From IMG/VR virus record IMGVR_UViG_3300009414_000001, positions 25,821 through 89,820 of that record: a stretch of DNA of 64,000 nucleotides. One strand, written 5' to 3'. Positions 1 to 64,000 of the stretch are shown here, in pieces (position 1 is the first letter of the stretch; each line of letters opens with the position of its first letter). The translations under genes and the position numbers were made by a program. Below the pieces are notes generated by a model, which was not told the DNA's origin, did not search any database, and saw only the letters and a list, made by a program, of their open reading frames with translations. Origin of the DNA: a virus.

Positions 1-36
1 TTATTGGATTGGCTTTTTATTTGCTTACTTCTTAAC

Positions 37-279
37 TCAGGCATAAAACAGCCCCTTAATTGCTTGATAAACAGACCGCCCATTAAAGATCCGTCTAATA
101 AAATATGACCTCGCTAACGATATCAGCGTATAACACAATCCAAGGCTCAAGTTTTGGCCTGCACTAATAGACCACCCGAACATAGGAAATAAAATAGCGT
201 TAGCTGTTAGAGTAATAGAAAGACCTATTAATATGTTTGTGAGCGACTCAAGTAGTGAGTCTTTTTTTGTTTGATTCAT
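37..279 (-). CDS. small two-helix inner-membrane protein
   Basis: This 80-aa protein has two hydrophobic stretches (about residues 12-34 and 42-58) and a basic end with an ARSYFIRR motif, so it is probably a small inner-membrane protein. From memory it resembles a short family common on phages and plasmids (DUF7220-like), whose function is unknown. I start it at 279 because the open frame continues upstream only over the preceding gene. That gene's stop (281-283) lies one base before this ATG, so the two are probably translationally coupled. No catalytic motif is visible. Confidence 0.6.
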   Translation of the reverse strand: MNQTKKDSLLESLTNILIGLSITLTANAILFPMFGWSISAGQNLSLGLCYTLISLARSYFIRRIFNGRSVYQAIKGLFYA

Positions 280-280
280 G

Positions 281-712
281 TTATTGAGTCTGCTCATAGA
301 TTGTGTCCGATTTATCACAAATAAAGCCATGGCAAACATACCCTGTAGCCTCATCGTATGGCGTTCTTTTGCATTTCTTCTGCCTGTACTGATAATGCTC
401 ATAGCCACAGCTAAAAGCGTAAGGGTTAGCATTGTAATCAGCATAATATTGATCTTGCCCGTTGCGTGCCGCATTAGCGCCAGCTGCAAAGCCACTCAAG
501 AAGTCTTCTCGCGTGTTGATCATCAACGTTTCACCCAAGCTACCCTCTACAACCAAAATAGCACCCAGTTTAACTAACCTAGTTACCGTTTCACTGTTAA
601 AAGAACCATGATAAACATCTTTATTCACATCATAAATAACAGGAGTGTCGCCGTGCCCCGTTGCTTCCATCAAAGAAACAAATAACTCTCGCTGTTTTCT
701 TGGTATTGGCAT
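281..712 (-). CDS. hypothetical protein, 143 aa
   Basis: I do not recognise this protein. It is soluble, begins MPIPRKQREL, and has a Tyr/Asn/Gln-rich middle and two Cys near the end. A start at 712 is preferred over 751 because an AAGG ribosome-binding site lies nine bases before it. It is followed immediately by the small membrane protein at 37-279, so the two form a pair transcribed leftward. A TTTGTTAGG motif (767-777), one of about nine in the window, lies just upstream and may be its control site. Confidence 0.6.
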   Translation of the reverse strand: MPIPRKQRELFVSLMEATGHGDTPVIYDVNKDVYHGSFNSETVTRLVKLGAILVVEGSLGETLMINTREDFLSGFAAGANAARNGQDQYYADYNANPYAFSCGYEHYQYRQKKCKRTPYDEATGYVCHGFICDKSDTIYEQTQ

Positions 713-766
713 GATTAAAAACCTTAGTAAATTAAATCGTACAATTAACATTTAACATCTTAGTCA

Positions 767-777
767 ATTTGTTAGGA
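767..777. promoter_or_regulatory. copy of the dispersed TTTGTTAGG motif
   Basis: ATTTGTTAGGA lies in the 82-bp gap between two leftward genes. Near-identical copies lie in other intergenic gaps (12794, 25434, 25466, 30431, 38753, 47833, 53038, 62684). The flanks here read AGTC and GACT. Its role is inferred only from this placement. Confidence 0.4.
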
Positions 778-794
778 CTAGAATGTTAATTTTT

Positions 795-1496
795 TTAAAG
801 AGAAAAGCCCAGCTTTTTAGGTTTTAGCGATTCATCATTTACGCCTTTTTTGACGTCAATGTGCTTACTATCAATAAGCCCTTTCATTAGCGCGCCGTCT
901 TGCCTCGTTTTTCGCTTATCATCTTTAAAATCATTTCCTGCAAAATCGCACGAAAGAGCATATCGATTATTTAGAGCGACAAGAGCTGTATTATTGCTTG
1001 ATTCTGTTACCGAATCAACTTTATAGCTATTAGTGAACGAACAGGTAAAACCCATCTTTAGGCCATTTCGATAACTATTCATATACTTTGCAGGAGCACC
1101 GCCAATTAACAGGCGATGCTGCTTTGCTTTTTTGATGATTTGCCCTCTAGCAACTTCGTACACATAACGAGAAAATTCTATGTCGCTCGGCTCACCAACA
1201 TAATAAAACACCCCTTTAAGCGCACTGTAGCCTTGACGGTACGTGACACAAACACCTAAAACCTTAGCTATACTAGTTGCCATTTGCGCATCACTGTAAC
1301 TTATTTTTATACCTGAATGCTTAAACTCAAGCCGCTTGATGCTGGCACTTCCTATATCACCCATATTTAAACGATATTCCGTCATGTAGGCCATGGCCTT
1401 AGTGTTGGCGCTATTTCTTTCGTGTGGGTTCGTGGTTGATGCAGCTAAAGCGAGCAATTTTGCTATTTTTCCCTTTATGCGTTCCACTTTACTCAA
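795..1496 (-). CDS. DUF2786 domain protein
   Basis: The first ~45 residues (KGKIAKLLALAASTTNPHER...A...A..YMTEYRL) match the DUF2786 family, common on phages and plasmids. The following region resembles the domain usually found after it (DUF7168-like). The biochemical role is unknown. The start is a TTG at 1496 with a good GAGG Shine-Dalgarno ten bases upstream. One copy of the TGATTCTGTTA-type palindrome (999-1017) lies inside the gene, and two more lie upstream. The last ~40 residues are very basic, which would suit nucleic-acid contact. Confidence 0.75.
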   Translation of the reverse strand: MSKVERIKGKIAKLLALAASTTNPHERNSANTKAMAYMTEYRLNMGDIGSASIKRLEFKHSGIKISYSDAQMATSIAKVLGVCVTYRQGYSALKGVFYYVGEPSDIEFSRYVYEVARGQIIKKAKQHRLLIGGAPAKYMNSYRNGLKMGFTCSFTNSYKVDSVTESSNNTALVALNNRYALSCDFAGNDFKDDKRKTRQDGALMKGLIDSKHIDVKKGVNDESLKPKKLGFSL

Positions 1497-1538
1497 AGCA
1501 AATACCTCTGTAAATTTAATATATAAACCAATTAATTT

Positions 1539-1557
1539 TGATTATGTTACAGAATCA
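1539..1557. promoter_or_regulatory. palindromic operator-like site, copy 1
   Basis: TGATTATGTTACAGAATCA is a 9-1-9 palindrome with one arm mismatch. It sits in the 266-bp gap between the leftward DUF2786 gene and the rightward gene at 1763. Related copies are at 999-1017 (in the DUF2786 gene), 1718-1736 and 7702-7720 (perfect). The layout suggests binding by a dimeric repressor; the binder is unknown. Confidence 0.55.
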
Positions 1558-1717
1558 AATCGAGGTCAACTTTTTAACACACAAAAGAAACACCTTAAAA
1601 ATTCAATTAAACTTCCTTTAACTACCAACAAGGACACCTGAAACACACACAAGACCCACACAGAACCCACCTTTAGCACACGAAAACAAAGAACAAACAA
1701 ACAACTTGCGTACAGGC

Positions 1718-1736
1718 TGATTGCGTTACACAATCA
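1718..1736. promoter_or_regulatory. palindromic operator-like site, copy 2
   Basis: TGATTGCGTTACACAATCA keeps the TGATT...TTAC...AATCA skeleton of the site at 7702-7720. It ends 26 bases before the start of the gene at 1763, where an operator over a promoter or leader would lie. Confidence 0.5.
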
Positions 1737-1762
1737 ACTAAAATCAACTAGAGTAAGCACCT

Positions 1763-2017
1763 ATGAGCAATACAGAAGGAAAAAAGATTGGCGGATTCAG
1801 AGAGGGATCAGGAGGAAAACCAAAGCACAAAGCAGGCAAAACGACAACAAAACGAATCCCTGAAAAATACATCGATGCAGTTTCATCGTTAATAAATCAT
1901 CTTGAGAGTAATGCAGAAATAAACAAAAAAGGTGAAACAAAGACCAGCGAACCACTAAGAATAGTTTCAGCATTTGAGCAAGAGCAAGAGATTACTTTTA
2001 CAATAAAAGCTGTTTAG
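1763..2017 (+). CDS. small GxREGSGGKPK-type mobile-element protein
   Basis: This 84-aa protein begins with a Gly/Lys-rich segment (GGFREGSGGKPK) followed by KRIPEKYIDAVSSLINHL. That layout is seen in small phage and plasmid proteins that may bind DNA or act near recombinases. The function is unknown. It has a weak Shine-Dalgarno, an operator-like palindrome just upstream and a clear terminator downstream, so it is probably a single-gene unit. Confidence 0.6.
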   Translation: MSNTEGKKIGGFREGSGGKPKHKAGKTTTKRIPEKYIDAVSSLINHLESNAEINKKGETKTSEPLRIVSAFEQEQEITFTIKAV

Positions 2018-2053
2018 AAAAATCAGCAACCTTATAAAACTCGACTATTATTT

Positions 2054-2079
2054 AAAACCATCAATTAAGATGGTTTTTT
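2054..2079 (+). terminator. rho-independent terminator after the gene at 1763
   Basis: AAAACCATC and GATGGTTTT form a nine-pair stem around a six-base loop, followed by more T residues. It starts 37 bases after the stop codon. Confidence 0.8.
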
Positions 2080-2139
2080 GTTTCATACCAGCCAACAAGC
2101 AAAACAGCAACAACTTATCTTTAAAATCAAATAAAAAAC

Positions 2140-2181
2140 CTACTTGCTAAATATACCATTTATAGAAATAGCGACAAGTAG
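2140..2181. repeat. inverted repeat CTACTTG / CAAGTAG
   Basis: CTACTTG at 2140-2146 and CAAGTAG at 2175-2181 are inverted, 28 bases apart. The same arms recur at 2364-2397. Confidence 0.45.
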
Positions 2182-2222
2182 AGCGTTAGCAAATAAATTA
2201 AACAACGCTTTTGCTGGCCTCT

Positions 2223-2254
2223 CTAATTGCCATAACATAGGATATGGCAATTAG
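2223..2254. repeat. perfect 12-8-12 inverted repeat, recombinase-site-like
   Basis: CTAATTGCCATA (2223-2234) and TATGGCAATTAG (2243-2254) are perfect 12-bp inverted arms around an 8-bp spacer. There is no T-tract, so a terminator is unlikely. The geometry fits a tyrosine-recombinase core site or a large operator. No other copy was noticed. Confidence 0.5.
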
Positions 2255-2363
2255 ATACAATTCACTAAGTCGACAAGTCACAAGCAAAACCACCAAAACA
2301 CGAATAAACCCATTCCTTAAAATCTGCGTAACTTCACCTTAAAAACAAAATAATATCGACACA

Positions 2364-2397
2364 GCTACTTGCTTCTTTTCGGAATATAACAAGTAGC
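2364..2397. repeat. inverted repeat GCTACTTG / CAAGTAGC
   Basis: GCTACTTG (2364-2371) and CAAGTAGC (2390-2397) are perfect 8-bp inverted arms 18 bases apart. This is the second copy of the arms seen at 2140-2181. It lies about 100 bases before the repeat-protein gene and could regulate it. Confidence 0.45.
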
Positions 2398-2494
2398 GTT
2401 TATACTCGTCAATAAGCAGACGATCACCCAATGGATCGCTTCTTGCTTAGATAGCTTTAATTATTATTTTTACAACTAAAAACTAAGGGAAATT

Positions 2495-2905
2495 ATGTTA
2501 AATTATATATTCTTATCAATCATGTTGGCTTTTAACCCAGCAGCAGAATCAGCAACAAGCAATCTTGATCAAGGCACGCCATCAGTTCAAGGTAGCAAAA
2601 CAAAGCGTGTTGATTTTAATTTACTTGGCAGCAAAACAAAGCGTGTTGACTTCAACGTGCTCGGCAGTAAGTCAAAGCGAATAGCTTACGGTAGTAAAAG
2701 CAAGCGCATCGCTTACGGTAGCAAATCAAAGCGTATTGATTTTAATCTGTTAGGTAGTAAGTCGAAGCGAATCGACTTTAACTCATACGGCAGCAAGTCA
2801 AAACGAATTGACTTCAATATGCTTGGCAGCAAATCAAAACGCATCGACTTTAATATGCTTGGTAGTAAATCAAAACGCATTAATGCTGATTCCGTCAAAA
2901 TATAA
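2495..2905 (+). CDS. secreted-looking protein of nine GSK[S/T]KR repeats
   Basis: This 136-aa protein has a hydrophobic start (residues 4-14) and a possible signal-peptidase site after AESA at residue 20, followed by a short linker. From residue 33 it is almost entirely tandem units: GSKTKRVDFNLL, GSKTKRVDFNVL, two short GSKSKRIAY, then GSKSKRIDFN-type units, nine in all. The DNA units differ at many synonymous positions (AAA/AAG, AGC/AGT/TCA, CGT/CGA/CGC/AAG), so the peptide rather than the DNA appears to be conserved. The variable Ser/Thr sits between Lys residues. I do not recognise the family. It could be a multi-copy peptide precursor, a cationic secreted peptide, or a substrate or ligand for the kinase/phosphatase encoded just downstream. 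The ribosome-binding site AAGGGAA is strong, and a terminator follows, so it is its own unit. Confidence 0.75.
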   Translation: MLNYIFLSIMLAFNPAAESATSNLDQGTPSVQGSKTKRVDFNLLGSKTKRVDFNVLGSKSKRIAYGSKSKRIAYGSKSKRIDFNLLGSKSKRIDFNSYGSKSKRIDFNMLGSKSKRIDFNMLGSKSKRINADSVKI

Positions 2906-2928
2906 ACACGACTAAATCAATAATATAG

Positions 2929-2955
2929 AAAGCGGCGATTTATTGCCGCTTTTTT
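2929..2955 (+). terminator. terminator after the repeat-protein gene
   Basis: AGCGGC and GCCGCT pair around GATTTATT and are followed by six T. It separates the repeat gene from the phosphatase operon at 3012. Confidence 0.8.
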
Positions 2956-3011
2956 GTGTGTTGCGCAAAATTGTTGTAAAGTAGCTCCCAATGAGATGGA
3001 GCTAATTATCA

Positions 3012-3749
3012 ATGCTAAATTTAAGCAAACATTTAGAAGTTGAATTAAACACAGAAGGCGTTGATTACTTTGTTGGTGACGTACATGGTCACTACGACGA
3101 ATTAATGAACGAAATGAAGCGTGTGGGCTTCAAGGAAAGTACAGATCGCCTTTTCTTTCTTGGCGACTTATGCAATCGAGGCGATGATTCAATCAAATGC
3201 CTAGACTTGCTTACCGAAAAACATAAAACACTTACAGCTTACTCATTGGAAGGAAACCATGAGAATCTAATAAGTGAATTGCCCTACAACTCAAAAATCG
3301 AAGAACAATTAAAGCGAAGCAGCACAGGCGGTCAATGGGCAGTTGATTGTTATCACTTCGAACCCTCTGTATTTAGAAGGCTAACAGGTATCATAAAGGC
3401 TAAGTGCTTTAACGCTATAACTGTCAAGACATCACTCGGCAGTATTGGCTTAGTTCACGCTCAAGCACCTGATGACTGGGCTGTTTTCAGTCACAGTAAA
3501 ATACCTAATGACGTACTGTTTAACGGCCTATGGAGTCACGAAAAATACTCTAAGCCTGCAAGCGAACTAAACCCCATCAAAAACATCGACCTCACTATTA
3601 GTGGACACACTAATTCAAGCGAAATTGTAGTCAAACAAAACATGATTTGGATTGACACTTTACGTAATGGCGGAAGGATAACAATAATAAGCGCCGCAGA
3701 AGCTTTTGAGTTGATGAAAACTGAGAGAGCAAATGAACGAACAAGATAA
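3012..3749 (+). CDS. PPP-family Ser/Thr protein phosphatase
   Basis: This 245-aa metallophosphatase carries the three PPP signatures: GDVHGH at residues 22-27, GDLCNRG at 51-57 and GNHE at 81-84. Later His-containing motifs (LVHAQ, ISGHT) supply further metal ligands. The layout matches phage lambda phosphatase and bacterial PrpA-type enzymes, which use two metal ions to hydrolyse phospho-Ser, -Thr or -Tyr. One oddity is that the second motif has Asn where the family has Asp (GDxVDRG), a residue near the catalytic His; activity could be altered. It is the first gene of a three-gene operon and overlaps the sigma-factor gene by 17 bases. It probably reverses phosphorylation by the downstream kinase. 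Confidence 0.85.
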   Translation: MLNLSKHLEVELNTEGVDYFVGDVHGHYDELMNEMKRVGFKESTDRLFFLGDLCNRGDDSIKCLDLLTEKHKTLTAYSLEGNHENLISELPYNSKIEEQLKRSSTGGQWAVDCYHFEPSVFRRLTGIIKAKCFNAITVKTSLGSIGLVHAQAPDDWAVFSHSKIPNDVLFNGLWSHEKYSKPASELNPIKNIDLTISGHTNSSEIVVKQNMIWIDTLRNGGRITIISAAEAFELMKTERANERTR

Positions 3750-4374
3750 ACACAGGTTAACATTCCTTATCCCTCGCTGGAACGATGGCGACAGAACCGC
3801 CATCAATGAAGTAGCTAAAATAGTCGAGCCATGGGTTAGAGGTTTCGCTTCGCTTGCTATCGATAAAGAGCACGAAAGTGTAATGGTTGCCAGTAAAAAG
3901 ATACCCACAATATTAGGCATGTGGGACGTTAACGAGCAAACACAAGAAGTAATGGTAAGGTTTGCTATTCATCAAAATTCAGTGACAAAATTAACCACTC
4001 CTTTAGCTCTTTACCAGCTATTGAGGTTTATGACCTACAGGATTTTAAAAAACAAAATTGAGGCTATAACAAAGCAGTCTGAGAATAGAGTCTCGGTCAG
4101 CGCAATGGATCCCGAAGAGCAAGATTTAATGGAAGGAGCGGCAAACAAGCAAAATGCCTCTGATATGGTTACGCTGCTAGAGCACCTTGAACATATCAAT
4201 ATAAAGCACCCTGACATGGCGATGGCTTACGCGATGCATCACATCGACGGTCATACCACCCAAGAAATATCTGACATAACAGGGCAGACAGTAAGAAGTA
4301 TTCAGCGTAATATAAAGCTAGTGAATACAGAGTTATACGCGCACTTAATGACTATAAAAACGGAAGCTTCGTAA
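3733..4374 (+). CDS. ECF-type sigma factor (kinase-linked class)
   Basis: This 213-aa protein has the outline of the Sigma70_ECF family that travels with Ser/Thr kinases. The N-terminus (FLIPRWNDGDRTAINEVAKIVEPWVR) is region-2-like, with a middle helix bundle. The C-terminal region-4 helix-turn-helix (DGHTTQEISDITGQTVRSIQ) would read the -35 element. In Vibrio parahaemolyticus a sigma factor of this kind, EcfP, is activated by phosphorylation by its partner kinase PknT. Here the gene lies between a phosphatase and a kinase, overlapping both, which strongly suggests the same kind of control. No anti-sigma gene is visible. Target promoters are unknown. Confidence 0.75.
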   Translation: MNEQDKHRLTFLIPRWNDGDRTAINEVAKIVEPWVRGFASLAIDKEHESVMVASKKIPTILGMWDVNEQTQEVMVRFAIHQNSVTKLTTPLALYQLLRFMTYRILKNKIEAITKQSENRVSVSAMDPEEQDLMEGAANKQNASDMVTLLEHLEHINIKHPDMAMAYAMHHIDGHTTQEISDITGQTVRSIQRNIKLVNTELYAHLMTIKTEAS

Positions 4375-7300
4375 TGGATTTAGACGTTCTTGATATTGTA
4401 GAGAAAGCACTTTTAGTTGATGAACCAGCAGAGAGATTGAAACTAATCTCTGAGAGCTGCGGCAATAATCAAGAGCAAATCGATTCAATAGTTTTCTTAA
4501 TAGATGTTGTTAGCGAAGAAATAGAGCAACCAGAGCTTACCGCTGATGACGTCAAGGAAGCTTACGAAGTTCCAAGTGACGAATTATCTGCCTTTGATAT
4601 CCTAGCTATAGTCACAGAAGACGGAATCACCACCCAAGACCAAGAAAAGCTAGTTATAGAGCTTTGTGCTGGTGATGAAAGCAAAGTAAAGGAAGTTAAT
4701 CGCCGTCTTGAAATGCTCTCTGATGATATCGATGAAGCGATCAACGAAAACATAATACAAGAAAGCTACAAGTCACTAAAAAACGGCGGCATCAACGACC
4801 CTAAAGCCCTCGAAGGCTTAATTGTTAACGACTATCGATTAGATTCCTTTATAGATAAAGGCTCTTACGGTTTTGTCTATAAAGGCACGCGAATCGATGG
4901 CAAAATGAAAAAACAACAAGTTGCCATAAAAGTCATTAACCCGTCCATCAAAAACATTCTTCCCTTTGATTTAATTGACCGTGAAGCTGACATCATGGCG
5001 ATGCTAAATCACAAATACATTGTTAATGTGTTGCATGTAGGTAGCGTTAATTACAATGGTATGTTTTTAGATTGCCATATAACAGAGTTTGTTAATGGCT
5101 GTAATATATTCGAAGCCTTTCCTTTATCACTAGACAATCTGATAGCTAAAATTAAGTGTGTTGCTAGGGTAGCTAAAGCATTAGAGCACTCGCATAAAAA
5201 CAAGCTTATACACGCTGATATCAAGCCTGAAAACATCCTTGTTCGTTACTCTGAGAAGACTGAAAAAGAAAAGGAAATGTTTCTTAGGATCATGTGTGAG
5301 ACTGATGTGGGCAATACTGGCCTAGTCTCTCATGATTTAGAACCTGTACTTTTAGATTTCAGCATATCGCCAACATCTAACGCCCAAGGTACATCAAAAG
5401 CTGATGCGATAAAGTTTGCCAACAACTACAGATCACCTTACAGCTCTCCTGAATATCTACAAGGAGAGTCTTTATCTGCTCGCTCGGACGTTTATTCGCT
5501 CGGCGTATTACTGCATGCATTGATTATCAACAAAGAGCCATGCGAAAGAGGGCAGTTTGAAGAGTGGCCTAGCGACATATTGCTAGGTAAAAAAGAATGG
5601 GATTACAACTGGTGTCTTGGTGACTTAGACGCCATCATCAAAAAAGCATGCGCTAAAAACCCTGATGACCGATACAACAATGTTACTGAATTCAAAAATG
5701 ACCTCTATAAGTTTATAGAGTTCAAGCCAGTTTCAGCGAAATCTGAGTCCTTGCCAGCGAAAGTATACAAGAAAACCCGAAGAAACCCTTTAATGATGAC
5801 GGGCTTAGCCATGGGGTTTGTGTCGTTCCTATACGCTGCCTTTTACTCTATCGATGCAATAGAGCAGAATGCTCAATATCGTCATAACCTAGCGCTGTCG
5901 GAAGAATATTCCACTATGCTAAGCGAAGTACTCAAGCCTGTTGTTTCTCGAAAAGCTTTAAGTAAAGATTTTTTTGAAGACAGCTTAAGTAGTTGGAACA
6001 AGTTTGATAACGCAACAACCGAAAAGCGCGTTTACTTCTTATCGTCATTAGCTGAGATGGCAACTAATGCACAGCATTTTGATATCGCGTCTGAAATGTA
6101 CGAAAAGCTATTAAAGTCCTTTGAAGATGAATTAAACGAAAAGGACAGAATAAAGCACACATCAAAGTACATTGTCGCATTAAACAAGAGTGGGCAGTCT
6201 GAAAAAAGTCAGCGAATAGCTGCGCCTATGTTCGATTCGATGGTTGGTCATAATTATGATGATCCCGTTATTGTCGGCGCTTTCTTGGAAATGTTTGACA
6301 GTGCCAGTCGATACATATACGAAAGCTACGAAGAAAGCGTGCCACTATTGGAAATACTTAGACAAATAGAGCAAAAGCCACAGTTGTTTTTAGCGCCAGA
6401 GCATAGATCACTACTTCATTACCACACTGCAAAAGAGCGTTATTATTCTTTCTTTGGCGATTACGCCAGCACAAGTATCGGTCAGAGTGAAGACTTCTAT
6501 CAGGAAGAAATGGTGCCAGTATATAAGGACACCAGAGTTGATATAGACAAAGCCCTCTACTTGCTTAAAGGAACTCGTCAAGAGGAAGAGTATAGGCATC
6601 AATATTTAAGCTTAAGCGCTAGAATTGAATACGAACTAAGAAACACTAAAGCCGCCAAAAAACTGAGCAATAGAGCTATTAGATACGCCAAGGAAAACTG
6701 GGGAGACAGCCCGATAACCCAGCGAGCTTATGTAATAGATTTCACGGTTAATCGCCACGTTGATTTAAATAAAATGCTTTCATCTGCGAGAAACGCCGAT
6801 AGAATGCAAAGCCGCAGAGGTGTTAGTCGTGATGACTTGATCACATCGAGCTATTACCTTGCTGATGCATTACTGATGAGTGGAAAGCTAGATAAAGACA
6901 AGGCATTAATACTCAGTCTAATTAATAAATACACTCCTGAACAGCTTGATTATGAAGGCTTGGACTCAATGGAAGCGATGATAATTGATTATCTTGGCAC
7001 TACTGAGTTTGATAAAAGTGACGCTGACAATAAGATACTTGCAAGCTATGCGCTGGCGGCAGCTGAGCGCATGAAAACAATTGAACCTAACGAATTCGAG
7101 CAAGAGAAGTATAATTTTGCTCGATTAATTAACCTGTATTTTAACGACGAGCTAAAAGGTAGTGATATTTTCAACTACTTTAATAAAACAAAGAAGTTTC
7201 CGTCAAACCTACAAGCAACCAAATACACCTACTTAGCCATTTTATCTATTGACCTTAAAGAGCATGAAGTAGCTAACAACCTCGTAAGTTTTGCCAGACA

Positions 7301-7520
7301 GGCGATGGTATACACAGAATTTGAGCGCACAAACTCAGTCAACCTGATGAGCATGTTTGCCTCAATCACTAAAGTTTATATCGCTATTGGCGACATTGAC
7401 GCCGCAAGAAACACCTTCAACAACGCTGCAACAATCTACAGAACGCATGAAGACGCACTTTCTGGAAGTTATTTTGCAAAGCAACTCACTGAATTAAATG
7501 ATAAATTAATATTTTCATAA
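4374..7520 (+). CDS. membrane Ser/Thr protein kinase with large C-terminal sensor domain
   Basis: This 1048-aa protein has two copies of a ~70-aa helical N-terminal module (ERLKLISESCGNN..., then QEKLVIELCAGDE...). The module is like the conserved lead-in of sigma-factor-linked kinases. The kinase domain is about residues 155-450. It has a glycine loop (DKGSYGFVYKG, ~158-168), the ATP lysine in VAIKV (~185), a catalytic loop HADIKPEN (~280), DFS instead of DFG (~328) and SPEYL instead of APE. One membrane segment lies near 474-494. A ~550-aa helical, TPR-like region follows, probably periplasmic, and may sense a signal. The ATG shares a base with the sigma-factor stop (TAATG), so translation is coupled. 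The DFS and HAD variants mean activity should not be assumed, though all the main Lys/Asp residues remain. Confidence 0.85.
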   Translation: MDLDVLDIVEKALLVDEPAERLKLISESCGNNQEQIDSIVFLIDVVSEEIEQPELTADDVKEAYEVPSDELSAFDILAIVTEDGITTQDQEKLVIELCAGDESKVKEVNRRLEMLSDDIDEAINENIIQESYKSLKNGGINDPKALEGLIVNDYRLDSFIDKGSYGFVYKGTRIDGKMKKQQVAIKVINPSIKNILPFDLIDREADIMAMLNHKYIVNVLHVGSVNYNGMFLDCHITEFVNGCNIFEAFPLSLDNLIAKIKCVARVAKALEHSHKNKLIHADIKPENILVRYSEKTEKEKEMFLRIMCETDVGNTGLVSHDLEPVLLDFSISPTSNAQGTSKADAIKFANNYRSPYSSPEYLQGESLSARSDVYSLGVLLHALIINKEPCERGQFEEWPSDILLGKKEWDYNWCLGDLDAIIKKACAKNPDDRYNNVTEFKNDLYKFIEFKPVSAKSESLPAKVYKKTRRNPLMMTGLAMGFVSFLYAAFYSIDAIEQNAQYRHNLALSEEYSTMLSEVLKPVVSRKALSKDFFEDSLSSWNKFDNATTEKRVYFLSSLAEMATNAQHFDIASEMYEKLLKSFEDELNEKDRIKHTSKYIVALNKSGQSEKSQRIAAPMFDSMVGHNYDDPVIVGAFLEMFDSASRYIYESYEESVPLLEILRQIEQKPQLFLAPEHRSLLHYHTAKERYYSFFGDYASTSIGQSEDFYQEEMVPVYKDTRVDIDKALYLLKGTRQEEEYRHQYLSLSARIEYELRNTKAAKKLSNRAIRYAKENWGDSPITQRAYVIDFTVNRHVDLNKMLSSARNADRMQSRRGVSRDDLITSSYYLADALLMSGKLDKDKALILSLINKYTPEQLDYEGLDSMEAMIIDYLGTTEFDKSDADNKILASYALAAAERMKTIEPNEFEQEKYNFARLINLYFNDELKGSDIFNYFNKTKKFPSNLQATKYTYLAILSIDLKEHEVANNLVSFARQAMVYTEFERTNSVNLMSMFASITKVYIAIGDIDAARNTFNNAATIYRTHEDALSGSYFAKQLTELNDKLIFS

Positions 7521-7582
7521 AATATTTTGTAACCTTTGTCGTTTTTTCCGTTTTCGATTGTACAGTGATTAAATTGTACGCT

Positions 7583-7630
7583 TTTACTATTATCAATCCC
7601 CCACGAAAATTAAGGGAAGATAATAGTAAA
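7583..7630. repeat. 12-bp inverted repeat downstream of the kinase gene
   Basis: TTTACTATTATC (7583-7594) and GATAATAGTAAA (7619-7630) are perfect inverted arms with an inner TCCC/GGGA pair. It starts 62 bases after the kinase stop and lacks a clean T-tract. It could be a transcript end structure or a recombinase-related site for the integrase downstream. Confidence 0.5.
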
Positions 7631-7701
7631 GGGACGCTTTAACGAAAAATAATGCATATTCCTACTTGCCAAATGCTGGTAATTAGCAATTAGACGAGAT
7701 A

Positions 7702-7720
7702 TGATTCTGTTACAGAATCA
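7702..7720. promoter_or_regulatory. perfect palindromic operator-like site
   Basis: TGATTCTGTTACAGAATCA is a perfect 9-1-9 palindrome ending 36 bases before the recombinase start at 7757. Three diverged copies lie at 999, 1539 and 1718. It is probably an operator, or a recombinase accessory site. Confidence 0.6.
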
Positions 7721-7756
7721 AATTTAGTTAATTGCAGCAAGCAAAAAGGAAGTTGT

Positions 7757-8656
7757 ATGGATATCTTAAATGACGTTAAAGACTGGTTAAATTCAGAGTT
7801 CCCATCGCAAGAAGAGATCAAAGAAACAATAGACAGGCTGTCTATGAATGCTGGCTCAACTAAGAACCCAGCTGAACGCTTTGAATTTAAAGATGCAATC
7901 GAGTTACTTAAAAAGGAATTAGGCAAAGAGCCACAGACCTTAAGCAGTAATTCAAAGAATGGCGTTGCTGCCTTCCCTTCAAGTATTAGAGAGGAAAGCC
8001 CAGCCCCCATCAAAGCAAAACCTTTAAAAGCAAACGGAAGCAGAGCAGCCAGTCCGATTAAAGATAAAACTGACATCAAGATGATTGCGAAAATGATGAG
8101 CAAGTGGAACTTTCAACGTGAAGCTCATTTATTAATTATCGGATGTAATACAGCTCTACGTTATTCAGATTTGCGCATGATGAGATTCGATCAGGTAATT
8201 CATTCAGCGAAAAATGACGGCACAGCATACATAGAGCAGATAGTTGAAAAGAAAACTGGCAAAGCAAAACGTTTAATATTGAACAGAACAGCCATGAAGT
8301 ACATCACAGCGCAATATGAGTCGTTAAAAGGATTAGGAATAGAAAACCCTATCTATGTATTTCAAGGCACAGGAAACCGAACGAAGGCAGAGCCAAAACC
8401 TGTATCAAGAAGTCATGTAAACCAAGTCTTCAAACATGTTAGAGAAGATATGGATCTAGATTTTAGATTGTCTACTCACACGATGAGAAAGACTTTTGGA
8501 TACCATGCGTATGACAATGGTAAAGGTATCGATATAAAGATACTACAGAAGCTATTTAATCACGCATCAGAACAAGACACCTTTATTTATATTGGTGTTA
8601 ACGCTCAGCGAGTACAGGAAGCTTATATAACAGCTGAGATAGAGATAGATTTGTAG
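7757..8656 (+). CDS. tyrosine recombinase (phage integrase family)
   Basis: The 299-aa protein has a ~110-aa N-terminal helical region, a Ser/Pro/Lys linker, and a catalytic domain. The visible catalytic residues are Arg in TALRYSDL (~135), a Lys in VEKKTGKAKR (~168), HTMRK (~240-244), His in LFNHAS (~269) and the nucleophilic Tyr in FIYIGV (~278). It would cut and rejoin DNA by a 3'-phosphotyrosine intermediate. On an element with plasmid replication genes it may resolve dimers, invert DNA or integrate the element. A good AAGGAAG ribosome-binding site supports the start, and a perfect palindrome lies 36 bases upstream. Confidence 0.88.
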   Translation: MDILNDVKDWLNSEFPSQEEIKETIDRLSMNAGSTKNPAERFEFKDAIELLKKELGKEPQTLSSNSKNGVAAFPSSIREESPAPIKAKPLKANGSRAASPIKDKTDIKMIAKMMSKWNFQREAHLLIIGCNTALRYSDLRMMRFDQVIHSAKNDGTAYIEQIVEKKTGKAKRLILNRTAMKYITAQYESLKGLGIENPIYVFQGTGNRTKAEPKPVSRSHVNQVFKHVREDMDLDFRLSTHTMRKTFGYHAYDNGKGIDIKILQKLFNHASEQDTFIYIGVNAQRVQEAYITAEIEIDL

Positions 8657-8744
8657 AATTCATGACTCCTAATTGTGGGCGAATGAAAACTATGTATTAT
8701 ATGAATCACACAGCCATAAACACGATTAGAAGGAATTTTTGAAG

Positions 8745-8975
8745 ATGCACACCAAGTTAATTTCACTACTGTCAGAATTAGAAAAACAAGTAAACACAGA
8801 TAAAGTAAAGGCCATCATCGAAGAGATGATCCCGTTATCGGTAAGCTATCAAATGATAGAGCTAAATATAGAAGATGCGATCTCTAATTTTGAAGAGTCT
8901 CACAAAAGAACAGCTACCGACGAAGAAAAGGAGTCTATCAGATTCGGCTTTATGTGTGGGATTAGCTGCGAATGA
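8745..8975 (+). CDS. hypothetical protein, 76 aa
   Basis: This is a small acidic helical protein of unknown function. I take the ATG at 8745 rather than the in-frame TTG at 8739 because AGAAGGA lies at the right distance from 8745. Its stop overlaps the next gene's ATG (ATGA), so the two are coupled. Confidence 0.65.
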   Translation: MHTKLISLLSELEKQVNTDKVKAIIEEMIPLSVSYQMIELNIEDAISNFEESHKRTATDEEKESIRFGFMCGISCE

Positions 8976-9280
8976 CCTCATCGATTAAAGTGATATTGTC
9001 TTGCATGCTTGGGCTAATTGGTGGCCTCTGCTTGTTTGATATTATCGGAACGCCCGTAGTTAAATTTAATGAAATGGTAGCCATCATAGTCGGACTGTCT
9101 ATTGTCGGCGTTATATCCAACACTAAAGCTTTATTGTTCGTCCTTACTTGCGCTACATACTCATTCGTTACCTCTATCCATTTCTCCCTACAAGCAGGAG
9201 CAACCCCTATACTCGTTGCTGTTCTCACTTTTGTTATGCTTGTATTTCTCATCGACCAAATAGATAAAAAACTAAACTAA
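8972..9280 (+). CDS. small membrane protein, 102 aa
   Basis: Three or four hydrophobic helices (about 5-25, 33-50, 52-72 and 78-95) make up most of the protein, so it is an inner-membrane protein. No family is recognised. It is translationally coupled to the 76-aa gene before it and is followed by a terminator, so these two form a short operon. A holin-like role is possible but unsupported. Confidence 0.65.
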   Translation: MTSSIKVILSCMLGLIGGLCLFDIIGTPVVKFNEMVAIIVGLSIVGVISNTKALLFVLTCATYSFVTSIHFSLQAGATPILVAVLTFVMLVFLIDQIDKKLN

Positions 9281-9286
9281 TCCCCA

Positions 9287-9310
9287 AAAAGCCGCGAAAG
9301 CGGTTTTTTT
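9287..9310 (+). terminator. terminator after the membrane-protein gene
   Basis: AAAGCCGC and GCGGTTTT (one G-T pair) form a stem around GAAA, followed by a T run. It begins seven bases after the stop. Confidence 0.8.
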
Positions 9311-9464
9311 ATGATTAATATTCCATAACAACAACGCATTAGACCTGTCATAACTAGCATTTACCTTGCATATTTGGTAAATTTGGCAAATAATTAGATC
9401 ACTACTTCTACGTTAGTAGATGCTGTTAGTACGGAAACTAATAAAACAATAAAGGGCGATGTGA

Positions 9465-10223
9465 ATGGAGAATAAAATTTTAGATAACAATATAGCCAAA
9501 GCCTACCACGAATTCGAGGCGTTTAGAGCTGAATTCGTTACGAAGTGGTGCGCTCGCTCTAGCTTTAAAGAGAATCGTAAGGACGGAGATATTAGACCCG
9601 TTGTTTTACTACGAACTAAAGAATTAGTTAGTGAGTTAATGGCAGATATCGAAATAGATAAAAGATTACTCGCTATATTGACATCTGAGCCTGAAAGATT
9701 CTCACCCAAGGCCAGTAAATTTAAACCGATCTTAATGCCCGAAAAAGGCGTTACGAAGGTTTCTATTAGTCAGCCGCCAGCGACAAACTCTCGTAAGAAA
9801 ACAAAAACGGAAGTTTTGAGATCATTAGGTCGCTTAGTGGATAGACTTGATCACACAGTTTTAACCACTGGCACACAGCATTCAATTGATGCTTTAGCGA
9901 TTGCGACAAAGGAATATCAATCAATTAAAGATGATTCCGAAGAGGTTTATCGTGTTCGTACTTACGGATATACAGACACTTGTGTTTACCTAGCACAACA
10001 TGGCACCACTAAAGATAAGGTAAGAATTCCGATTACTGGAATGTTTATTATTGATCTGGAAGGTGCTTGCTCTGTTGCCGTTCAAGAAAAGAACGACCCA
10101 AAAGCGGCGATAAAATCATATCCTGTCACGCCAATTGCTTGCTCAGCTATCCTAAAGGGAATGCTGTACCGTCAAAGTGATATTGACGCACATAACGACA
10201 AATCAAAGAAAAAGGCCATCTAA
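9465..10223 (+). CDS. hypothetical protein, 252 aa
   Basis: I do not recognise this protein. It is soluble, with a basic linker around residues 100-115 (NSRKKTKTEVLRSLGRL) and a beta-rich second half. It has its own upstream region (9312-9464) and faces the terminase gene tail to tail. A role in packaging or replication is possible from location only. The ATG at 9465 is weakly supported; a GTG lies four bases before it. Confidence 0.6.
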   Translation: MENKILDNNIAKAYHEFEAFRAEFVTKWCARSSFKENRKDGDIRPVVLLRTKELVSELMADIEIDKRLLAILTSEPERFSPKASKFKPILMPEKGVTKVSISQPPATNSRKKTKTEVLRSLGRLVDRLDHTVLTTGTQHSIDALAIATKEYQSIKDDSEEVYRVRTYGYTDTCVYLAQHGTTKDKVRIPITGMFIIDLEGACSVAVQEKNDPKAAIKSYPVTPIACSAILKGMLYRQSDIDAHNDKSKKKAI

Positions 10224-10231
10224 GCGCCATT

Positions 10232-10253
10232 GTGCCACTTTTTCGAGTGGCAC
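10232..10253. terminator. hairpin between convergent genes
   Basis: GTGCCACT and AGTGGCAC pair perfectly around TTTTCG in the 36-bp gap between the gene at 9465 and terL. It probably ends transcription from one or both sides, although T-tracts are poor. Confidence 0.6.
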
Positions 10254-10259
10254 CACCCT

Positions 10260-11756
10260 TTATTCATTTAACCAACTTTCTGCCTCTTCTAGCGCTCTTT
10301 TAGATGATTCTGGTACTTCTACGCTTGCTGGAACATATGGAACAAGCATTGCCATACAATAAGTATCAGATCTATCAGGCGATGATATGCCTTTTTTCTT
10401 CATCTCAGGCTTGGGCATCATAGCGTAAACGCCTTTGTCACTTAATGTGTAAGGCAGCTTAGATGCTTGCTCTTTGGTTTTATCGCTAGCATCAAGCCTA
10501 CAGCGACCTTGCTGAATAGCATACTTGAATCTAAAGTGGCCTTGCGTGCGTTTGTGGTTAAAACGCTTCTTGTCGCTGGTGTTATGGCAGGAATCACCCC
10601 ACTTCATCGCAATAACATCAACCTTAAACTCTTCCTCTAATCGCTGGGCAACCGTGCTACCTACACCATTAGCATCGACAGCAACCGTTATGTTTGGATA
10701 GATATCGCTATAACACTCTGAATAGATTATTTTAGCCATTGCATTAGATTTTATGCTGACTGGGTACTCTGTTAACTTAACGGGCACTAAACGCCTGTTA
10801 AAATCATCTCCTGATATCTTTGCGATGAGAATAACTGACTTATCTCGACCATCACCGATATCAACCAGCGCAACATAACCCCAATCATTAGCAAGCTGTG
10901 GGTTTGCTCTCTGCGCTTTGGTACATTCTTGTATTGATAATAAATCGCCAGCGACTTGATCAGGAAATAAACCTAACACCCTTATTCGGTATTCTTCTGA
11001 ATCTCGACCGCCAAACTCTCGCGCTTTTTCTAGTAAAAATTGCTTTGTGACAAAGCGACTCAGTTCACTGTTAAAAACTAATGGCGTAAAGCCTGTGCTG
11101 TCGCCAGCTCTTTTCGTGTAGGTTGTTTGTGACTTGTAAAACACACCACTTAAGCGCGTAGGCTGAGACAATAAGAGCATCCTATTGTCATCCTCTGTCA
11201 TTGCGCCCGTCATAACATTAAAGGCTTTATCTGATACGCCAGAAGCCTCGTCGACAATATAGATGAAATGAGCATTATGCTCACCAGCAAGCGCCTCTTC
11301 TTGGCCTTGTTTACAGCTTTTTATGCGGCAATTCCATACGCCTTTATGTCCACGTATGAATAATTCCGTTTCAGTAAGTATTATGTGATGGGCGAGCCAT
11401 GGGTGACGTTTTTTGACTTCTGATATAACTATTCTTATGTTCTTCCAAACAGCCGCCCTAACCTGATCAACACTGTTAGCGACTAAATAGATCTGTGAGT
11501 TGGGATAACACAGCATGAATATCAGCACTATCATCGCTGAACTAAATGACTTACCCGTACCGTGACCCGAAGAGATGGAAACTCGACTACCTGTTTGCGA
11601 CACCTCATTAAGCATTATCATTTGCTGGGCGCTTGGGTGAAATTTAGGGGGTACTAAATAAAGCCACGCTTTCAGCCAATCAAACCTAAAGCGCCTTACA
11701 AACTTTAAATACTGAGGTAATTTCGTTATAAGCTGCTTTTTCTTTCGCTTACTCAA
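10260..11756 (-). CDS. terL: terminase large subunit
   Basis: This 498-aa phage packaging motor has an N-terminal ATPase with Walker A GHGTGKS (~60-66) and Walker B IYIVDEAS (~161-168), followed by a LLLSQPTR coupling motif. The C-terminal RNase-H-like nuclease begins with VALVDIGDGRDKS (~293), where the first Asp is a metal ligand. It pumps DNA into proheads and cuts it. The start is a TTG with GAGAAAG upstream, and it overlaps the end of terS by eight bases. Its presence argues that the element can be packaged. Confidence 0.92.
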   Translation of the reverse strand: MSKRKKKQLITKLPQYLKFVRRFRFDWLKAWLYLVPPKFHPSAQQMIMLNEVSQTGSRVSISSGHGTGKSFSSAMIVLIFMLCYPNSQIYLVANSVDQVRAAVWKNIRIVISEVKKRHPWLAHHIILTETELFIRGHKGVWNCRIKSCKQGQEEALAGEHNAHFIYIVDEASGVSDKAFNVMTGAMTEDDNRMLLLSQPTRLSGVFYKSQTTYTKRAGDSTGFTPLVFNSELSRFVTKQFLLEKAREFGGRDSEEYRIRVLGLFPDQVAGDLLSIQECTKAQRANPQLANDWGYVALVDIGDGRDKSVILIAKISGDDFNRRLVPVKLTEYPVSIKSNAMAKIIYSECYSDIYPNITVAVDANGVGSTVAQRLEEEFKVDVIAMKWGDSCHNTSDKKRFNHKRTQGHFRFKYAIQQGRCRLDASDKTKEQASKLPYTLSDKGVYAMMPKPEMKKKGISSPDRSDTYCMAMLVPYVPASVEVPESSKRALEEAESWLNE

Positions 11757-12744
11757 AATCTTTCTCGCTTAGTTCTTCATCGCCATTATCATGCCCTACA
11801 CTGATGCCGCCATTAAACGCACTCTCTAGTGAAGTAATTTTCGCCAGCTCTGCACCTAATGACTTCTCGAACTCTATAACCTCTAAGCTAAATTCTTCAT
11901 CTGTCATGCCTTCTTCTGGCGTCTCTTCTGGTGGTTCAAGGAAGGTTATTTCTTTTTCCATTTCTTTAGTTAAGGAAATAGGAGGCTCTACCCCGAAAGC
12001 TTCAATAAGCCTTACCGTGTCTGTAGCATTCAGATTATCTCTAAAGCGCTCTTCATAGGCGTTATTGATAATTTGAAGTTCTTCTAGGCGTGTATAGTTA
12101 CTCAGCTCACGCCTTTTCACTTCTATTTCGACTTGTCGCTTCTGAACTTGCGAGATTGTTTCAGCCAACCCTGTCAGTGAAGGAGTTATTGCAGCATCAC
12201 AACGATAACGCTTAAGCACATGAGACTCGCCCTCATTCCACTCAGTCTTGTCGGGTATTTCCTCACTTTCATACAAGTGATCAATAGCGCTGTGCATATT
12301 CGATTGATTTTGCAGTACGAATTCAAGTTGAGCATAAAGAACCGTTAGCACTCGCTCCAATGGAACAGCTGAATCACTGGTATCTCGATCCATGTTGATA
12401 ACCGCCCGTTTAACAATAGGCGCTGGTATATTTTCAATAGGAGTAATAACGCCTGTTTTCTTGGCGTTTGAGTTATTAGCGCGAGCACCTGTTTTTTTGG
12501 GTGCTTTTTTAACGATCGTTGTCGATCTGTTTTTTTTGGCTTTGGAATTGGTTTTTTTTTGAGAGTTGCCCTTTTTAGCGCCATTACTTAGGAATTCTCT
12601 CGCCTTTTTTGTGCTGATATGGCGCTTAGCTGAGCCGAAAGGGATGCCTTTTTTCTCGCAATATGCTTGTACTGAAATTTGCTCAGTATCTAGTAACTTA
12701 GCGTATTCTGCTAAGTGTTCAGCCCAATTTATTCGCTCTGCCAA
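11749..12744 (-). CDS. terS: probable terminase small subunit
   Basis: The N-terminal ~50 residues (INWAEHLAEYAKLLDTEQIS..YCEKKGIPFGSAKRHI) look like the helix-turn-helix of small terminases and transposase-like DNA binders. A very basic Lys/Ser/Asn linker (~55-105) and an acidic helical C-terminus follow. It lies directly upstream of terL and overlaps it. Small terminases recognise the packaging site and recruit TerL; a TGCGAA-repeat cluster lies just upstream. At ~331 aa it is longer than most TerS proteins. The start is uncertain: a TTG at 12744 has GGAG six bases before it, and another TTG exists at 12756. Confidence 0.7.
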   Translation of the reverse strand: MAERINWAEHLAEYAKLLDTEQISVQAYCEKKGIPFGSAKRHISTKKAREFLSNGAKKGNSQKKTNSKAKKNRSTTIVKKAPKKTGARANNSNAKKTGVITPIENIPAPIVKRAVINMDRDTSDSAVPLERVLTVLYAQLEFVLQNQSNMHSAIDHLYESEEIPDKTEWNEGESHVLKRYRCDAAITPSLTGLAETISQVQKRQVEIEVKRRELSNYTRLEELQIINNAYEERFRDNLNATDTVRLIEAFGVEPPISLTKEMEKEITFLEPPEETPEEGMTDEEFSLEVIEFEKSLGAELAKITSLESAFNGGISVGHDNGDEELSEKDFE

Positions 12745-12793
12745 CCCAAACTCCAAGCCGTGTTACTGGCTCTAAAACCTTTAATGGGCTACA

Positions 12794-12804
12794 TCCTAAC
12801 AAAT
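12794..12804. promoter_or_regulatory. copy of the dispersed CCTAACAAAT motif
   Basis: TCCTAACAAAT, continued by AAACTA, lies 50 bases upstream of terS. The 16-base core CCTAACAAATAAACTA is identical to the copy (reverse strand) at 38750-38765. Orientation relative to the neighbouring gene differs between copies, which favours a protein-binding site over a promoter box. Confidence 0.45.
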
Positions 12805-12827
12805 AAACTAGTTCGCTAAAATTAAAA

Positions 12828-12910
12828 AGTGCGAAAACTGCGAAAAAAGGATCGAATGAGAGTGCGAAAAGTGCGAATTTCGCATAAAAAAAAGTGCGAA
12901 AATTCGCACT
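12828..12910. repeat. TGCGAA repeat cluster: candidate pac site or plasmid centromere
   Basis: Five TGCGAA units (from 12830, 12839, 12863, 12872 and 12896) and two inverted TTCGCA units occur within 83 bases. The last pair forms the terminator hairpin for the partition operon. The cluster lies between terS and the RHH partition gene, where either a TerS packaging site or an RHH-bound centromere would be expected. Which protein binds is unknown. Confidence 0.55.
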
Positions 12911-12917
12911 TTTTTTG
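12886..12917 (-). terminator. bidirectional terminator after the partition genes
   Basis: AGTGCGAA and TTCGCACT form a perfect stem with A and T runs on both sides, so it can work on either strand. It lies 38 bases beyond the RHH gene stop. Confidence 0.75.
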
Positions 12918-12954
12918 AGGTAACTTAAATTTTTTAAACTTTGCTTATATTGCG

Positions 12955-13272
12955 CTACATATTGTCCTTGATAGCAGATATAAGCTGGTCTTCGTCGATT
13001 TCTTCACGCATAGAAAGCAGGCCACGGATAATCATGCTACGAGTAATACCACGACCTCTTCTGCCTGTTGTTTCGGTTAATTCATCAGCCCACTGCCCAA
13101 ACTCTTCATACTCACCATCAGAACAGCGGTATGAGTGCTGCTCTAATGAGTTGCTATCAGACGTTTTACTGGTCTTTTTTAATTTCTTTTTTTCTTTTTT
13201 TTCAGCATTAAGACGAGCGTTGAAAGCAGACGTCTTACTTGCTGGTATTTCTTTATTTTTTTGTGTTGCCAT
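12955..13272 (-). CDS. ribbon-helix-helix partition partner of ParA
   Basis: The 105-aa protein has a long Lys-rich, probably disordered N-terminus and a C-terminal ribbon-helix-helix-like segment (RGITRSMIIRGLLSMREEI, ~70-90). Small RHH proteins of this kind act as centromere binders and ParA partners in type Ib partition systems; their N-terminal tail usually stimulates the ATPase. Its ATG overlaps the ParA stop (TAATG), so the pair is one operon. The nearby TGCGAA cluster is a candidate binding site. Because it is not a classical ParB, I leave the symbol empty. Confidence 0.7.
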   Translation of the reverse strand: MATQKNKEIPASKTSAFNARLNAEKKEKKKLKKTSKTSDSNSLEQHSYRCSDGEYEEFGQWADELTETTGRRGRGITRSMIIRGLLSMREEIDEDQLISAIKDNM

Positions 13273-14048
13273 TATTCAAGCACCTCTACTATTTCCTTTG
13301 TTAATTCTTTGTATTTCATGGCGACAACAGAGCCTTTCTTATAGGCACACACCGCTTGGTTAGCTACTATCGACTTGCTGACGTTTGCGCATCGATTAAT
13401 TTCAGCTTCAAATCTAGGTATTAGATTCTCTGCAATGTCATGGTCTATCAAATCATTCTCGATAGATGCCCTGCCATCCTTCATCGTGCGGAACATATAG
13501 CACAGCGGCATATCATCTTCTCGCAAGTCCAAAACCTTACTATATAGAGAGGCTGTCGCTTCAACTGACACAACATCACCGATAGGGCTTACAATCAAAT
13601 CAGCTATGTTTATTGCATTAAGTGCAGACAAATCTAAAGAAGGCGCACAATCAATTACTATGTAGTCAAAATCATCGACAACACCCTTTAGTGCTTTTTC
13701 TAATATTTGCTCTCTACGTGTTCTTTGGTGAGCTGCTATCACTGCCTCACCAAATAACGGCGAGGCTGGCGCTATAAATAAATTATCAATTTCTTCCTCT
13801 GTCTTTCCGTCAACAGCAGGAACAATAGCCTTAATCACCTCCACACCTTTAGTTGCAAACACATCGGTCATGGTTACATCAAACGAATACGAGCCACCTG
13901 TCATCACCCTAGACCCGTTTCCTTGATGGTCTAAATCTACCATAAGCACCATACTGCCTTGCTTAGCCAGACAGTAACTTACATTCTTAGCGGTATCGGT
14001 TTTGCCAACACCGCCCTTACCATTTGCTACAACAATAATCTTAGCCAT
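13272..14048 (-). CDS. parA: ParA-type partition ATPase
   Basis: This 258-aa ATPase has the deviant Walker A KGGVGKT at residues 11-17, a VLMVDLDHQGN Walker A' region and a Walker B-like IVIDCAPSL. There is no N-terminal DNA-binding extension, which matches type Ib ParA with a small RHH partner. It would form dynamic ATP-dependent patterns on the nucleoid and segregate the element. The start is placed at 14048, with GGAG seven to eight bases upstream; the open frame continues but the extra 20 residues do not match the family. The operon begins after a terminator, so it has its own promoter in the A-rich 14049-14165 stretch. Confidence 0.88.
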   Translation of the reverse strand: MAKIIVVANGKGGVGKTDTAKNVSYCLAKQGSMVLMVDLDHQGNGSRVMTGGSYSFDVTMTDVFATKGVEVIKAIVPAVDGKTEEEIDNLFIAPASPLFGEAVIAAHQRTRREQILEKALKGVVDDFDYIVIDCAPSLDLSALNAINIADLIVSPIGDVVSVEATASLYSKVLDLREDDMPLCYMFRTMKDGRASIENDLIDHDIAENLIPRFEAEINRCANVSKSIVANQAVCAYKKGSVVAMKYKELTKEIVEVLE

Positions 14049-14170
14049 TACGACTCCTTTTTTTGTACCATTGCAATGATGATAGCTCATTACAAACACA
14101 ATTAACACACAAATAAATAACTTTTAACATACATACGAAATACATATAAAACACAATATACTTTCAACAC

Positions 14171-14197
14171 AAAAAAAGAGCACCTAAGCACTCTTAC
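14171..14197 (-). terminator. terminator upstream of parA
   Basis: Read on the reverse strand, AAGAGTGC and GTGCTCTT (with wobble pairs) form an eight-pair stem around TTAG, followed by seven T. It ends the transcript of the 14.2-15.3 kb genes before the partition operon. Confidence 0.7.
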
Positions 14198-14214
14198 ATT
14201 TAGCTATTTGTAAG

Positions 14215-14718
14215 CTATAAAGATTTTATATATTTATATAAATGCTCTTCCCATTCCGTGATACTCATATCGCTAAGTCTGTCGATTCTTATTGAAGTCT
14301 CAACAACCGCATCACCGTCTTTAGTGAACATAGCAATACCTACAACACGCTGAAATTCGAAGTTGTAACCGTACTTAGCAGCCATCTTACAAATACCATC
14401 CTCGGTTACTCTTGGCTTACCATTCGCTGTATAATCTTTGAGATCTTCTTTGTTGATACTGCTAGCAGAATCAGTTAAAACATGATTACCTTGTTTATCC
14501 AGCTTAAGTAAGCTCTTTTCAACCATATCGTTAACCACACGACCATGCACAGCCATAGGAACTTGCTTTTTACTGCTCTCGCTTGTGACCAGTAGCGGCA
14601 CTCCGCTTTTACTATCAAAAACGACCCTACTGCCTATGTTCTTTTTTCTACCTAATACTAGGCCGCTATCAGAAAGTAGCGCACCAATCACATCAGCTTG
14701 TTGTTTTGTTAAAATCAT
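14215..14718 (-). CDS. hypothetical protein, 167 aa
   Basis: I recognise no family. The protein is mixed alpha/beta and soluble; a middle segment (KPRVTEDGICKMAAKYGYNF) could be helical. It overlaps the VRR-NUC gene by 26 bases and is transcribed with it, so the two may work together in DNA processing. Confidence 0.6.
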   Translation of the reverse strand: MILTKQQADVIGALLSDSGLVLGRKKNIGSRVVFDSKSGVPLLVTSESSKKQVPMAVHGRVVNDMVEKSLLKLDKQGNHVLTDSASSINKEDLKDYTANGKPRVTEDGICKMAAKYGYNFEFQRVVGIAMFTKDGDAVVETSIRIDRLSDMSITEWEEHLYKYIKSL

Positions 14719-15286
14719 TGTTTATTACCATTGGATTAAATTTCGTATTGGGTAACATCATATAAAGCTCTATAGCTCGTATAGCTTCCTCGCAACCCCA
14801 TGCCTTAACTGAATAATACCCGTTATCGTGTAGCAATTCTAATCTTGCTTGTTGAGCTTCCGACACTCTGCCTTTTTTCTTGTCTTTTTGCTTTAATTCT
14901 AGCCTTAAACCGAAATAACCACCCTTAGCGATATCTAGCTGCATATCAGGATAGCCCTTCTTTAGACCTTCTGCATTCAAGTCTATCGCTGTTTTAGTGT
15001 GCCTTTGACCTCCGTTCGGAACAGAAACCAACGACTCATAGATGATTTGGTTATTAATTGAAAAATGATAGAACACTCGAACCTGATCATAATGCTCATG
15101 CTTGCCTTTTATTAACTCAGGCTTTCTAGCAAGCTTTTCAAGTGCGATTTTGTGTGGGCATTTACTCACCTCAAACGTTGCCAAGCCCTTTTTGCTAACG
15201 GATAAAGGACACTTTTTCGCAGTTTTCTTCTTTTTTCGCTTAGCCTGAAATTCATTAAGATCAAACTCTGACATTCTTAAAGTCAT
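14693..15286 (-). CDS. VRR-NUC domain nuclease
   Basis: The 197-aa protein begins with a very basic Lys-rich tail. It carries the VRR-NUC pattern from residue ~90: PNGGQRHT, KKGYPDMQL (active-site Asp), GLRLELKQK (Glu and Lys ligands) and RVSEAQQARLELLHDNGYY. Such nucleases act on branched DNA such as Holliday junctions or replication forks and are frequent in phages, where they resolve DNA before packaging. It is the first gene of a pair with the 167-aa protein. The start is uncertain between 15286 and 15274. Confidence 0.78.
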   Translation of the reverse strand: MTLRMSEFDLNEFQAKRKKKKTAKKCPLSVSKKGLATFEVSKCPHKIALEKLARKPELIKGKHEHYDQVRVFYHFSINNQIIYESLVSVPNGGQRHTKTAIDLNAEGLKKGYPDMQLDIAKGGYFGLRLELKQKDKKKGRVSEAQQARLELLHDNGYYSVKAWGCEEAIRAIELYMMLPNTKFNPMVINNDFNKTTS

Positions 15287-15471
15287 TACTCATTTTCTCG
15301 TAAATTGTGCGCTGTTATTTTATCTTTGCTAATCAAAACGATCCTTTAACATTCGGACTTAACGGACGTACAAATCGTGCAAAAAGTAACCTGCAAAACC
15401 AAGTGTCTTAATTCGCTTTTAAAATCAACAGCTTGCTCTTAACTTCGGCTTTAAGTGCTAGACTGTCCGAA

Positions 15472-16074
15472 TTAACCGAATAAAGCCTTGTCACCAGCAA
15501 CATATGTATCAACCAAATCCTCTTCATCATTATCAAGATAGTTTATTGTTGTTTCTGGCTTACTGTGATTTAAAAGCTGCTGTATTTCTTCAAGTGTGCA
15601 ACCATTTTGCTCTCTCAAGCGTGAACCAGACTTTCTTAACGAATGCGTACCTAAATTTACATTGCCTAACCGACCTATTGAGCGCCTATATCTCATTACA
15701 TCGATTTCAACTTCACACATCCACTCCCACACCCTGCCTCTGCTGATAGGGTTTCGACCACCACCGTAGCGACTTTCAAATAAATACTTGTCATTAGGAA
15801 ACTTAAGGCGCATTTCAGTTAATATTTTTATTGCATGTGGTGTTAACGTGATCAGCTTCTTTTTCTTTGTTTTACCTTCAATTATTTTGAATTGACCTAC
15901 ATCAAGAGCAGCATCTATTTGCTTTGTAGTTAATCTTAATAAATCACTAATCCTTAGCGCCCACAAAGCTGTTAACTCTGCTATCCAGCGAGCTTTTATA
16001 CCTCGTTTTTTCTCTAACGAGTCTAAAATCACATGGAACTCATCTTTATTTCTAGCGCTATGAACTTTACTCAT
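15472..16074 (-). CDS. tyrosine recombinase, catalytic domain only
   Basis: At 200 aa this is just the catalytic domain, lacking the usual core-binding N-terminal domain. Visible catalytic residues are Arg in WALRISDL (~43), a Lys in GKTKKKK (~70), THSLRKSGSR (~144-153), His in LLNHS (~169) and Tyr in INYLDND (~177). Proteins of this size are known as DNA invertases (FimB/FimE-like) and plasmid resolvases. It is the last gene of a three-gene operon with a coiled-coil protein and a 44-aa peptide, next to the replication origin. A role in multimer resolution or inversion is inferred. ATTCGGAC lies inverted at 15351 and 15465 and might mark a site. Confidence 0.82.
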   Translation of the reverse strand: MSKVHSARNKDEFHVILDSLEKKRGIKARWIAELTALWALRISDLLRLTTKQIDAALDVGQFKIIEGKTKKKKLITLTPHAIKILTEMRLKFPNDKYLFESRYGGGRNPISRGRVWEWMCEVEIDVMRYRRSIGRLGNVNLGTHSLRKSGSRLREQNGCTLEEIQQLLNHSKPETTINYLDNDEEDLVDTYVAGDKALFG

Positions 16075-16205
16075 GATGAAATATTTACAGTCCCTTTTCG
16101 TCTTGATGAATGAGCTGAATGACTGCTTTTATTTTCAGTCGCTATATTTTTTTTGCTGATTAAGAACTCAAAAGCTCTTCTGCGTTTTGATACTGACTTT
16201 TTCAT
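16071..16205 (-). CDS. basic 44-aa protein
   Basis: The short, strongly basic protein starts MKKSVSKRRRAFEFLISKK and has a Ser/His-rich end. Its ATG is one base past the stop of the 421-aa gene, and its TGA overlaps the ATG of the recombinase (ATGA). Such exact coupling supports it as a real gene. It might be a recombination directionality or DNA-bending accessory factor; this is a guess from size, charge and place. Confidence 0.6.
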   Translation of the reverse strand: MKKSVSKRRRAFEFLISKKNIATENKSSHSAHSSRRKGTVNISS

Positions 16206-16206
16206 G

Positions 16207-17472
16207 TTATTTTTTCTTTTTCCGTTTAGCTCTGTTTTTAGCTCGCTTAGATTCACTCATCTTTGAACTAATACGCTTAATCTTATCGACCTTCTCATCA
16301 CGACTTAATGAATCATGCTCAGCAAGCACAGCAGCCCCCGTCACAACGTTTGCAGTTTCAGGGCTTATATCTCCGCCTGCTCTTAATTCTTTTAATGCTT
16401 TTCTAGCTTTGGCTTTTGACATTACATTTGAATTATTAACTTGCTTAGCCTTCTTAGCGACATACGTTGTCCTAGAAGCAAGCTCAGCTTGTTTTTTATC
16501 AAAATGCTCTTGCACCTGTTCGAAGTTAACATCAGCAATCAATTCTGAAATTTCTTTCCTCTCAAAAGCGGTAGGCATAGAGACAGCTGTGTTAGCAGCA
16601 AAGATAACTGCATTTTCTTCATCAGTTCCGCACAACACCATCCGTGAAATTCCGTTAGGATGATGAAAGGAGAAAACTGGCTTATTCATATCAAGCTCAG
16701 TGCCATCTACTGCACTAGGCCGCTCTTCACCTACAGGCTGAACGCCAAGGTAAGTCAACCAAGTACCACGGCGTTTATTTTCCCAAAGTACTTGTTTACC
16801 AGAAATTGCCACCAACTCTCGCGCATCTTTCAATTCAGCAAGAGCCTCTTTAAGTTTGTCATTCAGCATTTTGGTACTGCTGTTGTACTGGGCACGCTCT
16901 GATCTAAGTTTCGTTAATTCTTGTTGAAATGACTTTTCAGCTTTTATAAATTTTCCTGCTGACTCATTCTCACGCTTAACAGCAGAAGACACTTTATCTT
17001 TTGATTTGCTTAGCTTAACCATTAACTGTCTATTTGCTTCGTGAGATTGCTCAAGAGCAGGCTTTAGATCAGATAACTCATTTACCAGTGATTTGTTTGT
17101 TTCAGTTAGTTCAGCATTTAATACGCCATTATCTTTTAATGTCTTTACAGAGTTTTCTGACTCTTTTAATTTTTTAGCAAGGTTTAGTCTTATACGGTCA
17201 TGCTCTTTAAGAGATATATACCCAGTACTAACTTTTTCTACTCGATACTCTATTTTTGGTGGTTTAATTCTTTCTTGCTCTAACTGCCAATTTAATGATG
17301 AGACTGTTGCACTAGATCTAGCTAGCTCATCTTTTGTCTTTTGATGGTCAACTGTTTTTTGTAAAAGCAATAATTGAAGAGAGCTGCTAATTTCATCTTC
17401 TAGCTCTCTTGGTATTTCATAGCTGAAACTTTGCACTGCTTTTTGTATTTCTTCATTAAACTGCGTCGACAT
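16207..17472 (-). CDS. long coiled-coil protein with basic tail
   Basis: The 421-aa protein is a coiled coil over most of residues 40-230 (heptad-rich Leu/Lys/Glu). A compact middle part follows (~230-300, including WENKRRGTWLTYLGVQ and FSFHHPNGISRMVLCG). The last ~20 residues (SESKRAKNRAKRKKKK) are highly basic. It resembles KfrA/TelA-like plasmid proteins in outline only. It begins the operon leading into the catalytic-only recombinase and is read away from the origin, with a TTGTTAG-like motif upstream. It might organise plasmid DNA or bring recombination sites together. No family assigned. Confidence 0.65.
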   Translation of the reverse strand: MSTQFNEEIQKAVQSFSYEIPRELEDEISSSLQLLLLQKTVDHQKTKDELARSSATVSSLNWQLEQERIKPPKIEYRVEKVSTGYISLKEHDRIRLNLAKKLKESENSVKTLKDNGVLNAELTETNKSLVNELSDLKPALEQSHEANRQLMVKLSKSKDKVSSAVKRENESAGKFIKAEKSFQQELTKLRSERAQYNSSTKMLNDKLKEALAELKDARELVAISGKQVLWENKRRGTWLTYLGVQPVGEERPSAVDGTELDMNKPVFSFHHPNGISRMVLCGTDEENAVIFAANTAVSMPTAFERKEISELIADVNFEQVQEHFDKKQAELASRTTYVAKKAKQVNNSNVMSKAKARKALKELRAGGDISPETANVVTGAAVLAEHDSLSRDEKVDKIKRISSKMSESKRAKNRAKRKKKK

Positions 17473-17867
17473 TTTATAAATCTCATTTCATTAAGTTTTA
17501 GCAACCCCCTTTCTATTAAAGGGTTAATCTAATGCAATACTATAATTTTTTAAATTTTGGTTCAAGTTGTTAGTACATTTAATTAAAAAATAGGCAATCA
17601 GAAAGGTATAGCTTCTTTTTTATACAAAAAGTGATGACCGTTCACCAATACAGTTAAATTCACTTAAGATCCTTTGATTGGATCTACTCACTACGTTATG
17701 AATTCATCTTTTAATGGGGCAAACGAATAAAATAAGCTTATTAACACAAACTAACACCCAAGTTAGCGATCTAATAAAATAAGCCGCTTAATTGCCTTGT
17801 AGACGTTCTTTATCTTTCAAGATGATCAAATAAAAATTTATTGTTTACTCTTGGAGCGCCAGCGACT

Positions 17868-17935
17868 TAATAAGATATAAATATATATTTAGATATAGTA
17901 GATAATAATAGATAGCGTATATTTCGTGTACAGCA
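17868..17935. other. AT-rich stretch, candidate duplex-unwinding region
   Basis: A run of alternating A/T (ATATAAATATATATTTAGAT and onward) lies about 50 bases before the first iteron array. Origin melting usually starts in such a region. Confidence 0.5.
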
Positions 17936-17983
17936 ACAAACCCAGTGGTAGCAGTAGTTACAAGGTTTTTTTTCATATATGAG

Positions 17984-18093
17984 GTTATGCGATAGTACTG
18001 TTAAAGTTATGTGATAGTACTCTTTTGGTTATCCGATAGTACGCAAATAGTTATGTGATAGTACTCTTTTGGTTATCCGATAGTACTGTTAAA
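17984..18093 (+). repeat. iteron array A: five 22-bp repeats, GTTATSYGATAGTAC
   Basis: Units begin at 17984, 18006, 18028, 18050 and 18072, exactly 22 bp apart. Each carries GTTAT[G/C][C/T]GATAGTAC followed by a looser seven-base spacer. The sequence is unlike array B, so a different protein may bind. Candidates are the TrfA-type initiator encoded at 24.5 kb or another factor. Confidence 0.85.
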
Positions 18094-18130
18094 AATGGCT
18101 ATAAAAGCCTTAAAACACAGCTTATACAGG

Positions 18131-18162
18131 GTTAGTAACAACATACTAACAGATTTACTAAC
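18131..18162. repeat. GTTAGTA / TACTAAC inverted repeat plus a third half
   Basis: GTTAGTA (18131-18137) and TACTAAC (18144-18150) are inverted, and a further TTACTAAC ends at 18162. It lies between the two iteron arrays; the role is unknown. Confidence 0.4.
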
Positions 18163-18558
18163 AAGTCTATTTTAGCTTTTAACGCCTTGATAGCTTTAAA
18201 ATCACTTAAAAGCGGTAGTTGATGAATGCAAAAAAGTAAAGGATCGTTTGGTATTGTTAATAGCTCTACACGTTAATATTTGCTATCAAATAACGGTTAT
18301 TGCATTCATTGCGATAGCTAACTTGCCTTATAGCCCTAAGCCACTCAAATTGACTCACAGGAGCTAACGGCTGTTTTTTCTATTCTTGTTTGTTTTAACT
18401 GTCAGGATCCCACTGTAGGAATGATTGCACTTAACTAAACAATTAAATACAACATGAGGTAACGCTTGCGTTAGATCTTACATTCTTTCTTCTTTCCCTT
18501 TCTTCTTTCTCTTTAGTGGGCTTTAACGAATTGATTTTAAAGAGGTAATAAGGCCACT

Positions 18559-18668
18559 TAACGACAGTTTAGAGCCTATCTAACGATACTTTAGAGACTA
18601 ACTAACGACATTTTAGAGCCTAATAGACGACAATTTAGAGACTAACTAACGACAAAAATGATGTGGAT
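18559..18668 (+). repeat. iteron array B: five 22-bp repeats for the Rep_3 initiator
   Basis: Units start at 18559, 18581, 18603, 18625 and 18647, exactly 22 bp apart, with consensus TAACGACAnTTTAGAGnCTA; the fifth keeps only the first half. The array lies directly upstream of the rep gene, and matching units also follow that gene. Initiators of the RepE/pi class bind such iterons as monomers to open the origin. Confidence 0.9.
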
Positions 18669-18670
18669 AA
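18662..18670 (-). promoter_or_regulatory. DnaA box
   Basis: TGTGGATAA is the exact complement of the consensus TTATCCACA. It lies at the downstream edge of iteron array B, where host DnaA would help open the origin. Confidence 0.75.
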
Positions 18671-18730
18671 GATCCTTTGTAGCGGAATAGCCAATAAAAA
18701 GCTTTATTTATGGATCGCATTACTGTTAAC

Positions 18731-18758
18731 CTACGACAAAACAATAATATGTCGTTAG
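18731..18758. promoter_or_regulatory. inverted half-iterons at the rep start (autorepression operator)
   Basis: CTACGACA and TGTCGTTAG are inverted copies of the iteron core, separated by 11 bases and ending seven bases before the rep ATG. In related plasmids initiator dimers bind such inverted half-iterons to repress their own gene. Confidence 0.65.
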
Positions 18759-18765
18759 TAGTAAT

Positions 18766-19770
18766 ATGGATCATAAACCTAACTTAACCGTTGTACATAG
18801 CAATGACCTTTCTGAATTTAGTTACTCTTTGTCCCTTGATGAATTGAGAATATTAAACTTAGCGCTAACAAAGGTTGACAGCAGAAAGTCCAAAACTGGC
18901 GTCATATCCATACATGCATCTGAGTTTGCAGAGATGTATGACCTAGACAGGCATAATGTTTATAGAAACATGCGCAATGCCTTGAAGGAGATTAACAGAA
19001 AACCGATCAAAGTGCCCTACCTTGATGACAACAACAAACCAAGAGTAAGAGAGAAAACTTGGCTAACAGATCTCGACTACTCTACCTTAGATGACTCTGA
19101 TGAAGTTTTTATTGAGTTCAACCCTTCTATTCATGAGTATCTATTCGAATTAAAATCAAACTTTACTTCACTTAATTTTCAGTATGTTAGCCAGTTAAAC
19201 ACTCCCTTTTCATTTAGATTATACCAATGGCTAAATAAGGCTAGGAATTTAAATAAACACCAAAAAGGCTCTACTGTGGAAGTTGAGTTAAATGTTGACT
19301 GGATGAAAACAGTGTCAGGCTTAGATGATAAGTACAATAGGTGGGGAGACTTTAAAGACAGAGTTATTCACCCTGCGGTAAATCAGATAAATTCTAAAAG
19401 CGACTTGTCGGTAATGTATGAACCGCTAAAACGCTCAAGGTCAATTTATGCAGTTAGATTTGTTTATATAGTTGAAGCAAGCACGCCAGAGTTTTCACCT
19501 CCAACAAGGCCACGACTCTCAAGGCGTCCAAAAGTAAAATCAGGAACTCACCTTGAGGGGGAGTGGATGCGAACAAACTTAGCTCTCTTACTTAAATATG
19601 AAAAGGATTTAAAAACTTATGATCCTTCTGCAAAACTAACCATGGCTGACCTAAAAAAAATAGCGCAATACTCATCAATATGTAGCCATCTTACCCATGA
19701 AAGGATCACCCAAGAGATAAAGCAAAGGCAAAATAAAAGGTTATCTAACGACAAAATAGAGATGAACTAA
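18766..19770 (+). CDS. rep: Rep_3-family replication initiator
   Basis: The 334-aa protein has the two winged-helix domains of RepE/pi/RepB initiators. The first includes LSLDELRILNLALTKV and HASEFAEMY..DRHNVYRNMRNALKEI. The second includes FNPSIHEYLFELK, FTSLNFQYVSQLNTPFSFRLYQWL and WGDFKDRVIHPAVNQIN. Such proteins bind iterons as monomers and repress their gene as dimers. The gene is embedded in iterons: array B upstream, an inverted half-site pair at its start, and direct copies overlapping its stop. No strong Shine-Dalgarno precedes the ATG, fitting a scarce initiator. Confidence 0.9.
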   Translation: MDHKPNLTVVHSNDLSEFSYSLSLDELRILNLALTKVDSRKSKTGVISIHASEFAEMYDLDRHNVYRNMRNALKEINRKPIKVPYLDDNNKPRVREKTWLTDLDYSTLDDSDEVFIEFNPSIHEYLFELKSNFTSLNFQYVSQLNTPFSFRLYQWLNKARNLNKHQKGSTVEVELNVDWMKTVSGLDDKYNRWGDFKDRVIHPAVNQINSKSDLSVMYEPLKRSRSIYAVRFVYIVEASTPEFSPPTRPRLSRRPKVKSGTHLEGEWMRTNLALLLKYEKDLKTYDPSAKLTMADLKKIAQYSSICSHLTHERITQEIKQRQNKRLSNDKIEMN

Positions 19771-19808
19771 CGACAAAATAGAGATGAACTAACGACAATT
19801 TAGAGAAC
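19746..19808 (+). repeat. iterons downstream of rep (three units)
   Basis: Units begin at 19746, 19768 and 19790, again 22 bp apart, with TAACGACAAAATAGAGATGA twice and TAACGACAATTTAGAGA once. The first overlaps the end of rep. They may serve copy-number control by titration or handcuffing with array B. Confidence 0.85.
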
Positions 19809-19916
19809 TTACCGCTAACAAAGCAGTTAAAACAGGATTACTAGCCACTTTTTTGGACAATAACCGCTCTTTGCAGGTCTATTCGTGCCTCTATATCCCT
19901 TTAGGTGTAAAACTCT

Positions 19917-19933
19917 CTCTAAATTGTCGTTAG
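19917..19933 (-). repeat. inverted iteron copy
   Basis: CTCTAAATTGTCGTTAG is the reverse complement of the iteron core CTAACGACAATTTAGAG. It lies about 110 bases from the direct units, giving an inverted arrangement around 19.8-19.93 kb. Confidence 0.7.
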
Positions 19934-20024
19934 TTGGGGTAATTCCCATAGCAACACACTTGGGCTGCCAATAAAAACACTATAGATTACAATGCACTAA
20001 TAATAACCCCTTCCGCTCTTATTT

Positions 20025-20067
20025 CGTGACAGTCACGTTTAAATTATTAAATTAGCGTGACTGTCAC
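20025..20067. promoter_or_regulatory. pair of GTGAC[A/T]GTCAC operators
   Basis: GTGACAGTCAC (20026-20036) and GTGACTGTCAC (20057-20067) are two near-perfect palindromes whose centres lie 31 bp apart, three helical turns. This fits co-operative repressor binding. The HTH protein at 20622 is the nearest candidate binder. Confidence 0.65.
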
Positions 20068-20129
20068 ACCAACAACCCCAGTAAAAACACCTCGATTATC
20101 ATTATTGCGCTTCGCGCACTAAAAACTTA

Positions 20130-20157
20130 TTGCGTATTGCGCACTAAGCTGTATACT
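20130..20157 (+). promoter_or_regulatory. sigma70-type promoter for the gene at 20210
   Basis: TTGCGT and TATACT are separated by 16 bases, 52 bases before the start codon. Operators lie about 65 bases upstream of the -35. Confidence 0.55.
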
Positions 20158-20209
20158 GTACTTATCCCTTGCGCTAGGGTGGACTAATAAGTAAGAAAAG
20201 GAAGTTTAT

Positions 20210-20476
20210 ATGCTAATTTTAGATATTAATGACCTAGCTGGCGCAATTGATAAGTTATCAGAAACCGCAAAAGGTGATGTAGTTGATTTTATCGAAACTC
20301 TTATGAGTGTAGATAAGATAAGTGACCTAAGCTCAATGTACGATGATTTATCAATTAGTGGTAATGCTTTTAATTACGTTATTAAGGAAAACTATCAGCA
20401 TGTTGTATTTGCTGTTTCAGGTGAAATTAATAACGATAATGAAATAGAAGTACTAACACTGAAAAGCTATGACTAG
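20210..20476 (+). CDS. hypothetical protein, 88 aa
   Basis: A small acidic protein with a helical first half and a beta-rich end (YVIKENYQHVVFAVSG...EIEVLTLKSYD). The end vaguely recalls RelE/HigB-type toxins, but key basic residues are not evident, so I do not name it one. It has a good promoter and an AAGGAAG ribosome-binding site. A HigA-like gene follows 145 bases later, leaving open a toxin-antitoxin or repressor-operon arrangement. Confidence 0.65.
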   Translation: MLILDINDLAGAIDKLSETAKGDVVDFIETLMSVDKISDLSSMYDDLSISGNAFNYVIKENYQHVVFAVSGEINNDNEIEVLTLKSYD

Positions 20477-20621
20477 GTTAAAGGTAGGTGTTATTTTAGC
20501 GCCTACCTTATTTAATTCCTAATCTGCTTAAAACCCGAATAACATTATAAAAAAATAATACTAATAAGCTTAAAAAGCGAAACATAAAACTATAAACATA
20601 GAGTAAAAAACAGGAGTAGCT

Positions 20622-20924
20622 ATGAATCGGTCAAATAGCGAATCAATGGCAGCACTAAGCAAAATAGGTTTAGTAATTACACCTAAAGGTGCAGGACATC
20701 ACGTTAGCAAATTTCTTAAAAGAAAAGGTATTTCAGCAAATAAAGCAGGGGAAACAATGGGCGTATCTGCCTCTACTGTTACCCGTCTTATCGGTGGTGG
20801 CTCTCTAACTGAGTCAATGGCAGCTAAATTAGCAGCGCACTATGATCTACCTATTACTATGCTTTTTAATTTAGAAGCAAGTTTTCACGCACACAATGCG
20901 GAAAGTCTATTAGCTACGGCTTAA
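20622..20924 (+). CDS. XRE/HigA-like helix-turn-helix protein
   Basis: The 100-aa protein carries a typical HTH (residues ~35-75): FLKRKGISANKAGETMGVSA, then STVTRLIGGG. It is followed by SMAAKLAAHYDLPITMLFNLE, a pattern found in HigA antitoxins. No HigB toxin is next to it, so it may be an orphan antitoxin or a plasmid repressor. GGAG lies at a good distance before the ATG, and a terminator follows. Confidence 0.75.
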   Translation: MNRSNSESMAALSKIGLVITPKGAGHHVSKFLKRKGISANKAGETMGVSASTVTRLIGGGSLTESMAAKLAAHYDLPITMLFNLEASFHAHNAESLLATA

Positions 20925-20941
20925 TTAAATAGACTTAAAAC

Positions 20942-20975
20942 AAGCCTCTTTATTCACAAGATTAAAGGGGCTTTT
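20942..20975 (+). terminator. terminator after the HigA-like gene
   Basis: AAGCCTCTTTA and TAAAGGGGCTT pair (one mismatch or wobble) around a ten-base loop, followed by T residues. Confidence 0.75.
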
Positions 20976-20989
20976 TAATGTCTGAGAAT

Positions 20990-21079
20990 TTACTTTTTTG
21001 TTGTGCATCTGTAGCAATCACACCAAAGCGCATGACCATTTTTCTTTTTACGCTTCTTGGGTTTTTCTGGCTTTGGCAT
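20990..21079 (-). CDS. 29-aa Lys-rich peptide with CDCYRC motif
   Basis: The frame starts MPKPEKPKKRKKK and ends with CDCYRCTTKK, so it may bind metal or nucleic acid. GAGG lies 12 bases before the ATG. It is the last of the leftward small-gene set. It is too short to be sure of. Confidence 0.4.
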   Translation of the reverse strand: MPKPEKPKKRKKKNGHALWCDCYRCTTKK

Positions 21080-21095
21080 AGAAGCTCTACCTCAT

Positions 21096-21356
21096 TTAAT
21101 TAATACTACCTACAAACTCAAAACCGCACTTTACTTCGAATGAACCCCATTCAACCGTTTGATGCTCATGTGGTGGTGTTATCCTGATACAACTAACTGG
21201 TATTCCAGCCGCCAGCACTGCCAATAAACACTCTTCTAAAAACTCCTGAGAATCACGAAAAGCCGCTAACAGGTAGTTTTCAGGCGGACTAATAAACTCT
21301 GCACTTTCAAGCATCTCTTTACTTACGTTTTTCGATAAATATGGAGATATAGCCAT
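21096..21356 (-). CDS. hypothetical protein, 86 aa
   Basis: An unrecognised soluble protein with ENYLLAAFRDSQEFLEECLLAVLAAG in the middle, probably a helical hairpin, and a beta-type end. AGTAGGG precedes the start at 21356. It is one of the leftward cassette genes between 21 and 25.4 kb. Confidence 0.6.
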   Translation of the reverse strand: MAISPYLSKNVSKEMLESAEFISPPENYLLAAFRDSQEFLEECLLAVLAAGIPVSCIRITPPHEHQTVEWGSFEVKCGFEFVGSIN

Positions 21357-21365
21357 AAATCAGCC

Positions 21366-21728
21366 CTACTTAAAATAACGATTAAATACGGCGCTGTTAA
21401 TACCGTAAAATTTAGCAACATCATCGAGATGATAAAGATCAGGAAGCAGCTCACCTTTTTCAATTGCAAAATATGCTTCTTTGGTGATATTCATCGCCTT
21501 GGCAACATCTTCTAATTTTGCTCTTTTCTTAGCTCGTAGATTCCTTAGCAATACAACCAAAGTCATTAAATCATCTTTCGGCACCATGACTACTTTAACA
21601 GTGCTCTTGCATGGTGGTACGCAAGAAAAAGCGCTAATGATCATTTTCTTTTGCGCCTCTATAAACGCAAGAGTGTTCAATTCTTGTTTTGACGGATTTA
21701 TCGACTGAAATTGTAATGTTTTAGACAC
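21366..21728 (-). CDS. HTH protein, 120 aa
   Basis: The C-terminal half (LRNLRAKKRAKLEDVAKAMN, then ITKEAYFAIEKGELLPDLYHL) is a Cro/C1-type helix-turn-helix. The N-terminal ~55 residues are unfamiliar. The start is a GTG at 21728 with AGGA about ten bases upstream, inside the AATAGGAAA junction found before many cassette genes. It may be a regulator of the element. Confidence 0.68.
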   Translation of the reverse strand: MSKTLQFQSINPSKQELNTLAFIEAQKKMIISAFSCVPPCKSTVKVVMVPKDDLMTLVVLLRNLRAKKRAKLEDVAKAMNITKEAYFAIEKGELLPDLYHLDDVAKFYGINSAVFNRYFK

Positions 21729-21742
21729 TTCATATTTCCTAT

Positions 21743-21889
21743 TTAGATTTTTGCTAAACGCTTAGAACGATTTTTCTGCTCTCTTTGCTCTCGTTTTAGC
21801 TTTTTACTTGCAACATACTCGTCGTGTTCCTCAGAGTGTTTTTTGCCTTTTAACTTCGACATTAATCTGCCGTTTAGTTTCTTAGCCAT
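21743..21889 (-). CDS. basic 48-aa protein
   Basis: Begins MAKKLNGRLMSKLKGKKHSE and is rich in Lys/Arg throughout, suggesting nucleic-acid binding. The start at 21889 has AAGGAAG upstream and lies right at the stop of the 54-aa zinc-type gene, so the two are coupled. The longer open frame upstream is not used. Confidence 0.55.
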   Translation of the reverse strand: MAKKLNGRLMSKLKGKKHSEEHDEYVASKKLKREQREQKNRSKRLAKI

Positions 21890-21890
21890 T

Positions 21891-22055
21891 TCAACTTCCT
21901 TTTTTGTCGTATTTGCGTTTTTCATACCACTCATAGCCACAACCGTGGCATTTATAACCAATACATGTCATGCCGCTATAACGCTCGACAGGGAAATGTT
22001 CTTTGTTATTTTTCTTATGAATAAACACACCTTTCAACCAGTTAATTATTGTCAT
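21891..22055 (-). CDS. 54-aa Cys-containing protein
   Basis: The end holds CIGYKCHGCGYEWYEK, which could bind zinc as part of a ribbon. TATAGGAATGGCAA lies before the start at 22055, matching the cassette junction. Function unknown. Confidence 0.55.
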   Translation of the reverse strand: MTIINWLKGVFIHKKNNKEHFPVERYSGMTCIGYKCHGCGYEWYEKRKYDKKGS

Positions 22056-22077
22056 TTGCCATTCCTATATTAAAAAT

Positions 22078-22326
22078 TTAACGTGCGCCAGTTTCATCTT
22101 TAAATTTTAACTGCCCCGTAACCCGTCTTTTAGACGCATTTATTTCATCTTGAGAATAACGACCAAAACACCACCTTTTAAATTCTGACCATTGCCTAGC
22201 AGCTTGAGAATTATCACTAAACTCTGACTCTTGATAATACTGCTTCAACCTACCATCAAGAGCCAATATTGCCTCATCAACTTTGAATGTTTGTAGGTAT
22301 TGGCTTTCAAAGCTTTCCTTATTCAT
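22078..22326 (-). CDS. hypothetical protein, 82 aa
   Basis: Helical, with Gln/Trp-rich centre (QAARQWSEFKRWCFGRYSQD) and a basic end. AATAGGAAACGGCA precedes the start. No family recognised; a cassette gene. Confidence 0.6.
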   Translation of the reverse strand: MNKESFESQYLQTFKVDEAILALDGRLKQYYQESEFSDNSQAARQWSEFKRWCFGRYSQDEINASKRRVTGQLKFKDETGAR

Positions 22327-22341
22327 AAGTGCCGTTTCCTA

Positions 22342-22641
22342 TTACTCGTCCCACTCGCTACGGGGTGGAATATTTATATTTTCTAAATCTTCAATATGCA
22401 TACCTAGCTCTGACGCATCTTCACGACTTAGACCTATTTCATTTAGATATTTAACATCAATATCAATACAGTCATTACACAACAATGAGCGCAATAACGA
22501 CCGAAACCTAGCAGAGCGATCAAACTCGTCACCAATGCCTACGCTTATCACTTTGTGAGTTTTACCTTCGTGCTGAATTTCTCTAGCAAAAGTATCAAGA
22601 CCAACGACTGAAAGAGTCATTAAATTTGTATCTTCGGACAT
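22342..22641 (-). CDS. hypothetical protein, 99 aa
   Basis: An acidic protein with beta-type beginning (MTLSVVGLDTFAREIQHEG) and a helical middle. The cassette junction AATAGGAAAC lies before the start at 22641. No function can be assigned. Confidence 0.6.
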   Translation of the reverse strand: MSEDTNLMTLSVVGLDTFAREIQHEGKTHKVISVGIGDEFDRSARFRSLLRSLLCNDCIDIDVKYLNEIGLSREDASELGMHIEDLENINIPPRSEWDE

Positions 22642-22656
22642 AAAAAAAGTTTCCTA

Positions 22657-22947
22657 TTAAGATAAAAAGCGCTTAACGCACTCTTTGGTTGTTAAAAATC
22701 TTTCATTTTCGCCTGCTCGATTACAGCAAAGGAAAGGCTCTAGCTCTTCACTAGGTAAAGCACTAGTTCCATACAGCTGCGCCCTCTTTAACCTTTCGTC
22801 TAATCGCTCCAAACCATTAGAGCCTTGTTCTTCTTTTATCAATGAAGTTAGTTGCTCCAAAGTTATCGAAGACACAAACCTAAAGCCGTCACTAATAGTG
22901 CAGTAGAAGTTGTATTTACCTTTGTGGTGACAAATAATCTGAGCCAT
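22657..22947 (-). CDS. hypothetical protein, 96 aa
   Basis: A beta-rich start (MAQIICHHKGKYNFYCTISD) is followed by a helical, charged region and a Cys-containing end. GTATAGGAAGCG precedes the ATG. A cassette gene of unknown role. Confidence 0.6.
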   Translation of the reverse strand: MAQIICHHKGKYNFYCTISDGFRFVSSITLEQLTSLIKEEQGSNGLERLDERLKRAQLYGTSALPSEELEPFLCCNRAGENERFLTTKECVKRFLS

Positions 22948-22962
22948 TTCGCTTCCTATACG

Positions 22963-23118
22963 TTATTGATGATCACAATCTTGGCAAGGCTCACCAAATA
23001 CAACATCTGAGTACTTACAAATATTGCAAGGGAATGAGAAGCTATGCGGTGACTGCTTTTCGTGCTCAAAATTACTTTTCTCAACCTTTAATACTTCTAT
23101 TAAATCCATGTTATCCAT
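22963..23118 (-). CDS. 51-aa protein with two CxxC pairs
   Basis: The last 20 residues hold CNIC and CQDC pairs, a probable zinc ribbon. GTAGGAAGTAAA precedes the start. It is followed directly by the junction of the next gene (22952). Confidence 0.55.
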   Translation of the reverse strand: MDNMDLIEVLKVEKSNFEHEKQSPHSFSFPCNICKYSDVVFGEPCQDCDHQ

Positions 23119-23130
23119 TTTACTTCCTAC

Positions 23131-23220
23131 TTAACCTTCGTTTGTTGGTGTCGCTGCTTTAGGGTGAAATAAAGCTCTGTTAACTGCTATCGAAATTAGT
23201 GATTTCTTAAAAAAATACAT
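23131..23220 (-). CDS. possible 29-aa peptide
   Basis: Starts MYFFKKSLISIAVNRALFHP, with the cassette junction GTAGGAAACAGC just before it. The stop at 23131 abuts the next junction. The junction on both sides supports a small gene; no function is suggested. Confidence 0.4.
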   Translation of the reverse strand: MYFFKKSLISIAVNRALFHPKAATPTNEG

Positions 23221-23232
23221 ATGTGCTGTTTC

Positions 23233-23727
23233 CTACACTAAGTTAGTTAGTGAATTAAGTTTTAATTTAACCCTATGCGCAGCATGATTTGATAACCCTG
23301 CATAAGCATCTGTATGTATGAAATGCTCAGCTTGTTCAAGTAACATATCTGAGCTGTCATCAATGATCACATACTGCTTAAAATTGAATGAATCAGCACC
23401 TAGAACCTCTTTATTTTCATAAAGCCATGCTTTGATCTCGTTCCCACGAACAGAATGCTGGCCTAGATGTGGCGTTTGACCAACTACCTCACCCGTAACA
23501 CCGAATACTTTAAGCATTTTTTTGTTTTCGCCTAACCCTGAACATCTCCAAGCTGAACTAATAACAATTTTTGCACCCGTTTCGTCAGTGATTTTATTAA
23601 GATTTTCAACTAGTGATTTATTCATCCAACCATAAGGCAGAACTTTTAAAACGTCAGAACTTTCGCTATTTGAAGCTACTAGCGCCTTATTCAAAACGCC
23701 GTCAATATCTAAGAAAATAATACGCAT
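23233..23727 (-). CDS. HAD-superfamily hydrolase, RNA-repair-type
   Basis: The 164-aa protein begins MRIIFLDIDGVLN, with the DxD nucleophile pair at residues 7 and 9. It has a VISSAWR motif (~57) giving the phosphate-binding Ser, and IIDDSSD near residue 125 for Mg binding. This order fits the small HAD domain found in phages and in 'Swiss Army Knife' RNA-repair proteins. It may dephosphorylate nucleic acid ends or nucleotides; the substrate is unknown. AGGGTAA precedes the start. Confidence 0.8.
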   Translation of the reverse strand: MRIIFLDIDGVLNKALVASNSESSDVLKVLPYGWMNKSLVENLNKITDETGAKIVISSAWRCSGLGENKKMLKVFGVTGEVVGQTPHLGQHSVRGNEIKAWLYENKEVLGADSFNFKQYVIIDDSSDMLLEQAEHFIHTDAYAGLSNHAAHRVKLKLNSLTNLV

Positions 23728-23730
23728 AAT

Positions 23731-23937
23731 TTACCCTGTAATTTTGAGGTTATATTTTTTCTCAAAAGCTTTAATCAAACCCTCTTCATGGGTTTTACGT
23801 TGAAAAGAGTAATCAACACAATCAGTACACTTAATTCTACTAAAACCTTGCTCCCTGCTTGATTCGATAGATAAAGCCATGAAGTCAGCGCCACAATCAG
23901 GGCAAGGAATGTCGGATAATTGTTCATACTTGAGCAT
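23731..23937 (-). CDS. zinc-ribbon protein, 68 aa
   Basis: CPDC (residues 12-15) and CTDC (36-39) pairs form a zinc ribbon, with a basic helix after them. Such proteins often bind nucleic acid or proteins; role unknown. The start has AAGGAAG upstream, and the gene ends three bases before the HAD gene. Confidence 0.7.
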   Translation of the reverse strand: MLKYEQLSDIPCPDCGADFMALSIESSREQGFSRIKCTDCVDYSFQRKTHEEGLIKAFEKKYNLKITG

Positions 23938-23955
23938 GGAACGGCTTCCTTTTTT

Positions 23956-24078
23956 TTAAAAATCAACACTCACATGAGTAAAGAACCAGTACAGCAGCTC
24001 GCACGCTTTCCATACACCAAGCGATAAAAGAATGATAACTATCCATATCGCTTTAGGTGAAATATCAAAATTAACCAC
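23956..24078 (-). CDS. 40-aa single-helix membrane protein
   Basis: The frame begins with GTG and reads VNFDISPKAIWIVIILLSLG, giving one membrane helix. The GTG directly follows the stop of the 88-aa gene (TAAGTG), with AAGGATATT upstream. The coupling supports it as a gene. Confidence 0.5.
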   Translation of the reverse strand: MVNFDISPKAIWIVIILLSLGVWKACELLYWFFTHVSVDF

Positions 24079-24345
24079 TTAAATATCCTTACTGATCAAC
24101 TGACCGTCTAGCTGAGCATTGGCCTTCAATGAAGCTAGGCGCTCTTTTGCGTCATTTACTGATGTAGCCCAAAGCGTGAAACTCATTTTTCGCTGTCTCT
24201 CGTCTTTGTAGCTGTAGGTGTATTCAAACCAAGTGATGTTATCGTCATCGATAAAGGTACACTGTGGATCGGGTGCGTTTTTCTTTGCTGAAAAATCACT
24301 AATGCTAGTTACGTTATTTTTACTCATTTTGGCTTTATTGCTCAT
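24079..24345 (-). CDS. hypothetical protein, 88 aa
   Basis: A soluble protein with a beta-rich middle (ITWFEYTYSYKDERQRKMSF) and a helical end with DAKERLASLKANA. It overlaps the membrane gene before it by 11 bases. No family recognised. Confidence 0.6.
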   Translation of the reverse strand: MSNKAKMSKNNVTSISDFSAKKNAPDPQCTFIDDDNITWFEYTYSYKDERQRKMSFTLWATSVNDAKERLASLKANAQLDGQLISKDI

Positions 24346-24538
24346 TTATCATATTTGGGGTTTCCATTTGGCTGTTTTGAATGGCTATCGTGATAATAGA
24401 ACCCCAACCAAGTAGAGCAATTGTAAATGTAGCGAGCAGGAATTTTTTTGCATTTGCGTTAAGTGTTGACCAGTTAACAAAGTCCAATACAACGGATGTC
24501 GTGAGGAAGAAGTTGAGCACACCAAAAAATAAAAACAT
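24335..24538 (-). CDS. small membrane protein, 67 aa
   Basis: Two hydrophobic helices (about 1-22 and 33-54). AAAGGAT lies before the start at 24538. It follows the TrfA-type gene by 14 bases and is coupled to the 88-aa gene, so these genes share a transcript. Confidence 0.6.
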   Translation of the reverse strand: MFLFFGVLNFFLTTSVVLDFVNWSTLNANAKKFLLATFTIALLGWGSIITIAIQNSQMETPNMINEQ

Positions 24539-24552
24539 AACAATCCTTTTAA

Positions 24553-25386
24553 TTAGTAATTTTCAGAGCGAAGCATCATTGCTAATCGCCCAGTAACCTT
24601 ATTCATACAAACCTCATAGCTGATGTTTGCATCATTAATGCAGTCGATAGCCTTTTGAAGCTCTTGGGCTTTAAAGTCTTTTACCTTTTTACGTGTAGAG
24701 CCTGAGAGTTCGTGCAGCTGCTTGGCGTTAGGGGTAAATCGACCGTCATATTTATTACTGGCAATAAAGGCGTGAATGAATTTAGCTAATGAATTGCCGC
24801 TTAAGGCTTTTCTTTCATAGCTATCTATTCTCGCAAAGCCACCACCACCAAATAACTCATTTAAGCCGTGAGGCAGCACAATCGACCAATCTCTTGATAC
24901 TCGTCTTGTGCCTTTTCCGTCTTCGTCGGTGATGTAAATACTGTATTCAGAAATGAGGTTGAAGCTAAACTGGCGGTTAGTTGTTTCGTTATTACCGATG
25001 TAGCGAATAACATTGCCACTCACTGCGGTATTACGAAGATGGTCTAAGCAATCAATTATCTTTTTTCGGTATCTAGTCTGTAAAGGCCAACCAAGTGAGT
25101 GCAATAATTCAGAACGAGTAAATGAAATAACTTCGCCAGTGTTAACTTTTTTACTTAAATGCAGCAGCTCTAAATAGACATCCAAATCATCTTGATTTAA
25201 GCCAAAGCCATGGTAATTAACTGTGGTTACACCTTGCTTATTGCTATCAGAGAATATCGTTGACGGCTTGATGCAGCCCTCTCTTTTTCTATTGCCACGA
25301 ACTGCAAATAATCCACATTTTATAAATTCTCTTGGTATGGCTCTTTCACCATTTTTCCAGAAAACAATATTAGGTTGCGCTGACAT
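24553..25386 (-). CDS. trfA: TrfA-type plasmid replication initiator
   Basis: The 277-aa protein matches the order of motifs in RK2 TrfA: REFIKCGLFAVRGNRKREG near the start, then a GLNQDDLDVYLELLHLSKK segment, TGEVISFTRSELLHSLGW, RYRKKIIDCLDHLRNTAV, and a second winged helix with RRVSRDWSIVLPHGLNELF and SGNSLAKFIHAFIASN. TrfA proteins bind iterons and recruit DnaA/DnaB. A second, unrelated initiator is encoded at 18.8 kb, so this element carries two. The start is put at 25386, since the 37 upstream residues look non-native. Flanking inverted CCTAACAAAT sites may control it. Confidence 0.78.
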   Translation of the reverse strand: MSAQPNIVFWKNGERAIPREFIKCGLFAVRGNRKREGCIKPSTIFSDSNKQGVTTVNYHGFGLNQDDLDVYLELLHLSKKVNTGEVISFTRSELLHSLGWPLQTRYRKKIIDCLDHLRNTAVSGNVIRYIGNNETTNRQFSFNLISEYSIYITDEDGKGTRRVSRDWSIVLPHGLNELFGGGGFARIDSYERKALSGNSLAKFIHAFIASNKYDGRFTPNAKQLHELSGSTRKKVKDFKAQELQKAIDCINDANISYEVCMNKVTGRLAMMLRSENY

Positions 25387-25433
25387 ATACCGCTCATTTT
25401 TTTTATTTTGATATCTATTTATAACACAGGATA

Positions 25434-25480
25434 CCCTAACAAATAAAATATTTTTATTAATTTGCTTTATTTTGTTAGGA
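25434..25480. promoter_or_regulatory. inverted pair of CCTAACAAATAAA motifs in a divergent gap
   Basis: CCCTAACAAATAAA (25434-25447) and TTTATTTTGTTAGGA (25466-25480) face each other between the leftward TrfA gene and the rightward csrA operon. Between them is an A/T-rich stretch. This is the only place where two copies of the dispersed motif are paired. Confidence 0.6.
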
Positions 25481-25547
25481 TGTTGTGAGATTATCAAAAT
25501 CGCAAAAAGGCACGAATGCCGATTAATAGCTATAGAAGGGCTTACTC

Positions 25548-25742
25548 ATGACTACAAAGCAAATACCACTAAATACCGTAATAACCTTTAAGAATCTTTC
25601 TGAAATTAAAGAGGAGTACGGTAGTGATGCCGTAGCTGAGTTTTATGCAGATAAGAAAAAAATGTTAGTACAGCAAGGTATGGTTTCCAATGGTGGTTTT
25701 GCGGCGAGTCCGTTAACTACAAAAAAAGGAAATGCTCACTAA
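25548..25742 (+). CDS. hypothetical protein, 64 aa
   Basis: A short soluble protein (KNLSEIKEEYGSDAVAEFYA in the middle) of no known family. GAAGGG precedes the start. Its stop overlaps the csrA ATG (TAATG), so it is the lead gene of the csrA operon. Confidence 0.6.
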   Translation: MTTKQIPLNTVITFKNLSEIKEEYGSDAVAEFYADKKKMLVQQGMVSNGGFAASPLTTKKGNAH

Positions 25743-25945
25743 TGCTCGTACTAAGCAGAAAAATAGGCAATGCCGACCAGTCAAAAATTACCGTCTTCAC
25801 GCCAACAGGTGACAAAATTGTTTTTTGCGCCTTAAGCATGAAAGGAAATTCCGTACAGGTGGGCATTGAAGCCCCTAAACCTTATACGGTAATACGAAAT
25901 GAATTGCTTGACAAAAATGGAGATCCTAAAAGACCTCTCAGATAA
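25742..25945 (+). CDS. csrA: CsrA-family RNA-binding regulator
   Basis: The 67-aa protein begins MLVLSRKIG and keeps the key RNA-binding residues Leu4, Ser5, Arg6 and Lys7, the VGIEAPK motif (40-46), and an Arg (52) at the place of E. coli Arg44. CsrA dimers bind GGA-containing mRNA leaders and usually block translation. The middle strand is divergent (KIVFCALSMKGNSVQ), so specificity may differ from the chromosomal protein. It may steer host mRNAs or those of the element, whose cassette genes all have an AGGA-centred conserved leader. It is coupled to the genes on either side. Confidence 0.85.
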   Translation: MLVLSRKIGNADQSKITVFTPTGDKIVFCALSMKGNSVQVGIEAPKPYTVIRNELLDKNGDPKRPLR

Positions 25946-26456
25946 AACGGGCGTCAATGGTGGCATCAGCGTGAACAAATCGGGTTCGCGCTATCTCACT
26001 TATTATGTGAATACCACTGATAAATCAATCAGCGACAAACCCTCTAAAGGTTTCTGTGTTGGCGTTGAAATCAAAGTAACCGAAGAAAGAGCACAGCATG
26101 CATTAAAATCAGCATACGCTTATCGGGAAGTTTACGAAACAGCAAGAAAAAACAACACAAAATTTGACAGTAATATATTTAAAGACTGGCGAAAGCGTTT
26201 TGTTTATGCGCCAGAGCTAGACGGAAAGATAACGCCTTTCGGTGAAAAAATAACAGTAGTGAAGGCTTACCCTTTAACGCTTTTGATCACAGGGAGTACG
26301 TCTATTTCTGAGTCACTGGGTAACTGCTTGGCTGACTCATTAAGAGGCTCGAAAATAAAATGCACAGCCCCTCACAAAAACAAGGGGGCTAAGGCGATGA
26401 CATTAGGCGACAAACCCTTAACCTTTTATATCGGTGACGGTTGCGAGGTTGCGTAG
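25917..26456 (+). CDS. hypothetical protein, ~179 aa
   Basis: Unrecognised mixed alpha/beta protein (KPSKGFCVGVEIKVTEERAQ; RKRFVYAPELDGKITPFGEK). It overlaps the end of csrA by 29 bases. The start is uncertain: ATG at 25917 lacks a Shine-Dalgarno, and a GTG at 25971 has GGTGG upstream. It ends exactly where the next gene begins. Confidence 0.55.
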   Translation: MEILKDLSDKTGVNGGISVNKSGSRYLTYYVNTTDKSISDKPSKGFCVGVEIKVTEERAQHALKSAYAYREVYETARKNNTKFDSNIFKDWRKRFVYAPELDGKITPFGEKITVVKAYPLTLLITGSTSISESLGNCLADSLRGSKIKCTAPHKNKGAKAMTLGDKPLTFYIGDGCEVA

Positions 26457-26792
26457 ATGTCGAAAAAGCCCCTTAGCAAGCAAGCAAAAACACGAAACGC
26501 TGTTATCAAGTATTTGATTAGTCATGGCGAGTATAAAACGCCAAAGGAAATCGAAAAGGCCATAGGGATTAGTAGAGAAAAAATAACACGCTCTATTTCC
26601 GATATCAGGCAATGCGAAGATTATATAACGCTTAGCCTGATCAAGCCTTTTCGAGTTCGACTAAAAAGCGTAGCTAAGCAGGATGAATTGTGGCGAACCG
26701 CTCTAAATATTAGAGCGCCAGCGAAGGCAGGAAAAACTAAAAATGAATCATGTACAAAAAACACCTCTAAAGTACGTAGGCGGAAAAGCTAG
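26457..26792 (+). CDS. HTH protein, 111 aa
   Basis: A winged-helix-like segment lies at residues ~12-50 (AVIKYLISHGEYKTPKEIEK, then AIGISREKITRSISDI). The C-terminus is Lys/Arg-rich. It starts at the base after the previous stop and overlaps the Dam gene by 50 bases. A DNA-binding role is likely; its target is unknown. Confidence 0.65.
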   Translation: MSKKPLSKQAKTRNAVIKYLISHGEYKTPKEIEKAIGISREKITRSISDIRQCEDYITLSLIKPFRVRLKSVAKQDELWRTALNIRAPAKAGKTKNESCTKNTSKVRRRKS

Positions 26793-27570
26793 GCTCTACG
26801 ATAAAATAAAGCCTTATTTTCTGAGTTCTAAAAAACAAGCCATTGCAGAGCCGTTTGCTGGCGCTGCTGCAACCTTCTTTTTATTATCAAAAGAAGGTTT
26901 ACTGACTGAGCCATCATTGCTTAACGACTTAAGCTCTCCTTTAATTGATTTTTACGAAGAGCTAAAAACCAACCCTCTTGAGCTTAGTAGTGCCTTAACA
27001 CAATTCTCTGACTACCATAGTGAGCGCTTCTACTATCACGTTAGGGAATGGGATAGATATGATCAATGCACAAGCCAGCAGCTAGCCGCTCGTTATTATT
27101 ACATCAATAGAATTGGCTACAATGGATTGTACAGAGTCAACGGCGACAACCAATGTAATACACCATGGGGGCAGCGAAAGTCTTTTAATGTAAATCAGCA
27201 AAATTTAAACTGGGCTTCTAAGACACTACAGGGTGCTGTACTAGATAGCGCGCAGTATGATAGCTTGCCGATTACTAACGATAAATTCTACCTTATCGAT
27301 CCGCCTTATTATGACACTTTTGACGGCTATACAAACACAAGGGCAGACAAAGCCTTCTATGAACGGTTAAAAGCCTTTATTGACGCACTCAACGCCATCG
27401 GCGCGCCTTTTTTACTAACAAACTCAAACAATACCTTCATTCAAGAGTTGTTTTCAGAATACAGGCAGCAAGTCGTTAATATCACTTATAGTGTTTCTGG
27501 CAAAGTGTCAGGTCGAAAACCTACTACTGAATTATTCATTTCAAACATTGAGATCAACCATGACAACTAA
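26743..27570 (+). CDS. dam: DNA adenine methyltransferase (D12 class)
   Basis: The 275-aa enzyme has the AdoMet motif PLKYVGGKARL (~8-18), AEPFAGAAATFFLL (~37-50), YYINRIGYNGLYRVN (~124-138) and the catalytic DPPYYD (~186-191). This is the Dam/DpnM class of adenine N6 methylases; GATC is the usual target but specificity is not provable here. It may protect element DNA from restriction or mark it for replication control. It is in the csrA operon and overlaps genes on both sides. Confidence 0.9.
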   Translation: MNHVQKTPLKYVGGKARLYDKIKPYFLSSKKQAIAEPFAGAAATFFLLSKEGLLTEPSLLNDLSSPLIDFYEELKTNPLELSSALTQFSDYHSERFYYHVREWDRYDQCTSQQLAARYYYINRIGYNGLYRVNGDNQCNTPWGQRKSFNVNQQNLNWASKTLQGAVLDSAQYDSLPITNDKFYLIDPPYYDTFDGYTNTRADKAFYERLKAFIDALNAIGAPFLLTNSNNTFIQELFSEYRQQVVNITYSVSGKVSGRKPTTELFISNIEINHDN

Positions 27571-27793
27571 AAAAAAGAAAAGTAACAAAGAAATAAACGA
27601 CAGCAAAGGTTACATTTTTAGTGTCGAGGGCGGAAAAAGAAAATGCGCAAGAGAGTCAGGTGAGGAAAGAAAAAAGAGCAGACCTAACGAGGAAACTATT
27701 AAAGCAAGGGAGCGCAGAGAGAAGCTTGATAGCATTGCGAGGAAAAAGGAACTCTTGTCGCTTGAGCAAGAGTTCGACTATCTTGATTATTAA
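27560..27793 (+). CDS. Lys/Glu-rich small protein, 77 aa
   Basis: A highly charged, probably disordered or coiled-coil protein (MTTKKKKSNKEIND...; KARERREKLDSIARKKELLS). It starts at 27560 within the end of the dam gene. It ends facing the head-protease gene, overlapping it by four bases, with no terminator between them. Confidence 0.6.
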   Translation: MTTKKKKSNKEINDSKGYIFSVEGGKRKCARESGEERKKSRPNEETIKARERREKLDSIARKKELLSLEQEFDYLDY

Positions 27794-28764
27794 GCTTTGT
27801 TATTAAAGTTAGGCTCTTCCTCGTAACTTTCAAAGCTTTTACCTTCATTAGCTGTAGCGGTGTCCTGTGAAGCCGTTACATTGTTAGCGCTGGCTAACAT
27901 CAACTTATCTTGCTCTGACATATTGCCAACACTCGCCAAAATCATTGTTAATGCTTCGTTTGGCTCACCAGTGCTTTGCAATGCAAGCGCCTTTGTTTCC
28001 TCAGTCACAAAAACAGGTAACCTTTCAATACATGCCAGCATAAGCGCTTGGCTGTCAGCGCGGGCTTTTTCAGACGCTTGCTCGATGTCAGAAATCTTCT
28101 GATCTTCTTTGTTATCGTTAGCTAAGTGCATTAATTCAAGCTCTTCGACAACGCTGTTGTGCTCAACACGACTTACAGAGTCATCAGCATCCAAGGCTTC
28201 ATACTTTTCGTTAGCTTCTGACTCACTTAAGCCGCTTTTGACTAAAGATGCGATGATATCTTCTCTTGATGGCGCAGTACTCGCCAGCATCATATTTTCA
28301 GTGCTGATATAGTTAGGGCGCTTAACATAATCAATACCAGCAAAATCAGTCATAATGCGATGACCGTTTGCTGAGTTCGTCGCCCAAGACCAGCCACCTA
28401 CATTAGAGTCAATCATTACAGACATTGCCTTGCCGCCATCGGTATCATAGATTTCTTGAGTAAAATCCACAGTCCCATCGTCAGAAACAGACAGGTGAGT
28501 CGTGCGACAATCTGGTACAACATTAACCTTAGTGCCTTCAATGAACTCAACGTCACTAGGGCGCAATTTACCCGTTTTAGCACGCACTTCATGACCAAAA
28601 TAGCCATAATGCTCGCCAAGCTCAAAGCCCTGCTTTACAAGCGGTGCATCAAGTGTTTTTCTTATACTGGCAATAGCAGGCATAAAATTTTGACTGTCAA
28701 TTCTGCCGCTATTGAATAAATTAAATTTATCGCTAACCGTTCTTAATACGCTAGGTTTTTTCAT
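27790..28764 (-). CDS. probable head-maturation protease with scaffold domain
   Basis: The 324-aa protein directly follows the portal gene, overlapping it TAATG. It has a compact first ~170 residues (YGYFGHEVRAK; VPDCRTTHLSVSDDGT; VGGWSWATN) and a long helical, acidic second half with Gln/Glu/Ala. That two-part layout fits a phage prohead protease fused to scaffold, and the GGxSWA-type motif recalls such proteins from memory. I cannot identify the catalytic triad with certainty. No capsid gene follows; instead the forward dam operon converges here. Confidence 0.55.
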   Translation of the reverse strand: MKKPSVLRTVSDKFNLFNSGRIDSQNFMPAIASIRKTLDAPLVKQGFELGEHYGYFGHEVRAKTGKLRPSDVEFIEGTKVNVVPDCRTTHLSVSDDGTVDFTQEIYDTDGGKAMSVMIDSNVGGWSWATNSANGHRIMTDFAGIDYVKRPNYISTENMMLASTAPSREDIIASLVKSGLSESEANEKYEALDADDSVSRVEHNSVVEELELMHLANDNKEDQKISDIEQASEKARADSQALMLACIERLPVFVTEETKALALQSTGEPNEALTMILASVGNMSEQDKLMLASANNVTASQDTATANEGKSFESYEEEPNFNNKA

Positions 28765-30395
28765 TAGTTACTTTCCTCTATTTCATTAATTACATCGAGC
28801 ATTAAGCTCTTAACGTACTCTGCATCGCCTTTTCGATTACCTATACCAGCACTCGCCAGCATTTGATCATCATTTGAGACAGTTTTTGAAATGTCTTCCA
28901 ACATCACATTGACTTTATCTTCGTCAACATTGAGGTGATCAGTAAACACCCAGTTTTTAACAGAGTTTGGTAGTTGTGCATCACCCATCATCGCCAACAA
29001 GTTAACCACTTGCAGAGCGAAATCAGCGTTAGCCGTGCGACTAGCTGCTTCTTTAAGCTCTATAGCAGTATTCATTGAGTTGAACATCAAGCGATAAGGC
29101 TTATCAGAGTTAGTGATTATTTTTCCGTGCTTGTAGTAAATATGCGTTTTAATGATGTCTTCATAGCCGCTTGATATGCCATTACGAAGCCAATTTGCTT
29201 TCGTTAATGCTTGGATAGATGTTTGTAAAAATCCGCCCTCGCCTAACCCACCAGCCATCAAATCGCCAAAACCTAATAATGACAAATCAAGCGATAAGCT
29301 TGATGCCAAGCGCTTTGCATTGAACATAATGTCTTCAATGTCTTTTATGTTTGGATTGCCTGTTGTCGTATCTATATCCCACGCGCCTTTTTTGGGGATC
29401 ACAGTATTTATGTATGACTGAAAATAAGCGCTACTTGCTGCTGTTGAATTACGTAACTTAGTATCATTTTTAAGCTGGCGTTGAATGAATTGAATGTATT
29501 CAGCGCCCGACAGCTGATCTAGCCCGTTAGTATCAATGCCTATTAATCGCTCCTGCCTTGCCGTATTACGGCGCGCAGCTTGCAGGGCTAATAAACCCTC
29601 GCCTAGTGCAATATAGGGATCGTGGCAAGTAGCCAGTAAGCTAGTGCCATAGTTTTGTGTTTCTATAGGCTTTCTGTCTCTAGGTAGCGTATTAAGAGAA
29701 AACTTACCATTCGAATCAGCATGCAGAGGGCGTTGAGCTGGATTAGGCTCCCAGTGTGGCGTCTTGAAGCAGGCTACTTGCCATGGTTCCACCAGTTGAA
29801 TTAAATTCCCTTTCTTGGGGTTTCCTAGATGTTCAGAAGTATAACCAGCGACTTCACCACCACGAACATAGCGCTTAAACGTGTGAGGTAACGTGTGATA
29901 GTCATGCTCAAGAGATATAAGCCCCTTAGCCCCCCAATGAGGCTTTGCATAATTACAACCGTAAACAGCCATTATATTTGCTATTTCGATGGTTTTCTCA
30001 TTAAAGATATCTTGTAAATCTTCTCGCAATTCTTTTGCGAAGTCTTTATCTTTATCTGTCGTTGATTCAATTGTTAGTATCTCGCCTGTTACTGGCTTTT
30101 GACTAAATGCGTGAGAAACATGGATACCTAATCCTGAGCTAATGGTCGAATCGCATGCCATTGCTTCATATATACCATAGCGAGATCGACGGTCTATGGG
30201 GGCTGTATTAATTGGTGTAACATCAGCCTCGCCAGCCTCGCCACTGCCAGCAGAGTTACCGACAAGATGAGAGCCGCTCGTTGCACCAGCTTCCATTTCA
30301 TAGGTGGCACTAGGATCATTAGCATCGCTAGCTTTAAAGCCTTTCCATAATTCGGTGATTCTGGCTTTTACGCCTCTTTTCTCTGTCATTGCCAC
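28764..30395 (-). CDS. phage portal protein
   Basis: The 543-aa protein has features of portal proteins: an early DSTISSGLGIHV region, a helical stem segment with EAMACD and LREDLQDIFNE, AVYGCNYAKPHW, LVEPWQVACF, and RTANADFALQVVNLL near the end. It would form the dodecameric ring through which DNA enters and leaves the capsid. It is far from terL (10.3 kb), whereas these genes usually sit together, so the packaging genes of this element are split. It is divergent from the methylase-helicase gene. Confidence 0.78.
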   Translation of the reverse strand: MAMTEKRGVKARITELWKGFKASDANDPSATYEMEAGATSGSHLVGNSAGSGEAGEADVTPINTAPIDRRSRYGIYEAMACDSTISSGLGIHVSHAFSQKPVTGEILTIESTTDKDKDFAKELREDLQDIFNEKTIEIANIMAVYGCNYAKPHWGAKGLISLEHDYHTLPHTFKRYVRGGEVAGYTSEHLGNPKKGNLIQLVEPWQVACFKTPHWEPNPAQRPLHADSNGKFSLNTLPRDRKPIETQNYGTSLLATCHDPYIALGEGLLALQAARRNTARQERLIGIDTNGLDQLSGAEYIQFIQRQLKNDTKLRNSTAASSAYFQSYINTVIPKKGAWDIDTTTGNPNIKDIEDIMFNAKRLASSLSLDLSLLGFGDLMAGGLGEGGFLQTSIQALTKANWLRNGISSGYEDIIKTHIYYKHGKIITNSDKPYRLMFNSMNTAIELKEAASRTANADFALQVVNLLAMMGDAQLPNSVKNWVFTDHLNVDEDKVNVMLEDISKTVSNDDQMLASAGIGNRKGDAEYVKSLMLDVINEIEESN

Positions 30396-30430
30396 TCACT
30401 CATATAAATTAATTTTAGGGCGTTTCATTA

Positions 30431-30440
30431 ATTTGTTAGC
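30431..30440. promoter_or_regulatory. dispersed motif in the portal/helicase divergent gap
   Basis: ATTTGTTAGC, one base off the common TTTGTTAGG motif, lies between the start codons of two divergent genes (30395 and 30484). It could act on either. Confidence 0.4.
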
Positions 30441-30483
30441 ATATCATGGCAATAATTTATCCTAAAATTTTAAAAGGCATAAT

Positions 30484-33400
30484 ATGAGTGACAATATCCC
30501 CAGCGATAAACTCTCTAATAATGAAGCTGTAGCAAAAGTAAAGGAATCTACTAGCGCCAGCGAAGTTTTTGAGGTGTTTGAGCAATACTACCAAATAGGC
30601 GAGCACGCTAAATCAACGAAAGGTTTTGGCGTAGAAAAGATAAAAGGCGTAGCTATCGCCACTAGTCGAAAAGCAGCTAACCAAGCTGCCATGGATATAG
30701 TGGAAAAGTATCGCAAAGGTGAAACATTAACAAGTGACGATTTAGATGCACTCAAGGGTTATACAGGCTTGGGTGGTATTGGTGCAACCATCAGTGAATA
30801 CTATACGCCTGAGTATGTCGCAGAAGGCACATGGGATGCGCTTAAAGCTAACGGCTTTGAAAACGGCAATGTTTGCGAACCTAGCTGCGGCGCTGGCGTA
30901 TTTAACGGCACTAAACCTGATGGCGTTGTTATTACTGGCTCTGAAATTGATAGTACTTCAAGCACGATAAACACTATCCTACACCCCGAAGATGAAATAA
31001 CTAACCAATCATTTGAAGAGCTGGCGATGTCAGTGCCAGACGGTCATTTTGATTCGTTTATTGGCAATGTTCCTTTTGGCGATCAGCGTGGTAAATATGC
31101 CCAGCTCGATCCGCAGTATTCAAAAGTTAAACATATGGAGCAGTATTTCGTTACTCGCGCCATCGACAAAACAAAAGCAGGCGGCTTGATTGCGCTTGTT
31201 GTTCCGACACAAATCATTGATAGAAAAACATTCAGCAAGTTTCGAGAAGAGATCAGTTTAAAAGCTGAATTCTTAGGCGCGCATCGTATGCCTAGCGGTG
31301 TTTTTTCAAATAACGGCACCGATGTAGTAACTGATGTTCTTCTTATGCAGAAACATAGTGAAGACCTTTTCTTCAAAATTGCAGACCTTGAAAAAAGCAC
31401 ACTGAAAAGTGCAAATGTATTATTTGATAGCTTCATATCTGGTAAATGGTTCGAAAAAGAAGGTAAACGCTTTGTGATGGGCGAAACATCAAGAAGTGAC
31501 TTTCAAAATCGATTACAAGTCGCTCGCGGTGAATTAACCAATGATGCCATTAAAAATAAATTAGCGCACAAATTTGATAGTCGCATTGATTTTGAATTGA
31601 TTGAAGCAACAGCCCCTACTGTGATTGTTAATTATAACAAGGGTGATACTCGCCTGATCAATGGTGGATGGTTTGAATTTGATGGCGAACAATGGGAGCC
31701 AAGCGGATTCACTATCCCAAATAGCGGCAAGATTGACAAGGCCATCTTTGGCACCGAATCATATCAAGAGTTAAGCGCTAGCTTAGAAACAGCTGAGCAA
31801 GCACTCGCATTAAAACTTAACTCAGAAAATATCAAAAACGTTGCCAAGCTCACACCTAGAGCATTATCACCCATCACTAAGCATGCACTCGATACAATGC
31901 AAAAAGCCGATAAATCAAACCATGACTTGATTTATCGCGGCACATTAATCGGGCAAATGATTAACGAATACATGGAAGCCCCAAGCGAAGATCAGCGCCT
32001 AAAAATTATTGCCATGATCAAAGATGAGCAATTTAAGACAGGCATAGCCAAAAACAACAAAGCGATTGCTGGCCTATCACGCAGTTTAGACCGCTTTATC
32101 AATGCAACTGATAGCGATGGCAACCTATCTGATTTAATGAGCGGAAAAGCACAAGGCGTAGCAGCACAATACGACTTTAGCGACCCTGTTGATGTCGTTA
32201 ATTACCTTTTCTTAGATAAAGACTTAATGCCCGTTAACTTGACTGAATTTAACGACTTATATACGGGCGATGATTTAACTATTGAGCAGCTGGCGAAGTT
32301 TCCTGAAATAGCTTTCTCAGCAAGTGGTGATTCTCTTTACCCGTTTGACCGTTATTGCTCTGGTGATATTAAACAAAAGCTTAATGATTTATCTTCGGCA
32401 ATCATGCGCGAGCAAGACCCTGCTGTTAAAGCGAAGTTTATCGCACAGCAAGAGCGCATCAACGAACGAAGAAAGAAAACGTCGATTGATGACATCAAGT
32501 TCGAGTTAAACGCAAAATGGATGCAAAGCAACTACGTTACTGAATTCTTGGCCTCGCGTGATATTGATATGCGACTCAATGAACAAACAGGGCGATTTGT
32601 TACTTACAGTGAAAGCAATACCTTTGCTGGTCAGTTAGAGCAGTACTTGAATAACGAAGCTTTCAGTAAGCGAAAAGAAGATCGCGCCGACAACCTAGCT
32701 CGTATTCATACACTGCAAAGTGAATTTGATTTTTGGATAAGACAGCATGCTGATGCTGACTACATCACAAATCAATACAACATGACTTTTAACGCCAACC
32801 TACCTTTTGAGCATGGCGAGCACGATTTAGGGCTTGATCAGGTTTCAGGCAAAGTTAAAAACATGCCATTCCAAAACAAAGAGATCCGCAGAATGTCCGA
32901 AGACGGGCGCGGTATTTTAGCGTTCGGCACTGGCTTAGGTAAATCTCATACAGCTAATGGCCTTGTCGCTTTAGACTTGGAAAAAGGACGTTGTACAAAA
33001 GTTTGTTATGCGGTGCCTAAATCACTCATCACAAATTGGTATCACGAAACTAAGCATTTCTTTGGTGATAAACGGAGAATTTTATTTGTCGGGCTTGAAC
33101 CTGTTAAAAACAAAAAAGGCGTTATTCAGCAAGATAAGTGGCTTGATAAAGATGGCGAGCACAAGATTAATGACGTTACGGGCGAACTAGAATACCGCGA
33201 TCAGGTAAAAGAGCTTGGCAGCAAAGAAATATTAGCCCGTATGGCTACCATCCCTCATACAAATTACGACATCGTGGTGATGACCAAAGAGCAATTGGCT
33301 GCTATCCCTATGCGCCCTAGCTCCATGGAAAAGTATGTAGACAACATGGTCAACAAAGAGCTTATGAGTGGCGCTGATGCTATTCGAAAACTTGGTGGTC

Positions 33401-36400
33401 AAGGAGCCAGCATTGGCAAAGATGGCTACAAGCAAGCTAAACAAAAAGAAGGCTTTCAATCTAAATACCATGCCAATCAAACTACCAAGTCTGGTGAGTA
33501 TCCATTCTGGGAAGATATGCGCTTCGATAAGCTTATTATCGATGAAGCTCATAACTACCGAAATGCATTTAAAGCTGGTCGTAGAGCAAATGAAATCGCT
33601 TACTTACCAACAGGCGGCGTAGCTAAATCAGCAGCAGACCTAGCCATCAAGTCGAGTTACTTACGTGAACAAAATGGCGGCAAAGGTATTCATATGCTGA
33701 CAGCCACGCCAACAGTAAACAGCCCTACTGATATTTTTAATATGCTATCGCATGTTATGACGCCAGCGGAATGGGAAGAGTACGGGATTTACACGGTAGA
33801 TGATTTTATCAAGGTCTTTGGTCGCATTGAGACTATGGACGTTCAAAAGCTCTCAGGTGAAGTCGAATCAAAAGAAGGCTTAGCAGGCTTTAAGAATTTA
33901 GACGCACTTAGAAGTATTTACCATCGCTGGGTTATAGCCAAAGAAGTTCAAGACGTTGCAACTGACGTTAAAATGCCAGATAAAAAAGTTGTTGATAATA
34001 AAACAACACTCAATCAAGAGCAGCTTGACATATATGAAGAGCTACAAGATAGAGCGTTAAACATTCTTGACGCAGAAGACGAAGACGGCGAACCGACCGA
34101 CTTTATCTTTAGTATTATTCGAGATATGGATCGTGTTGCAACTGACATTGATTTGTACCACAAAAGAATTACCTTTGTGTTACCAAAGAAACACAAAGAA
34201 GTGTTAAGTGACATTGTTATACCTAGCGTTATCACTGAGAAAAAAGAAATCGTTAAGAAAGCTGGTGAAAAACTAACGGTAGTACATGAGCTTAATGCAA
34301 GTGTTGATAGCAGCGGAAAAAACACCATCGTTGTAATTAATGAAAACTTTGAAGATGAATTCATCAAGGCACTTGTTAAAGCTGGTATTGATCAAAAAGA
34401 CATTAACCACCCTATTACACCTAAATATGCAAAGTTAATTGAGCGCTTGCGTGATGATTACAAAAATGGTGGTAAACAGGTTATTTTCACCGAAGAAAAA
34501 AGCCAACACCAAAAGCTTAAGCGGATCATTGCTAATAACTTAGGTGTACCACTAGACCAAATAGGCATAATCAATGCTGATACGGTTAGCAAAGGCAAGA
34601 AATCAACCGACTTAGATAAAGAGGCTGGCGCTCTTGAAGATTTAGCCGACCGATTTAATACAGGTGCTTACAAGTTCCTTATCTGCAATAAAAAGGCAGA
34701 AGTAGGTATAAACTTGCAGCACGGCTCTACTAAGCTGCATCACTTAACAATACCATGGACACCAGCGAGCTTGATCCAGCGATTCGGGAGGATCTGGCGC
34801 ATAGGTGGTACTCAAGAGTTTGTTACAGAGGAAAACTATCTAGCCGAAGGCTCTTTTGATGAATTCCGTTTACGGGCGTTAAGCAAAAAAGCCAGCTGGC
34901 AAGCCTCGTTATTAAAAGGCGATGCAAACAGCGTGGATTTTGAAGAGGTTAACGATCTGGCAGAAGCTCGGTTATTACTTGCTAAAAACCCCGAAGAACT
35001 TAAAGCCCAATTAGAAGCACAAGCACAAGCATCTAAAGATAAAGCAGCCTTAAGAGCCAAGCAGCGTATATCTACAGCGCTTGGTAAGTACAATCGCCTA
35101 CGAAACAAAAAGGAGCTTTGGGGTAAAGAGGAAACTGACCTTAAAGAACTTAAAGCAACAATTAAAGCAGCTGTGCAACAAGGTGTTATCGATACAGATC
35201 CAACCGACTTACCAGCTGATCAATTCGTCATTGAACCTATCAGTGGTCAGACGGTTAAAGCTGGCGATATTTACACCAGCAAAGAGCGTTACAGCTCAGG
35301 TGATATTTATGAAGTTGTCAAAATTAACCATGTTAAAAACAAAGTTAGCCTAAAAATGATTTTTGGTACTTACGGCTTGGGTAAGGTGTCAGAAACATTA
35401 CTAACTAACATCACTCAAAACTACGAGTTATCAACCTACAGCGCCAGCGAGTCAATAGTTAAGGCTGAGTTCGCTAAAGGCGGTAAGATGAGTATTAGCC
35501 TACTATCAAGCAAGCTAAGCACTATTAGCAAAGAAATGTTTTTCAAGTATGCAACAGCGGAAAACTATGAAGGCTTTGAAGGTGAAAGCGCATGGCAAGG
35601 AAACCAAATTGCCAATATTGCGGTAACTTCTGAAAACGTTATTTACCCAAGCAAGCATGATCAAGTGTTGGTGACAGCTTTCGCTAACTACGGGCTTGAG
35701 TTAATACGAGCCAATAAAGAAGCGGAAATTGATGAATCTATGGGGCGCGCCTTGTTTGGCTGGTCTTATCTGCAATCAATACGAAGTTATGGCACCAAGC
35801 CCACTACCCATCAATTAGTTGAATGGGAAGTTGCGATCAAAGCCAGCACTATTGACGCTCTAAAAGAGTCAGCGAGTGAAAACTTAGATGATGGTTTATG
35901 GTCAGTGTATAGCGAGCAAGGCGGCAAGATCAAATCAATGGTAGCTGACTCAATACCAGACGGTTATGATGACAGCAGCCCGTTTGCTGATGAAGTCAGA
36001 AACATCACACGCACTATTGTTGAGGGATTAAACGACATTAGAAAGTCGCTGATCAATGAAGCCAACCGAATCAAGGAGGAAGCAGAGGCCGCTAGAAAAG
36101 AAGAGGCACTTGCAAAGCAAACAGCAGCGCTTAGGGAGCGATACCCTGAGACTCAACAAGCTGAGCCTGAGTCTGTAGAAATACCTAGCGGCACTTTGAC
36201 GGATCAGCAACTCCTTGATAATGTTAATGCTGATAATCAATGGAGTACGTTAATAAGCGATTTTGGTGAAAAAACCTTGTGGTTTAAGACTAACCGCAAA
36301 ACAAAACAAGTCGCTAAAGGTGCTACTGGTCGCTTATACTTAAATCTTAAGGATGGTGGGCGCTGGGACAAGGCGATGTTTATTGATGTCGGCAGTCGAG

Positions 36401-36558
36401 AGCTTAAGCAACCTAATGCTAGAGTCATTATTGCAGAGCAACATAAAACCAGCGAAGAGCACACCAAGATCCGCTCTATAGTTCGCTTATGTGAAGAGCT
36501 TGGTGTTACCGTTAGTGATCATAGTGAGTTCTATAACACTGACCTAATCGAAGGATAA
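30484..36558 (+). CDS. giant N6-methylase/SNF2-type helicase (DarB-like)
   Basis: This 2024-aa protein opens with a class I AdoMet methyltransferase: CEPSCGAGVFNG (~128-140) and NVPFGD (~194), an NPPY-type motif with Val in the second position. A middle region without clear signature leads to a superfamily 2 helicase: GTGLGKSHTA (~816), LIIDEAHNYRN (~1016), LTATPT (~1071) and QRFGRIWRIG (~1431). The C-terminal ~500 residues are helical and charged. Such fusions occur on phages and conjugative elements (P1 DarB, polyvalent proteins) and can protect incoming DNA from restriction. AAAAGG precedes the start. It is transcribed with the 128-aa gene after it. Confidence 0.85.
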   Translation: MSDNIPSDKLSNNEAVAKVKESTSASEVFEVFEQYYQIGEHAKSTKGFGVEKIKGVAIATSRKAANQAAMDIVEKYRKGETLTSDDLDALKGYTGLGGIGATISEYYTPEYVAEGTWDALKANGFENGNVCEPSCGAGVFNGTKPDGVVITGSEIDSTSSTINTILHPEDEITNQSFEELAMSVPDGHFDSFIGNVPFGDQRGKYAQLDPQYSKVKHMEQYFVTRAIDKTKAGGLIALVVPTQIIDRKTFSKFREEISLKAEFLGAHRMPSGVFSNNGTDVVTDVLLMQKHSEDLFFKIADLEKSTLKSANVLFDSFISGKWFEKEGKRFVMGETSRSDFQNRLQVARGELTNDAIKNKLAHKFDSRIDFELIEATAPTVIVNYNKGDTRLINGGWFEFDGEQWEPSGFTIPNSGKIDKAIFGTESYQELSASLETAEQALALKLNSENIKNVAKLTPRALSPITKHALDTMQKADKSNHDLIYRGTLIGQMINEYMEAPSEDQRLKIIAMIKDEQFKTGIAKNNKAIAGLSRSLDRFINATDSDGNLSDLMSGKAQGVAAQYDFSDPVDVVNYLFLDKDLMPVNLTEFNDLYTGDDLTIEQLAKFPEIAFSASGDSLYPFDRYCSGDIKQKLNDLSSAIMREQDPAVKAKFIAQQERINERRKKTSIDDIKFELNAKWMQSNYVTEFLASRDIDMRLNEQTGRFVTYSESNTFAGQLEQYLNNEAFSKRKEDRADNLARIHTLQSEFDFWIRQHADADYITNQYNMTFNANLPFEHGEHDLGLDQVSGKVKNMPFQNKEIRRMSEDGRGILAFGTGLGKSHTANGLVALDLEKGRCTKVCYAVPKSLITNWYHETKHFFGDKRRILFVGLEPVKNKKGVIQQDKWLDKDGEHKINDVTGELEYRDQVKELGSKEILARMATIPHTNYDIVVMTKEQLAAIPMRPSSMEKYVDNMVNKELMSGADAIRKLGGQGASIGKDGYKQAKQKEGFQSKYHANQTTKSGEYPFWEDMRFDKLIIDEAHNYRNAFKAGRRANEIAYLPTGGVAKSAADLAIKSSYLREQNGGKGIHMLTATPTVNSPTDIFNMLSHVMTPAEWEEYGIYTVDDFIKVFGRIETMDVQKLSGEVESKEGLAGFKNLDALRSIYHRWVIAKEVQDVATDVKMPDKKVVDNKTTLNQEQLDIYEELQDRALNILDAEDEDGEPTDFIFSIIRDMDRVATDIDLYHKRITFVLPKKHKEVLSDIVIPSVITEKKEIVKKAGEKLTVVHELNASVDSSGKNTIVVINENFEDEFIKALVKAGIDQKDINHPITPKYAKLIERLRDDYKNGGKQVIFTEEKSQHQKLKRIIANNLGVPLDQIGIINADTVSKGKKSTDLDKEAGALEDLADRFNTGAYKFLICNKKAEVGINLQHGSTKLHHLTIPWTPASLIQRFGRIWRIGGTQEFVTEENYLAEGSFDEFRLRALSKKASWQASLLKGDANSVDFEEVNDLAEARLLLAKNPEELKAQLEAQAQASKDKAALRAKQRISTALGKYNRLRNKKELWGKEETDLKELKATIKAAVQQGVIDTDPTDLPADQFVIEPISGQTVKAGDIYTSKERYSSGDIYEVVKINHVKNKVSLKMIFGTYGLGKVSETLLTNITQNYELSTYSASESIVKAEFAKGGKMSISLLSSKLSTISKEMFFKYATAENYEGFEGESAWQGNQIANIAVTSENVIYPSKHDQVLVTAFANYGLELIRANKEAEIDESMGRALFGWSYLQSIRSYGTKPTTHQLVEWEVAIKASTIDALKESASENLDDGLWSVYSEQGGKIKSMVADSIPDGYDDSSPFADEVRNITRTIVEGLNDIRKSLINEANRIKEEAEAARKEEALAKQTAALRERYPETQQAEPESVEIPSGTLTDQQLLDNVNADNQWSTLISDFGEKTLWFKTNRKTKQVAKGATGRLYLNLKDGGRWDKAMFIDVGSRELKQPNARVIIAEQHKTSEEHTKIRSIVRLCEELGVTVSDHSEFYNTDLIEG

Positions 36559-36562
36559 GAAA

Positions 36563-36949
36563 TTGACTATTTTAACGAAAGAAGAAGTAAAAGAAGTTAT
36601 TGAGGTGGAAGGAGCCACAGAAAGCCAGATAACAGGCGATCTGCTCAAGTCCTTTGCAAAGTCCATAAAAAAACAACCAATACGCTATCGCGCGTTTGGG
36701 GCTTATTGGTGGCTCATTAAACGCCAGCTGATAGAGATAGATTTAGCGCTTGATGAAGTTATCGACTTGCAAACCTATAAATCACTCTCTTATGGGGAGC
36801 CAGTATTAGATATAACAGCTGCTTGGATTTATTACACTCAGCAACTTGATTTACACGGCTTAATGCTTAGCAACGAACATCAACCACTTAACGAAAGTAA
36901 TTTAGGTGCATTTGTTCAAGATGAAGAAATGGAAAAGCTTATCGCGTAA
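36563..36949 (+). CDS. hypothetical protein, 128 aa
   Basis: An acidic helical protein with no known family. The start is a TTG with AAGGA eight bases upstream, four bases after the helicase stop, so it is its operon partner. A terminator follows. Confidence 0.62.
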   Translation: MTILTKEEVKEVIEVEGATESQITGDLLKSFAKSIKKQPIRYRAFGAYWWLIKRQLIEIDLALDEVIDLQTYKSLSYGEPVLDITAAWIYYTQQLDLHGLMLSNEHQPLNESNLGAFVQDEEMEKLIA

Positions 36950-36969
36950 CTAGCGATTCTTAGGTAGAG

Positions 36970-36995
36970 AAAAGGCGCTTTATAGCGCCTTTTTT
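36970..36995. terminator. bidirectional terminator between convergent genes
   Basis: AAAGGCGCT and AGCGCCTTT form a strong stem around TTAT, with a T run on the forward side and A residues on the other. It closes the helicase transcript and probably also the leftward one. Confidence 0.85.
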
Positions 36996-37368
36996 AATGT
37001 GTGTTTTTGTCGTGACGATAGAACGTTATATTTTCCGTAAAGCCTGCGATATTTCGAGGCTTAACAACTAAAACATCCTCATCCAATTTAATGACTTTAG
37101 CGTAGTATCTAACGCCTTTTTTAATCGCTTTGTATTCTTTTGGCATCTTAATGCCTCGCTTATCAATTGAGACTATTTCTTCAATCAATAAGCCATCAGC
37201 AATACGCCACTTGTATTTAATGGATATCTGTTTTTTATTTCCCTGCGCATCAGCAATGAATAGCTCACCAGTTTTTGTACCATCATCAAAGTAAGTATCG
37301 ATTGCAGCACCAAGCTGCTCATCTTTCTCTTGCAATTGCGACCACTGGCCTACTATTAAGCTTCTCAT
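36994..37368 (-). CDS. hypothetical protein, 124 aa
   Basis: A beta-rich protein with alternating charged strands (ISIKYKWRIADGLLIEEIVS; YYAKVIKLDEDVLVVKPR). No signal peptide or family is recognised. It is the last gene of a leftward string of small genes (38.7-37.0 kb). Confidence 0.6.
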   Translation of the reverse strand: MRSLIVGQWSQLQEKDEQLGAAIDTYFDDGTKTGELFIADAQGNKKQISIKYKWRIADGLLIEEIVSIDKRGIKMPKEYKAIKKGVRYYAKVIKLDEDVLVVKPRNIAGFTENITFYRHDKNTH

Positions 37369-37396
37369 TTCTTCACTCTCAACTCTTTAACTAAAA

Positions 37397-37561
37397 CTAA
37401 TCACTGATGCTTTTTTCGTACAATTCTATTTGAGCGTCAACTTCACTGATTTGCTTATCTAAACTATCAGCGCTTGCCGTTCCCAAAAAAGAATAAGCCT
37501 CAAGTAGATCAGCGCGATGCTTTACCGCTTCTTGATAATCACTTTCTGTTTTAAGTTTCAT
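37397..37561 (-). CDS. 54-aa protein resembling the HigA/HTH N-terminal segment
   Basis: The sequence (MKLKTESDYQEAVKHRADLL; DSLDKQISEVDAQIELYE) matches the dimer or toxin-binding N-terminus of certain HigA-type antitoxins (TEADYE...LE.L...D.L..L...IE.YE), but the DNA-binding domain is absent. It could be a stand-alone small partner. AAGGA precedes the start at 37561. Confidence 0.55.
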   Translation of the reverse strand: MKLKTESDYQEAVKHRADLLEAYSFLGTASADSLDKQISEVDAQIELYEKSISD

Positions 37562-37582
37562 AATATTCCTTATTAACATCTC

Positions 37583-37855
37583 TTATTCAATATTCCAATC
37601 TATGCCAGCTACAACCTCAACTATAGGTTTTTCGTACTCGCGCTCAATCTCAGCTATTTTTTCTTTGAAGTCTTTAACGAATACCTCAATGCTTGCTTTC
37701 GGACTATTTAGCGCTGAAACATAAACACACCGATCACAAAACAACGAAGCTTCCTTACCAAGCCAATAATAACTGCCCTCGTATTTTTCAAGGTCAGGCT
37801 TTATGCCTGTCGCCTGCTCGACGGACTTTATTATATTTGCTTTAGTCACTTTCAC
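37583..37855 (-). CDS. hypothetical protein, 90 aa
   Basis: A soluble mixed alpha/beta protein (QATGIKPDLEKYEGSYYWLG; FVKDFKEKIAEIEREYEKPI). It overlaps the DUF4236 gene by 14 bases. No function assigned. Confidence 0.6.
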   Translation of the reverse strand: MKVTKANIIKSVEQATGIKPDLEKYEGSYYWLGKEASLFCDRCVYVSALNSPKASIEVFVKDFKEKIAEIEREYEKPIVEVVAGIDWNIE

Positions 37856-38069
37856 TTAAAACTTCCTTTTTTCTCTTAAAGTTAATTAATTTCTTACGAT
37901 AACTTGCGCCACTAATAGGAATATTTAGGCTTCCTATAATGCCCTGCTTACCAATATTTAACGAGAAAAAGCCTCTAAATCCTATCGATACAGAAAAACC
38001 ATTCTTGCTCGCATTAAGCCAAACAACGCGCCCAATAACGGGCACTCGCTTTTGAAATCTTAAGCCCAT
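37842..38069 (-). CDS. DUF4236 family protein
   Basis: The start MGLRFQKRVPVIGRVVWLNA and the run SKNGFSVSIGFRGFF...IGKQG...GIPISGASYR fit the DUF4236 domain, a glycine-rich beta fold of unknown function found in phages and bacteria. The start at 38069 has AAGGAT upstream; the longer frame is not needed. Confidence 0.7.
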   Translation of the reverse strand: MGLRFQKRVPVIGRVVWLNASKNGFSVSIGFRGFFSLNIGKQGIIGSLNIPISGASYRKKLINFKRKKEVLSESD

Positions 38070-38085
38070 ACATAAATCCTTTTTG

Positions 38086-38457
38086 TTACTGAGCTGCCTC
38101 ATAATCGTCTAGCATTTCATGAAAGTTACTATACATCTCGTAATCACTACAAGCATCCTCGACAGCTATTATATCAACATGCCCCATCATCGCCATAAGC
38201 CTAACGTTAATGTTTTGATAGCCCTGTACGGCAACATAGCCAGCACAAGCAAACTCATTACCTACTTTGCTATCGTGACAGGCAAAAATCTTATACATGC
38301 CATCTTGATTAGAATCTCTTGGCGGCACAGTACTCGACAAGCCGCGCATTAAATCAATATCAAACCGTGGAATATTGGCACCACCAACGAGAGATGATTT
38401 TTTCCAAGGGCAGTTTTTACAAGGCTTTTCAGCGCACTTCTTAGTCATACTATCCAT
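38086..38457 (-). CDS. Cys-rich DUF6283-like protein
   Basis: The N-terminus CAEKPCKNCPWKK and later conserved Cys/His (FACHDS, FACAGYV) match a phage-borne metal-binding family (DUF6283-like, from memory). It probably holds zinc or an iron-sulfur cluster. The exact start is unclear (38457, 38448 or 38466). Confidence 0.65.
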   Translation of the reverse strand: MDSMTKKCAEKPCKNCPWKKSSLVGGANIPRFDIDLMRGLSSTVPPRDSNQDGMYKIFACHDSKVGNEFACAGYVAVQGYQNINVRLMAMMGHVDIIAVEDACSDYEMYSNFHEMLDDYEAAQ

Positions 38458-38477
38458 AATGATCAAACTATACTACT

Positions 38478-38504
38478 GACAAAGCCCCAGTAAAGGGGCT
38501 TGTC
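38478..38504. terminator. hairpin between two leftward genes
   Basis: GACAAAGCCCC and GGGGCTTGTC form a strong stem around AGTAAA. It lacks a long T-tract on the reverse strand, so it may be an attenuator, a processing structure or an imperfect terminator. Confidence 0.55.
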
Positions 38505-38516
38505 ACTTAAGAGTTG

Positions 38517-38738
38517 TTATGCGGCGTTATTGGCCTCAACTAACTTTTGAGCCTCGATTCGTTCTAACAATCTAGCCTTTCGCCTTGTGTTTTCAATAAA
38601 GCTTGCATTTCCTGCCTTATTCGCAAAACGACTACGCCCGTAACGTGGCCTATTCTTCACTTGAGTTGTTGCTTTATCAAGATTTAGTTGAACACTGTGC
38701 AATTGCCACTCTAGTTGCTTAACTGTCATTTCTGTCAT
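38517..38738 (-). CDS. basic helical protein, 73 aa
   Basis: A Lys/Arg-rich two-helix protein (QLEWQLHSVQLNLDKATTQV; FIENTRRKARLLERIEAQKL). The start at 38738 has AAGG nine bases upstream. The CCTAACAAATAAACTA motif (38750-38765) overlaps the leader just before the ribosome-binding site. Function unknown. Confidence 0.6.
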   Translation of the reverse strand: MTEMTVKQLEWQLHSVQLNLDKATTQVKNRPRYGRSRFANKAGNASFIENTRRKARLLERIEAQKLVEANNAA

Positions 38739-38749
38739 TATTAACACCT

Positions 38750-38766
38750 TAGTTTATTTGTTAGGA
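38750..38766 (-). promoter_or_regulatory. dispersed CCTAACAAAT motif in the leader of the 73-aa gene
   Basis: On the reverse strand CCTAACAAATAAACTA lies between a TATAAA box and the ribosome-binding site, an operator-like position near the transcription start. The same 16 bases occur at 12795-12810. Confidence 0.5.
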
Positions 38767-38809
38767 TTTATAAATTAAATAAAAATAGCCTTTTGGGAAT
38801 TAAAGGCTA

Positions 38810-39610
38810 TTAATCATGAACCTTTACGCGCTGTATTTTTGTTTGATGTTCCCCTTCATAAGTCTCATGCAACTTGATACCAAAGCTTATTACTAACTCA
38901 TCACCTTTACGGCAATCAATGCAAGCTGAACCCATGTACATCAACAATTCACCAGACTCAGTGAGAAATTTTTCAATATAGGTGTAACCGTAAAAACCAT
39001 CAAAACCATAACTCGCTACATTAGTTACTTTTATTTTCTTTTGGCGAACACCAATCTTGCCAAAGTACTTACCGTTACCTGAGTCGCTTAAAAAAGTTAT
39101 TCTGGCTATTTCAGGGTAAAGGCTTTCAAGTACCTTACCCATAAACTGAACTGTCGCATTAGCACTTTCTTGCCTGCCGTAATTCATCCAGTAACCAGCC
39201 CAGTCATCCCCTTTATCGCTAATCATCCACTCAAAGGTGCGACCTTCATTTCGACCAAAAGGAAAGCAATGATCTTTAACTAGCTGCAACTCATGATCTA
39301 ATTTCATTTTTTGCGTAGTCAAAAAACGCTCTTCTGCTGCTTCTCGCGCCGCCTGCACAGTCTCACTGTCTCTTCGAATAATTTCCTCAAGTGTAAACTT
39401 AGGTTTTTGCACCTTAAAGCCTAACTCGCCAGCTCGCTTAATCGCTTGTTCGCTGTTATTTGATAGGTTTTGAATGTGCCAATCACGCATAACAACAGCG
39501 CTCTCAGCCACGCCGCCCTCACCCAAGAAAGATACTTTTTCTTCGAATTGATGACGTAACGTGTACATTTTGGTTTGGTCGCCTGTAGAAATATAGTGCC
39601 TTGAGTACAT
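38810..39610 (-). CDS. DNA-processing-type protein with OB-fold-like C-terminus
   Basis: In this 266-aa protein, FPFGRNEGRTFEWMISDKGD (~126-145) resembles the small C-terminal module of ExoX-type exonucleases. The last ~85 residues (GKIGVRQKKIKVTNVASYGF; YGYTYIEKFLTESGELLMYM) look like an OB-fold segment with a CIDC pair, seen in plasmid DNA-metabolism proteins. No nuclease active site is visible. The start at 39610 has AAGGAT ten bases upstream. Probably single-stranded-DNA or replication related (inference). Confidence 0.6.
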   Translation of the reverse strand: MYSRHYISTGDQTKMYTLRHQFEEKVSFLGEGGVAESAVVMRDWHIQNLSNNSEQAIKRAGELGFKVQKPKFTLEEIIRRDSETVQAAREAAEERFLTTQKMKLDHELQLVKDHCFPFGRNEGRTFEWMISDKGDDWAGYWMNYGRQESANATVQFMGKVLESLYPEIARITFLSDSGNGKYFGKIGVRQKKIKVTNVASYGFDGFYGYTYIEKFLTESGELLMYMGSACIDCRKGDELVISFGIKLHETYEGEHQTKIQRVKVHD

Positions 39611-39747
39611 TGTAATATCCTTAAAGAATGCGTAGAGAAACGACTGGCTTAAGCACAATATATACAAGTACATTTTTACTTGCAAGTTATTTGTGTGTCA
39701 ATCGTGTTTTATTTGTCATTGTGTTGTGTTTCGACGCCTGTTGAGTT

Positions 39748-39765
39748 ATCCACAAAATCAGTGGA
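39748..39765. promoter_or_regulatory. DnaA-like box and short inverted repeat upstream of the nuclease gene
   Basis: TTATCCACA overlaps TCCAC-AAAATCA-GTGGA, an inverted repeat, and a TATAAT box follows at 39775. This may be a controlled promoter for the gene at 39812, or a second DnaA contact. Confidence 0.45.
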
Positions 39766-39811
39766 CAGTTGATGTATAATTATTGTTATTACCAATAAAG
39801 AGGCGTTACCT

Positions 39812-40351
39812 ATGCGCGCAATTGCTGCCGTTACTCTATTACTATTAAGTAGCGCCACCATAAGTAAAGACTACGACAGAAACCTATACGGGCGCTGGAT
39901 AGACTTCGATAAAGATTGCCAGAATACAAGGCAAGAGGTTTTGATTGCTGAGTCGTTAGCACCTGTAACGCTAGACACCAAAAAGTGCAAAGTACTTACT
40001 GGACTTTGGTACGATCCATTCACAGGAAAAGAATTCACCTCACCTACAAAACTAGATATAGATCACTTCGTACCACTAAAGGAGGTTCATTTGTCTGGTG
40101 GTGGCAATTGGTCATCAGATAAGCGAAAGGAATACGCTAACGATATAGACTACCCTTACACACTAATTGCTGTGAGCCTTAGCGCGAACCGAAGCAAAGG
40201 AGCGAGAGATCCTGCTAACTGGATGCCGCCAAACAAGTCATTTCATTGTGATTACATAAGGACTTGGGTAGCAATAAAAGCAAGATGGGATTTATCTATA
40301 GACAAGAAAGAGCAAGCCAAAATAGACGAAGTATTAAACACCTGTAATTAA
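39812..40351 (+). CDS. secreted HNH-type nuclease
   Basis: The 179-aa protein has an N-terminal hydrophobic signal (MRAIAAVTLLLLSSATI). It then follows the pattern of a small secreted HNH/GmrSD-C-like nuclease: DKDCQNTRQEVL, KCKVLTGLW..PFTGKEF, LDIDHFVPLKEVHLSGG (His-metal motif), YPYTLIAVSLSANRSKGARD (Asn of HNH) and DPANWMPPNKSFHCDY. Three or four Cys could form disulfides. It would degrade DNA in the periplasm or medium, perhaps to exclude incoming DNA or recycle nucleotides. It is an isolated forward gene. Confidence 0.82.
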   Translation: MRAIAAVTLLLLSSATISKDYDRNLYGRWIDFDKDCQNTRQEVLIAESLAPVTLDTKKCKVLTGLWYDPFTGKEFTSPTKLDIDHFVPLKEVHLSGGGNWSSDKRKEYANDIDYPYTLIAVSLSANRSKGARDPANWMPPNKSFHCDYIRTWVAIKARWDLSIDKKEQAKIDEVLNTCN

Positions 40352-40352
40352 T

Positions 40353-40400
40353 AAAAAACCCCATACAATAACGACCAGCTGCGTTAAAACATGAGGCTTT
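40353..40400 (-). terminator. probable terminator of the leftward 47.8-40.4 kb operon
   Basis: On the reverse strand AAAGCCTCAT pairs with ATGGGGTTTT (two wobbles) across a 25-base loop, then a T run. It follows the metallopeptidase stop by about 25 bases. Confidence 0.5.
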
Positions 40401-40423
40401 CAGTCTTACACGTTAGTTAAAGC

Positions 40424-41212
40424 CTACTCGAAAAGTGTAGCCCACTCCATATCAGGCAAATGGTAGCCTTTGAATTCAACTTTAGCCATTGCCACTAATC
40501 TTGACTCATTTCTACGTGCTTCTTTTTCCCAAGGTAGCGCTTGATAAGCTTTAAAATCAAAGTCCTTAGCCCCTATCACGGCTGATGAATCAATCGTAAG
40601 CTCAGATCCGCGCCATTCAACGGTTGATGGTGTCTTAAATACCAACTCACCTTTGGCTACTTGCGCTATATGCGTTAGCTCATGTGCCAAGCCTATAAGC
40701 ATCATATCGAATGAAACATTATCCGATAATTGCAAGTTAAACTTCTTCTTCTCGCCTACCTGAAAAACGGTATTACCATAATGGCCTCTAGGTAGTTTTT
40801 CAAAACTAAGCTTAATGGCAACTGCACTAGAGCTACCCATAAGTTCATCTAAGAAAAACTCCATCACCCTAGTCAGTATTGGAATGAAACTTTTCTGTTT
40901 TTTTTTACCCTTTCCAATGGTAATGATATTACTCTCATTCAAGTTAGCACCGATATACTCAACAGTAGCACGTTTTAATTTGGATAAGGATAAATCTAAG
41001 CCATTTACAGCGGCTTTAAACTTATCAGGGGATAGTTTGTTTAAATCGCCCTGATTTCCTAGCCTACCCATGCCCAGCGAAGCCCTAACAGACTTAATTG
41101 TTTTTTGTATTGAGCGTTTGTCAGAAAACGTCAAGCCGCCAGCCTTGAGAGCTTTTTGGCTCTCGACTAGCTGTTTTTGAAGTTTTCGTTTTTCACTAAA
41201 ACTTAAATTCAT
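40424..41212 (-). CDS. HEXXH zinc-metallopeptidase-like protein
   Basis: A coiled, basic N-terminus (~1-60) precedes a compact domain with GLAHELTHIAQVAKG (~178-192), a canonical HExxH zinc site. A downstream Glu in RRNESRL could be the third ligand. It begins two bases after the polyvalent-protein stop, so it is in the same operon. It might process the giant proteins encoded beside it or act on host targets after injection; this is inference. Confidence 0.7.
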   Translation of the reverse strand: MNLSFSEKRKLQKQLVESQKALKAGGLTFSDKRSIQKTIKSVRASLGMGRLGNQGDLNKLSPDKFKAAVNGLDLSLSKLKRATVEYIGANLNESNIITIGKGKKKQKSFIPILTRVMEFFLDELMGSSSAVAIKLSFEKLPRGHYGNTVFQVGEKKKFNLQLSDNVSFDMMLIGLAHELTHIAQVAKGELVFKTPSTVEWRGSELTIDSSAVIGAKDFDFKAYQALPWEKEARRNESRLVAMAKVEFKGYHLPDMEWATLFE

Positions 41213-41214
41213 GC

Positions 41215-44200
41215 TTATTCTGCCTCAAGCTCAAGCAACTCAGACAATAGATCAGCTGCTTCATTAAGTTTCGGCTCTAATGACTCCATTAAGCCAGCAT
41301 CTTCAATATCACTAGCCAAAGTATCAAGCACCTGATCAAAGCTATCACTATCAGCTGGCGGATTATCTATTAATGCCTGAGCACGATTAGTTAATACAGA
41401 AGCTTGCTCAGAGTCGCCACCAGCAATAGCAGTGTCATTGCTAGGTTGCTGCTCTAAGCTCTCAGCTACAACGCTCAACTCTTCCCATGTGGTGTTTTCA
41501 AGTACATCTTCAAGCACCAAGTAATCAGGATGATCGTCTTCTTCATCGAACTCAGGGAAGTGGCGTAATATTTTACCTAAAGCATTTTTAATATTATTAC
41601 TTGACTGAGATTCAATATAATCAACAATAGTTAAGCCATCACTTTCAGCATCGGCCTTCATATTATCTATAACACGCTCAATTATCTCTTCTCGATTAAC
41701 GCCAGCCTCTTCGCGCTGCTCTGACTTAGACTCGAAGTTAAGCTCTACAAGTTCAAATGACTTAATATCAGCGCCACTTAATTTTTCAGCGTAACCAACG
41801 GCACCATGACGAATAGAGCGCTTATCTTGAACAGCATCAAATATCAATCTGGCCTCTTCATTGTCTAACATAATTGTAGTGTTAGCTTTAGGAATAGCGC
41901 CTAGCGATGGTGGGCGCATCATAAAGCCGTACCAATAGTTAGCGCCACCCATTTGCTCGGCTAAATCGAATTTCTTGTCTAATGCGCTTTTAGGGGCTTC
42001 TTCTTGCACTGGCACCTCTTCTGCTTCTGGCTCATCAAAAGAGCGTAGTTTCCATACACCATTACGAGTAGTAATGGCTGGCTTGTTCATGCGCTCGCTT
42101 TGGAATGCTTCAATATAATCTAATGCAGCATCAACAACAGTTTGATTGCCTTGTCTGTGTTGAGTTTTGATTTTACCCGTAATCGAATTGACGAATAAAG
42201 AACGTTCATACCCTTGCGCGGTGCCATCATCAATACCTTTGATAGTGCTTAAGCTGCTAGCCATATCTCTAACCAAGCCACGGTTTAATTGCTCAAGCTT
42301 TCTATAGGCATCATTAGTCGGGCTTGCTTCTGGCTTAGCTGGCGTTGCCGCCTCTTCTGGCGAAGCCCAAAGCGAGAAAGCTTCCATACGCTCGCGTCTT
42401 GTGTCGGGATCTTCACTGTATAATTCAAAGAATGCGTTATTTCCGAATTGCCCTGCACGATTACCATTAATAAACATAGCTGCTTTAGCATTACCACCCA
42501 TTATTTGCATGGTCGCTTTTTTGTCATTCTTGGCTAGGTCAACCATAAGAACATCATAGCCGCCATCTTCGAGATCTTTACCAATGTGAGCATTAACATC
42601 TATATCAAATTCTTTCGCCAGCTTGAGAACATCATCATAAGCCGCTTGAGCGTTATATTCACCTTCGCCACCACCATCGAGATATTCTTCAATGGTTTGT
42701 GGGGTAGGCTCTCTATCCTGCAAGTCTTTTAGGTTTACATCTAAAGGAATAAAGCCACCGTTTTGCAACTCATTTAATGCAGTATCTAAGAATAGAGATT
42801 GAGCAGCATAACCAACAAATAAAGAACGTTCTTTATCCACCGTATTGAAAGGAATATCACTTACTGACTTACTGTAGTCGTAAAGCTGGCGCTTAAAATC
42901 ATCAGATAACTTTAATCGGCTCGCTGGGATTGACTCTGTTAGTTCATCAAGCATAGAGTTAATTAACGGCTCTAAATCACCCTCAAGGTCTGCTATAGCT
43001 TTAGCGCTAACCTTTTCATCAATCAAATCATCAGCAACCGACTTAGCAAAATCATTTAGCTTGCTGGCTATTTCTTCGGTAGTCAGCGTTAAGTCATCTT
43101 TCACACCACCAAAATTTTCATAGGTAGCATTAGTTTCACGGCTAGCTAAATCATAAGCAACAGCTGATACATTAGCGCCAGCACCAATATTGCGAAGCTC
43201 TTTAGTTAGGACTGTATCGCCTTTAATGTAATCATCACCAGACTTATTCCAGCCGCTATCACGTAGATGATTAACCACTTCATACAATCGTCTAGTAAAA
43301 AGAGAGTCCAGCGTATCTTGCAATGCCAGCTCTAATTCTTCATTCGCCTGAATTATCTTATAATCTTCCGCACTGATAGTGCCTTTATCGGTAATTTCCT
43401 TAGCTTGCTCGCTTACACTCAACTCGCTGGCTGGCGCTTCTTCCGCTGGGATATCTTCACCACCATCAGGTTCAGGATCAATACCATCATCATTAAGACC
43501 TTTTACGACAATACCGTAATCAGGCGTTAAGCTATCAGCATTAGTAACCCAAGTCATATAGCCGCCTTGGGTTATTTCTGCTTGCTGTGCATCGAGATCA
43601 ACCATAGTTATCTCAAAGTCTACGCCGCCTTGATAGAAAACATCACCTTCAACTTTAACGCCTTTCTTTGACTCTTTTTCTTGAGCTAGATGAAGATCAT
43701 TAGCAGCCTGACCTTTTTCGTTTAACTTGCGTAATTTCTTAACGCTTGTTCCTGTTATTTTTTGGCTGTCAATTTTAGCATCGCGTTCATTTTCAAGCGT
43801 TAATAAAACAGTGTCCATAGTCTTGGTCGGCTTACGAACAACAGCGCCAACCTTGCGCCCTAGGTGGCTATAAACAACATCGCCTTTTTTCATGCTGTCC
43901 CATAAGTCAATTTGACCTTGTGAGGTAGTAACATCATCAAAGCGCACACCTTCTTTAATATTTGCTGCTTCTTCTGGTGTTATGCCTGCTCTATAAGCAT
44001 TACTGGCTCTTTTAGAAAAATCCGCAGCAGCTTCTTTATTCGTTTTTATATGAGCTTTCAGCTGAACATCTATGCGCTTAAACTCTTTGTCAGCAGCTTT
44101 AAATTCAGGATCATCTTTACCTTCATCACTAATAAGGTCGCTACCTTGCTTGTATTTCTTGGCTATATCATTAACCTTTTTACTGGCTGTTTCGGACTCA

Positions 44201-46326
44201 GCACCAAGAGTCGCAAGTTTTTTCTCAAAATCAGTTTTAGCCATCGCCAATCTAATTTGAGTTGGTTTTCTAAGGTCATCATTACTTGCTGTCATCTCTT
44301 CTGAAAACTTATAAAATTTTGATGATAGATCTTTAAAGATTACCTCATAGTCAGCCCCAAAACGACCCATTGTACTGCTTATTTTTTTGATGTTTTTATC
44401 TTTTCTAACTTCATTCCATTCATCACCAGTAACAAGGGTAACTTCTGGCATTTCTTCTGCAACCGCTGACTCTTCTGTGACACCAGAAATAGGGCGGTAT
44501 GGTTTAACAGTCTCACCTTTTATCCACTTTTTCAAATCTTCCATAGCAATCTCGGTAATATTACCTAAACCTTGCCAATCTTTATCGTAGTTAACCAAGT
44601 AGCCTTTCTTAGCTTTTTCTTTACTGTCAAAACCAAGCATGATCTTATGTTCATCAAAAGAGCCGTCTTGATTTGTTTGGTCGACAATATAAGCGTTTTC
44701 AGCTTCATGGTTTTCACCGACAAATATATCCAGTTTATCGCCATCAGCACCTTTAGTGCCTACAATGTCACCGTAATGGCTTTTCATTGTGGTAGACCAT
44801 TTTTCGCCATCAGCACCAACACCAGAGCGAGTTGAGCCTTTAGGGTTTTCAATGACAACATCTAACCCTTGAAACTTAGCTTTACCTTTTTTGTAGTTGC
44901 CAGCTAGCTTCTGTGCTTCGGTAGGTTCGGTCAAATCATTTTCAGTGCTAGTAGCTGCATCATTGGCCTTGGCTTCAAAATCGGCTTTAACACTAGGGTA
45001 TTTATCTGATTTATAACCACCCTCGATCGCATCATAAGCCGCCAAAAACTCTTTAGCGTCTACTTGGTCGCTTTTAACGATAGTGCTCGTTATAGTATCA
45101 GTAACGTACTTATCCCAAGCTTGCTGCCTGCTTAAGCCAGAAAAACGATAATGACTAGCTAAGTCTTTGTAGTTAATAAAAGGCGCTTCTAGCGACTTTT
45201 CAACGCTCTTTTCTGGCTCTTTTTTGGCTGGCTTATCGCCTACTTCATTGTCTACCAACTTGTCTATAGAGGTTATATCTCTCGACTTAACTCTAAGTGA
45301 GGCAGCAGCCATATCGTCAACATTGACGTTTAACAACTTACCACCGTTAACGATATCAATAACCTTACCTGTGAAGCTTTCACCGCCCCTCGTTGTAAAA
45401 GATATCTGACTGCCAGAATAGCGACCCTCACTATCATCGTTAGTTACGTCAAAAGGATTTTCAGGGTTTAGTTTGCTTTCTGGCTCTTTTTTGGCTGGCG
45501 TAGCTAGCTTAATTTCAGCGTTAAGGCTTGTTATAGTGCCTTCTTGCTTAGCTGCCATACCTTTGCGAGTTTTAAGTTTTTCGGTCAAATCGGCTTTTTG
45601 AGTTTCCAGCCCTGTCGCTTCTTCTGCAAGCTTAGCGCCTTCAACTTTCAACTCTTCAAGCTCAAGCTCTAGCTTTTCCGCTTCTAGCTTCTTTTCAGCT
45701 TGCGCAGTTTTACGTGCAACAAAAGCCCCTGAGTTCTTTTCCGCTAAATTAGATAGCACCATGGTCGCTTGACCAATAGAAATATCCATACCACCCGAAG
45801 GAGCGACAACATTAGTCACATCTTTAGTGTTAAGCCTAAACATAAAGGCGAATAACGTATCATCTTGGTTAAACTTCGCTGGATCTTCATCAGGCGCATG
45901 AAAAAGCATACTGATAGCTTGACCGTCACTAAGCTTTATTTGTGTTACTAGCGTTGCAAAGCCGCCAGCTACGCGAGGTTTACCGATAGTAATACCGTCA
46001 GTTTCTAAACCTGTACCTGTTAAAGAGGTATTTAATTTTTTAGCGAATGCTTTTACTGTGCGCTCTAAACGGGCAGGCGAGAACTTAGTGGAGATAGCCG
46101 CCAGCATAAGGCCGCTTTCTTCCTGTTCTGCATTATGGCCTTCCACCGTCTGACAGCCTGCGAGCATTATATTTTCAGCGTCATCAAATGACATAGGCTC
46201 ATGTAGCAAATGATTATCTTTACCAATAGCGAGCTTCGCATAAACGCTATCGCATGGCGCTAAAGCAGGAGAGTCTTTATCGATAATAGCTATAGCTGAT
46301 TGTTTACTGAATTTTATATCTGACAT
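41215..46326 (-). CDS. giant polyvalent protein with inorganic-pyrophosphatase-like domain
   Basis: The 1703-aa protein has an N-terminal part with a coiled coil (~205-275), linkers, and at residues ~475-610 a domain with GNYKKGKAKFQGLDVVIENP, TRSGVGADGEKWSTTMKSHY and GADGDKLDIFVG. This signature belongs to the pyrophosphatase-like module of phage and conjugative 'polyvalent proteins'. Acidic, low-complexity linkers connect further unassigned domains up to the end. Such proteins are thought to enter the recipient cell with the DNA and counter host defences. It is in an operon with the holin-like, coiled-coil and metallopeptidase genes. Most of its length has no known domain. Confidence 0.75.
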   Translation of the reverse strand: MSDIKFSKQSAIAIIDKDSPALAPCDSVYAKLAIGKDNHLLHEPMSFDDAENIMLAGCQTVEGHNAEQEESGLMLAAISTKFSPARLERTVKAFAKKLNTSLTGTGLETDGITIGKPRVAGGFATLVTQIKLSDGQAISMLFHAPDEDPAKFNQDDTLFAFMFRLNTKDVTNVVAPSGGMDISIGQATMVLSNLAEKNSGAFVARKTAQAEKKLEAEKLELELEELKVEGAKLAEEATGLETQKADLTEKLKTRKGMAAKQEGTITSLNAEIKLATPAKKEPESKLNPENPFDVTNDDSEGRYSGSQISFTTRGGESFTGKVIDIVNGGKLLNVNVDDMAAASLRVKSRDITSIDKLVDNEVGDKPAKKEPEKSVEKSLEAPFINYKDLASHYRFSGLSRQQAWDKYVTDTITSTIVKSDQVDAKEFLAAYDAIEGGYKSDKYPSVKADFEAKANDAATSTENDLTEPTEAQKLAGNYKKGKAKFQGLDVVIENPKGSTRSGVGADGEKWSTTMKSHYGDIVGTKGADGDKLDIFVGENHEAENAYIVDQTNQDGSFDEHKIMLGFDSKEKAKKGYLVNYDKDWQGLGNITEIAMEDLKKWIKGETVKPYRPISGVTEESAVAEEMPEVTLVTGDEWNEVRKDKNIKKISSTMGRFGADYEVIFKDLSSKFYKFSEEMTASNDDLRKPTQIRLAMAKTDFEKKLATLGAESETASKKVNDIAKKYKQGSDLISDEGKDDPEFKAADKEFKRIDVQLKAHIKTNKEAAADFSKRASNAYRAGITPEEAANIKEGVRFDDVTTSQGQIDLWDSMKKGDVVYSHLGRKVGAVVRKPTKTMDTVLLTLENERDAKIDSQKITGTSVKKLRKLNEKGQAANDLHLAQEKESKKGVKVEGDVFYQGGVDFEITMVDLDAQQAEITQGGYMTWVTNADSLTPDYGIVVKGLNDDGIDPEPDGGEDIPAEEAPASELSVSEQAKEITDKGTISAEDYKIIQANEELELALQDTLDSLFTRRLYEVVNHLRDSGWNKSGDDYIKGDTVLTKELRNIGAGANVSAVAYDLASRETNATYENFGGVKDDLTLTTEEIASKLNDFAKSVADDLIDEKVSAKAIADLEGDLEPLINSMLDELTESIPASRLKLSDDFKRQLYDYSKSVSDIPFNTVDKERSLFVGYAAQSLFLDTALNELQNGGFIPLDVNLKDLQDREPTPQTIEEYLDGGGEGEYNAQAAYDDVLKLAKEFDIDVNAHIGKDLEDGGYDVLMVDLAKNDKKATMQIMGGNAKAAMFINGNRAGQFGNNAFFELYSEDPDTRRERMEAFSLWASPEEAATPAKPEASPTNDAYRKLEQLNRGLVRDMASSLSTIKGIDDGTAQGYERSLFVNSITGKIKTQHRQGNQTVVDAALDYIEAFQSERMNKPAITTRNGVWKLRSFDEPEAEEVPVQEEAPKSALDKKFDLAEQMGGANYWYGFMMRPPSLGAIPKANTTIMLDNEEARLIFDAVQDKRSIRHGAVGYAEKLSGADIKSFELVELNFESKSEQREEAGVNREEIIERVIDNMKADAESDGLTIVDYIESQSSNNIKNALGKILRHFPEFDEEDDHPDYLVLEDVLENTTWEELSVVAESLEQQPSNDTAIAGGDSEQASVLTNRAQALIDNPPADSDSFDQVLDTLASDIEDAGLMESLEPKLNEAADLLSELLELEAE

Positions 46327-46327
46327 T

Positions 46328-46960
46328 TTAAGCGGCTACCTTATTGGTTAATTCTTCGCGTTGCTTTTTTAGCTGTGTGATAGTTTCACGGTTAACTGTT
46401 GCTTTAGTTGTTTCAGCTTCGATATCAGCCTCCAATTGACTGACGTCATCTTGCAGCGTTGAGACTAGCTTGCGTAAACCTTCTACGCGCTCTTTTAGTT
46501 GAGTTAGCAAGTCTTTTGCTTTCTCTACACGTTCGCCAGCTGTAGACGATAAACCGCTTTGTGTTTGCTTGGCTTCTTTACGGGTAGCTGCTGTTATTTT
46601 CTTTAATAGGCTTTTATCAAACGCCGACTGATTCTTTTTGACAAAGTTTGAAATGTCTTTAATCAAATAAGCTATTTTTTTATGTTCTTTGAATGGTGAT
46701 ACTTTGTTATTAAGCGCCACTTGATAAATGTCACCCGTATCATTGATGCGCAGTTCAACCACTTGACCGCCAGCGAGCACGAATACCGCTTTCTTGGTTT
46801 GCATGCCATTACGATTAATCTTGCGATTGTTCGCAGCCAAGTCGAGCACCTCTAGGCCGTTTCGCTTAAAAGCTTGAGAGACTTTCTTTAACCCGTTAGG
46901 GTGAATATCAGAAAAGTTAAGTACTTCACTCGCACCCACTTTTTTTATGCCGTTTTGCAT
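46328..46960 (-). CDS. coiled-coil protein preceding the polyvalent protein
   Basis: The 210-aa protein has an alpha/beta N-terminal half (VGASEVLNFSDIHPNGLKKV; FVLAGGQVVELRINDTGD) and a long C-terminal coiled coil (ERVEKAKDLLTQLKERVEGL and onward). Start at 46960 with AAGGTAG upstream. It may be a partner of the 1703-aa protein, whose gene starts one base later, comparable in place to the small Dar proteins of phage P1. Confidence 0.6.
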   Translation of the reverse strand: MQNGIKKVGASEVLNFSDIHPNGLKKVSQAFKRNGLEVLDLAANNRKINRNGMQTKKAVFVLAGGQVVELRINDTGDIYQVALNNKVSPFKEHKKIAYLIKDISNFVKKNQSAFDKSLLKKITAATRKEAKQTQSGLSSTAGERVEKAKDLLTQLKERVEGLRKLVSTLQDDVSQLEADIEAETTKATVNRETITQLKKQREELTNKVAA

Positions 46961-46964
46961 GGGA

Positions 46965-47468
46965 CTACCTTCTTGGCTGTTTGATTGAAATATCACCACG
47001 CAAACGCGCAATAATAGGGAATATTTTATAGAAAGGGTTTACATAACAGCCAATAGTGATCACTTCTAAATGCAGTTCCCATTCTTCATCACCTGATTGC
47101 AAAAATGGCTTGATGGGAAAGTGTAAGTATTCTTGACATTGGCTTGAGCGCCTATTGATAAATCCGACTCGCCTTTCAGCGCCTTGAGGCATAAAAGCTA
47201 ACGATCTAGGCTCTAACTCTATAACCGTGGTCGGCGCAGCCTTATCAACCAAACGCCCCCTTATTTTACTGTAGGGAAGCAACGGCGCATTGGACTGGTA
47301 TTCAAAAACAATCGATACACTATCGCCCTTTTTTGTCGGAATATTTGCCAAACGATGACTAATCAGTTTGATATGCCCCCGTTTTAAAATAAAACGCTCT
47401 AACAAGAAAAGTAAAACTGCGATTACAATGCCTGTAATTAAAATTGAAGTATCATTTATTAATGTCAT
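46965..47468 (-). CDS. membrane-anchored protein, 167 aa
   Basis: One N-terminal membrane helix (SILITGIVIAVLLFLLERFI) is followed by a ~130-aa beta-rich domain. The start at 47468 lies one base after the holin-like gene stop, so the two are coupled. Perhaps a lysis-related or envelope protein; no family recognised. Confidence 0.6.
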   Translation of the reverse strand: MTLINDTSILITGIVIAVLLFLLERFILKRGHIKLISHRLANIPTKKGDSVSIVFEYQSNAPLLPYSKIRGRLVDKAAPTTVIELEPRSLAFMPQGAERRVGFINRRSSQCQEYLHFPIKPFLQSGDEEWELHLEVITIGCYVNPFYKIFPIIARLRGDISIKQPRR

Positions 47469-47469
47469 G

Positions 47470-47769
47470 TTAATTATTCCGACCAATGCCAAGCACTGAA
47501 TGTAGTTTTTGTTTAAAAGCCCGTAGTATTTCAGCGCCGTTAAGCCCTGCCACTAAAACACAAAAAAGAGTAAGCCAAATCCCTAAGTGCTCACTTACAC
47601 AAAGAAACCAAGCGCCGAAACCAGCCAGTACACTAAGCAAAAGATCTAATAGTAGATTTGCTTTGCTTCTAGCCTTCCCCAGCACTATAACCCCTTGCAA
47701 GTAAGTAGCTAAGCCACCAATAAACGACAGCAATAACACCGCTATCGCCTGAAAATGCAATTCACCCAC
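47470..47769 (-). CDS. holin-like membrane protein
   Basis: This 99-aa protein has three hydrophobic helices (about 6-27, 38-55 and 62-78), a short basic C-terminus and a GTG start with GGAAAGAG upstream. This is the size and layout of class I holins, and it opens a late-looking operon directly behind a conserved 46-bp element. No endolysin is seen next to it, so the holin call is provisional. Confidence 0.55.
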   Translation of the reverse strand: MGELHFQAIAVLLLSFIGGLATYLQGVIVLGKARSKANLLLDLLLSVLAGFGAWFLCVSEHLGIWLTLFCVLVAGLNGAEILRAFKQKLHSVLGIGRNN

Positions 47770-47800
47770 TTACTCTTTCCTGTAATCATTTAGTAAGTAG

Positions 47801-47846
47801 GATAATAAAACGATTTTATAATATTCCCTATCATTTGTTAGGGCGC
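47801..47846 (-). promoter_or_regulatory. conserved 46-bp late-promoter-like element, copy 1
   Basis: It matches the element at 53007-53052 at 39 of 46 bases with no gaps: GATnATAAAACGATTT, then TATTCCCTAT, then TTTGTTAGGGCGC. On the reverse strand it contains the inverted repeat CCCTA-N8-TAGGG. It ends 31 bases before the holin-like gene. Confidence 0.7.
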
Positions 47847-47856
47847 AATCAAAAAA

Positions 47857-47886
47857 TAAAAAAGGCAGCTCGAAAGCTGCCTTTTT
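47857..47886 (-). terminator. terminator ending the 52.9-47.9 kb operon
   Basis: AAAAAGGCAGC and GCTGCCTTTTT form a perfect stem around TCGAAA, with A and T runs on both sides. It separates the fibre operon from the holin operon. Confidence 0.85.
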
Positions 47887-47902
47887 ATATTGCAATGTTA
47901 AT

Positions 47903-48262
47903 TTACATCTCAGACTTAACTGCTTTCACTTTAAAAGCGCCTTGAGGCATATTTGGATGACAAAACAACTGCCCATTTACAGGGTGCTTATCATCCCATA
48001 CGCGCATGGACACTGAATATGTTCGGTTATGGACTAACCCAGTAACATCGGTGAGATCAATCGTTACCTTGCCGTCTTCAAATACCAGCTTACCATTTTC
48101 ACTTGAAACGGTTTGATCGTGAATATAAAGCTCCATCTTTGTAGCGTTTCTCGTTGCAAACGGTAATAAGTCACCAGCTTTAAAAGTGTCAACAGCATTA
48201 ACAAAGGTAAAACGCCTCACAATAAGGTTTCCGCTCCCCAAATAAAATGACTCGACACTCAT
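47903..48262 (-). CDS. probable virion protein, 119 aa
   Basis: A beta-rich protein with two strands regions (MELYIHDQTVSSENGKLVFE; YSVSMRVWDDKHPV), similar in feel to small phage head or tail decoration domains. Last gene of the 52.9-47.9 kb operon, four bases after the 204-aa gene. No specific family. Confidence 0.55.
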   Translation of the reverse strand: MSVESFYLGSGNLIVRRFTFVNAVDTFKAGDLLPFATRNATKMELYIHDQTVSSENGKLVFEDGKVTIDLTDVTGLVHNRTYSVSMRVWDDKHPVNGQLFCHPNMPQGAFKVKAVKSEM

Positions 48263-48265
48263 GCG

Positions 48266-48880
48266 CTATGCCTTAACTTTTAGTTTAGGTAAATAAATCG
48301 TTGTCGCTGATATATTTACTTGATCAGAGCTAGCAGCAGCAATCGCTTTATCAGTTGTTTCATTTACTGCATAAACAACTTCTGATCCGCTCACGTAGAC
48401 AGTCCATAAGTCATCGCGGATATCAAAGTCACTAGTTGCATCTGGCGGCGTAGCAAATGTTGCAGCATCAAAATTAAGCACATCACCCGAAACACTCGTA
48501 ATCTTACCTGTCTGGCCTGCACCCGTACCGCCTGTAATATGCACAACCTTGTCGGTATAATCAGGCCATGCGGCGCTGGTTTTTGTAATACTAGAGCCTG
48601 TGCCCGAAGTAGCCTGCCCCGTAAAATGCAATTCACTATCACTTGTTTTTGATAGCCCTGACTTTGGATTGATCACTAGCACTTCATCTTCGCCAATCGT
48701 AGTGACTGACATATCCACTTGATCTACTGTTATGTTAGCCATCGACTGTGCGCCGACAACTGATGCATACAAGTCGGCTTCTTTGAAATTTTTTACTAAA
48801 TGTACTGTTGTTATTGCGGTTTTTACTGAGTTTAAATAGGCCGTATATGCCGAATTAAAAACAAATGGTACTTGACTCAT
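48266..48880 (-). CDS. probable virion protein, 204 aa
   Basis: A beta-rich structural-type protein with the segment VVHITGGTGAGQTGKITSVS (~112-131), a motif frequent in phage tail and fibre proteins. It lies immediately after the 1109-aa fibre gene (four-base gap). Function beyond a structural role cannot be given. Confidence 0.6.
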   Translation of the reverse strand: MSQVPFVFNSAYTAYLNSVKTAITTVHLVKNFKEADLYASVVGAQSMANITVDQVDMSVTTIGEDEVLVINPKSGLSKTSDSELHFTGQATSGTGSSITKTSAAWPDYTDKVVHITGGTGAGQTGKITSVSGDVLNFDAATFATPPDATSDFDIRDDLWTVYVSGSEVVYAVNETTDKAIAAASSDQVNISATTIYLPKLKVKA

Positions 48881-48883
48881 GGT

Positions 48884-51800
48884 TTACCCCTTAGTTGTTG
48901 AAAATTGTGTTGTTAAAGATGTACTACTGGCTTGCTCTGTTGATTGCTCTGTTAAAGACTCACTACCGAAAGTTGGCGATAGTGACATAGACGCAATATT
49001 GCCCCAATCGAGATCGGGCATTGCGACAATGAATAAGGCGTTCTCTGTACAAAAGGACTGCTGAAAGGCGTGTAGACTAGTAAACTTACTAACTTCAAGC
49101 ACTGACGATATACCAGCAAAACTAAGCTGCTCTGCTTTTTCGCTGATAGCCCTAAAGCCAGACTCAATCTCTGTTAGCTTGGCAAGGCTAAGTTGCTCTG
49201 AATTTAATGATTGCGTTAATTGTATTTCACTTAACGTGCTACTCAGTGCGAACTGTAATTGCTCAACAGACAGGCTTTTAGTTTCACTATTACGTGAAAT
49301 AGTTACGGTTGCCACTTCGCTTTCTTGAATTGTGTCAGCGCTATTAAATAACGCATGCACTAATGCGTTAGTGAGTGAAGAAAATGACGTTTGCTCGCTG
49401 TCTAAGCTATTAAACGCTCCACCCGTAGTAATATCAACGGAACTCGCCTCAGACATCTGCTCTGAGCTTAAGCTTTGTGTATCAATGAACAAATCGATAC
49501 TCGCGCTAGTAGAAAATTGTTCTTGAAGCACAGATTGACTAAGGAGTTTTGCCAGCACTTCAATGTCAGTAGTTGATGCTAATTGCAGCTGCTCTGAATT
49601 TTGATTGACAAGGCTGTTAATCGAATCAAGACTAGTATTATCAGAAAAGCTCAGCTGCTCACTATTGACACTTAAAAACTCTGTAATCAACGCCATTGAA
49701 GCACTTGAGGAAAGCTGTAATTGCTCTGAGCTTTGGCTTGATAATTTAGCGATTGAATCAACACTACCAGTCGAAGCTAATTGCTCTTGCTCGGCGCTTT
49801 GGCTAATTAACTGAGCTAACACCTTAACACTAGTACTTTCAGTAAAATGGCCTTGCTCGACGCTTTGCACAACAAATTGCGCCAGCATTTCAACGCCTGA
49901 GATTGAAGCCAATTGCAGCTGCTCTGATTTATTACTAAAAAGCTGCGCAATGATATCAACACCAACATTGTCGGCTAGCTGCTCTTGCTCAGAATTTTGA
50001 CTCGAAGTGTTATGAATCGCAGCAGCAATAGTCGATATATCACTTGTGCTTGCATAAGCAAGCTGAACAACTGCGTTGCTGATTAAATCGATAGGTACGC
50101 CAACTACAGCAGCATGATAAGCCCAACTAACGATGTCGCTTGAATTCCAACCTTTACCAACTAAATGAGTGTCAGCGAAAGCTTGATTTATTCTGTAATC
50201 ATTTGAGGCAGAATCAACGAACGCACTTGTAAAATCAACGTTAGCTTGTGATCCACCTCCTGTAGCTGTGCTATCACCACTAATACAGTTTAGATCTGCA
50301 ACTTGTAAGAAATCACCTTTTGTAGCTCCTGTTGCTACGCAGTTTGTGAAATTTGCTCGTAATGCGTTGTAATCGCCATTATCAACAAAAACACAGTCAT
50401 TGAAGAACACATTGATTTTCAGTGTATTTAAACCAGAATAAGCACCTCTATTACAGTTGCTTATTCTGGTGTTTTTTACAATTAAAGGGTTATCTGTATA
50501 GGAAACCCCGTTAGCCGCCCCACTATTATCTATGTGACAAGAATCGATTATATTATTATTCGTCGCATCACCATTGCTACCTGAATAACTATATACATTC
50601 AAGTCCTTTAAGATGAATGTACACCTTGCCCCGTATATATGTGCTGTACCTAACTTAGCGCCTCCACCTTTAAAATCAGCTTTCTCACCAGTTGCGGCCT
50701 TTAATTGTAATACCCCTAAGTGATCTACTACTGAGATAGTACCTGACTCACCTGTATCTCCATAAACTAGACCTATTTTATGTGCATCTACGTTAACAGT
50801 CGCAGTCTCAAAGCTACTTGCGGTAGTGTAATCCTTACCTGACCCAATAGAGTAAATGTTTGTGGGCAGAGCTAGCTGATAGTTAGTATCAGTCATATTA
50901 ACAAGCGTTGCGATTGCACCGTTTATTAAGTCGGGTACTGTTTGGCCTGATACCCTATCAAATGACCAGTATCGGTTATTGCTAGGATCTACTGCATCAT
51001 AATTCCAGTATTCCTGTACCATACCTGCGTAACTAGCATTAGATTTACCACCTATACGGTCTATAGGCAGTAATGCTATGGTAGATGGATTTGTTTGACT
51101 AATTATTACACCATCTACTGTAATAATTCGGAGCTTAGTAGTTCCATCATAAGTATCACGAAGCTCATACTTATGCATTATTTCAATATCGATACCTAAA
51201 GCTGCTAAATCTATAGATACACCCCATAATGTAGAATTAGATCCTACTCTTAGTGCGTTATTTGTATTCACTCCTGCGGAATCTATAACACAAGTACCTC
51301 CTGTGGATTTTGCTATAAAACCTCGCCTGCCGTCAAGAGTGTTATTTATCAAAGCAAATTTTACAGGATCCACTGAAACTATATCATCAACACCATCAAA
51401 ATTAAGAGCGTAACGATCTAATACATCGTCATTTGTCTGCCAAGCCTGATAACTCTCGTTAGAGGTTAATGCTATAGCCTCTATGGTGGTTAATTCACTA
51501 CCCGCACAATTATCGGTAAATAAAAATTCATTTATATGCCCAGACCAACCATAATAATTATTCCAACTACCAGTTCTACCTAAGTAAAATTCACCGCTAG
51601 AAAATTGATAAGGTCTACCCGTATGAGGGGAGCCATTTACAACTATATTCGAGGTGTAATCTATGCCGTTGATTACAATCATAGGGTTGCGAGCTTCATC
51701 TAACTGCATGAATACTCTGAGGATACCCCCGTTACTTAATCCTAACGTGCTTACTGGTACATCTAATAACCATCGATGGCTTGACATTTGCTCTAACCGA

Positions 51801-52213
51801 AAGCTTAAATTATCGGTCGTTTTATCCCAATGTACTCGGATCCCCCCACCATGGCACAGGTATTGAAAATTTACGGTTAAAGGCTCGTAATAGCAGTCAA
51901 TATAATAAGCCCTAGCCGAATCAGCGTTAGCTACAGACCATGCTGACGTAAAGACGTTTTCAACTAACCCGCATGTATTAGTTTTTGCGTTGCCGTTATC
52001 TGCTGTATCGAAAATCCCGAGAGCGGTGACACTGCCCTCAGTGCCATATTGCATCACTAGAGGGGCTAATCCATCTACATCTGGCATGATGGCGGGTTGA
52101 CCGCTAGCAGCCTCGGTAAACAGCCACTTATACGAGGAATCAAACAATCTTCCTGCGGCTGTGCCTAAGTTTGCTTGGTATGGGTAGGCTAAATCAGACT
52201 TAAATGTAGTCAT
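48884..52213 (-). CDS. giant tail fibre or spike with SEQ-repeat domain
   Basis: This 1109-aa protein has three visible parts. Residues ~70-260 look like a LamG/concanavalin-type sugar-binding fold (YYIDCYYEPLTVNFQYLCHG; GEFYLGRTGSWNNYYGWSGH). Residues ~460-690 resemble a right-handed beta-helix of short Asn/Cys-rich strands. From ~715 to ~1040 there are about 14 repeats of 25-27 residues with a core [S/K]xEQxQLAS and a following hydrophobic helix, giving an unusual solenoid or coiled segment. It is probably the host-recognition fibre. It is the second gene of the late-type operon at 52.9-47.9 kb. Confidence 0.72.
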   Translation of the reverse strand: MTTFKSDLAYPYQANLGTAAGRLFDSSYKWLFTEAASGQPAIMPDVDGLAPLVMQYGTEGSVTALGIFDTADNGNAKTNTCGLVENVFTSAWSVANADSARAYYIDCYYEPLTVNFQYLCHGGGIRVHWDKTTDNLSFRLEQMSSHRWLLDVPVSTLGLSNGGILRVFMQLDEARNPMIVINGIDYTSNIVVNGSPHTGRPYQFSSGEFYLGRTGSWNNYYGWSGHINEFLFTDNCAGSELTTIEAIALTSNESYQAWQTNDDVLDRYALNFDGVDDIVSVDPVKFALINNTLDGRRGFIAKSTGGTCVIDSAGVNTNNALRVGSNSTLWGVSIDLAALGIDIEIMHKYELRDTYDGTTKLRIITVDGVIISQTNPSTIALLPIDRIGGKSNASYAGMVQEYWNYDAVDPSNNRYWSFDRVSGQTVPDLINGAIATLVNMTDTNYQLALPTNIYSIGSGKDYTTASSFETATVNVDAHKIGLVYGDTGESGTISVVDHLGVLQLKAATGEKADFKGGGAKLGTAHIYGARCTFILKDLNVYSYSGSNGDATNNNIIDSCHIDNSGAANGVSYTDNPLIVKNTRISNCNRGAYSGLNTLKINVFFNDCVFVDNGDYNALRANFTNCVATGATKGDFLQVADLNCISGDSTATGGGSQANVDFTSAFVDSASNDYRINQAFADTHLVGKGWNSSDIVSWAYHAAVVGVPIDLISNAVVQLAYASTSDISTIAAAIHNTSSQNSEQEQLADNVGVDIIAQLFSNKSEQLQLASISGVEMLAQFVVQSVEQGHFTESTSVKVLAQLISQSAEQEQLASTGSVDSIAKLSSQSSEQLQLSSSASMALITEFLSVNSEQLSFSDNTSLDSINSLVNQNSEQLQLASTTDIEVLAKLLSQSVLQEQFSTSASIDLFIDTQSLSSEQMSEASSVDITTGGAFNSLDSEQTSFSSLTNALVHALFNSADTIQESEVATVTISRNSETKSLSVEQLQFALSSTLSEIQLTQSLNSEQLSLAKLTEIESGFRAISEKAEQLSFAGISSVLEVSKFTSLHAFQQSFCTENALFIVAMPDLDWGNIASMSLSPTFGSESLTEQSTEQASSTSLTTQFSTTKG

Positions 52214-52216
52214 AAA

Positions 52217-52942
52217 TTAACCCACGGAATTAGTGATACTTGCTGTAAAATCTCTAGTGTATTTACTTGAGGCAAAAGCTTTAACTTTTGTCAGTAAACC
52301 CGAGTAGTTAAACTCTGTTGATAATGCTCCGACGAAATTAGCAGGAACATTAATAACGGCTCGTTGTCTATTATCTAGCGCGTAGTTGGTCGTTACAACC
52401 TCGTTGATTACCTCAGTATTGCCACTTGAGGCAATAAAAGTGATAGAGTCAGCAAAAGGTAAAGCCTCAGTAATATTTACTATGACCGAAATCTTCTCTC
52501 GATACTTGTTCAAGATGTAGTCTTGGCTTGGGTAGTTAACTTCTACTTCTGACGGCGATTGCGCCAGCCTTGCTTGATCGTAATCTGCCTGTGTCACGCT
52601 CTCATAAGGGAGCCTCGTCGCATTAGAGCCACCAACTAGAACAACTTGCAAATTAAGTAGATTTTGCTTGTGAGTTTCATCCAGCTCCCCTTGAATGATG
52701 GCGTTAAGCATTCCTTGTAATATCACACCGTCCTCAGTGGTATTGCGGAAATCATACGCTGACGATGTTTTTATTCTGTCATACAGAGCTGACTGCATTC
52801 CTCCTGCGTGATTTTTGAAATACAAATACAAATCATTAAAAGCTAAAATAATAGCCATTTCATTGCTGTTGTATGTCTTCTCAGCTGGAACTGAGTAAAG
52901 CTTTGCGGCTTCTAACGTAGGAAAAGTACCAAGCGGCGTCAT
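52217..52942 (-). CDS. probable virion protein, 241 aa
   Basis: Mixed alpha/beta protein (MAIILAFNDLYLYFKNHAGG; helical middle; beta C-terminus with FIASSGNTEVINEVV). First gene of the fibre operon, 64 bases behind the second copy of the 46-bp element. It may be a fibre base or adaptor; this is inferred only from position. Confidence 0.55.
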   Translation of the reverse strand: MTPLGTFPTLEAAKLYSVPAEKTYNSNEMAIILAFNDLYLYFKNHAGGMQSALYDRIKTSSAYDFRNTTEDGVILQGMLNAIIQGELDETHKQNLLNLQVVLVGGSNATRLPYESVTQADYDQARLAQSPSEVEVNYPSQDYILNKYREKISVIVNITEALPFADSITFIASSGNTEVINEVVTTNYALDNRQRAVINVPANFVGALSTEFNYSGLLTKVKAFASSKYTRDFTASITNSVG

Positions 52943-53006
52943 AGTTCGACCTTTATTGTTTATTGATAACGAAGTCGCTATTGGACTTGGTTAAATTCAT
53001 AAAGGT

Positions 53007-53052
53007 GATGATAAAACGATTTCAACTTATTCCCTATGTTTTGTTAGGGCGC
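53007..53052 (-). promoter_or_regulatory. conserved 46-bp late-promoter-like element, copy 2
   Basis: See copy 1 at 47801-47846; this copy precedes the fibre operon. CCCTA (53032-53036) and TAGGG (53045-53049) form the same inverted repeat with an 8-base spacer. Confidence 0.7.
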
Positions 53053-53078
53053 TTTAATGTAAATAAAAAAACAATACA

Positions 53079-53666
53079 TTAATCGTTGTCTTTTATGCAG
53101 ACAAGCGAACCATTAGCTAACGCAAAGTGCTTGATAATGCTTTCTGGTGGCAATCCTAGACTCTTAACGCACTCAGTCACAAATATAACCAGCCCACCCT
53201 TTTTGGCGTGCTCTTGCGCTGCTTTCGCAATCTTAGCGCCATTTGTACCTACATCATCGATGAGGTAAGTCTTTTTGCTGCTTGTTAGCGGCTGATTGTC
53301 GCCTACAATTTCAATGTCTTGATTGCTTGCTTTGAGCGCCTTTATTAATGCTTCTCTTCCTGCGCCAGCATTACTCTCAATGTAAACAGGCACCACCTTC
53401 GAAAGAAAAAACATCGCCTTTACAGCGCCCTCGATAACATTGATTTGCTTATTTGTGCTTTCGGTCATCACTACCTCGTCGTATTTAGTTGTTGCATCAG
53501 TATTTTTAACTTCGCCAGTTGAAAGTTTTGGCTGCTTGAGAACAAAGCTGGCCTTGGCTGCTTCTTTTGTTTTGCCAAAGCCACTAAATGTTATTAAATT
53601 CATCTTATGGGTAAAGCAGCGATATTGTTCGGCTTGTTCGCAATATTCATATTGTAAGTTATCCAT
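53079..53666 (-). CDS. hypothetical protein, 195 aa
   Basis: An unrecognised alpha/beta protein; YIESNAGAGREALIKALKAS and KTYLIDDVGTNGAKIAKAAQ could form a nucleotide-binding-type fold, but there is no Walker A. The start has the cassette junction upstream. It is the last gene of the 59-53 kb cassette operon. Confidence 0.6.
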   Translation of the reverse strand: MDNLQYEYCEQAEQYRCFTHKMNLITFSGFGKTKEAAKASFVLKQPKLSTGEVKNTDATTKYDEVVMTESTNKQINVIEGAVKAMFFLSKVVPVYIESNAGAGREALIKALKASNQDIEIVGDNQPLTSSKKTYLIDDVGTNGAKIAKAAQEHAKKGGLVIFVTECVKSLGLPPESIIKHFALANGSLVCIKDND

Positions 53667-53683
53667 AACAAAAGTTTCCTATA

Positions 53684-53824
53684 TTACATCTCTTCAAGAT
53701 CAGGTAGTGCAGAGCGCGCATCTTCCCATGATTCAAATTCATATTTTACACGTTGAGGGTAAATCAGTACTTCAACAGTACCGTCCTCAAATTCAACCAT
53801 TGAAACCTTGCGTTGACTACTCAT
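53684..53824 (-). CDS. 46-aa acidic protein
   Basis: Reads MSSQRKVSMVEFEDGTVEVL and has a helical end (WEDARSALPDLEEM). The cassette junction AATAGGAAACGGC precedes it and another junction follows its stop, which supports the gene. Function unknown. Confidence 0.55.
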   Translation of the reverse strand: MSSQRKVSMVEFEDGTVEVLIYPQRVKYEFESWEDARSALPDLEEM

Positions 53825-53839
53825 AAAAGCCGTTTCCTA

Positions 53840-54097
53840 TTAAATTAAACCAGTAAATAACACATCTTTTTGTGATGGATTATTTTCAGCATTTTCTTTG
53901 ATATTCTCGTTAGACATCCATAAATAACCAAGCTCTTTACCATCTTCGATAATCATGAATTTAGCGTGTTCTTTTCCACGACCATGACGAGTGTAATTTT
54001 TATCAATGAGGCGATATGTGATAACTGGCTCGCAATCACAATCATTAGCACCACATTGACCGCATAAAGCAAACTGTACCTCTGATTCGTTAGTCAT
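53840..54097 (-). CDS. CxxC-type protein, 85 aa
   Basis: The start holds FALCGQCGANDCDCEP, a cluster of four Cys that may bind zinc, followed by a beta-rich part. The start at 54097 is chosen over 54106 because the junction AGGAA then has normal spacing; the first ATG lies inside the junction motif itself. Confidence 0.6.
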   Translation of the reverse strand: MTNESEVQFALCGQCGANDCDCEPVITYRLIDKNYTRHGRGKEHAKFMIIEDGKELGYLWMSNENIKENAENNPSQKDVLFTGLI

Positions 54098-54127
54098 AAT
54101 TGCCATTTCCTATATAAATAATTAGTG

Positions 54128-54556
54128 TTAAACGTCACCGTCACGATGTTGTGGTGGCACTTCAAAAGGTTCTAAATCAGGGCAGTCAAAAGCAACACTT
54201 ACACAAGTAAAATCGACTTGGCTTTCAAGAACTGACTCAAGGCATTGTAATTCTTCAAGCCATTCCTGAGTGGCTTCGCCATTTTCAGTGTCATGCCAAT
54301 TGTCGCTACGGTCTGCCATGTAACAATCAATTTTGCCTGTTTGCTCGGTTACTAGTGAGTGAGTGTTTTCAAGTAGTTCATTGTGCTTGTCCGTGAACTC
54401 TTCAAGCGTTAACCCGTCCACCTTAAACTCAGCTACTTTTGCTCTCATGTACTCTTCAAGTTCATCTTTGAAGTTAGCCACTTGCTCCAAGTTACTATTA
54501 AGCTTTTCAATGCGTTCAGCTATTTCTTGATGCGCTTTATTATTGATTTTTTTCAT
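54128..54556 (-). CDS. coiled-coil protein, 142 aa
   Basis: A helical, charged protein (IAERIEKLNSNLEQVANFKD; LEEFTDKHNELLENTHSL) with an acidic C-terminus. It is preceded by a perfect cassette junction. No function assigned. Confidence 0.62.
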   Translation of the reverse strand: MKKINNKAHQEIAERIEKLNSNLEQVANFKDELEEYMRAKVAEFKVDGLTLEEFTDKHNELLENTHSLVTEQTGKIDCYMADRSDNWHDTENGEATQEWLEELQCLESVLESQVDFTCVSVAFDCPDLEPFEVPPQHRDGDV

Positions 54557-54574
54557 TAAAAGCCATTTCCTATA

Positions 54575-55063
54575 TTAAGATTCAAAGATAAACACAACAA
54601 CCACATCAAGCGATTTCACAAGGGTTTTTGCCTCTATCATTAACTTATCTTTTTCAGTTAAAACGTATTCTTCATCTTTATCTTCGGGTAACTCAATATC
54701 ATAATTACAGATACTAGCAAGAGCGCTTAAATGATGATTAAAAGAGTCATTAGCCGTTACTGCTTCCGCACTCCCGTATTCAAACGATAATGTGTCAAAA
54801 TTGTTTTCATGTTGATTTAATTCGCACTGTGAAACTCTTACGTTGATCACTGGCAAAATAATGTCACTATCAGGTTCTAACAAATATTCTAAACAGCGAT
54901 TTTTCGCAAGGGCTTTGCCGCTTGGTGTTCCGCTACCTACGGTCACGGAATTTAGTAAAGTGACCACGTTAACTTGCGCGGCTAAAGTTTTCTTACCGTT
55001 AACATCTGATTGGCTACACATGCCTTGAACCGTGATTGTTTGCTTGAAAAGCCTTCTATTCAT
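54575..55063 (-). CDS. hypothetical protein, 162 aa
   Basis: Begins with alternating strands (MNRRLFKQTITVQGMCSQSD) and has a helical end. Perhaps a beta-sheet DNA- or protein-binding fold; no family recognised. Cassette junction upstream and downstream. Confidence 0.6.
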   Translation of the reverse strand: MNRRLFKQTITVQGMCSQSDVNGKKTLAAQVNVVTLLNSVTVGSGTPSGKALAKNRCLEYLLEPDSDIILPVINVRVSQCELNQHENNFDTLSFEYGSAEAVTANDSFNHHLSALASICNYDIELPEDKDEEYVLTEKDKLMIEAKTLVKSLDVVVVFIFES

Positions 55064-55072
55064 TGCCGTTTC

Positions 55073-55402
55073 CTACTTAAGAGAATGACTATTTTCTATG
55101 TCACTAAGCTCGTTTAGAACTATTGCAACAGCGAAGCTTTTAGCTTGTTTAGTCATTCGTGTTTCTGAATTAATTTCTTTGCCAATTTTGAACAGTGATT
55201 GCTTAACAGCTTCGTTTGAATTTCGATTATTCCAACAATTGATAGCATCTTTTTCTTTAACCCAACCACCGCCCTCTTGCTCCATATTAACTTTACAGGT
55301 AGCACATGAAACCGACCAAAGCTGCCAACCATTACAGTAAGACTGTACGAATTCATCACTACCGCAAAAGGGGCAAGGTAAAGGTATTAATCGTTTAGCC
55401 AT
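55073..55402 (-). CDS. Lar-like restriction-alleviation-type zinc protein
   Basis: The first ~45 residues (LPCPFCGSDEF, then VSCATCKV, then AINCWNNR) match the Lar_restr_allev pattern: two CxxC pairs and a final WN-R. Phage Lar proteins modulate type I restriction, but many relatives have no shown activity. The remaining ~55 residues are helical. The start at 55402 is used because the earlier ATG lies within the junction motif. Confidence 0.75.
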   Translation of the reverse strand: MAKRLIPLPCPFCGSDEFVQSYCNGWQLWSVSCATCKVNMEQEGGGWVKEKDAINCWNNRNSNEAVKQSLFKIGKEINSETRMTKQAKSFAVAIVLNELSDIENSHSLK

Positions 55403-55414
55403 AAAAGCCATTTC

Positions 55415-55609
55415 CTATATTAAGTTATTCAATTTATCTAGTCGTTTTTGTCTGCGACCTAGCTCTTTAATCCGTTGCTTACGCTTTCTTTTTTCACGGT
55501 GATTGACTTTGTCATCAGTCAAACATTTTGGCATGGGTAAATCATTAACAGCTTGAGCCATGGAGCTACTTGTTAAGCCAAGACCTAGACTTAAAACGAC
55601 CTTTTTCAT
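55415..55609 (-). CDS. basic 64-aa protein with hydrophobic start
   Basis: A short hydrophobic start (MKKVVLSLGLGLTSSSMAQA) resembles a signal peptide with a cleavage site after AQA. The rest is Lys/Arg-rich (REKRKRKQRIKELGRRQKRL). If exported it would be a cationic periplasmic peptide. Junction variant ATAGGAGACGG upstream. Confidence 0.55.
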   Translation of the reverse strand: MKKVVLSLGLGLTSSSMAQAVNDLPMPKCLTDDKVNHREKRKRKQRIKELGRRQKRLDKLNNLI

Positions 55610-55627
55610 AAGTGTCCGTCTCCTATA

Positions 55628-55921
55628 TTAAGAATATTGTTCTTCTGCCCAAACTTTCCAATCAAAACCACACTCACATTTGTTATGTTCGTCTTGATAT
55701 TCAGCATCTAATTCACAATCATCATTTGGGCAAGTTGGCACTTCAACGGTTATCTTTGTACCAACAGGAAATCTCTTAGCATTAAAAGAGAAATCGTCCA
55801 TTTGCTCTGTTGCCATATCACCTTCACATTGCGTTTCAATGTATGGTTTATGCTCTTGACAGCTATCACCACAGTAAACATCAACTTTAACTTGACCTGT
55901 TGCTACTACGTTATATTCCAT
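55628..55921 (-). CDS. Cys-rich protein, 97 aa
   Basis: Contains CPNDDCELD and CECGFDWKVW near the end plus Cys pairs near the start, probably zinc-binding. It has a variant junction (ATAGGATATGG). No family recognised. Confidence 0.6.
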   Translation of the reverse strand: MEYNVVATGQVKVDVYCGDSCQEHKPYIETQCEGDMATEQMDDFSFNAKRFPVGTKITVEVPTCPNDDCELDAEYQDEHNKCECGFDWKVWAEEQYS

Positions 55922-55931
55922 GTTCCATATC

Positions 55932-56120
55932 CTATACTCGTTTAATTAAATGTTTAGGTGTTTCAATAAACAAAAACCAAGCCCAACCCACAAGACCAGA
56001 TAGTAACAATTGAAAAGCAGCTTCCTTTCTATTTTTTGGCTTCGGTAGAATGTGAATTGTTACAAACGCAATAGCTGAATAGATGCACAGCCAACCCCAA
56101 ATTTGAGTTAATATTTCCAC
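55932..56120 (-). CDS. 62-aa two-helix membrane protein
   Basis: Hydrophobic helices at about 7-24 and 37-54 mark an inner-membrane protein. I use a GTG start at 56120 with AGGAAAAGG upstream (cassette junction); a longer frame reaches 56174 but would run over the 42-aa gene's stop. Confidence 0.6.
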   Translation of the reverse strand: MEILTQIWGWLCIYSAIAFVTIHILPKPKNRKEAAFQLLLSGLVGWAWFLFIETPKHLIKRV

Positions 56121-56130
56121 TTGCCTTTTC

Positions 56131-56259
56131 CTATTGCTGTTTTGGTTCGGGACATTCGCTTTGCTGAACATCAAAGTTAATCTGATTTGACTGCAAAAAT
56201 TCCATCAAGGATTCAATTTCTTCCTCGTTATTTTGAAAACTATCAATAACTATTTTCAT
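56131..56259 (-). CDS. 42-aa acidic protein
   Basis: Reads MKIVIDSFQNNEEEIESLME with a Gln/Glu-rich end. ATAGGAAATGGAACG precedes it, and its stop abuts the next junction. A short but well-placed cassette gene. Confidence 0.5.
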   Translation of the reverse strand: MKIVIDSFQNNEEEIESLMEFLQSNQINFDVQQSECPEPKQQ

Positions 56260-56281
56260 CGTTCCATTTCCTATACGTTAA

Positions 56282-56542
56282 TTAATAAAAATCATTGAGT
56301 CGCTTTAACTCTGCGATCACTTCGGTTTTTATAAAAGAAACCCAACCGCATTCAGGCTTTACACCTCCATAAAAAACCACTTCAACAATTGGATCGGGCA
56401 ATGAAAAAAAGCTAAATCCAGTGTCGTTTAAATACTTTTGAGCAACCAAATCACAATAACTTTGTATCTCAGCATGAACACGGATTGATTCATTAGCTAG
56501 CTTGACACTTCTGTCACATATTTGACCTATACTTTTAGCCAT
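56282..56542 (-). CDS. hypothetical protein, 86 aa
   Basis: A helical start (MAKSIGQICDRSVKLANESI), a central IVEVVFYGGVKPECGW and a helical end. Perfect cassette junction upstream. Function unknown. Confidence 0.6.
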   Translation of the reverse strand: MAKSIGQICDRSVKLANESIRVHAEIQSYCDLVAQKYLNDTGFSFFSLPDPIVEVVFYGGVKPECGWVSFIKTEVIAELKRLNDFY

Positions 56543-56601
56543 AAAAAGCCATTTCCTATATTAAATTAGGTTGTAGTTTTACTTGATTACGCAAGGACGA
56601 T

Positions 56602-56703
56602 TTACATTGTCGCTTTCAATGGGTTTACTGTTACCTCAGTCCGATTTCTAGCACTTATAGAATACGGATAACGGAAGTTGCATTTATTTTTTATTAGAGT
56701 CAT
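56602..56703 (-). CDS. possible 33-aa peptide
   Basis: Reads MTLIKNKCNFRYPYSISARN; GAGAGA lies 13 bases upstream. It is the only candidate between 56543 and 56733 and lacks the junction motif, so it could be spurious. Nothing else is seen there. Confidence 0.25.
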   Translation of the reverse strand: MTLIKNKCNFRYPYSISARNRTEVTVNPLKATM

Positions 56704-56732
56704 TAAAGCTAAATCTCTCTAGCGGTTCTCTG

Positions 56733-56810
56733 TTATTTGCAAAGCATTTTAGAACCTGCTGAACACCTCGTTGCTTTTGTAAATGACACTATCAAAAATG
56801 CCATTAGCAA
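56733..56810 (-). CDS. possible 25-aa peptide behind a cassette junction
   Basis: The junction TATAGGAAACGGC at 56812-56824 has no large gene behind it. Starting at a TTG (56810) or ATG (56804), the frame gives a 25- or 23-aa peptide beginning LLMAFLIVSFTKAT. It may be a tiny gene or the remnant of a lost cassette. Confidence 0.3.
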   Translation of the reverse strand: MLMAFLIVSFTKATRCSAGSKMLCK

Positions 56811-56827
56811 AAGCCGTTTCCTATACG

Positions 56828-57115
56828 TTAAATATTGCCATTTCGTTCAAAAATCGCACTCACTTCATCATTTGATAAATCGAATTGACCGACAACAATA
56901 TTTCTGTCGGTATCACCAAAGCCATCACTGTAGTATTGGTCGATAAGACTTGAAAAATGCTTGTAAGCATTCGCTTTTGTCGGATTATCTAACATTGATG
57001 TTAAAACATCGTTGTTGCACCAAGCTCCACAATAATCTCTTATGTCGTGACCGCAGATTTCACGCAACCTGTAATAGTCTTTTTTTGCTCTTTCGTAATT
57101 ATCTTTAATACCCAT
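56828..57115 (-). CDS. hypothetical protein, 95 aa
   Basis: Helical, charged, with GIKDNYERAKKDYYRLREIC near the start. The start at 57115 follows a junction variant (GGGAAACGGC); upstream residues belong to overlap with the RHH gene. No family recognised. Confidence 0.6.
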   Translation of the reverse strand: MGIKDNYERAKKDYYRLREICGHDIRDYCGAWCNNDVLTSMLDNPTKANAYKHFSSLIDQYYSDGFGDTDRNIVVGQFDLSNDEVSAIFERNGNI

Positions 57116-57131
57116 AAAAGCCGTTTCCCAT

Positions 57132-57341
57132 TTAAGTTCGTTGTTCAATAAGAGATAAAACATACACACTTCTATTGATATTTTTATCTTTCGCTTCGTT
57201 TGTTAATTCATCACGTAGTTTTTCTGGCAACCAAATTTCTAAACGAACATTTCCTTTTTCTTTTTTAGCTTTTTGAGCTTTTCTTTGGTTAACTTTTAGT
57301 TGTTCACTTCTAGGTAATTCGTTTGTTTTTGGTCTAGCCAT
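57132..57341 (-). CDS. small ribbon-helix-helix-like DNA binder
   Basis: The 69-aa protein has a basic start (KVNQRKAQKAKKEKG) followed by VRLEIWLPEKLRDELTNEAK, an RHH-type strand and first helix, and VYVLSLIEQ as second helix. Such proteins are antitoxins or small repressors. Perfect junction upstream. Its operator is unknown. Confidence 0.65.
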   Translation of the reverse strand: MARPKTNELPRSEQLKVNQRKAQKAKKEKGNVRLEIWLPEKLRDELTNEAKDKNINRSVYVLSLIEQRT

Positions 57342-57354
57342 AAAAAGCCGTTTC

Positions 57355-57573
57355 CTATACTGGTAAAAGTTGATATTGGCACTCAGTAGACATCACTGTT
57401 CGCCCATTATCTAAGTTAATAATCATAAGCCCCGCACCTGAAACATCTTCACGGATAATTGTGCCTAAAATCGTTTTGCTAGTATCGTAATTAAAGCAAA
57501 CTTTAACCTTTCGATTTAACCAAGCACCTTGTTCGGGGAAGTTATCAAGGCTAATGTTATTTTCAATTCCCAT
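57355..57573 (-). CDS. hypothetical protein, 72 aa
   Basis: A beta-rich, SH3-like small protein (AWLNRKVKVCFNYDTSKTIL; GTIIREDVSGAGLMIINLDN). Junction upstream. No function assigned. Confidence 0.6.
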   Translation of the reverse strand: MGIENNISLDNFPEQGAWLNRKVKVCFNYDTSKTILGTIIREDVSGAGLMIINLDNGRTVMSTECQYQLLPV

Positions 57574-57584
57574 CGTTCCGTTTC

Positions 57585-57839
57585 CTATCGTCTAATTTCG
57601 CTAAATTCACACTTTTTACAGTGGTAAAAATCGGGATGATCATCACTAGGCTGTTCCATATCATGATCACCGTCTTGACAGAAAACTTCATAGTGAAACA
57701 TTATCGATGTTGTGAACTTAAATTCTCTCTCACAACTAACGCAATCTTGCTCATGCTTTCGATCTTCTTCGTAACCATAACCATCATCGTGATTAATTTC
57801 GTTCTCTGCGCCACAATAAGGGCAATTGATATCTGACAT
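57585..57839 (-). CDS. double zinc-ribbon protein, 84 aa
   Basis: CPYC (6-9) and CVSC (~34-37) make one ribbon, and CQDGDHD...HCKKC (~54-78) a second. Probably nucleic-acid or protein binding. Junction GTAGGAAACGGCAA upstream of the start at 57839. Confidence 0.68.
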   Translation of the reverse strand: MSDINCPYCGAENEINHDDGYGYEEDRKHEQDCVSCEREFKFTTSIMFHYEVFCQDGDHDMEQPSDDHPDFYHCKKCEFSEIRR

Positions 57840-57904
57840 TTGCCGTTTCCTACTTAATTAATTTACGCATAAGTGATAAATAAATCACTCATGGAGTAAA
57901 TCAA

Positions 57905-58078
57905 CTAATCCAATTCAACTTTAACCCTTTCAGGCTCTAAATTTCGCTCGATGAAATACATCATACTTGCACTTTGAACAGCTAATTTTTTATCTGTAAC
58001 CAAAGTTTTATCCTTGCTTAGATAGTGCCTAACACCATCAATAACTTCATAACCTATATACTCATGAACATACGCCAT
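57905..58078 (-). CDS. hypothetical protein, 57 aa
   Basis: MAYVHEYIGYEVIDGVRHYL begins a small beta-then-helix protein. The start at 58078 follows GGGAAACGGG; a longer upstream frame overlaps the 299-aa gene and is not used. Function unknown. Confidence 0.55.
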   Translation of the reverse strand: MAYVHEYIGYEVIDGVRHYLSKDKTLVTDKKLAVQSASMMYFIERNLEPERVKVELD

Positions 58079-58127
58079 AATAATTCCCGTTTCCCATAGG
58101 GCGCTAAGCGCCCATTTAATTAATTTA

Positions 58128-59027
58128 TTAAGTGATAATGTAGCGATAATGGAAGCGCACATAATAACCCTCAACAGGTATTGCGCGTACATACATTGCT
58201 CGCCCATCAAGCTCTAACCTTACATCAAAACCTTTGCCGCCTACGCTAGTAGAGTTTACTTTAACAGCAGGCTTTTTATCTTCTCTGTGATAGTCAGCAA
58301 CCTTACTTGCAGCGTAGTTAACGCACTCCGCAAAATTTTCATCAATAAGCTTTAAAAACTTTTCATTATCGAATTTGCAAGCGATACATAACCTTAACGC
58401 GCCCATATCAGCTATTTTTTTTCTACCTGCATAAAAGAACTTTTTAACCGTTTTAAATTCACCGTCAGGATCAATCAAACTAACCATTTTATTGTAGTGA
58501 GCAATTGAATTTATTCTGATTGTCTGTGCATCTTCCTTGATAGCTTTGTTTATCGCTGAATAAATAACTTTTGCAGCGCTAGACATTTCAGGCTTGTTGT
58601 ATTTTTTAGGCAAAGGCTTGTTTAGCGTGTCGTAAACACCCTTAATGTCAGTCATAGTGATTTCACCAAGAATATAAAGGTCTTCAAGATCACCAACCAA
58701 CTCACGGCATAATCTTGGTTTTATATCAGCAGCGTAATCTTTTATTTTTGCTAGAGTGAATTTGCGTTGATTACTCAAAAGAGCGAACAGCTTAACAGTT
58801 AATAATTTAAGCTTTTTCAAGTCATCTGCGCATTCTGTATTAACACTCTGAAAACGCGAACCCTCAATAGCATCGTTTAAGTAAAACAAATCACATGAGG
58901 CTTTGATTCTTTCGTCAGCGTTGTATTCGCTAGTAAAGAAAAACTTCTTAGCTTTAAGTAGCGCTAGTATCTCACTAGATACAGCATTGACCTTTTCAAT
59001 ATTCTTTTTTGAAATAACCTTAATCAT
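58128..59027 (-). CDS. hypothetical protein, 299 aa, first gene of the cassette operon
   Basis: I recognise no family. It is helical and Lys-rich (KKNIEKVNAVSSEILALLKA; NKAIKEDAQTIRINSIAHY), with a beta-rich C-terminal ~45 residues. It is the first gene after an operator-controlled promoter at 59059-59086, so it may be a key early function of the element, for instance a regulator or anti-host protein (inference). Confidence 0.62.
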   Translation of the reverse strand: MIKVISKKNIEKVNAVSSEILALLKAKKFFFTSEYNADERIKASCDLFYLNDAIEGSRFQSVNTECADDLKKLKLLTVKLFALLSNQRKFTLAKIKDYAADIKPRLCRELVGDLEDLYILGEITMTDIKGVYDTLNKPLPKKYNKPEMSSAAKVIYSAINKAIKEDAQTIRINSIAHYNKMVSLIDPDGEFKTVKKFFYAGRKKIADMGALRLCIACKFDNEKFLKLIDENFAECVNYAASKVADYHREDKKPAVKVNSTSVGGKGFDVRLELDGRAMYVRAIPVEGYYVRFHYRYIIT

Positions 59028-59058
59028 TCTGTTGCACTCAATTAATTAACTTGAATTG

Positions 59059-59086
59059 ATTATAGTCTCATTTTGAGACTATGCAA
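59059..59086 (-). promoter_or_regulatory. repressible promoter with operator in the spacer
   Basis: On the reverse strand TTGCAT (-35) and TATAAT (-10) are 16 bases apart, and the spacer is the palindrome AGTCTCAAAATGAGACT, which overlaps the first base of the -10. A further GAGACT half-site lies at 59106-59111. Binding of a repressor here would block RNA polymerase. The HTH gene ending at 59079 is the obvious candidate repressor. Confidence 0.8.
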
Positions 59087-59288
59087 GCCTTTTTTGTATC
59101 AATTTGAGACTTTCTTTTTTAGATAGTAAATCAATTGTTTCAGCACCATAAGCAACAGGCTTACTAACGGGTCTATCACCACTAGCAAACTTAAAACCGT
59201 TAGCTCTTGAAGTGCCTAGCACTTTTGCCGCTTGCTCAATGGTAAGACTGTATTTTTCAGCCCATGCGTTAAACTCTTCTTTAGTCAT
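59079..59288 (-). CDS. Cro/YdaS-like HTH repressor
   Basis: The 69-aa protein has an HTH at residues ~8-40 (KYSLTIEQAAKVLGTSRANG, then FKFASGDRPVSKPV), a form seen in phage Cro-type and antitoxin-type repressors. It starts at 59288 within the end of the recombinase gene, with AGAGG upstream. Its 3' end adjoins the operator/promoter of the following genes, which it probably represses. The second GAGACT half-site is in its own coding end. Confidence 0.72.
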   Translation of the reverse strand: MTKEEFNAWAEKYSLTIEQAAKVLGTSRANGFKFASGDRPVSKPVAYGAETIDLLSKKESLKLIQKRLA

Positions 59289-60066
59289 TTTTTGGCTTTC
59301 TGCCTCTTTTCTTTGGCTTCGGAAACATTTCTTTAGCGCATTTTCTAATGTGGTTAAAATCAACGTCTGTATAGTCGCGTTGGCTTTTAATGTCCCTATG
59401 ATGTAATAAATTTTGCACTATAGGATCAGTGTCTAATTCTTTTCTATTTAGTAGCTTCTGAGCAAGTCTAGCCATACTATGCCGCCCAGTGTGCGAACTT
59501 GAATTACTAAAGCCATAATTTTTATAAAGCTTACTAAGTAGGTTTTGCACTGCCGTAGCAACAAGGTAATTTTTGCCCTTGCTCACTTTTTTGGTTAATG
59601 AGAAATTTTGCCAAGTACCGCGCCAATTACTCAGAAATACATGGCTTTCAGGATCTAAGCCTCTGTATTGCTCGTCACCATCTTTATTTAGCTTAATACA
59701 GTGCTTAACGCGATAATCTAGCCACCTGTTAACGTATTCTCGCTGTTCATCTATGACAATAGGGGCAATGGCAGGGTATTTACCTTTTGTGGCTTCTGCT
59801 CGCAATCTGGTTAAGTGTACTAGCGAACCATCAGGATAAAGCGCCTCTTTTACTTTCCATTGGCTAACCTCGATAGCACGAAAACAACTACCGTAACTCA
59901 TCCAAAGCATTGCTTGGTTACGCGCACAAATAAGCGCATCTAAACGCTCATTATCAATACGTTCAACTAAATCAATGAATTCATCAGGGCTTAGCGTTTC
60001 AGGCTGTTTAACTGTGCGTAAATCTGGCACATTCCACACCCATTTAACTTGTAATTCTTCGCTCAT
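59281..60066 (-). CDS. tyrosine recombinase (integrase-like), 261 aa
   Basis: A compact tyrosine recombinase: the Arg is in SYGSCFRAIEVS (~72), a Lys in EATKGKYP (~102), SSHTGRHSMAR (~207-217), His in LLHHRDIKS (~237) and Tyr in SQRDYTDVDF (~246). The C-terminus ends with a basic tail (PKPKKRGRKPKND). The start at 60066 has TTAGG upstream; the longer frame is discarded. It is transcribed with the HTH repressor, so the pair could link recombination to the switch at 59.06 kb. Confidence 0.82.
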   Translation of the reverse strand: MSEELQVKWVWNVPDLRTVKQPETLSPDEFIDLVERIDNERLDALICARNQAMLWMSYGSCFRAIEVSQWKVKEALYPDGSLVHLTRLRAEATKGKYPAIAPIVIDEQREYVNRWLDYRVKHCIKLNKDGDEQYRGLDPESHVFLSNWRGTWQNFSLTKKVSKGKNYLVATAVQNLLSKLYKNYGFSNSSSHTGRHSMARLAQKLLNRKELDTDPIVQNLLHHRDIKSQRDYTDVDFNHIRKCAKEMFPKPKKRGRKPKND

Positions 60067-60112
60067 AAAACCTAATTGGAAATAATCATTTCCTATACGA
60101 TAGCACAAAAAG

Positions 60113-60140
60113 AAAACAATACGCTATAAGTATTGTTTTT
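60113..60140. terminator. terminator-like hairpin upstream of the recombinase gene
   Basis: AAAACAATAC and GTATTGTTTT pair perfectly around seven bases, with a T run on the forward side and a C-interrupted T run on the reverse. It isolates the recombinase/HTH genes from the tail operon. Confidence 0.7.
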
Positions 60141-60184
60141 ATTGGGGTGATAGGAAACGTGCAAGGGGAATTAATCAACAGACA

Positions 60185-60208
60185 TAAAAAAGGCCGCAAT
60201 AGCGACCT
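60185..60208 (-). terminator. terminator of the tail-fibre operon
   Basis: On the reverse strand AAGGTCGC and GCGGCCTT (one wobble) pair around TATT, followed by a T run. It starts a few bases beyond the DUF1353-like gene at 60214. Confidence 0.8.
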
Positions 60209-60213
60209 TACTT

Positions 60214-60456
60214 TTAATAATTCCCTCTACCGTATTTTTTAACCGCCCAGTACATTTTTCTTGCTTTGGACTTCTTAACGCCGCATCGACGCAGATTTTT
60301 ATAAAAGAGTAGATCAGCCCATTCTTTCGTCTTGAGCGCCAAATCATAACAACGATCATGCACCCACGCCGCAATCCACCCCTTTTCTACCCGATTAACA
60401 TACCACTGCATGCCAATTGCTTGATCTTGTGGTTCGGCTAGTGCCTTCAATAGCAT
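60214..60456 (-). CDS. truncated DUF1353-like protein, 80 aa
   Basis: IAAWVHDRCYDLALKTKEWA and DLLFYKNLRRCGVKKSKARK fit the second half of the DUF1353 family (HD-x-Y and K-WAD), a phage protein often found next to tail genes. The N-terminal half of that family is missing. A longer relative is encoded at 60570, so this may be a reduced duplicate. Confidence 0.6.
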   Translation of the reverse strand: MLLKALAEPQDQAIGMQWYVNRVEKGWIAAWVHDRCYDLALKTKEWADLLFYKNLRRCGVKKSKARKMYWAVKKYGRGNY

Positions 60457-60475
60457 TGGCTAATAAAATCGCGCC

Positions 60476-60592
60476 TTAGGCACTGCTTAAGGCTTTATTC
60501 GTTTCATAGCAATGCACAGCAAGGGCGTTAACTTGCTTGCAAAGGTTTTCTAACTCACTGCGTTGAGCATTAAAACTTAGTGGAAATTGCAT
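60476..60592 (-). CDS. 38-aa hypothetical peptide
   Basis: Reads MQFPLSFNAQRSELENLCKQ, then VNALAVHCYETNKALSSA, a single helix. It overlaps the end of the 117-aa gene and fills the gap to the next. Phages often have such small coiled genes near lysis genes; function unknown. Confidence 0.4.
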   Translation of the reverse strand: MQFPLSFNAQRSELENLCKQVNALAVHCYETNKALSSA

Positions 60593-60923
60593 GTAATACA
60601 CCGTAATAAAGCTGTTTAAAACGCGCATAGTTAACAACCGCAATATACATAATCATGGCTTTGTCTTTGTTAACATTATCAATGCGTAATAAACGATAAA
60701 ACTGTATATGGGCACGAGGGTTATTTTGCTTTAAGGCAAAGTCATGCCAAATGGCAGCAGCTAACCCTTTACCAAATGGATTATGAAACCAACGCAAAAA
60801 CCAAAACAAGGTAAAGCCATCGGTTTTAAAATCTTCCGGTATTGTTCCGCATGGGGTAATTAACGGGCTTATTAATAGCGCCCAACCATTACCAATAAAT
60901 TTCAATTCAGGTTCGTTTAACAT
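60570..60923 (-). CDS. DUF1353 family protein, 117 aa
   Basis: IPEDFKTDGFTLFWFLRWFH and GLAAAIWHDFALKQ match DUF1353 (ipxGFxTDGxSxP...aaixHDxxx), found close to phage fibre and lysis genes. Its role is unproven. It lies in the tail operon, nine bases after the fibre-assembly-like gene. Confidence 0.72.
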   Translation of the reverse strand: MLNEPELKFIGNGWALLISPLITPCGTIPEDFKTDGFTLFWFLRWFHNPFGKGLAAAIWHDFALKQNNPRAHIQFYRLLRIDNVNKDKAMIMYIAVVNYARFKQLYYGVLHAISTKF

Positions 60924-60931
60924 AACGGCTA

Positions 60932-61384
60932 TTACTTCAACGCTTCGGGTACTTCATTAAAAGTGGCATTTCTAAACATCACATCTAATTCATTACTGGT
61001 AAATTTTCCCGTTGCCAAAAAGTTTGGTTTTGCCGTTGGTTCATCAAGATCAAAATACTCTAGTTTATCTATACGCATTAAATCAGCCTTTAAGGCGTAA
61101 TCTCCCTGATTTGCCAAAACATCAGCCAATTGCAACAACTCAGGTAACTTTGTGCCAAGTCGTAAATACAAAGCCGCCACGGTTATTTTCCTATAAATAA
61201 CTTCTACAACAGGCACTACCACATCAAAAAAACTGTTAGTGGTTTTATTATATTTTTGACCAACAACCGCGCTGGTAAAACTCAATATTTCAATATAACC
61301 AGGCTCTATTACTTCGCTTGGGTAATCTAAAATACTTAATACAATGTTCTGCTCGTCTATTTGTGCATAATAAAAATTAGTCAT
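60932..61384 (-). CDS. tail-fibre-associated protein, 150 aa
   Basis: The start MTNFYYAQIDEQNIVLSILD, with repeated beta strands, resembles small proteins encoded after fibre genes (tail-fibre assembly or phage tail protein families). It overlaps the 290-aa fibre gene by eight bases. Likely a fibre assembly factor or tip protein (inference). Confidence 0.55.
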   Translation of the reverse strand: MTNFYYAQIDEQNIVLSILDYPSEVIEPGYIEILSFTSAVVGQKYNKTTNSFFDVVVPVVEVIYRKITVAALYLRLGTKLPELLQLADVLANQGDYALKADLMRIDKLEYFDLDEPTAKPNFLATGKFTSNELDVMFRNATFNEVPEALK

Positions 61385-62249
61385 TTGTTAGTACCGTCCA
61401 GTTGACTTTAGGGTTTACTGAGTTGTGAAAACCGATCTTTTTACCGCCCTCAACTTCAACTTGTGTTGCTGAAATAAGTCGCGCAGTACCCGATATTGCA
61501 TGTGGACTACCCGAAGCAGTCAAAGAGGCCGCGCCATTTAGGTATGAGTCAATAATAAATGACTTATCCATATCAACGGCTGGAATAACAATCGTTACTT
61601 TACCCCCACCTGCAACCTCAGTAAGACCACGCGCAACTACTCTTGCAGAATTTATAAGTAACATTGCTTCATCTCCTTTGTCATAAGCCGTTTTTACTGC
61701 CGCTGAGCTTGCACTTGTTGAAGTGCTTGTTGAGGTAACACTGTTTGATATAGCCCTTACAGTATCGGTAAATTTCGCACCAAGCGGAACATTAGTTAAC
61801 ACCTGTGACGCTTTAGCAAAGCCAGCATTGAAACGGCGCGTTAAATCCATCATGCCAGCCGCAATAGTCACAGTCGCAGGCGGTATGACAAAATCAGCAA
61901 GAATTACGTGCTCAGCCGTAACGTTACCAGTAGGGATCTGCTTTACGTCAAAAGTAGTCGGTTGATTGTCAATATAAATCGCTTCAACAACAATCGTGCT
62001 ACTGCCAATCGGTAATGTTATAGTTTTAATGCCGATTGCTTGAACGGTTAATAAATATTTACCTGAACCCACTGTCGCGGTAGATTCATCACCAGCAACA
62101 CCAACATCAACCATTAAGCCGCCAGCCAATGAAACGCCGAACCCTTGTTGTATGCCTGCTGGCACAATGCCACGCAGTATACGATTAAAAGACTGGGTTA
62201 GTGCCTGAACTCGGCTAGGAACAGATACAGAAAAGTCGTCAAAATTCAT
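61377..62249 (-). CDS. phage tail fibre protein, 290 aa
   Basis: A beta-rich N-terminal half and a repeat-type motif VLTNVPLGAKFTDT followed by Ser/Thr-rich and AYDKGDEA segments (~150-200) are typical of tail-fibre shafts. The C-terminal ~80 residues form a compact tip. It follows the collar-type fibre gene by seven bases. Confidence 0.78.
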   Translation of the reverse strand: MNFDDFSVSVPSRVQALTQSFNRILRGIVPAGIQQGFGVSLAGGLMVDVGVAGDESTATVGSGKYLLTVQAIGIKTITLPIGSSTIVVEAIYIDNQPTTFDVKQIPTGNVTAEHVILADFVIPPATVTIAAGMMDLTRRFNAGFAKASQVLTNVPLGAKFTDTVRAISNSVTSTSTSTSASSAAVKTAYDKGDEAMLLINSARVVARGLTEVAGGGKVTIVIPAVDMDKSFIIDSYLNGAASLTASGSPHAISGTARLISATQVEVEGGKKIGFHNSVNPKVNWTVLTND

Positions 62250-62256
62250 TTATCAC

Positions 62257-62667
62257 CTATGCGCTAAGTGCATTATCGATATAGGAAGCAATTTCCAATT
62301 TGTCGACACTAGTTAAATCTAATTCGCCACCAGCAAGTATCGCTATCAACTCATCGCCTACTTTGTCGTAAAGACCAATAAGTGAGAATTTTTTTGTTTC
62401 AGAACTTCCAATTGTGCCAGCTGGCATTAAGCAATTAATTGCTGTGCGACCATTTGCATAAGCCAATACAGGCACACCTGTATGAAAGACACTAGGTAAC
62501 ACGGTTGTTGTTGATGGAATGTCAGCAATAGTGCCATCGCCATTCAAGAAGCCGTGCCCCATCCGAAAACTGCCAAATTGAAAATTCACTCCACCGTCGA
62601 GGGCGGATTTACTTCTAAGCTCGTAATACTTATCAAGTAGAATAGCTTTTGCGAATACACTAGACAT
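62257..62667 (-). CDS. tail fibre N-terminal/collar-type protein, 136 aa
   Basis: MSSVFAKAILLDKYYELRSK and FRMGHGFLNGDGTIADIPST resemble the N-terminal attachment domains of phage tail fibres (DUF3751-like). It probably joins the fibre to the baseplate. A CCTAACAAA-like motif (TACTAACAAAAT on the reverse strand) lies upstream of its start. Confidence 0.65.
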   Translation of the reverse strand: MSSVFAKAILLDKYYELRSKSALDGGVNFQFGSFRMGHGFLNGDGTIADIPSTTTVLPSVFHTGVPVLAYANGRTAINCLMPAGTIGSSETKKFSLIGLYDKVGDELIAILAGGELDLTSVDKLEIASYIDNALSA

Positions 62668-62683
62668 TTTTAAGCCTTTAGTT

Positions 62684-62696
62684 ATTTTGTTAGTAC
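62684..62696. promoter_or_regulatory. dispersed TTTTGTTAG motif upstream of the collar-fibre gene
   Basis: ATTTTGTTAGTAC lies 17-30 bases before the start at 62667, in the same antisense orientation as copies before other leftward genes. Confidence 0.35.
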
Positions 62697-62735
62697 AGAT
62701 TATTACACAGTACTTTTTTATTCCTAAATCAATAT

Positions 62736-63563
62736 TTAGTAAACTTCACCATATGCAGTTAATGGCGTATCCATAGGAAAAATATCAGCTGGCAAGTCAT
62801 CTAAGTGAAAGTACTCACTCTTATCCCATGTAGATGTTAGCTCTTGAAATTGGCGTGTGATCAATCTACTGGCTGTAAAAACATCTCCATCTGGCGAAGG
62901 TGGATAGTCCCTAAAAATACTCCTTACGGGTAAACCCATACTTTCAGGTACGTCAGCCATGGAATACAGCAAGTACACCTCTTCGCCATCATAAACGATA
63001 TGTATAGGCCGTAAGCCTTCGATGATTTCACGTAAAATACTGGAAAACTCAGTAAGGCTGTAACCCAGTGATAGGATATCAATCGCATTAAGCCTGACGA
63101 TACCTCTTGATGTTAAAAAGTAGTCATCTATTGACGCGCCAGCATCGTTAATTTGCAGCTCGGTTAACAGTGATGTGCCGTAAGGGTTTTGCACTAACGT
63201 AGCGTGCGCGTACAAAGGCAACCATTGCACAGAAAGCCCTTGAAATTCACGACTTAGCCTGTCCTGTATCGGTTTGAGTGTCGACTTATAATTAATATCA
63301 TCTTGACGCGCTATAATGGCGATAGCCTTATCTTTTCCGCTAAGAGTCCTATCAACATGAAAGAAAGCCCCTAAATCATCCTCTAGGAGCGCCAGATCTT
63401 CATCAGAGGCCGTGAACAATGATCGCATAGAGGTGAATTTAGTTAATACAGGCTCTAACACATTATCAACCGTCTGCTGTAATGCATTAGCCAATTGCGC
63501 CCACGACTCACTATTTTGCTTAACCGTAGATAAACGCTTTAATATCCAGTCTGTGTTACTCAT
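62736..63563 (-). CDS. baseplate/tail protein (gpI-type), 275 aa
   Basis: The first half (LKRLSTVKQNSESWAQLANA; DEDLALLEDDLGAFFHVDRT) is like contractile-tail baseplate proteins of the P2 gpI or DUF2313 kind. The second half is beta-rich with an IVYDGEEVYLLY strand. It lies directly after a probable gpJ-like end, the usual baseplate order (J then I then fibre), so a contractile or P2-like tail is suggested. Confidence 0.6.
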   Translation of the reverse strand: MSNTDWILKRLSTVKQNSESWAQLANALQQTVDNVLEPVLTKFTSMRSLFTASDEDLALLEDDLGAFFHVDRTLSGKDKAIAIIARQDDINYKSTLKPIQDRLSREFQGLSVQWLPLYAHATLVQNPYGTSLLTELQINDAGASIDDYFLTSRGIVRLNAIDILSLGYSLTEFSSILREIIEGLRPIHIVYDGEEVYLLYSMADVPESMGLPVRSIFRDYPPSPDGDVFTASRLITRQFQELTSTWDKSEYFHLDDLPADIFPMDTPLTAYGEVY

Positions 63564-63565
63564 AA

Positions 63566-64000
63566 TTATCGCTCAATCGTTATAGTGGAAGTGGAAACAT
63601 CAATATAACGATAATCAGGTAGTTTTCTCGGCGTTGCCAGCGCAGGGATCGCTAATTCAAAATCAACCAGCAAACCCAAATCATCAACGAAGCGTGAAAA
63701 ATCCTTCGTTTTGATTTCTATCAAGTTACCACTCTCGTCGGTGCGTATTGGCGCATTCTCGCCATATTTAGCCGTGATATCAGCAGAAAGCGTAGCCTCT
63801 ATTGCTGACAAGTCCTCATGGGCAGCTACCTTGCCTGTCAGTGTGATAGGCAAAGGCACTAGGTTTACATCGATAAAGGTTAGCTTTAAATTAAAAAGCT
63901 CTTGCTCGGTAAATAAAGCTCGAATTTGCTGATGAAGTTCAGGTTGAGTAAAAACGCGAGAGTATGCACAGATAAAAACTTTATTTATATTCTCAACCAA
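63566..64000 (-). CDS. partial baseplate J-like protein (cut by the window end)
   Basis: Only the C-terminal ~144 residues are visible; the real start lies beyond 64000. LTFIDVNLVPLPITLTGKVA and TDESGNLIEIKTKDFSRFVD suit the C-terminal part of a baseplate wedge protein. It ends three bases before the gpI-type gene, as expected for gpJ. Confidence 0.5.
   Translation of the reverse strand: MVENINKVFICAYSRVFTQPELHQQIRALFTEQELFNLKLTFIDVNLVPLPITLTGKVAAHEDLSAIEATLSADITAKYGENAPIRTDESGNLIEIKTKDFSRFVDDLGLLVDFELAIPALATPRKLPDYRYIDVSTSTITIER

Follow-up and report, generated by a model that had tools for sequence, protein, structure and literature searches.

What reads two nearly identical 46-bp elements, each of which stands in front of a leftward operon of a phage genome? 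We examined them in the 64,000-nt window (the whole stretch of DNA analysed, whose positions are used throughout) and in the complete record of 89,820 bp. We propose, with a probability of roughly 0.55 and on the strength of the DNA sequence, that the elements are promoters carrying an operator for the phage's own C1-type immunity repressor, which would silence both operons together. Most likely this is a variant of a classic switch rather than a new sigma-factor system.

The phage, its operons and the two elements

The record is a temperate P1-like phage-plasmid. Proteins of P1 matched by tblastn include the portal, protease, capsid (gp23), sheath (gp22), baseplate and tail gene products, together with PacB, DarA, DarB, Hdf, LydA, LydB and Ref; ParA and Rep proteins are likewise encoded. 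The bplA gene is split across both ends, so that the record resembles an opened circular genome. Two plasmid-type replication initiators, Rep3 (18766-19770) and a TrfA-like protein (24553-25497), are encoded within the window.

The original prediction placed the elements before leftward operons of virion or lysis type. Both operons do run leftward, and the genes behind element 1 are lydA (holin), lydB, hdf and darA; for the second operon the functional label reflects only its position. The elements and the genes behind them are as follows.

47801 to 47846, minus strand: element 1, predicted operator-promoter of lydA-lydB-hdf-darA (39/46 identity to element 2)
47470 to 47769, minus strand: lydA-type holin (PHROG holin, 5.7e-13)
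46965 to 47492, minus strand: lydB (PF16084)
46328 to 47011, minus strand: hdf (phrog_1620, 1e-34)
41215 to 46326, minus strand: darA with an inserted inorganic-pyrophosphatase-family domain (PF18788, PF18823, PF18789)
53007 to 53052, minus strand: element 2, predicted operator-promoter of the four-gene operon 52942-47903 (39/46 identity to element 1)
52217 to 52942, minus strand: first gene behind element 2, 241 aa (family and phage-record searches without match)
48884 to 52213, minus strand: 1109-aa protein of the second operon (family and phage-record searches without match)
48266 to 48880, minus strand: 204-aa protein of the second operon (family search without match)
47903 to 48262, minus strand: 119-aa protein of the second operon (family search without match)

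DarA of this phage has 1703 aa (639 aa in P1), with the PF18823 domain sitting between DarA_N and DarA_C. None of the four proteins of the second operon (241, 1109, 204 and 119 aa) has a homologue in five Vibrio and Photobacterium relatives, and single-sequence AlphaFold2 models were uninformative, with a mean pLDDT of 32 for the 204-aa protein and 41 for the 241-aa protein.

The agreement between the elements at 39 of 46 positions was confirmed. Their flanks show no similarity to each other, and blastn within the record aligned the elements over a 64-bp stretch (E ~1e-8). No other direct ungapped pair of 46-mers in the window matches as well; the runner-up has 37 identities, and shuffling the window once gave a best pair of 32. 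The consensus, read on the transcribed strand, is GCGCCCTAACAAAnnATAGGGAATAnnnTnAAATCGTTTTATnATC. A hunt for further copies beyond the window, which had been suggested, yielded none in the 89,820-bp record, where the next best match agreed at 25 of the 39 shared positions. Searching IMG/VR with CCCTAACAAAnnATAGGGAAT gave as its sole match a second contig of this phage, IMGVR_UViG_3300025251_000023, which showed 100% identity over the compared part and was also the only contig recovered by a LydA-based search for relatives. In the five Vibrio and Photobacterium P1-like phage-plasmids, no 46-bp unit of this kind was seen before late genes.

As direct repeats that flank the second operon, in a phage that encodes tyrosine recombinases, the copies might be taken for recombination sites bounding a 5.2-kb gene cassette, but they differ at seven positions, have arms of only 5 bp, and contain a core that recurs singly before unrelated genes. 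An RNA leader hairpin is no better placed, with folding no better than that of shuffles (z -0.8 and -1.1), and we consider both explanations very improbable.

Promoter anatomy and the absence of Lpa

The placement of the elements as promoters is supported, element 1 lying directly behind a strong terminator and, like LPdar of P1, directly upstream of lydA-lydB-hdf-darA. The absence of a normal -35 box was also borne out, since the best candidates kept in both copies are CTAACA (4/6) and TAGGGA (3/6). Both elements keep two registers: register a, which reads CTAACA-17-TAAAAT in element 1 or CTAACA-17-TGAAAT in element 2, and register b, which reads TAGGGA-17-TATTAT or TAGGGA-17-TATCAT, respectively. 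In both copies the -10 of register b is the better one, and neither register has a good -35.

47859 to 47886, minus strand: intrinsic terminator closing the second operon and lying just upstream of element 1 (12-bp stem and T-run, fold z -4.6)
47802 to 47807, minus strand: -10 candidate TATTAT, register b, element 1 (5/6; 17 nt from TAGGGA at 47825-47830)
53008 to 53013, minus strand: -10 candidate TATCAT, register b, element 2 (5/6; 17 nt from TAGGGA at 53031-53036)
47813 to 47818, minus strand: alternative -10 TAAAAT, register a, element 1 (17 nt from CTAACA at 47836-47841)
53019 to 53024, minus strand: alternative -10 TGAAAT, register a, element 2 (17 nt from CTAACA at 53042-53047)

The dyad CCCTA-N8-TAGGG, to which attention had been drawn, is present in both elements and occurs exactly twice in the window, but it is near chance and weak when taken alone: some 5-bp dyad is found in 28% of random genomic 46-mers, and one with GC-rich arms in 6.9%.

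A phage-specific sigma factor, perhaps of the ECF type, had been suggested as the reader of the elements. An ECF-like gene is indeed encoded (3733-4374; PF07638, 24.7 bits against a cut-off of 21.1), but the elements lack ECF-type -35/-10 spacing (GGAAC/TGAAC-N15-18-CGT) and the gene is an orphan, with no relatives found in P1, D6, the five marine relatives, the phage and plasmid collections or the viral contigs. As relatives without the gene keep the core motif at the same genes, we disfavour this suggestion and judge it highly unlikely. A ppp-type phosphatase gene precedes the ECF-like gene.

In P1, the model phage-plasmid, late genes are described as dependent on the activator Lpa. The late boxes of P1 read AAGTNACTT or close variants, and this 9-bp inverted repeat AAGTNACTT, centred near -22 in P1, is absent from both elements. 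Lpa itself (PF25716) was unmatched in the record at E <= 1, against scores of >190 bits for P1 and D6. It is also absent from the Vibrio and Photobacterium P1-like phage-plasmids CP090491, CP100427, CP082309, CP046068 and CP082321, which share a P1-like late gene set with this phage. We thus rejected the elements as Lpa-dependent late promoters of P1 type: they have neither box nor activator gene, and only the position upstream of lydA fits.

The elements could instead be late promoters that need a phage activator in place of Lpa, acting on conserved bases between or around -35 and -10, with the core CTAACAAA secondary or only lowering expression in the lysogen. The LPdar-like position and the poor -35 in both elements would suit such an activator, as would the long conservation, which includes ATAGGGAATA, located in register a about where the -22 box of P1 sits; the stretch 'AACAAATGA' moreover resembles P1 LP26 and LPsit. 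Against it, there are only two copies in the record, the extended part is missing at other late genes, Lpa is absent and the dyad is near chance. We rate this as a possible but distinctly less probable account than control by C1. An additional activator may nevertheless act through the rest of the element, besides control of C1 type, as ATAGGGAATA and AAATCGTTTTATNATC, common to both elements beyond the core, are not accounted for by the operator core and may be bound by a second factor.

Other words recur upstream of late genes in related phages. In Vibrio P1-like phages (L021, L023 and L019, and also L031, L075, L106 and L107), lydA is preceded by a conserved AAGTAACGCCCRTCTATTGAGC or AAGTAACGC, and GTAACGC stands before portal or capsid genes as well; these words are a possible late-activator box of the Lpa-less branch. 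P1-like phages with kinship to the D6 type (L038-L064 and others) have AAATTACAGACTnnnTAC before lydA, which is similar to the D6 late word TCACAAACT and is probably a variant Lpa box.

A recurrent core and the C1-type repressor

The part of the elements that recurs elsewhere in this phage is the core CTAACAAA, which is found in 14 upstream regions, compared with a mean of 1.04 for its anagrams, and ranks top of 168 anagrams. It precedes late genes as well as small early-type genes. Its copies in the elements, similar sites elsewhere and the c1 gene are these.

47834 to 47841, minus strand: CTAACAAA core of element 1, predicted C1-type operator core
53040 to 53047, minus strand: CTAACAAA core of element 2, predicted C1-type operator core
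9465 to 10223, plus strand: C1-type repressor gene, adjoining pacB as in P1 (BLASTP to P1 C1, 2e-14; phrog_1678, the same PHROG)
9412 to 9431, minus strand: two TACTAAC sites (9412-9418 and 9425-9431) shortly before c1, on the strand opposite to it
62685 to 62695, minus strand: operator-like site before tail-fibre gene R
30431 to 30441, minus strand: operator-like site before the portal gene
12794 to 12804, plus strand: operator-like site before pacA, in opposite orientation
767 to 777, minus strand: operator-like site before a conserved 156-aa gene
38756 to 38766, minus strand: operator-like site before a 76-aa gene

The core also occurs on both strands (25436, plus; 25478, minus) just before the TrfA-like initiator gene. 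Counterparts in the relatives (TTTCCTAAC, ATTCCTAAT and ATTCCGAA) stand before lydA, capsid, portal, mat or pacA genes and near c1. Within 250 nt upstream of c1, the six Lpa-less phages together have 10 motif copies against 0.45 expected, a comparison for which the words were picked from upstream counts and shortened by eye, so that its P-value is indicative only; in the same count the exact P1 word was missing near P1 c1, though annotated variant operators exist there.

Blind word searches upstream of late genes returned CCTAACAAA in 8/12 cases for this phage, the words TTCCGAACA, TCCTAAT and TTTCCTAA for the Vibrio phages and one Photobacterium phage, and TTTTCCTAA, second-ranked, in 4/6 for the other Photobacterium phage. 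For the reference phages these searches returned the Lpa box in P1 (9/9) and TCACAAACT in D6 (6/7). Two other roles for the motif were considered and rejected. As a translation leader it lies near start codons here, yet it is antisense at c1 and pacA and its distances vary in the relatives; as a P1-type -22 box at all sites, it would be too near the start codon at mat, R and the capsid gene.

The C1 operator of P1 is ATTGCTCTAATAAATTT, with 22 sites (PMC8546580). Words of ATTGCTCTAATAAATTT are the top upstream words of P1 in the upstream count that was applied to this phage, and the P1 operator and the motif found here have CTAA(C/T)AAA in common. In both phages the sites are mostly in sense orientation. 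P1 C1 operators lie over or beside the -35 of PpmgR, PpmgT, ban and Plpa, and the same is proposed here: in register a the core would lie over the -35, as at PpmgR, PpmgT and ban, and in register b just upstream of it, as at Plpa. The specificity would differ from that of P1 C1, as the ATTGCT half is absent from the sites of this phage. A further difference is that sites here stand directly before lydA and several late genes, whereas LPdar of P1 has no annotated C1 operator. No open-licence paper on C1 operators in marine P1-like phages was found by title or abstract start.

Several features weigh against an operator in the elements. Their flanks are unlike those of the other sites, with GCC before the core and ATAGGG after it, so that only the 8-bp core is common (8/8). 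By a profile built from the other sites the elements rank only 25th and 34th; they match the 17-bp P1 operator at ~10/17 positions, and the best hits of the P1 profile include neither of them. The distance from core to start codon is 72 and 105 nt at the elements and 17-45 nt at most other sites, and conservation over 46 bp exceeds what an operator core needs.

Another phage regulator might bind the CTAAC motif in place of C1. This phage encodes a KorA/PapB-like HTH protein of 78 aa (L005:19504-19740) that was found, among the relatives compared, only in the two from Photobacterium. This KorA/TrfB-like protein could be the regulator, as the two Photobacterium phages also have CCTAAC motifs, but it was not found in three Vibrio relatives, which have a motif of this kind both at the same genes and close to c1. 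KorA binds a palindrome, moreover, and the core is asymmetric. We regard this alternative as unlikely.

For the proposed C1 control, we infer binding of C1 to the core, the transcription starts and repression, which would act as follows. In the lysogen, C1 would occupy the asymmetric core (C)CTAACAAA, which overlaps the -35 of a weak promoter or lies right against it, and so keep lydA-lydB-hdf-darA and the second operon off. Inactivation of C1 would let RNA polymerase start a short way downstream, from the -10 TATNAT or from TNAAAT, 17 nt from CTAACA. The conserved downstream half would then be the promoter, perhaps plus the site of a second regulator. Joint control of the two operons, as originally predicted, is plausible.

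Late control in the Lpa-less branch

In P1, control reaches the late genes through Lpa, whereas here repressor sites are proposed directly at late genes. A broader reading, which we offer tentatively and think doubtful, is that in the Lpa-less marine P1-like branch lysis and virion genes are under the direct control of the immunity repressor, at operators of their own, and not of a late activator. The elements would then be composite promoters, with a C1-type protein at or just upstream of the -35 and a second factor on the conserved downstream half setting the late switch. If the marine branch does lack Lpa and has repressor operators directly before its late operons, a single phage family has changed the way in which lysis is controlled, and C1-operator pairs of differing specificity could be compared as a series. 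The two elements are compact, and the proposal can be tested with one protein and two reporters.

Two further observations concern other parts of the window. A leader, TATAGGAAATGGCTTTTATG, recurs nearly letter for letter before many small genes of a leftward block (53600-57400), and an ORF of 136 aa at 2495-2905 contains internal repeats (GSKTKRVDFN...).
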